From assembly GCA_020630525.1 (NCBI GenBank), contig JAHDBF010000004.1, positions 1 through 33,312 on the forward strand: a DNA stretch of 33,312 nt, read 5' to 3'. The notes beneath the pieces were generated by a model that saw nothing but the letters and a program-made list of their open reading frames with translations, searched no databases and was not told the origin of the DNA. The position numbers and the translations under genes were made by a program. The stretch comes from Saprospiraceae bacterium (GTDB lineage: Bacteria > Bacteroidota > Bacteroidia > Chitinophagales > Saprospiraceae). The number at the start of each line of letters is the position of its first letter. Positions within the stretch are counted from its first letter, which is position 1. This document shows positions 1 to 33,312 of the stretch, in pieces.

Positions 1-3000
1 TCGTACTTAGCTGTACTGATGACATCCCTGATCCTGTTGACCTAACAGCTACTGACGATTGCGATCAGAACTTCCCGCAAACGGTTACCCCTATCGTAAA
101 TCAAAATGGTGATGGTTGCTCTGCCGACATTATTATTACTAGAACTTATGAAGCTATGGACGATTGTGGAAATGTTTCTTCTCCACCTCTCGTCCAAACC
201 ATCATTATTGCTGCTGATATGGATGCGCCAATATTAGATATGTCTAATCTTATGGATGTAACTTTAAGTTGTACTGATCCTATTCCTCCTGCTGAAGATA
301 TTATGGCAACTGACGACTGTGATCCTAACTTTCCGCAAAATATCACCCCTGTCGAAGATCAAAGCGGCGATGGTTGCTCGGCCGATATTATCATTACTAG
401 GACTTATGAAGCTATTGATGCTTGTGGAAATTCTACCGGACCTATCGTACAAACCATTACCATAACGGCAGATACCGAAAACCCTGTTATTGATACTCCT
501 AATACAATAGATGATGTTTTATGTACTGAACCATTGCCTAATCAAGAAGAATTGTCTGCAACAGATGATTGTACATCTGACATTACTGTTACCGCTTCTG
601 TTGATAATTTTGTAGAAAATCCTTGCAATGGTTATCAAGTAACATATAGATGGATTGCAATGGATGATTGTGGAAACACTGATGAAGTTAGCCAAACATT
701 TAATGTGAATGGTGACTTAGAAGATCCTGTGTTTGATAATCTTCCTGCTCCTATTGCTGATATCAACTGTACTGATCCGCTGCCTAATCAAGAAGAATTA
801 ACGGCTTCTGACGACTGTACTGCTGACATTACCGTAGAGGCAACTGTGGATGATTTTATCGTAGATTTGTGTGGCGGATATAGTATTACCTATAGATGGA
901 CGGCAACGGATGACTGTGGTAAAATGGCTGAAACAACCATCACTTTTAATGTCTTACCAGATACCGAAGGGCCAACTTTTGACAATGAACCTTCAACCAT
1001 CGGTGACTTAAATTGTGGAGATCCTGAACCTACTCCTGAAACATTGAATGCTTCTGATGACTGCGATGACGATATTGAAATTACTACAGAAGTAACTTCT
1101 GATCCTGAAGACATCTGTAATGGATACGCTGTTACTTTCACTTGGACAGCAACAGATGATTGTAACAATGAAGCAATTACTTCTACTAGCTTTATGTATC
1201 TCCCAGATACTGAAGCACCAGAATTGACCATTCCTGATGATGAAACTGTAGATTGTAATAGTGTCCCTCCTTTAGGTACTGCTACTGCCATCGACAATTG
1301 TGACCTCAATCCAATAGTAAACTTCATTGAAGAAATTAATAATTCTGCAGATGGATGTCCATATACTATTGAAAGATCATGGCAAGCTGAAGATGTTTGT
1401 GGAAACTTAAGCGAAATTCTAACACAAACCATTACTGTTACCGATGATGAAGAACCAGAAATACTCAATGTACCAAGCAATATTATTGTAGAATGTTATC
1501 TAGACATTCCTGCTACTATTCCAGAATTAAATTGGATAGACAATTGCTCTGCTGGTGGAACAGTTTCTGGAACAGAAGACCCTTCTTCTTTTGACATAGA
1601 TTGTAATGGTGGTTCTATAACCAGAACCTGGGAAATAACTGACGATTGTGGTAATACGACTACTGAATCTCAATTAATTGAAATAAGACCTAAATCACAA
1701 GTTGATTGGACTGACATTTTACCCGTTGACATTACTATAAATTGTGACGAAAATGCCCCTACCTTAATTGACTTAAATTACGCTAACACTAATACAGGTA
1801 GCTGTGCTGAATCAGGATTTGTTTTAGGTTTTGATGAAGGTGGGGATTTAATCACTTGCGGTGATGAAAAAATATATTCCTGGACTTTAGATGAAGACCC
1901 TAGCATATGTTTAAATGGTCTTTTCCATGCTATAACCATTTCTGTTCAAGATTTAGAAGATCCTGTTTTTGTAAATATGCCTACTGATGTAATCTTTGAT
2001 TGCTTTACTGATGTACCAGCTCCTATGGATTTAGAATGGACGGATAATTGTGCACCTGGAGGGTTCGTAAGTCCACTTGATGATGGAATTATTGATGATT
2101 GCGATGGAGGTACCATCATTAGAACTTGGGAAGCTATGGACGATTGCGGAAATGCCATCTCCCACTCACAAGAAATTACGGTTTCTGCCATTCCTAGACC
2201 TCAATGGACTTCTTCTTTACCTGTGGATATTACCATAGATTGTGGTGAAGATCCTCCCGCATTTTTAGACCTCTCTTATTCTAATCTAGTAACTAATCCT
2301 GGTTGTCTGGAAGAAGGGTTAATAAGCCCTGAAGAGAATGGCGCACTAGATCAACCTGGTGATCAACTAACATTAACTTGGGAATATGAATCAAATTGCG
2401 GAAACATTCTTGACCACATTCAAGTAATTACTGTTGGAGATATACCGCCAACAACCATCACTGGATCTACTTCGTTCTGCCCAAATTCTAGTACTACACT
2501 TGGCGTCGCAGATGATTATGAAGAATACAATTGGTCAGTAGGTTCAACGCTTTCAGAAATTGAAGTCTCAACTCCTGATTTTTACTCAGTTACCGTAACT
2601 GATGAAAACGGCTGTACCACTTCTACTGAAATTGAAGTAACCATCGAAAATGAATTATTTCCTATCATAACTGGAGAAGAAATTCTTTGTGTTGGAAATT
2701 CTACAATATTAGATGTAGGATCTGGTTTTGATGAATATGAATGGAATGAAGGATCTACTTCTTCTAGCATTGAAGTTTTTGGCGGAGACGAATATATCGT
2801 TACCGTAACTGATGATTCTGGTTGTCAAGGTACTTCTGCTTTTATTGTAACTGAAGTATTTCCTACCGAAGCTCCTGATCTAGGCAGTGGCCTATTCTGT
2901 GAAAACGAAACTGCCATTCTTGATGCAGGTCCTGATTTTGACAGTTATGAATGGAGTAATGGCGCTAATACGCAAGACAATATTATTACTTTCAATGGCG

Positions 3001-6000
3001 AATATAGCGTTACCCTTACTGATGAAAATGGGTGTATTTCTTATGCAAGTATTGATGTTGAATTTCTACTATTACCTGAACCAGAAATTATCATCGATGG
3101 AGAGTTTTGTAATGGCTCTGATGTGGATTTAGAAACCACTGAATCTTATGACCTTTATGAATGGTCTTCAGGCGGTCAAGCAACTAGTATAACTGTAAAT
3201 GAAGCTGGACAATATTTTGTCACCGTAACTGATTTTGATGGTTGTACTGGAGTTACCTCAATCGAAATTTCAGAATTGGCCGCCGTGGATGTTAACATAG
3301 AAGGCTCTAGCAGTTTCTGTCCTGGAGGATTTACTACTTTAAGCGCTGGAGATTGGGAAAGCTATGCGTGGTCAAATGCTGAAAATACACAGTCAATTAA
3401 CGCAGATGCTGAAGGTACTTATACCGTCACAGTTACCAATGAAAATGGATGTGAAGGTACTGCTTCTATCGAAGTAAGTTTACAAAGTTCTTTAAACCCT
3501 AGTATTTCAGGACCTACTGTTATCTGTCCTAATCAGTCTATCATCCTAGATGCAGGAACAGGTTTCAGTGAATACGAGTGGAGCGATAATTCAACTGGTC
3601 AAACACTTGAAGTAAATACAGCCGGAACATACTCTGTAAATGTTACCGATATTTCTGGTTGCTCGGGATCTACTGAAATAACCATTACTGATGCAACACC
3701 AGAACTTGTCGAAATTTCTGGAATGTTGGAATTTTGCGAAGGTACTTTTACTACGCTTGAAGCAACTGGAAATTGGCAAAGCTATGAATGGTCTAATGAG
3801 GCAAATGGATCTTCTATTCAAGTATTAGATAATGACAATTACTCAGTTACTGTTACTGATAATAATGGTTGTACTGCTAGCTCAACTGTTACAACCAATG
3901 CTCAATCTGCACCATCTCCTATAATTACTGGTGTTATGGATTTTTGTCAAGGAGAATCGATTACAATCTCTACCATGAATGCGTATGATGCTTACGAATG
4001 GAGTAACAATATTAATACTCAAGAAAATACCATTAACGCTGCAGGAACATATACCATCACAGTTACTGACAACTTAGGATGTACTGGCACTGCCACTACA
4101 ACAATAAATGTTTTCAATCCTGAACAAGTAGAAATTCTTGGATCTATCACTTTTTGTGTGGGATCTTCTACAACGCTAGATGCAGGATCAGATTTTTCAA
4201 ATTGGAGTTGGTCTACTAGTGAATCTACTCAGATTATAGAAGTAAATACTGAAGGAATGATTTCTGTTAGTGTCACTGATGCCAATGGTTGCAGTTCTTC
4301 AACAGCAGTAAATGTAACAGAGGAAACAACTTTATCTATCAATGTATTAGGCCAACCAAATATTTGCCCCGGAGGAAGCTCAACACTTTCTGTTGGAAAT
4401 TTTGGAATGTACAATTGGGAAGATCCTGATGGAAATACTTTTGACACACCCACCATTGATGCCAGTACTCCTGGAACATATATGGTTACCGTTACTGATG
4501 ATGATGGATGTATCGGTAACGGGTCTTTTGATCTAGGATTAAATGCAGTGCCTATGCCTACAATTAGTGGAGACAATGACATTTGTCAAGATGCTTTTAC
4601 TACGCTTACTTTAGATCAAGACTATAGTAGTTACGAGTGGAGCACGCAAGACCTAACGCCTAGTTTGATCGTTACCGAAACTGGAACATATGAAGTTACC
4701 GTTACTGATGCCAATGGTTGTACTGGTGTTACTGACTTCTCTGTTACACTGCATCAAAACCCAACAATTACTATTGATGGTGGTAATCAGTTCTGTCCAG
4801 AAGGTAATATTGATTTATCTGTCGAAGATATTTATAACGATTATGCTTGGAGCAATGGCGAAAGTACTGCTTCTATTACTACTGACATCATTGGTTTATA
4901 TGAACTTACTGTTACGGACCAATTTGGTTGTACCGGAAGTTCTGCGATCAATATCACAAACTATGTCGTAAATCCTAATCTCATCGGGGGATCTACTTCT
5001 TTTTGTACTAATTCTTCCACTACCCTTGATGGTGGAGACGAGTATATTGCTTGGAGTTGGTCTACAGGAGATATGACACAAACTATTTTAGTCGACACAG
5101 AAGGTGAATACACCGTTACGGTAACTGATCAAAACAATTGTACCAGTAGCAGTACTGTAACAGTTACTGAAGAAAGTTCCTTATCTCCTTCGATTACTGG
5201 AGATTTAAGTTTCTGTATCGGCGAAACAGGAACACTTAATGGTGGTGAATTTTCATCTTGGAGTTGGACTAGCCCTAATGGAACTTTTGACACTCAAGAA
5301 ATAGAAATTACTGAAGGTGGAACATACACTTTACTTGTCACTGACGCTAGTGGTTGTTCTGGTTCTGGGTCTGTAGAAGTTATGGTTTTCGATTTACCTT
5401 CTCCTCAAATAGTTGGTGACTTTGGTATTTGTCCTGGTCAAGAAACTACGCTTTCTCTTGATGGATCATTCTTAAGCTATGAATGGAGCAATGGTGAACA
5501 GACTCCAACGATTATAACTGATACACCTGATTTATATGCAGTCACTGTTACTGACATTAATGGCTGTATTGGTTCTACTGAAATGCAAGTAACGCAAGAC
5601 CCTATTCCTGACGTACAAGTGATTAATACAAATTGTGCTGATGATGGACTTACTTATGATATAACATTTAGTTCTGACGGAGATGTTTTCGAAGCAAACA
5701 ATAACGAACTTGATGTAGTCGACAATAACGATGGCACTTTCTCAATATTACAAATTGACACTTCAATAACTGTATCTATATTTGTATCAAACAGCATTAC
5801 AACTTGTGAAGGCAATTATGAAATTAATCCTCCTAATTGTGGTTGTGGTGCAATAGCTGATATCGGCTCAGGAATCCTAACTTGTGAAACTTTAACCGTT
5901 GTTTTAGGTGGCGGAAATACTTCAGTAGGTCCTGACTTTACGATTGAATGGTTTGATGAAAATGGAAATCCTATTGGCAATACTCCTGAGCTTATGGTTA

Positions 6001-7628
6001 TGGATCCAGGAATGTACACAATGGTAGTTACAGACTTGGTATTAGATTGTGAGGATACTGCTAATTATTTTGTAGAAGCAAATCAAGATCCTCCTCTTGC
6101 GCTAATTTCTGTAGATCCTAGTAACATTATTGACTGTAGTGTAGAGAGCGTTTTCTTATCTGTGGATGATCCTCAACCGGGAATAGTCTATAGTTGGGAA
6201 ATTGACGATTATATTTTACCTAATGAATTAACTATTGAGATTTCTAATACGGCGGACGTTACGCTTATTGCGTTAGACACATTCACACTTTGTAGTTCTA
6301 TGGCTGTTGAAAATATAACTAGTGGCGAAGACTTCCCTGCGGTCACATTTGAACAACCATTACAATTAAATTGTAATAATCAATCAGTTATCATTGATGC
6401 ATCACAAGAAACTGTTGTAGGAGATAGTATTGTACAACAATGGTTTGACGAAAATATGAACCCTATTGTCAATGCAAATACTACTATCCTAGAGGTGGAA
6501 GAACCAGGTGTCTATTTCCTTCAAAATACAGATATTGTAAGTGGTTGTGAAGTGATAGAATCTATTACCGTAACAGAAAATACTACAGAACCAGAAGTAG
6601 ATGCTGGACAAGATGGTTTATTACCTTGTGATGGCAGTGGAACACAATTAAGTGCTTCGATAATAAGTGCATCTAGTAATGATGTTTCGGTAAGTTGGAC
6701 ATTAGATGGCAGCTCAATAAACAATGCAAGCGATGACCTAAATCCAACTTTCAATCAACCAGGCATGTATTTCATAACTGCAATTGATAATGCAAATGGA
6801 TGTATAGCAACAGATAGTGTAAATGTAGAACTATTGGGAGACCAACCATTTGGTTTTGATTTTGAATTGGCTATCCCGCCATGTGGTTCTTATGAAGATG
6901 GAGAAATTGTAATTAATGAAACTTTTGGAGGAGTTGGTCCATACGAATATACCATTAATGGCATCAATAGCAATGCTAGTACTTTCAATAATTTATCAGC
7001 AGGAACATATGATATTCAAGTAACGGATAGTAACGGATGTGTATATGCTGAGTCATTTGAATTACCAGAAGGGAATGAAGTTTCTGTACAAGCTGACCCT
7101 AATAGTTTTATTTTTGCCAATGACGAAGAAGATGTAGTAAATCTTATTACCAATATTTCTGAAGAAAGTAATTATACTATCATATGGGATAACGAAGAAG
7201 GTGTATCATGTACAGATTGTTTAACAGGAATAGTATTGAGTCCAGAAACATCTCAAGATTACATGGTTACCATAATAGATGAAAATGGATGTAGTGCTGT
7301 TACAACGATAAGGGTAACAATCCAAAATATTATCGACATATACATTCCTACGGTATTTACTCCAGACATTCAAGGAGAGAACCAATACTTCACGATGTTT
7401 TCTGATGATAATATCGTTACCATAACCAGTTTTAGAATTTACGATCGTTGGGGAGAATTGGTATTTAATACTATAGGGAACATTGTTCCTAATGATCCAG
7501 TTTTGGGTTGGGATGGAACTTTTAGAGGACAAGATGCATTACCTGGAGTATACGTTTATGTGATAGAGCATGTTGATTTAAATGGAAATGTTGGCATTGA
7601 AAGTGGAGATATTTCATTGTTGAGATAG
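1..7628 (+). CDS. Giant secreted adhesin, SprB/CHU_C type (5'-truncated by window edge)
   Basis: The track starts this ORF at an internal ATG (156), but the frame is open from base 3 (VLSCTDDIP...), so the true start lies left of the window. The visible part has about ten cysteine-rich HYR-like domains (to about 2450), then 15 tandem Ig/PKD-like modules of ~70 aa (2451-5612; pattern FC...TTL...Y-W...Y-VTVTD-NGC). A Cys-rich region follows, then a SprB-like repeat (about 6850-7065) and a gliding-motility-associated C-terminal domain (IDIYIPTVFTP...YDRWGE...GVYVYVI, 7332-7625). Proteins of this build are exported by T9SS and anchored at the cell surface, where SprB-like members act as gliding adhesins. 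Many paired cysteines suggest disulfides. It is a paralogue of the 25841-33229 gene. The ligand is unknown. Confidence 0.9.
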   Translation, partial: VLSCTDDIPDPVDLTATDDCDQNFPQTVTPIVNQNGDGCSADIIITRTYEAMDDCGNVSSPPLVQTIIIAADMDAPILDMSNLMDVTLSCTDPIPPAEDIMATDDCDPNFPQNITPVEDQSGDGCSADIIITRTYEAIDACGNSTGPIVQTITITADTENPVIDTPNTIDDVLCTEPLPNQEELSATDDCTSDITVTASVDNFVENPCNGYQVTYRWIAMDDCGNTDEVSQTFNVNGDLEDPVFDNLPAPIADINCTDPLPNQEELTASDDCTADITVEATVDDFIVDLCGGYSITYRWTATDDCGKMAETTITFNVLPDTEGPTFDNEPSTIGDLNCGDPEPTPETLNASDDCDDDIEITTEVTSDPEDICNGYAVTFTWTATDDCNNEAITSTSFMYLPDTEAPELTIPDDETVDCNSVPPLGTATAIDNCDLNPIVNFIEEINNSADGCPYTIERSWQAEDVCGNLSEILTQTITVTDDEEPEILNVPSNIIVECYLDIPATIPELNWIDNCSAGGTVSGTEDPSSFDIDCNGGSITRTWEITDDCGNTTTESQLIEIRPKSQVDWTDILPVDITINCDENAPTLIDLNYANTNTGSCAESGFVLGFDEGGDLITCGDEKIYSWTLDEDPSICLNGLFHAITISVQDLEDPVFVNMPTDVIFDCFTDVPAPMDLEWTDNCAPGGFVSPLDDGIIDDCDGGTIIRTWEAMDDCGNAISHSQEITVSAIPRPQWTSSLPVDITIDCGEDPPAFLDLSYSNLVTNPGCLEEGLISPEENGALDQPGDQLTLTWEYESNCGNILDHIQVITVGDIPPTTITGSTSFCPNSSTTLGVADDYEEYNWSVGSTLSEIEVSTPDFYSVTVTDENGCTTSTEIEVTIENELFPIITGEEILCVGNSTILDVGSGFDEYEWNEGSTSSSIEVFGGDEYIVTVTDDSGCQGTSAFIVTEVFPTEAPDLGSGLFCENETAILDAGPDFDSYEWSNGANTQDNIITFNGEYSVTLTDENGCISYASIDVEFLLLPEPEIIIDGEFCNGSDVDLETTESYDLYEWSSGGQATSITVNEAGQYFVTVTDFDGCTGVTSIEISELAAVDVNIEGSSSFCPGGFTTLSAGDWESYAWSNAENTQSINADAEGTYTVTVTNENGCEGTASIEVSLQSSLNPSISGPTVICPNQSIILDAGTGFSEYEWSDNSTGQTLEVNTAGTYSVNVTDISGCSGSTEITITDATPELVEISGMLEFCEGTFTTLEATGNWQSYEWSNEANGSSIQVLDNDNYSVTVTDNNGCTASSTVTTNAQSAPSPIITGVMDFCQGESITISTMNAYDAYEWSNNINTQENTINAAGTYTITVTDNLGCTGTATTTINVFNPEQVEILGSITFCVGSSTTLDAGSDFSNWSWSTSESTQIIEVNTEGMISVSVTDANGCSSSTAVNVTEETTLSINVLGQPNICPGGSSTLSVGNFGMYNWEDPDGNTFDTPTIDASTPGTYMVTVTDDDGCIGNGSFDLGLNAVPMPTISGDNDICQDAFTTLTLDQDYSSYEWSTQDLTPSLIVTETGTYEVTVTDANGCTGVTDFSVTLHQNPTITIDGGNQFCPEGNIDLSVEDIYNDYAWSNGESTASITTDIIGLYELTVTDQFGCTGSSAINITNYVVNPNLIGGSTSFCTNSSTTLDGGDEYIAWSWSTGDMTQTILVDTEGEYTVTVTDQNNCTSSSTVTVTEESSLSPSITGDLSFCIGETGTLNGGEFSSWSWTSPNGTFDTQEIEITEGGTYTLLVTDASGCSGSGSVEVMVFDLPSPQIVGDFGICPGQETTLSLDGSFLSYEWSNGEQTPTIITDTPDLYAVTVTDINGCIGSTEMQVTQDPIPDVQVINTNCADDGLTYDITFSSDGDVFEANNNELDVVDNNDGTFSILQIDTSITVSIFVSNSITTCEGNYEINPPNCGCGAIADIGSGILTCETLTVVLGGGNTSVGPDFTIEWFDENGNPIGNTPELMVMDPGMYTMVVTDLVLDCEDTANYFVEANQDPPLALISVDPSNIIDCSVESVFLSVDDPQPGIVYSWEIDDYILPNELTIEISNTADVTLIALDTFTLCSSMAVENITSGEDFPAVTFEQPLQLNCNNQSVIIDASQETVVGDSIVQQWFDENMNPIVNANTTILEVEEPGVYFLQNTDIVSGCEVIESITVTENTTEPEVDAGQDGLLPCDGSGTQLSASIISASSNDVSVSWTLDGSSINNASDDLNPTFNQPGMYFITAIDNANGCIATDSVNVELLGDQPFGFDFELAIPPCGSYEDGEIVINETFGGVGPYEYTINGINSNASTFNNLSAGTYDIQVTDSNGCVYAESFELPEGNEVSVQADPNSFIFANDEEDVVNLITNISEESNYTIIWDNEEGVSCTDCLTGIVLSPETSQDYMVTIIDENGCSAVTTIRVTIQNIIDIYIPTVFTPDIQGENQYFTMFSDDNIVTITSFRIYDRWGELVFNTIGNIVPNDPVLGWDGTFRGQDALPGVYVYVIEHVDLNGNVGIESGDISLLR
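3..2450 (+). repeat. HYR-like domain array of giant adhesin 1
   Basis: About ten protein-level repeats of 78-90 aa, separated by D-x-E-x-P linkers. Each has a buried cysteine pattern (V-x-C...DDC...DDCGN). Two early units share a GDGCSADIIITRTYEA block. The units at 486-728 and 729-974 share DPLPNQEEL and look like a tandem duplication. Assignment to the HYR/Ig-like fold comes from the pattern only. Confidence 0.75.
2451..5612 (+). repeat. 15-module Ig/PKD-like tandem array in giant adhesin 1
   Basis: There are 15 consecutive modules averaging 70.3 aa (3162 nt in total). Each has a first Cys in an FCxxxxTTL-like strand, a central aromatic (YEWS), a G-x-Y-x-VTVTD strand and a second Cys in NGC. 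Modules 8-11 (3918-4766, 283 aa) and 12-15 (4767-5612, 282 aa) resemble each other in order, forming a four-module super-repeat. Confidence 0.85.
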
Positions 7629-7648
7629 TCCAATATTCATCACAAGAA

Positions 7649-7683
7649 AAATAGCGTATCAATGTGTATTTGATACGCTATTT
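7649..7683. terminator. Bidirectional intrinsic terminator
   Basis: A perfect 14-bp stem (AAATAGCGTATCAA / TTGATACGCTATTT) has a 7-nt loop. It is flanked by A-runs on the left and a T-rich stretch on the right. It sits 20 nt after the giant adhesin stop and faces the convergent gene ending at 7730, so it can serve both. Confidence 0.85.
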
Positions 7684-7729
7684 CTTTTTAAAAGTGTACT
7701 TTTTCAGGACTCTGTTTTACGATCAAAAC

Positions 7730-8725
7730 TTATGGCGTACATCCACCTATTTTCGCTTCAAAATTTTCTGTACATTCAAATCCTTGATTTAACACAACAC
7801 ATTCGCCAGCATCATAAATAGCTCCTCCAGCATTTACTGTTGTAGTTCCGCTGGATTCAATAATTTGGCTTGCAGTATAATTATTGTTAGGCATATTAGG
7901 ACCTATATTAGACACTACGGTTTCGTATGGACACGGTAAATCTATCGCATTACTAAAAAGACAAAATTCCATATCTTGACCATTCAATCCTTGGTTGTAC
8001 AGTATCTGTAGGTGATATTCTTCATTTGTTGTAAGTCCAGTAAAAATCGCATTTGTAGGTGCAGTAATATTTACAATCTGACCACATTGCAACTCATTCC
8101 CGCCATTGTCAGGGCAGCCTTCATAAATTGCATAATAAGCTAGAACTCCGGGTCCACTATTCAATTCTATTTCTATAGAAGTGTCGGTTGCATAGAATGA
8201 GTACCATAAATCTCCCCAAGTAGCTATTGTTCCAGAAGTACAACTCGGTGGATTGCCAGAGGAGGTTCCATTTAATGTATTAAAATTCAAGGTTGTACAC
8301 GACATTGATGTAACTTCTACAGGCAATGCACTATTGCATTCATTGTTTTCTGGATATATACAGTTATAATTAATGACAGCAGTGGCAACCTCATTTATAG
8401 CTGCACATGATAAATTTGAACTAATAACAAAAAAGTCAATATCAAAACTACCTGCTGATCCTATCAAATTTATATCAATATCAAAGCTGACTGTTCCAGA
8501 AGTTATATCAATAAATGGAGGTGAAGAGTAAGGCACATTACTCAATGTTACACCTGTTGGGAGACTATTGGCAATAAATACTGAACCAGTAAATCCACAA
8601 TCAAAAGTAAAGGTAACAGATGTATTTCCACATCCGAAAAGTGAAACATCTGGAACTACACTCAGAGCGATAGCAGTATTCTGAATGAAAAATGACAACA
8701 ACAATGGCAATATAATTCTATACAT
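7730..8725 (-). CDS. Secreted beta-sandwich protein with 3-coathanger-type C-terminus
   Basis: 331 aa. Residues 1-20 form a signal peptide (MYRIILPLLLSFFIQNTAIA). Next comes a Cys-containing beta-rich domain. A pre-peptidase-like beta-sandwich (about 118-258) follows, with NECNSALPVEV, WGDLWYSFYAT, AIYEGCPDNGG and EEYHLQILY strands of a kind common in Bacteroidota surface proteins. The last ~60 residues (ASQIIESSGTTTVNAGG...LNQGFECTENFEAKIGGC) match the '3-coathanger stack' style C-terminus, ending in Gly-Cys plus two residues. This is probably an export or surface-retention domain; the esterase at 20155 has the same kind of ending. No catalytic motif is visible, so function is unknown. The gene is convergent with giant adhesin 1 and divergent from 8829. 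Confidence 0.75.
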   Translation of the reverse strand: MYRIILPLLLSFFIQNTAIALSVVPDVSLFGCGNTSVTFTFDCGFTGSVFIANSLPTGVTLSNVPYSSPPFIDITSGTVSFDIDINLIGSAGSFDIDFFVISSNLSCAAINEVATAVINYNCIYPENNECNSALPVEVTSMSCTTLNFNTLNGTSSGNPPSCTSGTIATWGDLWYSFYATDTSIEIELNSGPGVLAYYAIYEGCPDNGGNELQCGQIVNITAPTNAIFTGLTTNEEYHLQILYNQGLNGQDMEFCLFSNAIDLPCPYETVVSNIGPNMPNNNYTASQIIESSGTTTVNAGGAIYDAGECVVLNQGFECTENFEAKIGGCTP

Positions 8726-8828
8726 AATTGATTTATTAATGCTAAATATAAACTATTGGATATTGTAAAAGTGACACAAATTTTTTAATCCGTCATAATT
8801 ATATACGTTAATCTAAAAAATATCTTAA

Positions 8829-9248
8829 ATGTTAGAACAGTTAAAAAACCTTGCAATGCAAAAATTGCAAGAAAAAATGAGTGGCAATAGTCTAAATGCA
8901 GATGCTACAAATGAAGCAGCTTCAGAAGGTGCTGGTGCATTGTTAGAAAGCTTAAAAGGTGGCGACTTAAGCCAGATTACTGCATTGCTAGGTGGTGCAG
9001 CAGGTGGCGAAGGAATAATGGAAAACATTCAAGGTAAATTAAGCCAAATCCTACAAAATAAAGGAATGGGCGCAGAAGAAGCAGCAGCAGAATCTGCATC
9101 TACTGCATCAGATCTTGTTAATGGATTAAAAGAAAAATTCTCTTCTAATGCAGAAGAAGATAGTGCTTTTGACATCAGCCAGATCACAAACCTTATTGGA
9201 GGAAACGCTGGAGATTTGTTAAATAAAGCGAAGAACTTATTTGGATAA
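8829..9248 (+). CDS. Small Ala/Gly-rich cytosolic protein, YidB/DUF937-like in style
   Basis: 139 aa with no signal peptide, membrane segment or cysteine. It is predicted mostly helical and rich in Ala, Gly, Leu and acidic residues. A motif is repeated internally: GGDLSQITALLGGAAGG near the middle and FDISQITNLIGGNAGD near the C-terminus. The opening (MLEQLKNLAMQKLQEKM) and the glycine-interrupted helices recall the YidB/DUF937 family, but I cannot confirm membership. It starts at an ATG in a 103-nt divergent intergenic region and is monocistronic, closed by the hairpin at 9272-9302. Function is unknown. Confidence 0.7.
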   Translation: MLEQLKNLAMQKLQEKMSGNSLNADATNEAASEGAGALLESLKGGDLSQITALLGGAAGGEGIMENIQGKLSQILQNKGMGAEEAAAESASTASDLVNGLKEKFSSNAEEDSAFDISQITNLIGGNAGDLLNKAKNLFG

Positions 9249-9271
9249 TTATTATCCTATTGGAATACAAT

Positions 9272-9302
9272 AAAGCCCGTCAAATTTATTTTGACGGGCT
9301 TT
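9272..9302. terminator. Bidirectional intrinsic terminator (copy 1 of a repeated hairpin)
   Basis: A perfect 13-bp stem AAAGCCCGTCAAA / TTTGACGGGCTTT has a 5-nt loop and flanking A and T tracts. It lies between the convergent genes ending at 9248 (+) and 9307 (-). It is nearly identical, loop included, to the hairpin at 14258-14290. Confidence 0.9.
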
Positions 9303-9306
9303 TGTG

Positions 9307-10176
9307 TTAGTATTTTCTATAGTTTTCTCTGTACCATATACGCCAGTCTTCCTGAGTCATTGTATTCCTAATTACAATTCTGTCATTCATTTTTGTGGCT
9401 TTGGTTTTTCCTAATTCTAAAGCATTTTTATTTACTAATTCGGCAATTCGAATTGCCTCTTTAGCACAAGATGCGTTTGGTGGAATCAGCAACAATTTAT
9501 TGATTGCCTTATCCATTTTATATTCATTACCACTATTGGCCAATATTTCTGCTTCTTGAATAATTGACGCACAAGCATATTCGGTATGGCTATTTACAAT
9601 GGCTTCTTCCATTTTTTCTTTCTCGCTTTCACAAGTTTGGATCATGTCATAATAAGACAAAAGGGAATACGCTTTTATATAATCGTTTTTATCTAATTGC
9701 TTTTGTACAATGGTGGAAACTGTAGAACAATTAGTTAGTGATTTTTCCATAAAAGAATTTATAAACATTTCTAATTTTTCATAATGTTTACTATCTCTAA
9801 TTATAGAAGTTCCTAATTTAGATTTTAAATCTTTTTCAGATTTTCCTTTACACTTAATCACTAAATCAATGTCTTCGCTTTGGACACCCTCTGCATCAAT
9901 CTTATATGTCATTACTACTTCGGAAGTTGTGTAACTATCCATTCCATTGATAACATGCATTTTACCGAAAGTAGCATTTGTAGTCAATACAAAAAATGCA
10001 CCTTCTGTTATTGAAAAATCTTTTTTTAGTCTGCTGGTTAATTTGCTTTTAACAGACTTAGCTGCATATCTATCATCTTCTATATTTATATTCCCTAGTG
10101 AAAGTGCAGGACCTGAGTCTTGACAAAAAATGAATGAACTACAAAATAAAAAACCAAGCGTCAATATATATTTCAT
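9307..10176 (-). CDS. Exported protein of unknown function, last gene of envelope operon
   Basis: 289 aa with a signal peptide (MKYILTLGFLFCSSFIFCQ). The mature part begins with a mixed alpha/beta segment (ALSLGNINIEDDRYAAKSVKSKL...) that resembles the opening of TolB/CsgG-like small domains. A helical, cysteine-bearing region follows (NDYIKAYSLLSYYDMIQTCESEKEKMEEA), looking like TPR-type helices, and the tail is basic and aromatic (WRIWYRENYRKY). I do not recognise a named family. It lies 10 nt downstream of the DUF6175-like gene on the same strand, so it is very likely co-transcribed and part of the same envelope system. Confidence 0.65.
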   Translation of the reverse strand: MKYILTLGFLFCSSFIFCQDSGPALSLGNINIEDDRYAAKSVKSKLTSRLKKDFSITEGAFFVLTTNATFGKMHVINGMDSYTTSEVVMTYKIDAEGVQSEDIDLVIKCKGKSEKDLKSKLGTSIIRDSKHYEKLEMFINSFMEKSLTNCSTVSTIVQKQLDKNDYIKAYSLLSYYDMIQTCESEKEKMEEAIVNSHTEYACASIIQEAEILANSGNEYKMDKAINKLLLIPPNASCAKEAIRIAELVNKNALELGKTKATKMNDRIVIRNTMTQEDWRIWYRENYRKY

Positions 10177-10186
10177 ATGGATAATT

Positions 10187-11062
10187 TTATAAACTAGAAA
10201 GTGTGATAGTAATTGCAGATCCAGTAATAGTACGGTCTACTTTTACTCCCTTTTCTTTTAAGAAATTTCTTAGTTGGATAACGAATTTAGAGATTCGGTA
10301 ATTCTTTCCTGATTCATCTTTTAGTGGCACTTTTATTTGATCAAAAACTATTTTAGTTGCACTAGAACCTTGCATATGGTAGTAATTGTTGTAGGCATTT
10401 TCTTCTACCCACTCTTCAATAATCTCTGATAAATAATATCCACTATCATCTACTTCACTATCCAGATCTAAATCTGATCCTATTTCAATTCCTACTTCCA
10501 TAGTTACTGTTTTACCATTTTCAATGATAAGATTAAACTTCTCTTGGATAGTATTTAATAAATTGTCTATTTCTGCTTCGATTGCTTTCTGCGCTAATTT
10601 CTCATAATTATCAGTCTTAAATCTTGGGCTAGTAGAAACTTTATTGGCTAGTGATTCTCCAGAAAATGCATCATAAGCAGTAAGAATACAAGTAACACTA
10701 TTACCTGAAGGACTGTAATCTCTATTGGCTTCTACCTCTATATAAATATCTGCTCCCGACATTTTGATAACTTCATCCTTTAAAGATAATTCTTGGTCTT
10801 CGGTTAATGCTTCCGAATTTTGCAATTGCTTTAACTTTGCTCTAAAATCAATGGTATTTACTCCACGCTGATCAAAAGCTTCTTTTACTTTAGTAATGGC
10901 AATTCTATTCAACTCACTATATTCATACATTTGGCGTGTACTCTGACCTTCCTTAGCAAAAGGTATTGCCATTATCGTTGGTTGAATCGTTGGTTTTTCA
11001 TCTTGAGCAATTGCGCTGAAACAAAAGAAAATACTTAAAAAAGTAAATAGTATATTTTTCAT
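10187..11062 (-). CDS. DUF6175-like exported protein
   Basis: 291 aa with a signal peptide (MKNILFTFLSIFFCFSAIAQ). The opening of the mature protein (QPTIMAIPFAKEGQSTR...RIAITKVKEAFDQRGVNTIDF) fits my recollection of the Bacteroidota DUF6175 family, whose biochemical role is unknown. The pattern of a short beta strand (IMAIPF), helix, then GADIYIEVEA and a strand with TAYDAFSGESLA is like the CsgG/TolB-N/FlgT fold, where 'V-DA-tG-v' marks the variable-stress strand. The C-terminal half adds a second alpha/beta domain ending in TITLSSL. It is the fourth gene of the operon, 53 nt after the lipoprotein gene and 10 nt before the last gene. Confidence 0.6.
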   Translation of the reverse strand: MKNILFTFLSIFFCFSAIAQDEKPTIQPTIMAIPFAKEGQSTRQMYEYSELNRIAITKVKEAFDQRGVNTIDFRAKLKQLQNSEALTEDQELSLKDEVIKMSGADIYIEVEANRDYSPSGNSVTCILTAYDAFSGESLANKVSTSPRFKTDNYEKLAQKAIEAEIDNLLNTIQEKFNLIIENGKTVTMEVGIEIGSDLDLDSEVDDSGYYLSEIIEEWVEENAYNNYYHMQGSSATKIVFDQIKVPLKDESGKNYRISKFVIQLRNFLKEKGVKVDRTITGSAITITLSSL

Positions 11063-11115
11063 AATAAGGTTTATCAGTTTATAAATATTAATTTGATCTT
11101 AAAATCTATCCAAAG

Positions 11116-11568
11116 CTATAATCCAAACTTTTTTGCAGCTCCTTCTGCTTGTAGATAATTCCGCAAACTTTTTAAGTCTATTTTTATAATTTGCTCAATC
11201 ATATGTACTCCTCCAGAATTACTTGATCCGTTGGTGTAAGAATCCATAACAAACTTTGTGTATCCTTGATTCTCTAGCAGTTGTTTAAAAAGAGAAGGAT
11301 TCGCGTTTATAGCTTTAGTTTCATTTGGGATCATCGGAGATTCTTGGTTTGTGTTTGGTATTCCTTTAAAAATTAAATTTTCAAAAGCATTTCGTTCTGC
11401 GTGATAAGCAGCTTTACCTAATGACTCACCGCGTGCTTGACTACTCAAAACTACAATGGAATTTTCGTGACTTACTGCATTTACTTCTCCTGTTCTTTGA
11501 TAAGGAATTATAGTTTTACTACATCCTATCGCTATTAAAAGAGTAAACATAACTATTAGTATTCTCAT
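11116..11568 (-). CDS. LPP20-like lipoprotein
   Basis: 150 aa. The N-terminus MRILIVMFTLLIAIGC-SK is a lipoprotein signal peptide with the lipobox cysteine at position 16. The body (SIVVLSSQARGESLGKAAYHAERNAFENLIFKGIP) has the strand-plus-Ala-rich-helix pattern of LPP20/FlgP-like domains, in which a conserved exported beta strand is followed by an 'A-A-...-A' helix. A later segment (FKQLLENQGYTKFVMDSY) continues this pattern. It would sit in the outer or inner membrane facing the periplasm. It is the third gene of the operon, 9 nt after the 542-aa gene. Such lipoproteins can act as partners of CsgG/FlgT-like proteins; a role here is inferred from context. Confidence 0.6.
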   Translation of the reverse strand: MRILIVMFTLLIAIGCSKTIIPYQRTGEVNAVSHENSIVVLSSQARGESLGKAAYHAERNAFENLIFKGIPNTNQESPMIPNETKAINANPSLFKQLLENQGYTKFVMDSYTNGSSNSGGVHMIEQIIKIDLKSLRNYLQAEGAAKKFGL

Positions 11569-11577
11569 TTTGGTATA

Positions 11578-13206
11578 TTAAATTTTAACTATAAATTTTA
11601 TTTTTTCATTTGCTTGAATAGCCTGATACAGTTCTTTTTCGCCTTTGGATATTTTTATGTTAGCTATGGATTCGGTCAATTTTTTTCCGACAAAAGCCTT
11701 ACCTATTTCTTCTTCTCTAGTGATTGATCTTCCGCCTACTTGTTCTTCTTTTAATATAACAATTCTAAAAGTTGCAATATTATCAAAGCTAAAAGGACTA
11801 TAGGCAAGAATCTTTTGCACTTTACCTTTTTTCTCTTTTAATATTTCTAAAATCTTGATGTTCTCATCCATAATATCCATACATAGATTTATGGTTTCTG
11901 GACCACCTGTAGACCCTAGTAAGTTTGCGATTCCCTTACTTTCTTTTTTATTCATTTGAGAAACTCTGCCAGTGGTAACATCTGTCGCTTTCATTCCAGC
12001 TTTAGTTTTTTCAAATAAATAATTAACTCCTTCTTGTTTATCTTGAATTGCAGACATATCGAAATCGATAAACTTTTCATCAGTGTATTGACTTGTAAAA
12101 TATCTAGTTGGACCATCAAAATTTCTTTCAATAACCTTGATGCTTGAAAGTCCCAGTAATATTTTTTCTAAATATTTATTACACATAAAACAATCACCTT
12201 TGATCTGTGCTCTTTTTATTTCTCTTTCTCCTTGATTTGCCCGTTTTATTAAGTTTGTGTTTCTAACAAAAACAACATCATCATTAGCTTCTAATGCCTC
12301 AGCTATTTTATTTTTAGAAAACAAGATTGGCTTTACCATAGTCTGATCTGCCGTAACTTCTTTGGCAATGATATATCCTATTCTGTCATAATGTTGAAAT
12401 TCTCCAAATTTGACTTTTCGAAAAACTTCTAGTAATTCATTTTTAACCAAATTTTCACTGGCGTTAGCATCTATATAAAATTCCTTTAACTTGCCTTTAC
12501 TATTCAAATCATAGTTAACCATTTTCCATAATCGCTCATCATCTTTCGATTTTAGAAAACTTGCGATGGAGCTCATATCTGCTCCCACATTTTCTGCAAC
12601 TTCAGTATAATGATTTACAATTTTTGCATTATATTCTTTATTGATTTTCTTCATTATTGCTTTGAAAGAATCGGAATTGTTTTTCTGTAGCTTTTTTGGA
12701 TTCTTACTACCGAAATAATCTTTGAAATTTTTAATTTCTAATTTTGAACCCAATTCGTAAGTTTTTGTATCTAGTGATTTTGATGCTAGGACTTCAGAAG
12801 TTGCCAAATCCACAACTTTATACATAGGTCTTGCTCCTATGTTATAATCTAAATACATATTGGTCACCTTACCAGTTGTATCTACTTTAAAGCTAGGAGT
12901 ACATATTTCATTCCACTGCAAATTAGTTACAAAGTTAATCGCTGTTGTAATCGGTTGTTCCGCTCGCGAACTATCATTGTATTCTTCCAATGGAATTGGA
13001 GCACTTTCAGGATCTCCATTCCAGCTATAGAAATCTGTATAAATTGGTTTCTGTTTATTATACTTTTCATGAAATTTCTTCAACAGAATTTTGTCATACT
13101 TTTCTCCTACTTCTTCTGAGTTTAAGAGAATAGCAGATCCAAAATTTTGGGCGCTGATAGATTGGCTACTAAATAATATTAGAATAGCAAAAAGGAATTG
13201 TTTCAT
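11578..13206 (-). CDS. Exported protein with degenerate CsgG-like C-terminal half
   Basis: 542 aa with a signal peptide (MKQFLFAILILFSSQSISAQ). Residues ~20-300 are of unrecognised type. They contain VDTTGKVTNMYLDYN and YDLNSKGKLKEFYIDANAS, two similar 'K-G-K-v-x-x-x-Y-x-D' strands that suggest an internal duplication. From about residue 330 the sequence aligns with the neighbouring 255-aa CsgG-like protein: IKVIER...FID...AQ/DKQEG-Y...V-DVTTGRV, and at the C-terminus LKEEQVGGRSITREEEIGKA against LSEEKVGNRIIERKDIIGTA. A CxxC (CFMC) lies at the junction. It is the second gene in the operon, 15 nt after the first. A partner or scaffold role for the CsgG-like protein is inferred, not shown. Confidence 0.6.
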   Translation of the reverse strand: MKQFLFAILILFSSQSISAQNFGSAILLNSEEVGEKYDKILLKKFHEKYNKQKPIYTDFYSWNGDPESAPIPLEEYNDSSRAEQPITTAINFVTNLQWNEICTPSFKVDTTGKVTNMYLDYNIGARPMYKVVDLATSEVLASKSLDTKTYELGSKLEIKNFKDYFGSKNPKKLQKNNSDSFKAIMKKINKEYNAKIVNHYTEVAENVGADMSSIASFLKSKDDERLWKMVNYDLNSKGKLKEFYIDANASENLVKNELLEVFRKVKFGEFQHYDRIGYIIAKEVTADQTMVKPILFSKNKIAEALEANDDVVFVRNTNLIKRANQGEREIKRAQIKGDCFMCNKYLEKILLGLSSIKVIERNFDGPTRYFTSQYTDEKFIDFDMSAIQDKQEGVNYLFEKTKAGMKATDVTTGRVSQMNKKESKGIANLLGSTGGPETINLCMDIMDENIKILEILKEKKGKVQKILAYSPFSFDNIATFRIVILKEEQVGGRSITREEEIGKAFVGKKLTESIANIKISKGEKELYQAIQANEKIKFIVKI

Positions 13207-13221
13207 ATTTAATTTTATTGG

Positions 13222-13989
13222 TTATTTACTTAATGATCCATAAAGCTGCTTTCCGCTATTTAATGCAGCATTTATTTCTTCTCCCCCATTATTTACTTTT
13301 AATGTTGAGAAGTTACCATCTTGAACTTCGGAAATTTTTGCGGTTCCTATTATGTCTTTTCTTTCGATAATTCTATTTCCTACTTTTTCCTCCGAAAGAA
13401 TATAGATGTCATATTTATCATCCTTTTTTGCTCTTTGGTTATACCCTATGGCAAACAACAACTCTTTAGCCGCAGCTTTCTTCTTTTTATCAATACATCT
13501 TAGGACTTCATACCTAATTTCAAAACAATTAATATTAATCTTATCGACAATTTTATTTATTGAAGCCTTCATGTCCTTTGGTGTACCAAGAATGCTTTTC
13601 TTAAGTTCAACTGACTCTTCTGAAATTACTGTTCCTTTTGCTACATCATAAACTTTTACAGACAACAACTTGTCTTTCTTATAATACTTTGGATAGTAAC
13701 AATAATCAAAGCCTTCTTGCGCTCCTTGTGCTACAATATATCCATCAATAAATTCTTCAGACTTTTGACGATCTTGTTCATCTGCAATTAATTGACTATT
13801 TACTTTATCAATTACAATAAATCTATCATCACTAGCATAAAAACTTACAATATAACTACTAACATCATCCAATAAACTAGAAGAAGAAGGGTCTCGCTCA
13901 ACATCATAAATAGCGATTCTATGCTGACCTAATAAAGACGTTGTACAAAATAAAAATATCAAGAAAGTAAAGATTCTCATAGCTTTCAT
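13222..13989 (-). CDS. CsgG-family-like exported protein, first gene of envelope operon
   Basis: 255 aa with a signal peptide (MKAMRIFTFLIFLFCTTSLLGQ). The mature protein starts RIAIYDVERDPSSSS and continues DRFIVIDKVNSQLIADEQ, EFIDGYIVAQGAQEGFDYCYYPKYY and LLSVKVYDVAKGTVI. This strand/helix order is seen in CsgG/LpoB/FlgT-like proteins ('F-VIDR...GkllGAdy...vrvvDv-tG-i'). CsgG itself forms the curli export pore, but many relatives are only periplasmic assembly factors. No lipobox cysteine was seen, unlike canonical CsgG. The C-terminal ~90 aa (YDIYILSEEKVGNRIIERKD) form an extra domain shared with the next gene. A possible -7 element (TATTTTTG, minus strand, 14006-14013) lies just upstream of the start. 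Confidence 0.55.
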   Translation of the reverse strand: MKAMRIFTFLIFLFCTTSLLGQHRIAIYDVERDPSSSSLLDDVSSYIVSFYASDDRFIVIDKVNSQLIADEQDRQKSEEFIDGYIVAQGAQEGFDYCYYPKYYKKDKLLSVKVYDVAKGTVISEESVELKKSILGTPKDMKASINKIVDKININCFEIRYEVLRCIDKKKKAAAKELLFAIGYNQRAKKDDKYDIYILSEEKVGNRIIERKDIIGTAKISEVQDGNFSTLKVNNGGEEINAALNSGKQLYGSLSK

Positions 13990-14314
13990 TTAATTAATTA
14001 AAAATCAAAAATAACTAAAAATTCAAAAAATTCTGTGCTGCTAACTTAAATGCAATGATAATGAAATTAATTTTGGGACATTCTAGAGTTTGTTTAATGA
14101 TTTTGTGTGAAAAATATTCATTAATAAGAATCAATAAATAGTGTTTTATGACCTGTTTTATTTAGATAAAAGGCTATAAAATATTGAGTCATCATTCACA
14201 ACATTAGTACATGCTCCATTAAGATTATTAATTTTTTATTGTCAAATCAATAAGAATAAAAGCCCGCCAAATTTATTTTGACGGGCTTTTTTACTTCTAT
14301 TACTAAGAAAAATA
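13990..14314. other. AT-rich intergenic region
   Basis: These 325 nt lie between the start of the envelope operon and the stop of the haloperoxidase-like gene. They hold the hairpin terminator at 14258-14290 and, presumably, the operon promoter. I see no ORF, RNA gene or strong repeat otherwise. Confidence 0.6.
14258..14290 (-). terminator. Intrinsic terminator (copy 2 of the repeated hairpin)
   Basis: A 14-bp stem AAAAGCCCGCCAAA / TTTGACGGGCTTTT has the same ATTTATT-type loop region as the hairpin at 9272. The single C/A mismatch on the plus strand becomes a G-U wobble in minus-strand RNA. The hairpin would therefore fold better for the minus-strand gene that stops 24 nt away at 14315. Confidence 0.85.
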
Positions 14315-15784
14315 TTAATTTCCTTCAGATAAATTCAATTGATTAACAGCAGCAGCAATTTCATACCCCAATCGTAATCCTTCAGTACAATCCATTTTAA
14401 TATGTACACCCAATGGTATTCTAGAGTATCCATTTTCATCTGCCATCTCCCTGAAGTTTGTAAAACTTCTTGGACTTCCCAAAAATTCAGTTCTACCTTC
14501 ATGAGTTCTGTCTACAAAATCTACTTGCTCACCAAAGTAATCTATAAATATCCCTGCAGCTGCAGAAGCAAAGCAAGAATGTCCCGAAGGGTAACCTGGA
14601 AAACTTGGATTTGGCCAATAGATTAGTCTATACAAATTGGTCTGGAAATCTGGATCTATAAATTCATGAATATAATTACTCGGTCTCATTACCATATAAT
14701 CATACTTATACTTCCAAGTTGCCACGGCCGCATCATTTAATGAAAACCCAAGTTTTAAAAATGTGACTATAGCATCTTGGAGATTTATTTCATATTGATT
14801 TCCCAATTGACTCAATATTGAAACTTGCCTCATCGGTGGACTCATCATCAAGCCTTCTACGTCATCGCTCCAAAATTCTGCAATATGTAATTGCTCTCCC
14901 TGTGTCACCTTCGCTTCATTATTTACTTCCAAAACTTCAAGCATCTGTTGATAGTAAGGACTATTTGGGTTTTCACTATATGGGATGGGTGCTACTGTTG
15001 TAGTTTGTTCTGGTGCAATAGCAAACGTTCTTACGGATTTCCAATATGGAAATAAAGCTCTTTCAGGATCTGCCGAGTAAGTCCAATATCCATCTCCAGT
15101 AGGCGGCTCATAAGACAATGGTTGTGGTTCCTGTATTTGCACTTCTGCTGCTGCATCCGTCTTACTGAATGCAATTATACTTTTAGCAACTTGTTCTCCC
15201 CAATCCTTAGATTCGCGTCTCTCTCTACTTGATAAATTTTGACTTAATACAGATTCATTCTGACTTTTTAATAGGTTGATCTTTTTCCGTAAATCGCTAG
15301 GAATATTTAGTATGAAATGATCAATGGATCGAGCCATTGATGTGTTGATTGCTAATTCCCATTGAACATCTCTGAAATCTCGATTTCGAGGAATATTTAA
15401 ATCTTCAAATCTATTTTCATTTGAATTAAAGTCATCCATTCCTGGAACTCCAGTTTCATAAGCTGTCAAATAAATATATGCAATTGCTCGTGCAGTAGCA
15501 TTAGGCCTCATTCCAGTAGAATATCTATCTAACTCCATCAACAATTCAGTCCAACTTTCTAAAATATCATTATTAAGTTCTGCCACTGGAGTTCCTGCTC
15601 TATCATTTCCATTTTCAGGTCGATTTCCATGTCCTCCTCTCAATGTCAATAAGCTAAAATCTAATTGCTCCTCAACTAAATCTGTATTGGAATGATCTAC
15701 AAGAGAATTATCTTCTGAACAAGATTGAAAAAATAATCCTAAACTTAATACTATAATTAATATCCAATAATTTGTTTTACGCAT
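14315..15784 (-). CDS. Vanadium-dependent haloperoxidase / PAP2-superfamily lipoprotein
   Basis: 489 aa. The N-terminus MRKTNYWILIIVLSLGLFFQSC-SE is a lipoprotein signal peptide. The C-terminal half carries the acid-phosphatase/haloperoxidase signature in order: K358/K360...R367-P368 (KYKYDYMVMRP), Y-PSGHS (residues 398-403, His402) and SR455-IPLGVH461-IKMD465. In this superfamily these residues bind vanadate or phosphate, and the final His is the ligand or nucleophile. The spacing and the GVH-x-x-x-D tail fit the bacterial haloperoxidase-like group better than membrane PAP2 phosphatases, since no TM bundle is present. Whether it oxidises halides or dephosphorylates a substrate cannot be told from sequence. 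The gene is monocistronic, with a terminator 24 nt after the stop, and divergent from the sigma factor gene. Confidence 0.85.
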   Translation of the reverse strand: MRKTNYWILIIVLSLGLFFQSCSEDNSLVDHSNTDLVEEQLDFSLLTLRGGHGNRPENGNDRAGTPVAELNNDILESWTELLMELDRYSTGMRPNATARAIAYIYLTAYETGVPGMDDFNSNENRFEDLNIPRNRDFRDVQWELAINTSMARSIDHFILNIPSDLRKKINLLKSQNESVLSQNLSSRERRESKDWGEQVAKSIIAFSKTDAAAEVQIQEPQPLSYEPPTGDGYWTYSADPERALFPYWKSVRTFAIAPEQTTTVAPIPYSENPNSPYYQQMLEVLEVNNEAKVTQGEQLHIAEFWSDDVEGLMMSPPMRQVSILSQLGNQYEINLQDAIVTFLKLGFSLNDAAVATWKYKYDYMVMRPSNYIHEFIDPDFQTNLYRLIYWPNPSFPGYPSGHSCFASAAAGIFIDYFGEQVDFVDRTHEGRTEFLGSPRSFTNFREMADENGYSRIPLGVHIKMDCTEGLRLGYEIAAAVNQLNLSEGN

Positions 15785-15973
15785 CTGAATGGTTTTAAAT
15801 ATTATGAAATGTTAAGAATTTATATTGCATAAATAAATCATAGAATTGTACGGCCGATATTTTCTAAATTGATTTATATTATTTCCGCAATTATGATAAA
15901 GACCGATGAACTAAAAAAAGACCTACCCATTCATAATAAAAAAATATTTTTCTTCTGTCCTTAATGAAAATGC

Positions 15974-15981
15974 TACCTTCG
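15974..15981 (+). promoter_or_regulatory. Possible Bacteroidota -7 element for the sigma/FecR operon
   Basis: TACCTTCG matches the Bacteroidota -7 consensus TAnnTTTG at all but one defined position, 23 nt before the ATG of the sigma gene. No convincing TTTG -33 box was found at the expected spacing, so support is partial. Confidence 0.4.
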
Positions 15982-16004
15982 TAATTCTATAAAAAACAAA
16001 AGGA

Positions 16005-16514
16005 ATGTCTACACATCCGCTTTGTCAAGAACAAACATTTTCTACCATTTTTCGTACGTACGCTGATACGGTTTTCAATTTTGTATATTATAAATCTGGA
16101 GATAAAGAACAAGCCAAAGACATCACACAAGAAGCATTTATGAAACTTTGGCAAAACTGTGCCTCAGTAACACTTGAATCTGCAAAGGGCTATGTATTTA
16201 TGACTGCAAGAAATAAAATGTTCAACAATTTTGAACATAAAAAAGTACAATTAAAATTTGCCAATCTCAACCATTCTGAACGAACAAACGAAAACCCAGA
16301 ATTTATTCTAGAAGTTAAAGAGTTACATCAAAAGATTGAAGAAGCAATTTCTAATTTACCAGAAAAGCAAAGAATCGTATTTTTACTAAGTAGAATAGAT
16401 AAACTGACATATAAAGAGATTGCAAAAATCTTAGACATAAGTAAGCAAGCGGTCGAGAAAAGAATTTATAATGCACTAGATACTATGAGAAAAATAAATA
16501 AAAACATTCGATAA
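16005..16514 (+). CDS. ECF RNA polymerase sigma factor, FecI-like
   Basis: 169 aa, the usual ECF length. Sigma region 2 spans about residues 11-75 (FSTIFRTYADTVFNFVYYKSGDKEQAKDITQEAFMKLWQN). It includes the DITQEAFMKLW core-binding/-10 recognition helix, with a linker after it. Region 4 spans about 115-162 (LPEKQRIVFLLSRIDKLTYKEIAKILDISKQAVEKRIYNAL), with a clear helix-turn-helix. It should direct RNA polymerase to the promoters of its own regulon, probably including the downstream receptor operon. The FecR gene starts 67 nt after its stop, the classic sigma/anti-sigma arrangement. The specific inducing signal is unknown. Confidence 0.92.
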   Translation: MSTHPLCQEQTFSTIFRTYADTVFNFVYYKSGDKEQAKDITQEAFMKLWQNCASVTLESAKGYVFMTARNKMFNNFEHKKVQLKFANLNHSERTNENPEFILEVKELHQKIEEAISNLPEKQRIVFLLSRIDKLTYKEIAKILDISKQAVEKRIYNALDTMRKINKNIR

Positions 16515-16581
16515 AGTAGGTTATTTCTACACATAACTGTCTTTAAAATGTATTCCAAATAATGTCAAATATTCTAAAATA

Positions 16582-17454
16582 ATGATACATGATAAGATGC
16601 TACACAAGTGGTATAATAATACATTAACCGAAGATGAATTGAAAGAATTTAAATTAAGAGATGAATATGATGATCTAGTTAAAATAAAAGAAAATACTGA
16701 TCACCTTGAAACTCCTACATTTGATAAAGAAAAAATGTTGACTGCAATATTAAATGATTCTACTAAAAATAAACCGTCTAATGTCATCAAATTACATTGG
16801 TTTAAATATGCTGCTGCAATTACAATCTTAATTGCCTCAACTATTTTCTTTTGGCCAAATGATAAAATTACAAAGTTCAATACAAGTCACGGTGATTATG
16901 TCTCAGCAGAGTTTCCAGACAACTCTATTTTTGAACTACAAGGAAACAGTTCCTTGAAATTTGATAAAGAAACCTGGAGTCAAAAAAGAATAGTATTCCT
17001 TGAAGGAAATGCAATATTTGAAGTGGTAAAAGGACCTGAGTTTTTAGTAAAAACTCAAAATGGTGATGTACGTGTTCTAGGAACAAAATTCGAAGTAAAT
17101 GAAAGCATGGATACATTAGAAGTGAGCTGTTACGAAGGTAATGTAGAGGTGAATATATTCACAAAAAAAATAACAGAACAACTTTTGGCAAATGAAAAAC
17201 TATTATCAGTAGGCGAATCCACTATAATCCAAAAATCAGAATTGGTAAAACTAAAAAGTGTTACTTTAAATCAATTAATACAAGAATTACAACAGACTTT
17301 TGATGTTATTATTAACAAATCAAATATTAATATAAACGAAAAGCTAAGTTGCAATTTCCAAAAACAAAACTTAGCCAATGCCTTAGAGACAAGTATAAAA
17401 ACATTAGGAATAAATTATTCAATAGAAAATAACACAGTCACTCTAACCAAATAA
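16582..17454 (+). CDS. FecR-family anti-sigma factor / signal transducer with DUF4974
   Basis: 290 aa. A short cytoplasmic N-terminal part (MLHKWYNNTLTEDEL) would contact the sigma factor. A single transmembrane helix lies at about residues 74-91 (WFKYAAAITILIASTIFFW). A periplasmic FecR domain (about 103-195) contains GDYVSAEFPDNSIFELQGNSSLKF and VRVLGTKFEV...YEGNVEV. A C-terminal DUF4974 domain (about 224-290; VTLNQLIQELQQTFDVII...LETSIKTLGINYSI) has an STN-like fold. It probably holds or activates the 16005 sigma factor in response to the 17460 receptor. Its stop codon is 5 nt before that receptor's start, so translational coupling is likely. Confidence 0.9.
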   Translation: MIHDKMLHKWYNNTLTEDELKEFKLRDEYDDLVKIKENTDHLETPTFDKEKMLTAILNDSTKNKPSNVIKLHWFKYAAAITILIASTIFFWPNDKITKFNTSHGDYVSAEFPDNSIFELQGNSSLKFDKETWSQKRIVFLEGNAIFEVVKGPEFLVKTQNGDVRVLGTKFEVNESMDTLEVSCYEGNVEVNIFTKKITEQLLANEKLLSVGESTIIQKSELVKLKSVTLNQLIQELQQTFDVIINKSNININEKLSCNFQKQNLANALETSIKTLGINYSIENNTVTLTK

Positions 17455-17459
17455 AAATA

Positions 17460-20060
17460 TTGATTTCGGATTACAATAAAATATACTTTAGCTTTTTAAT
17501 AATATGCTCAATTGCCACAAAGTGCATTGCGCAATCAGCATATTTTGAGATTTTATACTCCAATATCTCACTAGCAGAAGTTATCGAAGATTTAGAAAAA
17601 AATCATCAATTATTATTTAGCTACAAAGATCAAGACATTGACAACATCAACATAGCATGTGAAGTAAAAACTGACAACCTTAATATACTTATCCAAGAAA
17701 TTCTTGAAGATAGTAATCTAGATTTCGAAATTGTAGATAACAATTTTATAATACTTAAAAACAATATTAAAGACTATAAAATCTGTGGCAATGTTTTTGA
17801 TGAATTAAGTCAAGTTCCTTTACCATATGCTTCCATTATTATTAATAAAACGACAAAGGGAACAAGTACTGACTCATTGGGCAATTTTGGTTTTATGCAT
17901 ACGTCGAAAGAAAATCAAAGTGTAATAGTAAGCTATGTAGGTTATGAAAAAAAAGAATTTCCTATTACCTCATTTAATAATAACTGCATAGATATCCCAC
18001 TTTCGATTTCAGAACAAAATGTCCCTTACCTAGTGATAAAAGATTACATAACAGACGGAATCACTCTTGACAATAACGGAAGTAGTACAAGTATTAGATT
18101 ACAAAGGGTTGGGCTGTTGGCTGGTCAGACAGATACCGATGTATTAAAAACCTTACAATTCTTGCCCGGAATAAATGCACCAAGTTCTAAGGCATCGGAT
18201 ACATATATCAGAGGTGGAACTCCAGACCAAAATTTAATAATCTGGGAAGATATTCCTCTTTATCATACCGCCCATTACTTTGGGATGATCTCAGCTATTA
18301 ATCCAAATATTGTAAAAAATATCGAAGTATACAGAGGTGGGTTTGGCGCAGAATATGGTGGAAAAATTGCAGGCGTAATTGATATTAAAGCTGATGATGA
18401 AAAAGATAAAAAACCTTATATAGGCATATCTTCAAATTTTATAAATAATGCCATATATGGAAAACAGTATGTAGATAAAAAGAAAAAAACCGCTTTTATA
18501 TTTTCAATCCGCCGATCATATGATGAATTATTTACCACTCCTACAATATTAAATATTAGTAGATTCAATCAACAAGGATTTATCGTAGGAGATAGAGACT
18601 TATTAGAATTGCCTGACAACATTAAAGTCAATAGTGATTTTAGTTTTCTTGATGGAAATATAAAATTGAGCAGTAGGATAAATAAAAAAAACAGAATAGA
18701 TTTTTCAGGTCTCTTCGTTCAAAATAATTTTGATGATCTCATTTTAGACAATAATAGAATGGAATCACAAAGAGATACATTCGAGTTATCAAATATTGGC
18801 GCTAGTGTAAATTGGGAATACAATTGGAGTAATAGAATTAAAAGTAAACTCAAATTAATTAACACAACTTATAATTACGATTATAATTATGTCATTCAAT
18901 CGGAACCACAACATACTGTCAGCTTATCAGGAGTTAAAAAGAATGAAATAACCGATCAACAAGTCTCTTATATTACAGATTATAAAACCAAGAAAAACAT
19001 GAACTTTTCTTTGGGATATCATTTTACCAATTATGATATAAAATATAAAATAAGCCAAACAAATAAAAATCAAAATGAACTTGACGACGACGCTGAATCT
19101 GAAGCAAATCTTCATGCGCTTTTTATAAAATATGACAACCCAATAAATAATATTTTAGGTATAAATCTAGGTTTGAGAAGTAGTTATTATAATTCAGACA
19201 AAAAATTCTACCTAGAACCACGAGTCCGTCTTGCAAAAGCAATTAATGATAATTTTTCATTAAGTTTTAACTACGGCAGACATTTTCAGTTTGCATCTCA
19301 AGTAATAGAATTTAAAGGAAGTGAAACTGGTTTGAGTTTGCCATTATGGGCATTGACCAGTAGATCTATCCCAGTCCAAAAAGCTGACCTTTTTCAACTA
19401 GGAACAATATTCGAAAAAAACAATTGGCTTATCGACCTGCAAATGTATCATCGCAAAACAAATGGAATTAGCAGTAGAGTTTATGATTTTGATTTTATTG
19501 AAGGTGGCGAGTCAGAAATAGGAAATGCGATTACAAATGGAATAGATGTTTTAGTTAAAAAAAGATTTTGGAAAGTAAGATCTTGGATCGCATACTCATA
19601 CAGTTATTCTAAACTTTCATTCAAAAGAATTAGATTTAAAGAATTTCCTGTTGATCACGACCAAAGACATGTTTTACAATGGTCAAACCAAATAAAAATC
19701 AATAGATTCCAGCTTGCAATCTCCTATAAGTTTAGTACTGGTCTTCCATACTCATTTGCAAACAACTTTGAGCAGGAGATGAATCAAAATGACTTTGAAT
19801 TAATATATGAAGGCATAAATAATTATAGACTTAAAAACATCCACGAAGTAAATTTTTCAGCACAATATCAACTGAATAAATCAGATAAAAAATGGAAAGC
19901 TTATTTGCTGTTTTCAATAACAAATTTATTAAACAGAAATAATATTTTCAATAGAGTTTATTATGTTGATAGCACTGCAAATCAAACACCACATATAGAA
20001 TTCAGACAAAAAGCAAATATGGTTTTTACACCTAATGTTTCTTTGAATTTTGAGTTTTAA
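17460..20060 (+). CDS. TonB-dependent outer-membrane receptor with N-terminal STN signalling domain
   Basis: 866 aa. It begins with a TTG codon; no ATG is available before the signal peptide (MISDYNKIYFSFLIICSIATKCIAQ). An STN domain (27-100; NISLAEVIEDLEKNHQLLFSYKD) is the part that signals to FecR. Next comes a carboxypeptidase-regulatory-like domain (107-190; ICGNVFDELSQVPLPYASIIINKTTKGTSTDSLGNF). The plug (about 205-315) contains IRGGTPDQNLIIWEDIPLYH and EVYRGGFGAEYGGKIAGVIDI, and a ~550-aa beta-barrel ends in an aromatic strand (VSLNFEF). It should bind a ligand and import it with TonB energy while reporting to FecR. No SusD partner is adjacent, so a siderophore-like or non-SusCD substrate is plausible. 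The ligand is unknown. Confidence 0.9.
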   Translation: MISDYNKIYFSFLIICSIATKCIAQSAYFEILYSNISLAEVIEDLEKNHQLLFSYKDQDIDNINIACEVKTDNLNILIQEILEDSNLDFEIVDNNFIILKNNIKDYKICGNVFDELSQVPLPYASIIINKTTKGTSTDSLGNFGFMHTSKENQSVIVSYVGYEKKEFPITSFNNNCIDIPLSISEQNVPYLVIKDYITDGITLDNNGSSTSIRLQRVGLLAGQTDTDVLKTLQFLPGINAPSSKASDTYIRGGTPDQNLIIWEDIPLYHTAHYFGMISAINPNIVKNIEVYRGGFGAEYGGKIAGVIDIKADDEKDKKPYIGISSNFINNAIYGKQYVDKKKKTAFIFSIRRSYDELFTTPTILNISRFNQQGFIVGDRDLLELPDNIKVNSDFSFLDGNIKLSSRINKKNRIDFSGLFVQNNFDDLILDNNRMESQRDTFELSNIGASVNWEYNWSNRIKSKLKLINTTYNYDYNYVIQSEPQHTVSLSGVKKNEITDQQVSYITDYKTKKNMNFSLGYHFTNYDIKYKISQTNKNQNELDDDAESEANLHALFIKYDNPINNILGINLGLRSSYYNSDKKFYLEPRVRLAKAINDNFSLSFNYGRHFQFASQVIEFKGSETGLSLPLWALTSRSIPVQKADLFQLGTIFEKNNWLIDLQMYHRKTNGISSRVYDFDFIEGGESEIGNAITNGIDVLVKKRFWKVRSWIAYSYSYSKLSFKRIRFKEFPVDHDQRHVLQWSNQIKINRFQLAISYKFSTGLPYSFANNFEQEMNQNDFELIYEGINNYRLKNIHEVNFSAQYQLNKSDKKWKAYLLFSITNLLNRNNIFNRVYYVDSTANQTPHIEFRQKANMVFTPNVSLNFEF

Positions 20061-20154
20061 TATTAGCTATAGCCTATTTTTAACTATTATAAGCACCTTC
20101 ATTATTCTATTATGTATTATATTGGTTTCAATTAATCATACTACCCATTTTTTT

Positions 20155-21621
20155 ATGTTCAGAATATCCATATTTGTTCTACTCACAGTTATATTTTCTT
20201 TACCAATATTTGCTCAAACAACAGATTGTATTTCAAATAGGTATCAAGAAAGTGTATTTAATAATATCCAAATAGATTCTGACATTACTTATGGTTCAGC
20301 ACCAAATATCTATGGCTTTAATCAAAGCCTAGAACTAGATTTATATCAACCGGATCCTAGCGAAGAATACTTGGGCAAACGACCATTGATCGTCATGTTT
20401 TTTGGAGGTGCATACATAACAGGCAGTAAGAATGATGCTGATATGGAAGCATGGTGTGACAGCTTAGCGCATTATGGTTATGTATGTGCTGCTGCAGAAT
20501 ATAGACTTGACAATGCTGCACATTTTGCTTTACCAAATCAAGGTGTAAGAGCAGCATATAGAGCAATCCAAGATGGTAGAGCAGCCATCAGATATTTATT
20601 AGAAGATCCAGACAATTTAAATTTAAACATTGATCCAGAACACATTTATGTGGGTGGTGAAAGTGCAGGTGCTATTACTGCGCTACATATCGCTTATATG
20701 GAAGAAGCCGAACGTCCTGCAGAAACTTATGACATTGGTTTTTTAGATCCTGACATGGGTTGCATAGATTGCACAGGAAACAACTATAATCAACCATTTA
20801 CCATAAAAGGAATAATTGATCTTTGGGGTGCAACTCTAGATACTGATTTTATAGATGCTTCAGAAAATGTGCCTACTGTTATCATTCATGGCGATCAAGA
20901 TGATATAGTACCCTACGATTCTGGACCACCATTTAACGTTCCATTATTTCCAACAATGTATGGTGCACTTCCATTAGATGCAACAATGACTGCAAAAAAT
21001 ATCACGCATGAATTTCATCCTTACCCTGGAGAAGGTCATGTCATATACGGAATACCGTCAGGGATAGTAACTTTTCCAAATGATTATTGGGAACCGATAT
21101 TTACTCAAGGTCATGAGTTTTTATATAACAAAACTATGGCTTATGATTCTCCAACACCGATTGGTGCTTTAACAGTTTGTCCTGGAGATACAGAAACGTA
21201 CTCTGTCCCTGCAAATCCGAATTCCACTTTTTGTTGGGACATCACTAATGGGACTATAATCTCTTCGAATACAAATCAAGTAACTGTACAATGGAATAGT
21301 CTACCAGCAACATTGAGTGTCACAGAAGAAAATTGCATAGATGTAATTGGAACTAAAAAAACTATTAACATCAATCCATTAAATCCATCTTCTTATACCA
21401 ACGCAAATGGGAATATGCTTACAGGAATCCAAAACCCAATTGCAGATTACGAAACTGATGGTGCAATAGAATCAAATCAAATCATACAACTCGATCCCAT
21501 CAATCCAAGTAATTTAAATGTGGATTACGATAGTAAAACAATGATAGAATTACAGAGTGGTTTTGAAACTAGGATTGGTCCTGTATTTCATGCTTTTATT
21601 GATGGATGTGGTGGGCAATAA
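20155..21621 (+). CDS. Secreted alpha/beta-hydrolase (carboxylesterase-like) with PKD-like and coathanger C-terminus
   Basis: 488 aa from the ATG at 20155. The track's longer form starts at a TTG at 20050 inside the receptor gene, but MFRISIFVLLTVIFSLPIFAQ is a clean signal peptide. The hydrolase core has an oxyanion-type loop FFGGAYITGS, the nucleophile elbow GGESAGA (Ser170), a probable acid HGDQDDIVPY (Asp249) and a catalytic His in GEGHVIYG (His295). Other loops have extra cysteines (CIDCTGN). A PKD/Ig-like domain follows (VCPGDTETYSVPANPNSTFCWDI...). The C-terminus (IELQSGFETRIGPVFHAFIDGCGGQ) is coathanger-like, as in the 7730 gene. It probably hydrolyses an ester outside the cell; the substrate is unknown. 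It follows the receptor by 94 nt and may share its regulation. Confidence 0.85.
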   Translation: MFRISIFVLLTVIFSLPIFAQTTDCISNRYQESVFNNIQIDSDITYGSAPNIYGFNQSLELDLYQPDPSEEYLGKRPLIVMFFGGAYITGSKNDADMEAWCDSLAHYGYVCAAAEYRLDNAAHFALPNQGVRAAYRAIQDGRAAIRYLLEDPDNLNLNIDPEHIYVGGESAGAITALHIAYMEEAERPAETYDIGFLDPDMGCIDCTGNNYNQPFTIKGIIDLWGATLDTDFIDASENVPTVIIHGDQDDIVPYDSGPPFNVPLFPTMYGALPLDATMTAKNITHEFHPYPGEGHVIYGIPSGIVTFPNDYWEPIFTQGHEFLYNKTMAYDSPTPIGALTVCPGDTETYSVPANPNSTFCWDITNGTIISSNTNQVTVQWNSLPATLSVTEENCIDVIGTKKTININPLNPSSYTNANGNMLTGIQNPIADYETDGAIESNQIIQLDPINPSNLNVDYDSKTMIELQSGFETRIGPVFHAFIDGCGGQ

Positions 21622-21882
21622 TTGTTTAATCATAAAAGAATTCTCCATTCATAAATTGTAATTTATTTATGTAAATTTTAGCGCTTTATTAAAGATAATG
21701 AAGGCTTAATTCTATCGCCTCTCCGTTGTCTCAAGCATGACAAAAAAACACTTATCTTTAATTCTTCTATTAAACTAATTTTTAAAGCGTAACTTAAAGT
21801 TTAGAAAACACTCTCTCACTCCTGCAATTCTGCATGGAGTAAACCTTTTTATATTAACATCTATAATCTAAAGCAAAACTTC
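21622..21882. other. Intergenic region between esterase and dikinase-like gene
   Basis: This 261-nt stretch has no credible gene. It contains the inverted-repeat element at 21682-21789 and a short near-palindrome ATAAATTGTAATTTAT at 21651-21666. No clear intrinsic terminator follows the esterase gene, so read-through into 21883 is possible. Confidence 0.55.
21682..21789. repeat. Nested inverted-repeat intergenic element
   Basis: Outer arms CGCTTTA (21682-21688) and TAAAGCG (21783-21789) enclose perfect 11-bp inner arms ATTAAAGATAA (21688-21698) and TTATCTTTAAT (21752-21762). The interior is clearly higher in GC than its flanks. On the minus strand it reads GTCATGCTTGAGACAAC..., which looks like dispersed intergenic repeats of other genomes. 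It could be a REP/MITE remnant or a structured leader. Confidence 0.5.
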
Positions 21883-24800
21883 ATGCTTAAACATTTAATT
21901 TTCACCTTGTTTTTTTGGTCAGTGATATACAGTATTGCCTTTACACAGAATGTCCCAATTCAAAATTATACAATAAATAATTTAGGTCAAGTAGAACTAG
22001 AAATCGAGGCGCAAGCTGACAAATATTATATCCTTACAACAAATCATGAACCTAGTTCGAATTATGAATCAAACACATCAATAACAATGGGTGTTGATGG
22101 CAATTTGATTATTACAGAACCGCTAGGTGCATACTCCGAACAAAACTATAAAGTCACTGCTTATGATATAGATGAACCAGGAGATATTGATAATGATGGT
22201 ATAGATGATATCACCGAATTTAATAATACACCAAATGTTTCTCCTTTAAACTTTGCAGACGAAATCTCAATTCAAGATGGGAGTGTATATATCGATTCTA
22301 AAGAAATGTTTTCTGAATTAGCTGTAGTAAATGATGACATACCTTGGGCACCATTCTTAAATAACCAAGAATTTGCAAAATTTGTAATTGTAAATCAGGA
22401 CTCTGATGAAGCTAGAGTATATTTTGTTAACAGCAAAACACACTACATACATGCTGACTTTATATATACCATCGACACAAATGACGATGAAGTAACAACT
22501 GGGGAAATTGTATATAATCCAAACGAAATTATGCCTAATGGTGTCATTGGTAGTTATTCCTTTAACTATTCATTTGGTGATGCTTATTCCTTTGAATACA
22601 CACAGAAAACATTTGAATTACTTGCAGCAAATATGCCTTTTTTACAAAATAACTTTCAACATTTTATTGGGAGCCAAGGAGAAAACACATATGAAAATAA
22701 TTATAAAAATGATTATGAAGGTTCAAGAATTAATGTTGTTTTAGAATCAGAATTTGTAGAAGATGTTGATTACATTCCATTTAATCAAGCAGAAGGATTT
22801 GGTTTTTTTAGACAGATGACTTTGGATGAAAATCCAGGATCAAGAGATGTAGTATTGTATGATGCCTTACCCAATTCGCTACCAAGAGTGGGAGGCATTA
22901 TAACCTCCGTAATTCAAACTCCGTTATCCCACGTAAACCTAAGAGCAATCCAAGACAACTTACCTAATGCATATATTAAAAATCCTCTGGAAATAGATTC
23001 AATTTCAAACTTGTTAGAAAAATATATTTATTACAAAGTAGAACAAGATAAATATATCATACGAGAAGCCACCATCGAAGAAGTTAATGCATGGTACGAA
23101 AAACTGAGACCAACAGAAGATCAAATTCCAGAAAGAGACTTAAGCAAAACTGAAATTCTACCACTTGATGAAATAGAATTTGAAATGGCGACATCCTTCG
23201 GTGCAAAATGTGCTAATGTGGCGACGATGAGAAAATTTGGTTTCCCAGAAGGAACAATTCCTAATGGTTTTGGAGTACCTTTTTACTACTATGATGAATT
23301 TATGAAATTCAATGGATTTTATGAAAAGGTAGAAAATATGATTTCTGATCCAACATTTATTTCAGACTTAGAAAGTCGTATTGAAATACTGAGCGATTTT
23401 AGAAAAGAAATCAAAGATGCAGACATGCCTCAGTGGATGTTGGATGATTTACAAGAAATGCATGATTCTTTTCCAGAAGGTACTTCAATCAGATGTCGCT
23501 CTAGTACCAATAATGAAGATTTACCAGGATTTAGTGGCGCTGGATTATATACTTCTAAAACCCAGCATCCAGAAGAAGGACATATTTCTAAATCTATAAA
23601 ACAAGTCTATGCCAGCATGTGGAATTTTAGAGCATATGACGAACGAGATTTTTACAGAATAGACCATTATATTGCAGCAATGGGAGTACTTTGTCACCCA
23701 AATTATCAAGACGAAAAATCCAATGGCGTAGGTGTCAGTATCGATCCAATTTACGAAACAGAAAACACTTTTTACCTAAATACTCAAGTGGGTGAATTTC
23801 TTATCACAAACCCAGATGCAAACTCTATTCCTGAAGAAATATTATTAAATACCGATCCAGAAGAAGGATATACTGTATTAAGAAGATCAAACCTTGTAGG
23901 TAATAACGAACTTGTCATGGGAGAAGATTACCTTAATCTAATGAGGGAATATCTTAGTGTAATTCATGATGAATTTGAAATATTGTATAATGTAGTTGGT
24001 GCAGAAGGTTTTGGGATGGATATAGAATATAAGGTTACGAAAGACGACCAATTAATCATAAAACAAGCAAGACCTTGGGTTTCATTTTGGTCAAATATTA
24101 AATCAAATTTCGATCTTGGTGTTGTAGAAATTACAAAACCACAAAGTGCATCTACGCTTGGTGATTCAGAACTCGTAACCGCAAAAATTGCAAACCAAGG
24201 ATTGCGGGAAATAAGAGATTTTGAGTTATCATTAATATTGAATAATGAAATAGTAGAAACCTTAAGTATATCAGATACCTTAGCTCCTCAAAGTTCAAAA
24301 GAATATCAATTTACAACACCTATAGACCTTTCTGAAATTGGTTTTTATAATGTAGGTGCTATTGTTTATCACGCTGAAGATGGTTACAGCACAAATGACA
24401 CATTGATATCTACGATAAGTAAACTGCATTTATTAGAAGGAGGAATCATGGCTTCGTTAAAGAAAGTAGATTGCAGTAATGCCATTGAAGCAACAGCAAC
24501 CATTACTAATTATGGTGAATCATCATTCAGTAATACTCAAATAGAAGTTATTGTAAACGGAATCACTGTAGACACTTTTGATTATGGTTTTAGCATTCCC
24601 TATTTAGCAGAAGTAAATATAACAATTCCAATTTCAGAAAATCTTCAGGAAGAAAATAATGAAATCACTTTAAATCTATTGAGTATAAATGGTGAACAAG
24701 ATGCAATATCTACTAATAATTCCTCTTCGTTCACAACTAGTTTAGATACTGAATACGACAATGTTACTTTGACAATAAATACTGATGATTTTTCTGAAGA

Positions 24801-25593
24801 AACTTCGTGGGAATTAAGGGATGATCAATCAAATGAAATTGTAGGTTCAGGTGTTTTAGGTGCAAATTTAGAATTTTACACAGCAGATGTATGTGTCAAT
24901 TATAACTCTTGTTTTACACTCTATGTTTATGACACTTATAGTGATGGAATTTGTTGCAGTTTTGGAGAAGGAAATTTTTCTTTAGAAAATAACATTGGCG
25001 AGACACTTATATCAAACAACGGAGATTTTGGAAGTAAAGCAGTGGAATTCTTTTGTTTAGATGGTGAAGGCTGCGGACTTACTGCTGATGTCCAGACAAT
25101 AAATGCAAGCAACGCGAATGCTTCAGATGGAACAATTATTATTTCCACAGATTCAGAAAGTGAAGCTTTTGAATATAGTATCGATGGTGGAGAAAATTAC
25201 ACTACTGATAATATTTTTGAAAACTTATCATCCGGGGAGTACACCATCATAGTTGCAAATCAAGCGGCAAATTGTTATTATGAAGAAAATATTTTCTTAG
25301 GGATTAATAATATTTCATCAACTGAAGAGTATGCTTCAAACGACTTAATACTATTTCCAAATCCGACTACAGGAATTTTCTACTTTGATACAAATAATAA
25401 ATATGGATTCTCAAGTGGATTACATCTTGAAATTTACAACCATCTTGGAGAATTGATAAATAAAGATTCATTTTCAGAAAAAGAAAGTGATGGTAAAGCC
25501 AAATTCTCATTAGAGCCATACGCCAATGGCATTTATGTCATAAAATGCTTTAATCAAGATTTTGAAAAATACTTTCGGGTAGTTAAGATATAA
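21883..25593 (+). CDS. Secreted PEP/pyruvate-binding dikinase-like protein with T9SS type A sorting domain
   Basis: 1236 aa with a signal peptide (MLKHLIFTLFFWSVIYSIAFTQ). A Ca-binding-like DIDNDGIDDITE loop is at 101-112. A phosphohistidine-type domain with TPLSHVNLRA (His350) resembles glucan water dikinases and uncharacterised PEP-synthase relatives. The ATP-grasp-like PEP/pyruvate-binding domain (about 435-735) includes FGAKCANVATMRKFGF (Lys442), IRCRSSTNNEDLPGFSGAGLYTS (Arg537/Arg539) and a terminal KQARPW (728-731). Two CARDB-like beta domains (about 745-930) follow, then a Cys-rich YDTYSDGICCSFGEG domain (about 1016-1032), a SprB-like repeat (about 1062-1140) and a Por-secretion tail (ILFPNPTTGIF, 1157 on). 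The family core transfers phosphate from ATP through a histidine. Here the protein is clearly exported, so substrate and phosphate donor are open questions. Confidence 0.85.
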   Translation: MLKHLIFTLFFWSVIYSIAFTQNVPIQNYTINNLGQVELEIEAQADKYYILTTNHEPSSNYESNTSITMGVDGNLIITEPLGAYSEQNYKVTAYDIDEPGDIDNDGIDDITEFNNTPNVSPLNFADEISIQDGSVYIDSKEMFSELAVVNDDIPWAPFLNNQEFAKFVIVNQDSDEARVYFVNSKTHYIHADFIYTIDTNDDEVTTGEIVYNPNEIMPNGVIGSYSFNYSFGDAYSFEYTQKTFELLAANMPFLQNNFQHFIGSQGENTYENNYKNDYEGSRINVVLESEFVEDVDYIPFNQAEGFGFFRQMTLDENPGSRDVVLYDALPNSLPRVGGIITSVIQTPLSHVNLRAIQDNLPNAYIKNPLEIDSISNLLEKYIYYKVEQDKYIIREATIEEVNAWYEKLRPTEDQIPERDLSKTEILPLDEIEFEMATSFGAKCANVATMRKFGFPEGTIPNGFGVPFYYYDEFMKFNGFYEKVENMISDPTFISDLESRIEILSDFRKEIKDADMPQWMLDDLQEMHDSFPEGTSIRCRSSTNNEDLPGFSGAGLYTSKTQHPEEGHISKSIKQVYASMWNFRAYDERDFYRIDHYIAAMGVLCHPNYQDEKSNGVGVSIDPIYETENTFYLNTQVGEFLITNPDANSIPEEILLNTDPEEGYTVLRRSNLVGNNELVMGEDYLNLMREYLSVIHDEFEILYNVVGAEGFGMDIEYKVTKDDQLIIKQARPWVSFWSNIKSNFDLGVVEITKPQSASTLGDSELVTAKIANQGLREIRDFELSLILNNEIVETLSISDTLAPQSSKEYQFTTPIDLSEIGFYNVGAIVYHAEDGYSTNDTLISTISKLHLLEGGIMASLKKVDCSNAIEATATITNYGESSFSNTQIEVIVNGITVDTFDYGFSIPYLAEVNITIPISENLQEENNEITLNLLSINGEQDAISTNNSSSFTTSLDTEYDNVTLTINTDDFSEETSWELRDDQSNEIVGSGVLGANLEFYTADVCVNYNSCFTLYVYDTYSDGICCSFGEGNFSLENNIGETLISNNGDFGSKAVEFFCLDGEGCGLTADVQTINASNANASDGTIIISTDSESEAFEYSIDGGENYTTDNIFENLSSGEYTIIVANQAANCYYEENIFLGINNISSTEEYASNDLILFPNPTTGIFYFDTNNKYGFSSGLHLEIYNHLGELINKDSFSEKESDGKAKFSLEPYANGIYVIKCFNQDFEKYFRVVKI

Positions 25594-25647
25594 TGAATTA
25601 ATACAACAAGTTATTTAATTGACTTGTATATGAAAATTCTAATAAAA

Positions 25648-25672
25648 GGAACAGAAAAAAGATTTCTGTTCC
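25648..25672. terminator. Probable terminator hairpin after the dikinase-like gene
   Basis: A perfect 10-bp stem GGAACAGAAA / TTTCTGTTCC has a 5-nt loop (AAAGA), 54 nt after the stop. The following T-tract is weak (GCTCATTT), so it may be a processing or attenuation hairpin instead. Confidence 0.55.
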
Positions 25673-25840
25673 GCTCATTTATAAGATAACCGACAAAAAT
25701 CACATTAATGTCATAGATCAGCACAATTATTGTATTTGTTAAATATTGAGGATACACTTTTCATTTTTAGTATCAATAAATACAACTCTTGATCCTTTAA
25801 GTGTTAAGTGCTATATTATAACAAAACAATAATTTAAAAC

Positions 25841-28800
25841 TTGCTGAGAAAATTCATATCATATATTCTGCTAAACCTACTTGTTTTTCAGTTAGGAAAT
25901 AATTTATTATTTGCAAATGGTATTGAAGTAAGTGTGACTACTTCTACACCTGTTTGTGGAGAAGAATGTATTACCCTATTACCAACTATTGAGATGGGAA
26001 CAGCAACCTGTTTTCTTTGGACTTCAAACTTAGGATATTATAATGATTCTGATTTTGAACCAGTTGTTTGCCCAGAGGACGAAGAAACTTTTACCATTAC
26101 CGTATGGAATGATGATTCTGGACCTAACTTGATTACAAACGGGGATTTTGAACTAGGCAATACAGGTTTTAGTTCTGATTACGATTTTGACTCTTGTCCT
26201 CCAGGAAATCAGTGGGGTTCTTTGGGATGTGAGGGTGTATATGTACTAACCACAAATTCAGGAGATACCCATACCAACTTTCCAGATTGTAATGCATTGG
26301 ACGGAGGCATATTTATGGCACTAAATGGAGCTCAAGGACTTCAGAATGTTTGGTGTCAAACGTTAAGTGTAAATCAAAATTCAAAATATGAATTTTCAGC
26401 TTTAGGTGCTTCAATACATCCAGATTCGCCAGCAGAATTACAATTTGCTATAAATGGTAGTCCATTAAGCAACACACTAAGTTTAGCTGGTACTTGTAGC
26501 TGGTTGGAACTACTTGATGTATGGATCTCAGACGCTAATACATCTGCAGAAATCTGTATTACAAACCTAAATACGGCATTGAGTGGAAATGACTTTGCTA
26601 TTGATAATATTTTCTTAGGAGAATATTGCAAAGCTAGTGCAGAGATAACCGTGGCACCTATTTCAGATACTGAACCACCAGTAATTGTAGGAAACGTTGC
26701 AGATATTATGCTAGATTGCGGCGCAGATATTCCGAATATTATTGCCTTAATGACGACAGATAATTGTGACCCTAATTTCCCTCAAGCACTTGTCCCAACT
26801 GTTACAGAGTCAGGCGATCAATGTGAGGAACCTTTAACAATAATACGTACGTACATTGCCACTGATGCCTCTGGCAATACTTCTGAGCCATTTATTCAAA
26901 CAATAATAGTGCGTGCTGATGAAGAAGCTCCAATTATTGAAAGTGGAAACTTAGTAGACGTTACACTTTCTTGTGGTGAGGATATTCCTTTTGCCATAAC
27001 TTTAGTAGCCACTGATGATTGCGATCCAAATTTTCCGCAAAATGTATCACCAATAGAATCAGAATCAGGAGATGGTTGTAGCTCAGATAGAACAATAATA
27101 AGATCATACGAAATAGCTGATCAATGCGGCAACAATGCTATTCCAGTCATACAAACAATAACGATAAAAGCAGATTTAGAAAATCCAATAATCGAAAGTC
27201 CTTCACAAATCGCAGATATAAATTGCCAAGATCCATTGCCGACACAACAAACATTACAGGCCTCCGATGATTGTACACAACAAGTTGATGTCATTGCCTC
27301 TATAGATGATTATGATATAGATAACTGTAGTGGATATACGATTACCTACCGATGGACAGCAATTGATGAATGCGACAATACAGCAGAAGAAACCATTACT
27401 TTTAATGTACTGCCAGACAATAGCATTCCAATTTTTGATTCAAGTCCTGCCAACATTCCAAACGTAAATTGTGGTGACATTCTTCCAACACCAGAAACAT
27501 TAACTGCGACAGATGACTGTGATACAGATTTAGAAATTACGACTGAAGTCATTTCAGAAACAGAAAATATGTGTGATGGATATTCAATAACACACATTTG
27601 GACTGTAGTAGATGATTGCAATAATGAAAATAGCACTTCTACAAGTTTTATGGTTTTACCAGATACAGAAGCCCCAGATTTAGTATTGCCAGATGATATA
27701 ACTGTTGAATGTAACAATATTCCACCTATAGGAATAGCTACTGCAACTGACAACTGTGACAGCAACCCAACTGTAATATTCGTAGAAGAGATAATCAACG
27801 ATGGATCATGTCCATATACTATAGAACGCTCTTGGTATGCAGAAGATATTTGTGGTAATGCCTCAGATATTCAAACACAAACAATAACTGTAGGTGATAC
27901 AGAAAATCCAGAAATATTAAATATTCCTTCCGATATAACTTTAGATTGCTTCAGTGATTTTGAGGCAATTATTCCAGATTTAAATTGGATTGACAATTGT
28001 ACTACTGGGGGAATAGTTATAGGATCGGAAGAACCTAATTCTAGTCAATTAGATTGTAATGGTGGAGAATTTATACGGACTTGGGAAGTCATTGACGCAT
28101 GCAATAACGTAACTACAGAAACACAATCAATTGTAATATTACCAAAATCCGAAGTAGAATGGATCGGAGATTTACCTGTAGACATAACCATCAATTGCGG
28201 TGAAGAAATTCCTGAATTGCCAAATTTAAATTATGCCAATACTGACAATGGGTTTTGCGCAGAATCAGGAACGGTTCCTGTATTTGACGATGGTGCAGAT
28301 TTAATTAATTGTGGTGATAAAAAAATATATTCTTGGTTATTAGAAGAAGATGAAAACAACTGCATAAATGAGCTTCTACACACTATAACAATCAGTGTCC
28401 AAGATACTGAAAATCCAACCTTTATTAATCCACCATTAGATCTCACTATAGATTGCTACACAGACATTCCAATAGCTGAGGAACTTCAATGGGAAGATAA
28501 TTGTTCTGTAGGAGGGTTTTCTATTGCCGCGGAATCAGACATATTCTCAGAATGCTCTGGTGGAGAAATTATAAGAACATGGACAGCTATTGATGATTGT
28601 GGAAATGAAGAAATTTACGAACAAACAATTGAAGTTGAAGCTATAAATCTAGCTAATTGGGTGGTAACATTACCAATAGATATTACGATTCAATGTGGAG
28701 AAGATCCACCCCCATTTATAAGTTTAGATTATTCTAACAATGAATCTAATGAAGGCTGCATTGAAGAAGGAACAATCTCTCCTATCGAAAATGGATCACT

Positions 28801-31800
28801 TAATCAACCGGGAGATCAACTGACGTTAACTTGGGAATACGAATCTTTTTGTGGAAACATACTTTCTCATACTCAAACTATAACCGTTGGAGAAATTCCA
28901 GATGCATTAATTTCTGGGTCGACATCTTTTTGTCCAGGCTCTTCTACAATACTAGGATTAACAGAAAGTTACAATGAATACAACTGGTCTAATGGCTCAA
29001 ATGAACCTGAAATAGAAGTTAGTGAAGAAAACACATATATTGTTACCGTTACTGACATTAACGGATGTACCACTTCAACAGAAATAGAAATTACTATAGA
29101 CAATGAATTATTTCCTTCTATAGATGGGTCAGAAACTATTTGTCCAGATGAGTCAATAACACTGGATGTTGGCAATGGATTCATAAACTACTTATGGAAT
29201 GATGGCAGCGAGGAAGCATCAATAACTATTTATAACGGTGGTTGGTATTCCATAACTGTTTCAGACGATAATGGATGTGAAGGTACTGCAGAAATTTATG
29301 TTGAAGAAGTAGAAGCAGAACAAGTAGAAATCTTAGGTGATCTATCAGTGTGTTTATCTGACCTTGCAATATTAAATGCCAGTGAAGGATTTAGTATCTA
29401 CGAATGGGAAAATGGTGCCATAGGATCAGAAATAGTTGCAGAAATTAATGGAGATTACACGGTAACTGCAACGGATAATAATGGATGTATCTCCTCAACT
29501 TCGGTCGAATTGGAATATGTTGATAATCCAGAACCGATAATCATTGTTGAAGAAGAATTTTGCCAAGGAGAATCTATCACCTTAGAATTAAATGAAAGTT
29601 ATGACTTGTATCTATGGTCAACAGATTCTGAAAATACTAGTATAGAAATTAATGAACCAGGCACATACTCTGTTACTATCACAGATGAAAATGAATGCAC
29701 TGGAGTAGCAACAACTACCATCACTCCTCAGTCAGCACTAAATGTAACCATACAAGGATCACCAAGTTTTTGCGAAGGAGGATATACAACTCTAAGTGCG
29801 GAAGGATGGTCAAGTTACTTTTGGTCGAATAATGAAATTTCATCATCTATCCAAGTAGAATCCGAAGGACTTTATTCATTAACCGTAACTGATGAAAATG
29901 GATGTGAAGCTACTGCTGATATAAATATAACAGTACAAAATTCATTAAACCCAAGCATTTCTGGACCGACAACAATATGTCCCAATTCTAGTATTACACT
30001 AAATACTGAAAACGGTTATACTAGCTATTTATGGAGCAATAATGAAAACACACAAGAAATAAGTATTACTGAAGCAGGATTATACGCTATTACAGTTACA
30101 GATAATTCTAACTGTTCCGGTATTGCAGAAATTAATATCGTAGAATCAATTCCATCAGAAATTTCAATCCTAGGAAATTTAAGTTTCTGTCAAGGTAGTA
30201 CAACTACGTTAACGGTAGATGGCGATTGGCAAAATTATGTTTGGTCTAATAATGCAACAGCTAATACAATACAAGTGGTAGAAGCTGAAAATTATAGTGT
30301 TACCGTAACAGATGCAAATGGATGCACAAATAGTAGTGAAGTTACTGTAAGTGAACAAATAAATCCTACTCCAATAATTGATGGACCTACAGAGTTATGC
30401 AGCGGATCTACAATAAGTCTCCAAACTACAAATACATACAATTCTTATTACTGGAATAATGGAGAGACTACAGAAACAATTTCTGTATCAAATGCTGGCA
30501 TATATAGCCTAACCGTCACTGACGATCTAGGTTGTACTGGTACTAGCAATACAAATATTATTTCTTTAATTGCCGACCAAGTAATTATCGGAGGTTCTAC
30601 ATCTTTCTGTTCTAATTCTTCAACTACACTGGATGGTGGAGATAATTATACTTCTTGGAATTGGTCGACAGGAGAATCTTCTCAAATAATATCAATTAAT
30701 ACAGAAGGAAGTTATAGTGTTACTGTTACTGATCAAAACAATTGTACTTCTAGTAGTCAAGTATTGGTAACTGAAGAAAGTTCTTTATCACCTGTAATCA
30801 CGGGAGATTTAGATTTTTGTTTTGGAGAATCTGGGTTTCTTTCCAGTGGTGAATTCTCTTCTTGGAATTGGAACGGTCCATCAGGAACATACAATACTCA
30901 ACAAATAGAAATTTCTGAAGAAGGAACATATACACTCGAGGTTACAGATGCAAGTGGATGTTCTGGATCCAGTACTGTAGAGGTGAAAATACTAGAAACT
31001 CCAACTCCACAAATAATTGGGAATTTAAACATTTGTCCAGATACAGAGACCATACTTTCTCTCAATGAGTCTTTCTCTACTTATGAATGGAATAATGGAA
31101 ATCAAAGTCAAAATTTCACTATTAATGAGCCAAATACATATAGTGTAACCGTTACAGATTTCAATGGTTGTAAAGCTTCTAGTTCGGTTGAAGTTGTTCA
31201 AGAGAATATTCCTAATTTTGATATTATAAATACTGAATGTGCAGAAGATGGTATGACTTATAGTATCACGTTTAGTACTGATGGAGATACTTTTGAAATC
31301 AATAACAATGAATTAAATACAATAGAAAATACTGACGGGACATTTTCTATCTTCCAAATAGATACTTCAGAAAATGTATCTATTATAATTACAAATAGTG
31401 TTACAACATGTCTTGCAAATTATGATATTGAGGCACCTAATTGTGGGTGCGGTGCCAAAGCCGATATTGGTTCGGGAGTGCTTACATGCGAAATTGAAAA
31501 TATAATATTGGGAGGAGGAAGCACTTCTATTGGACCAGAATTTTTAATAGAATGGTTTGATGAAAATGGAAATCCTCTAGGAAACACAGTAGAACTTTTA
31601 GTCTCTGAACCAGGCATGTACACTATGGTCGTAACTGACCTTATTTTAAACTGTGAGGACATCGCCACTTATTCTGTAGCAGCAAATCAAGATCCTCCAA
31701 TGGCAAACATTTTAGTTGATCCTAGTAATATTATTGATTGTAGTGTTGAAAGTGTTTTCTTATCGGTAGATGATCCGCAACCAGGAATTATGTACAACTG

Positions 31801-33229
31801 GCAAATTGATGATTATGCATTACCTAATGAAATTTCAATAGAAGTATCAAATACTGCAGAAGTATCTTTGGTCGCACTAGATACCGTAACGCTTTGTTCT
31901 TCTATGGATGTGGAAAACATTATTAATGGTGAAGAATATCCTGCCATTACTATTGGGCAACCACTAGATTTAAACTGCTTTAATCATACCATCGTTATTG
32001 ATGCAACAGAAACTGTAACTGGTGAAAATATTCAGCAACAATGGTATGATGAAAATATGATTCCTATTGCGAATGCAAATTCAACTAGCTTAGAAGTACA
32101 AGAACCAGGAACATACTACTTGCAAAACACAGATGTTTCTAATGGCTGTGAATTAATCGAATCTATAAACATTACAGAAAATACAATCAGTCCTGAGATT
32201 AATGCAGGAGAAGATTTGTCAATCCCTTGTAATGAAAATGGAGTACTCATAAATGCAACTATACTAAGTTCTTTTAGTGAAGATCTTACTTTACAATGGT
32301 CTTTCGAAGGCAATATCTTGAACAGTGTTACAAATAATTTAAATCCGATATTTAATCAAGAAGGGATATATCAACTAACAGTTATAGATAATATCAACGG
32401 ATGCAGTGCAAGTGACTCTGTTAATATCAATATGGAAAATGATATCCCAACAGGTTTAAATTTTGAAATAGAATTTTCACCTTGTGGCGACTATACTGAT
32501 GGAGAAATCATCATCCAAGAAACCATTGGAGGAACAGCTCCTTATGAATATCTAGTAAATGAAACTAGTTTAAATGGTTCTAGTATTACAAATCTATCTG
32601 CTGGCGAATACACAATTCAAGTTATTGATAGCAAAGGATGTAGCTATGAAGAGACTATTGAACTACCAACTGGTAATAATATTAATGTATTTGCTAGCCC
32701 CAACAATTTTATTTTAACGAATGGAGATGAAGGAGTCGTAAATCTAATTACTAACTTGGACGACAATATAAATTATATTATTTCCTGGGATAATGAAGAA
32801 GGAGTTTCCTGCACAAATTGCTTATCAGATATTGTATTAAATCCAACAACATCTCAGGATTACAATATTACCCTAATTGATGAAAATGGATGTATCGACA
32901 GTACAAGTATTCGGGTTACTGTGCGACATGTTATTGACATCTATATACCTACAGTTTTTACACCTGATGAAATCGGTGAAAATCAGTATTTTACTGTATT
33001 TACCGATGAAAACATTATTACATTAACAGGTTTTAAAATTTATGATCGTTGGGGCGAATTAATATTTACAACACCAGGAGACATTCTTCCTAATGTACCT
33101 CACTTAGGTTGGAATGGAATCTATAACAACAAACCTGCAAACCCAGGTGTATATGTTTATATAGTTGAATATAAAGATATTGATGGCAATAAAGGTGTGT
33201 CTGTTGGAGACATTACTTTAGTTAGGTAA
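25841..33229 (+). CDS. Giant secreted adhesin, SprB/CHU_C type (complete)
   Basis: 2462 aa starting at TTG; no in-frame ATG precedes the signal peptide (MLRKFISYILLNLLVFQLGNNLLFANG). A galactose-binding-like domain follows (about 94-263; NLITNGDFELGNTGF...YEFSALGASIHPDS...GNDFAIDNIFLG) and could bind sugar. Next are nine HYR-like domains (276-1020), 11 Ig/PKD-like modules (1021-1792), a conserved Cys-rich region, a SprB-like repeat (about 2205-2275; GDYTDGEIIIQETIGGTAPYEYLV) and a gliding-motility-associated C-terminus (2365-2462; IDIYIPTVFTP...YDRWGE). It should be exported by T9SS and displayed on the surface. It is a domain-by-domain paralogue of the gene at the left edge but lacks four modules and one HYR unit. 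A hairpin follows the stop. Confidence 0.92.
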   Translation: MLRKFISYILLNLLVFQLGNNLLFANGIEVSVTTSTPVCGEECITLLPTIEMGTATCFLWTSNLGYYNDSDFEPVVCPEDEETFTITVWNDDSGPNLITNGDFELGNTGFSSDYDFDSCPPGNQWGSLGCEGVYVLTTNSGDTHTNFPDCNALDGGIFMALNGAQGLQNVWCQTLSVNQNSKYEFSALGASIHPDSPAELQFAINGSPLSNTLSLAGTCSWLELLDVWISDANTSAEICITNLNTALSGNDFAIDNIFLGEYCKASAEITVAPISDTEPPVIVGNVADIMLDCGADIPNIIALMTTDNCDPNFPQALVPTVTESGDQCEEPLTIIRTYIATDASGNTSEPFIQTIIVRADEEAPIIESGNLVDVTLSCGEDIPFAITLVATDDCDPNFPQNVSPIESESGDGCSSDRTIIRSYEIADQCGNNAIPVIQTITIKADLENPIIESPSQIADINCQDPLPTQQTLQASDDCTQQVDVIASIDDYDIDNCSGYTITYRWTAIDECDNTAEETITFNVLPDNSIPIFDSSPANIPNVNCGDILPTPETLTATDDCDTDLEITTEVISETENMCDGYSITHIWTVVDDCNNENSTSTSFMVLPDTEAPDLVLPDDITVECNNIPPIGIATATDNCDSNPTVIFVEEIINDGSCPYTIERSWYAEDICGNASDIQTQTITVGDTENPEILNIPSDITLDCFSDFEAIIPDLNWIDNCTTGGIVIGSEEPNSSQLDCNGGEFIRTWEVIDACNNVTTETQSIVILPKSEVEWIGDLPVDITINCGEEIPELPNLNYANTDNGFCAESGTVPVFDDGADLINCGDKKIYSWLLEEDENNCINELLHTITISVQDTENPTFINPPLDLTIDCYTDIPIAEELQWEDNCSVGGFSIAAESDIFSECSGGEIIRTWTAIDDCGNEEIYEQTIEVEAINLANWVVTLPIDITIQCGEDPPPFISLDYSNNESNEGCIEEGTISPIENGSLNQPGDQLTLTWEYESFCGNILSHTQTITVGEIPDALISGSTSFCPGSSTILGLTESYNEYNWSNGSNEPEIEVSEENTYIVTVTDINGCTTSTEIEITIDNELFPSIDGSETICPDESITLDVGNGFINYLWNDGSEEASITIYNGGWYSITVSDDNGCEGTAEIYVEEVEAEQVEILGDLSVCLSDLAILNASEGFSIYEWENGAIGSEIVAEINGDYTVTATDNNGCISSTSVELEYVDNPEPIIIVEEEFCQGESITLELNESYDLYLWSTDSENTSIEINEPGTYSVTITDENECTGVATTTITPQSALNVTIQGSPSFCEGGYTTLSAEGWSSYFWSNNEISSSIQVESEGLYSLTVTDENGCEATADINITVQNSLNPSISGPTTICPNSSITLNTENGYTSYLWSNNENTQEISITEAGLYAITVTDNSNCSGIAEINIVESIPSEISILGNLSFCQGSTTTLTVDGDWQNYVWSNNATANTIQVVEAENYSVTVTDANGCTNSSEVTVSEQINPTPIIDGPTELCSGSTISLQTTNTYNSYYWNNGETTETISVSNAGIYSLTVTDDLGCTGTSNTNIISLIADQVIIGGSTSFCSNSSTTLDGGDNYTSWNWSTGESSQIISINTEGSYSVTVTDQNNCTSSSQVLVTEESSLSPVITGDLDFCFGESGFLSSGEFSSWNWNGPSGTYNTQQIEISEEGTYTLEVTDASGCSGSSTVEVKILETPTPQIIGNLNICPDTETILSLNESFSTYEWNNGNQSQNFTINEPNTYSVTVTDFNGCKASSSVEVVQENIPNFDIINTECAEDGMTYSITFSTDGDTFEINNNELNTIENTDGTFSIFQIDTSENVSIIITNSVTTCLANYDIEAPNCGCGAKADIGSGVLTCEIENIILGGGSTSIGPEFLIEWFDENGNPLGNTVELLVSEPGMYTMVVTDLILNCEDIATYSVAANQDPPMANILVDPSNIIDCSVESVFLSVDDPQPGIMYNWQIDDYALPNEISIEVSNTAEVSLVALDTVTLCSSMDVENIINGEEYPAITIGQPLDLNCFNHTIVIDATETVTGENIQQQWYDENMIPIANANSTSLEVQEPGTYYLQNTDVSNGCELIESINITENTISPEINAGEDLSIPCNENGVLINATILSSFSEDLTLQWSFEGNILNSVTNNLNPIFNQEGIYQLTVIDNINGCSASDSVNINMENDIPTGLNFEIEFSPCGDYTDGEIIIQETIGGTAPYEYLVNETSLNGSSITNLSAGEYTIQVIDSKGCSYEETIELPTGNNINVFASPNNFILTNGDEGVVNLITNLDDNINYIISWDNEEGVSCTNCLSDIVLNPTTSQDYNITLIDENGCIDSTSIRVTVRHVIDIYIPTVFTPDEIGENQYFTVFTDENIITLTGFKIYDRWGELIFTTPGDILPNVPHLGWNGIYNNKPANPGVYVYIVEYKDIDGNKGVSVGDITLVR
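26666..28900 (+). repeat. HYR-like domain array of giant adhesin 2
   Basis: Nine protein-level units (residues 276-1020) are delimited by D-x-E-x-P or related linkers, with V-x-C...DNC/DDC...CGN cysteines. Each has a counterpart in the same order in the first adhesin. A single unit here (DPLPTQQTLQASDDC) corresponds to two tandem units there. Confidence 0.7.
28901..31216 (+). repeat. 11-module Ig/PKD-like tandem array in giant adhesin 2
   Basis: Eleven modules of ~70 aa (772 aa in total) share the paired-Cys, Y-W and TVTD-NGC pattern. Modules 1-7 match modules 1-7 of adhesin 1. Modules 8-11 (30371-31216, 282 aa) match the four-module block that occurs twice in adhesin 1. Confidence 0.85.
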
Positions 33230-33273
33230 GACTGGTTAATTTTACAATATAATTCAAAATATAATTCAATAAA

Positions 33274-33312
33274 TAAAGCTTGTTTCAACAAAGCACATTG
33301 AAACAAGCTTTA
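33274..33312. terminator. Intrinsic terminator hairpin at right edge
   Basis: A perfect 15-bp stem TAAAGCTTGTTTCAA / TTGAAACAAGCTTTA has a 9-nt loop and starts 44 nt after the adhesin stop. The window ends at the last base of the right arm, so any T-tract is not visible. Confidence 0.75.

Follow-up and report, generated by a model that had tools for sequence, protein, structure and literature searches.

A five-gene block between two near-identical terminators

The window analyzed here, a 33,312-nucleotide stretch of a Saprospiraceae bacterium genome, carries five consecutive genes, A to E, which run on the minus strand from position 13989 to position 9307 and are separated by gaps of 15, 9, 53, and 10 nt. 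Gene A (13222–13989, 255 aa) encodes an exported protein with a CsgG/TolB-N/LpoB-like domain and a FlgT-C-like barrel, and gene B (11578–13206, 542 aa) encodes an exported, enlarged paralogue of A with an additional N-terminal half; we refer to the family of these two proteins as G. The product of gene C (11116–11568, 150 aa) is predicted to be a lipoprotein and to adopt an SHS2-like fold. Gene D (10187–11062, 291 aa), the anchor of the module, encodes an exported DUF6175 protein, and the exported product of gene E (9307–10176, 289 aa) consists of an N-terminal domain and then a TPR-like region. An initial annotation had proposed five same-strand genes with gaps of 9–53 nt whose products are all exported. 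All five open reading frames are indeed present as proposed, and a hydrophobic signal sequence was recognized by eye at the start of each product, that of C including a lipobox.

Intrinsic terminators, both on the minus strand, border the block: one (9272–9302) lies immediately 3′ of gene E, and the other (14258–14290) ends the upstream PAP2 gene. These terminators are direct repeats, equally oriented and identical at 31 of 32 bases; the 22-nt core that they share has only these two copies in the genome even when up to two mismatches are allowed. With a terminator on each side, A to E constitute a discrete block. If they are read as one transcript, the operon promoter would be located in the intergenic region 13990–14257 of the minus strand; no Bacteroidota promoter consensus was found in this region upstream of A.

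The rest of the window includes two giant open reading frames at 3–7628 and 25841–33229 (at least 2541 and 2462 aa, respectively), the first of which is rich in repeats and resembles a secreted adhesin. The gene at 7730–8725 encodes a probable type IX secretion system (T9SS) cargo protein bearing a GBD_T9SS_assoc domain and, at the C-terminus, a 3-coathanger stack domain. Consecutive genes for an ECF sigma factor, a FecR-type anti-sigma factor, and a large outer-membrane receptor-like protein occupy 16005–20060.

In a genome of the same genus (G837, locus L162), homologues of the two genes that flank the module are convergent neighbors, and the 82 bp between them contain one terminator-like hairpin and no module. 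Identity to the window proteins is 74% for the 139-aa gene product and 63% for PAP2. In the window genome the module sits between these same two genes, bordered by the two terminator copies; the flanking terminator repeat was found in none of seven relatives checked. The difference reflects either insertion of the module at this site or its loss from G837, the latter perhaps through recombination of the terminator repeats.

Domain content of the encoded proteins

The assignment of D to DUF6175 was confirmed by a match to PF19672 with an E-value of 1.4e-78 and a score of 264.4 bits against a gathering cut-off of 23. We found no mention of DUF6175 in the literature that we searched, in agreement with the earlier suggestion that the system is undescribed. 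Since A, B, C, and E themselves yielded nothing useful in Pfam and NCBIfam scans, we scanned their families. PDB sequence searches with the A+B, C, and D profiles also found nothing.

A and B had been annotated as CsgG-like. Neither has a direct Pfam match, and their CsgG/FlgT-type character emerges from the wider family and from the predicted fold of A. Among 60 G relatives, the commonest Pfam match was LpoB (16/60; best E-value 5.5e-12), followed by CsgG (14/60; best 8e-13), FlgT_C (7/60), and FlgT_M (3/60). The AlphaFold2 (AF2) model of A (pLDDT 84) was matched most closely among PDB structures to the FlgT structure 3w1e, with an E-value of 1.5e-10 over 300 columns, and next to FlgT in the LPHT ring (8z5n; 1.1e-9), TolB, CsgG (1e-4), LpoB (7e-4), and PelC. 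The TM-scores of the model were low (0.34 against FlgT), probably because its two domains are placed differently. As modeled, A is laid out in two domains like the middle and C-terminal domains of FlgT; its CsgG-like domain starts right behind the signal sequence, with no N-terminal SHS2 domain of the kind found in FlgT. That B is an enlarged paralogue of A was borne out by an alignment of its C-terminal half with A residues 77–248 (29% identity, E 1.2e-4).

The export-pore function that the initial annotation had considered fared less well. A carries no lipobox, and its AF2 strands at 96–103, 108–115, and 120–128, where CsgG has membrane hairpins, are only 8–9 residues long. These strands leave no room for CsgG-type hairpins, so that a membrane pore of the CsgG type is ruled out for A as modeled.

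C, which had been called LPP20-like, bears that resemblance weakly. It has a lipobox (AIGC; a simple lipobox motif is present in 37 of 127 relatives), and its AF2 model (pLDDT 94) has the SHS2-like topology β-β-α, an insert at 69–106, and again β-β-α. In proteins of the FlgP/FlgT fold, ring formation is accompanied by an insert that separates the SHS2 helix from the strand after it (PMC12222027), and the insert of C sits at this same place, between its helix and the following strand; in C it is helical, while FlgP has a beta hairpin there. On the other hand, Pfam LPP20 matches neither the window C nor any of 69 C family members, and Foldseek matches of the model to FlgP (E 0.09), FlgT (0.33), and Lpp20 (0.55) are non-significant, all three ranking in the top thirty of 350,542 chains.

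E, previously listed as unknown, gave no useful Pfam match of its own, but its relatives give it some identity: among 61 family members, TPR-type models match a minority, ARM_TT21 in 17 and TPR_19 in 6. A profile comparison between C and E was weak or unstable. That between D and G was unstable as well (94% probability in one run, at most 59% in another); the strand-helix patterns of D and G look alike by eye, and with the profile comparison so unstable we make no claim of a CsgG fold for D.

Fusion variants connect several of these families. In distant Bacteroidota of other families (L132–L138), a protein of about 410–485 aa combines a C-like N-terminal part with a following DUF6175 domain. 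The gene after this fusion encodes a protein with a Pfam LPP20 match (E 7e-6 to 6e-10) and an E-like C-terminal part (E about 1e-5 to 4e-10). The C-D fusion together with its neighboring LPP20/E-like fusion supports physical contact between C and D and places the module among LPP20 systems, the link to true LPP20 being provided by the gene paired with the C-D fusion.

Conservation and distribution of the module

An alignment of D led to 80 named loci in GTDB genomes, which we pooled with loci from whole-genome searches. Iterated profiles of the five families were then mapped on 90 loci, with D recovered in 87, and neighbors were counted only at loci with a sufficiently long flank. D is immediately preceded by C in 82 of 84 loci and immediately followed by E in 77 of 80. 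In 46 of 49 well-flanked loci, G, C, and E all lie on the same strand as D and at most 7 kb from it. The conservation across Bacteroidota on which the initial annotation had staked its operon thus exists, and the five genes form one conserved unit whose order is kept across the phylum.

This order spans a long divergence. The 87 D genes come from many Bacteroidota families, with D protein identity falling to about 20%, and in a quick tree a very long branch splits them into two clades, each with several families. The first contains Saprospiraceae, Spirosomataceae, Barnesiellaceae, Rikenellaceae, and others, and the second Flavobacteriaceae, Rikenellaceae, Saprospiraceae, and others. The module gene order is kept in both; loci of the second clade often have two C genes and a G protein of 400–450 aa. 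Eight loci have immediately upstream of C a protein cluster that resembles a further diverged G, and G may thus be undercounted. In all five genes dN is far below dS, with dS saturated in most pairs. The order kept throughout the phylum, the low dN, and the position between two terminators together make the block more than a chance arrangement. The genes outside the module vary by lineage, and those that recur are mostly lineage-specific housekeeping genes, for example ribosomal protein genes in Flavobacterium.

Several loci deviate from the common layout. In Neolewinella and another genome of the window's family (L037, L039, L020), the order is C-D-E-G with extra G genes downstream. At L101:8432–9998, the C region is split into four short open reading frames (116, 74, 86, and 75 aa) with a short G adjoining, perhaps reflecting decay or assembly errors. 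Just past E, a 492-aa exported protein recurs in five loci (L027:3107–4585, L028, L108, L109, and L111); it starts VTLTVSGQGKTLEAAKQSALRSA and resembles an LPP20 or FlgT-N domain.

The module is patchily distributed. D was found in 14 of 150 genomes of the window's order, in 19 of 393 genomes of the phylum (about 5% of the sampled Bacteroidota), and, above the cut-off, in 69 of 295 genomes of the order around genome G526 (about 23%); it was not found in 14 control genomes. Carriers include the gut genera Barnesiella, Alistipes, and Paraprevotella.

Flagellar, curli, and secretion markers in carrier genomes

The module had been described as lacking flagellar or curli genes around it, and this absence extends to the carriers. 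FlgH was detected in 0 of 38 carrier genomes, while CsgE is absent from 33 of the 38 and present in five. In the window genome we found neither CsgE nor a match to the CsgG family. PADLOC and PHROGs searches gave no matches. The T9SS marker PorV exceeded the cut-off in 35 of the 38 carriers. This apparent link to T9SS vanished against the base rate, as PorV was equally common without regard to the module (285 of 295 genomes of one order). Moreover, D occurred in two of ten PorV-negative genomes compared with 69 of all 295, and the distribution therefore gives no sign of a T9SS role. Carriers of DUF6175 without PorV above the cut-off (G474/G764, G535, G537, and G804) indicate that the module can exist without that marker.

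Proposed function

From these data we consider it plausible, although we hold it tentatively, that the products of the operon build a non-flagellar ring or scaffold in the periplasm, held beneath the outer membrane. We infer the localization, oligomerization, partners, and function of the module from its domain content and from three lines of published work: the insert of the FlgP/FlgT fold described above, the H ring that Vibrio FlgO, FlgP, and FlgT form around the L ring (PMC6375700), and the outer membrane-associated motor ring of Helicobacter pylori, which protects the outer-membrane barrier (PMC11756786). In such a structure, C would be lipidated, sit on the inner face of the outer membrane and, like FlgP, oligomerize by means of its SHS2-type fold. 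A and B would form a collar resembling that of FlgT in the Vibrio H ring, D would dock directly on C, and E, through its TPR repeats, may connect the ring with a partner or with proteins bound to peptidoglycan. We prefer a ring or scaffold to an export pore because A has neither a lipobox nor membrane hairpins. Several points count against a ring. The fold matches of C to FlgP and Lpp20 are non-significant, its insert differs from that of FlgP, and the profile comparison of D with G was unstable. No machine that a ring would serve was found, and LpoB, TolB, and PelC have the same core domain with other roles.

A more far-reaching and more doubtful proposal is that the module represents a new class of envelope machine, a Bacteroidota-wide, non-flagellar ring associated with the outer membrane and built from FlgT-like, SHS2-lipoprotein, DUF6175, and TPR parts. 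On this view, the flagellar H ring would be a relative serving another purpose.

Of the alternatives, regulation of peptidoglycan synthesis survives best and still appears unlikely. A and B would act like LpoB, activating a penicillin-binding protein from the outer-membrane side, with C, D, and E in co-regulatory roles. In its favor, LpoB is the most frequent Pfam match of the G family, its structures also appear among those that A resembles in fold, and a separate Bacteroidota cluster (L145) places LPP20 and a 435-aa protein beside a true LpoB. However, A carries no lipobox, its FlgT-C-like barrel is not part of the LpoB domain model (147 positions), the genes outside the module are generally not cell-wall genes, and a distribution of 19 in 393 genomes is patchy.

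We give still less weight to a secretion collar or pore, in which A and B would build a ring of the CsgG or PelC type for the export of an amyloid or a polysaccharide. The CsgG matches in 14 of 60 relatives and the resemblance of A to PelC and to the CsgG pre-pore speak for it. Against it stand the missing lipobox and the short strands of A, the lack of CsgE and CsgG-family matches in this genome, and the lack of any substrate or synthase gene recurring beside the module. A and B may instead form a PelC-like funnel without membrane strands.

An accessory ring that reinforces type IX secretion or gliding machinery would accord with PorV in nearly all carriers (35/38), but we regard it as similarly improbable given that PorV is just as frequent irrespective of the module and that two of ten PorV-negative genomes have the module. 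Least likely of all is a stress or defense cassette, whose genes would come and go together as an accessory block and shield the envelope or stop an attacker. The patchy distribution, the module-free site in the congener, and the near-identical terminator repeats, unique in the genome, fit such a cassette, but PADLOC gave no matches, no recombinase adjoins the block, and gene order has been kept over long divergence under strong purifying selection.

The module matters beyond this locus. It links DUF6175, a domain of unknown function, with the biology of FlgT and CsgG, and it points to a wider pool of envelope parts from which flagellar accessory rings may have been drawn. Because its gene order is fixed and it is present in culturable Flavobacterium species such as F. 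hibernum and F. pectinovorum, the module is directly testable.

Comparison with known systems

Among characterized systems, the Vibrio H ring resembles the module in having adjoining genes for a FlgT protein, a lipoprotein of the LPP20/SHS2 fold, to which C is a weakly similar candidate counterpart, and a further exported protein, and the two domains of A follow the plan of the FlgT middle and C-terminal domains. The differences are that module carriers have no flagella, that A lacks the FlgT N-terminal domain, that the module adds DUF6175 and the TPR protein E, and that the C family does not match Pfam LPP20. Whereas FlgT carries its SHS2 domain within the same protein, the SHS2-like domain here resides in a separate protein, C.

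The G family has a core domain like that of the CsgG curli channel, but A lacks the lipid anchor and the two membrane beta-hairpins of CsgG and has an extra barrel, and the window genome has no CsgE or CsgG-family match. Likewise, the G family has a core like that of the PBP1b activator LpoB, while A differs from LpoB in its additional FlgT-C-like barrel and lack of a lipid anchor, and the module has no steady cell-wall neighbors. The exopolysaccharide funnel PelC has the core fold of A and is, moreover, a periplasmic ring without membrane strands; unlike A, it is a single-domain lipoprotein, and the Pel operon to which it belongs has no counterpart here. Finally, the cluster at L145:6050–9045, with a true LpoB (TIGR02722), LPP20, and the 435-aa protein, is another pairing of a CsgG-superfamily domain with LPP20 in one cluster. 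It differs from the module in having neither DUF6175 nor a FlgT-C barrel, and its LPP20 and LpoB are canonical.
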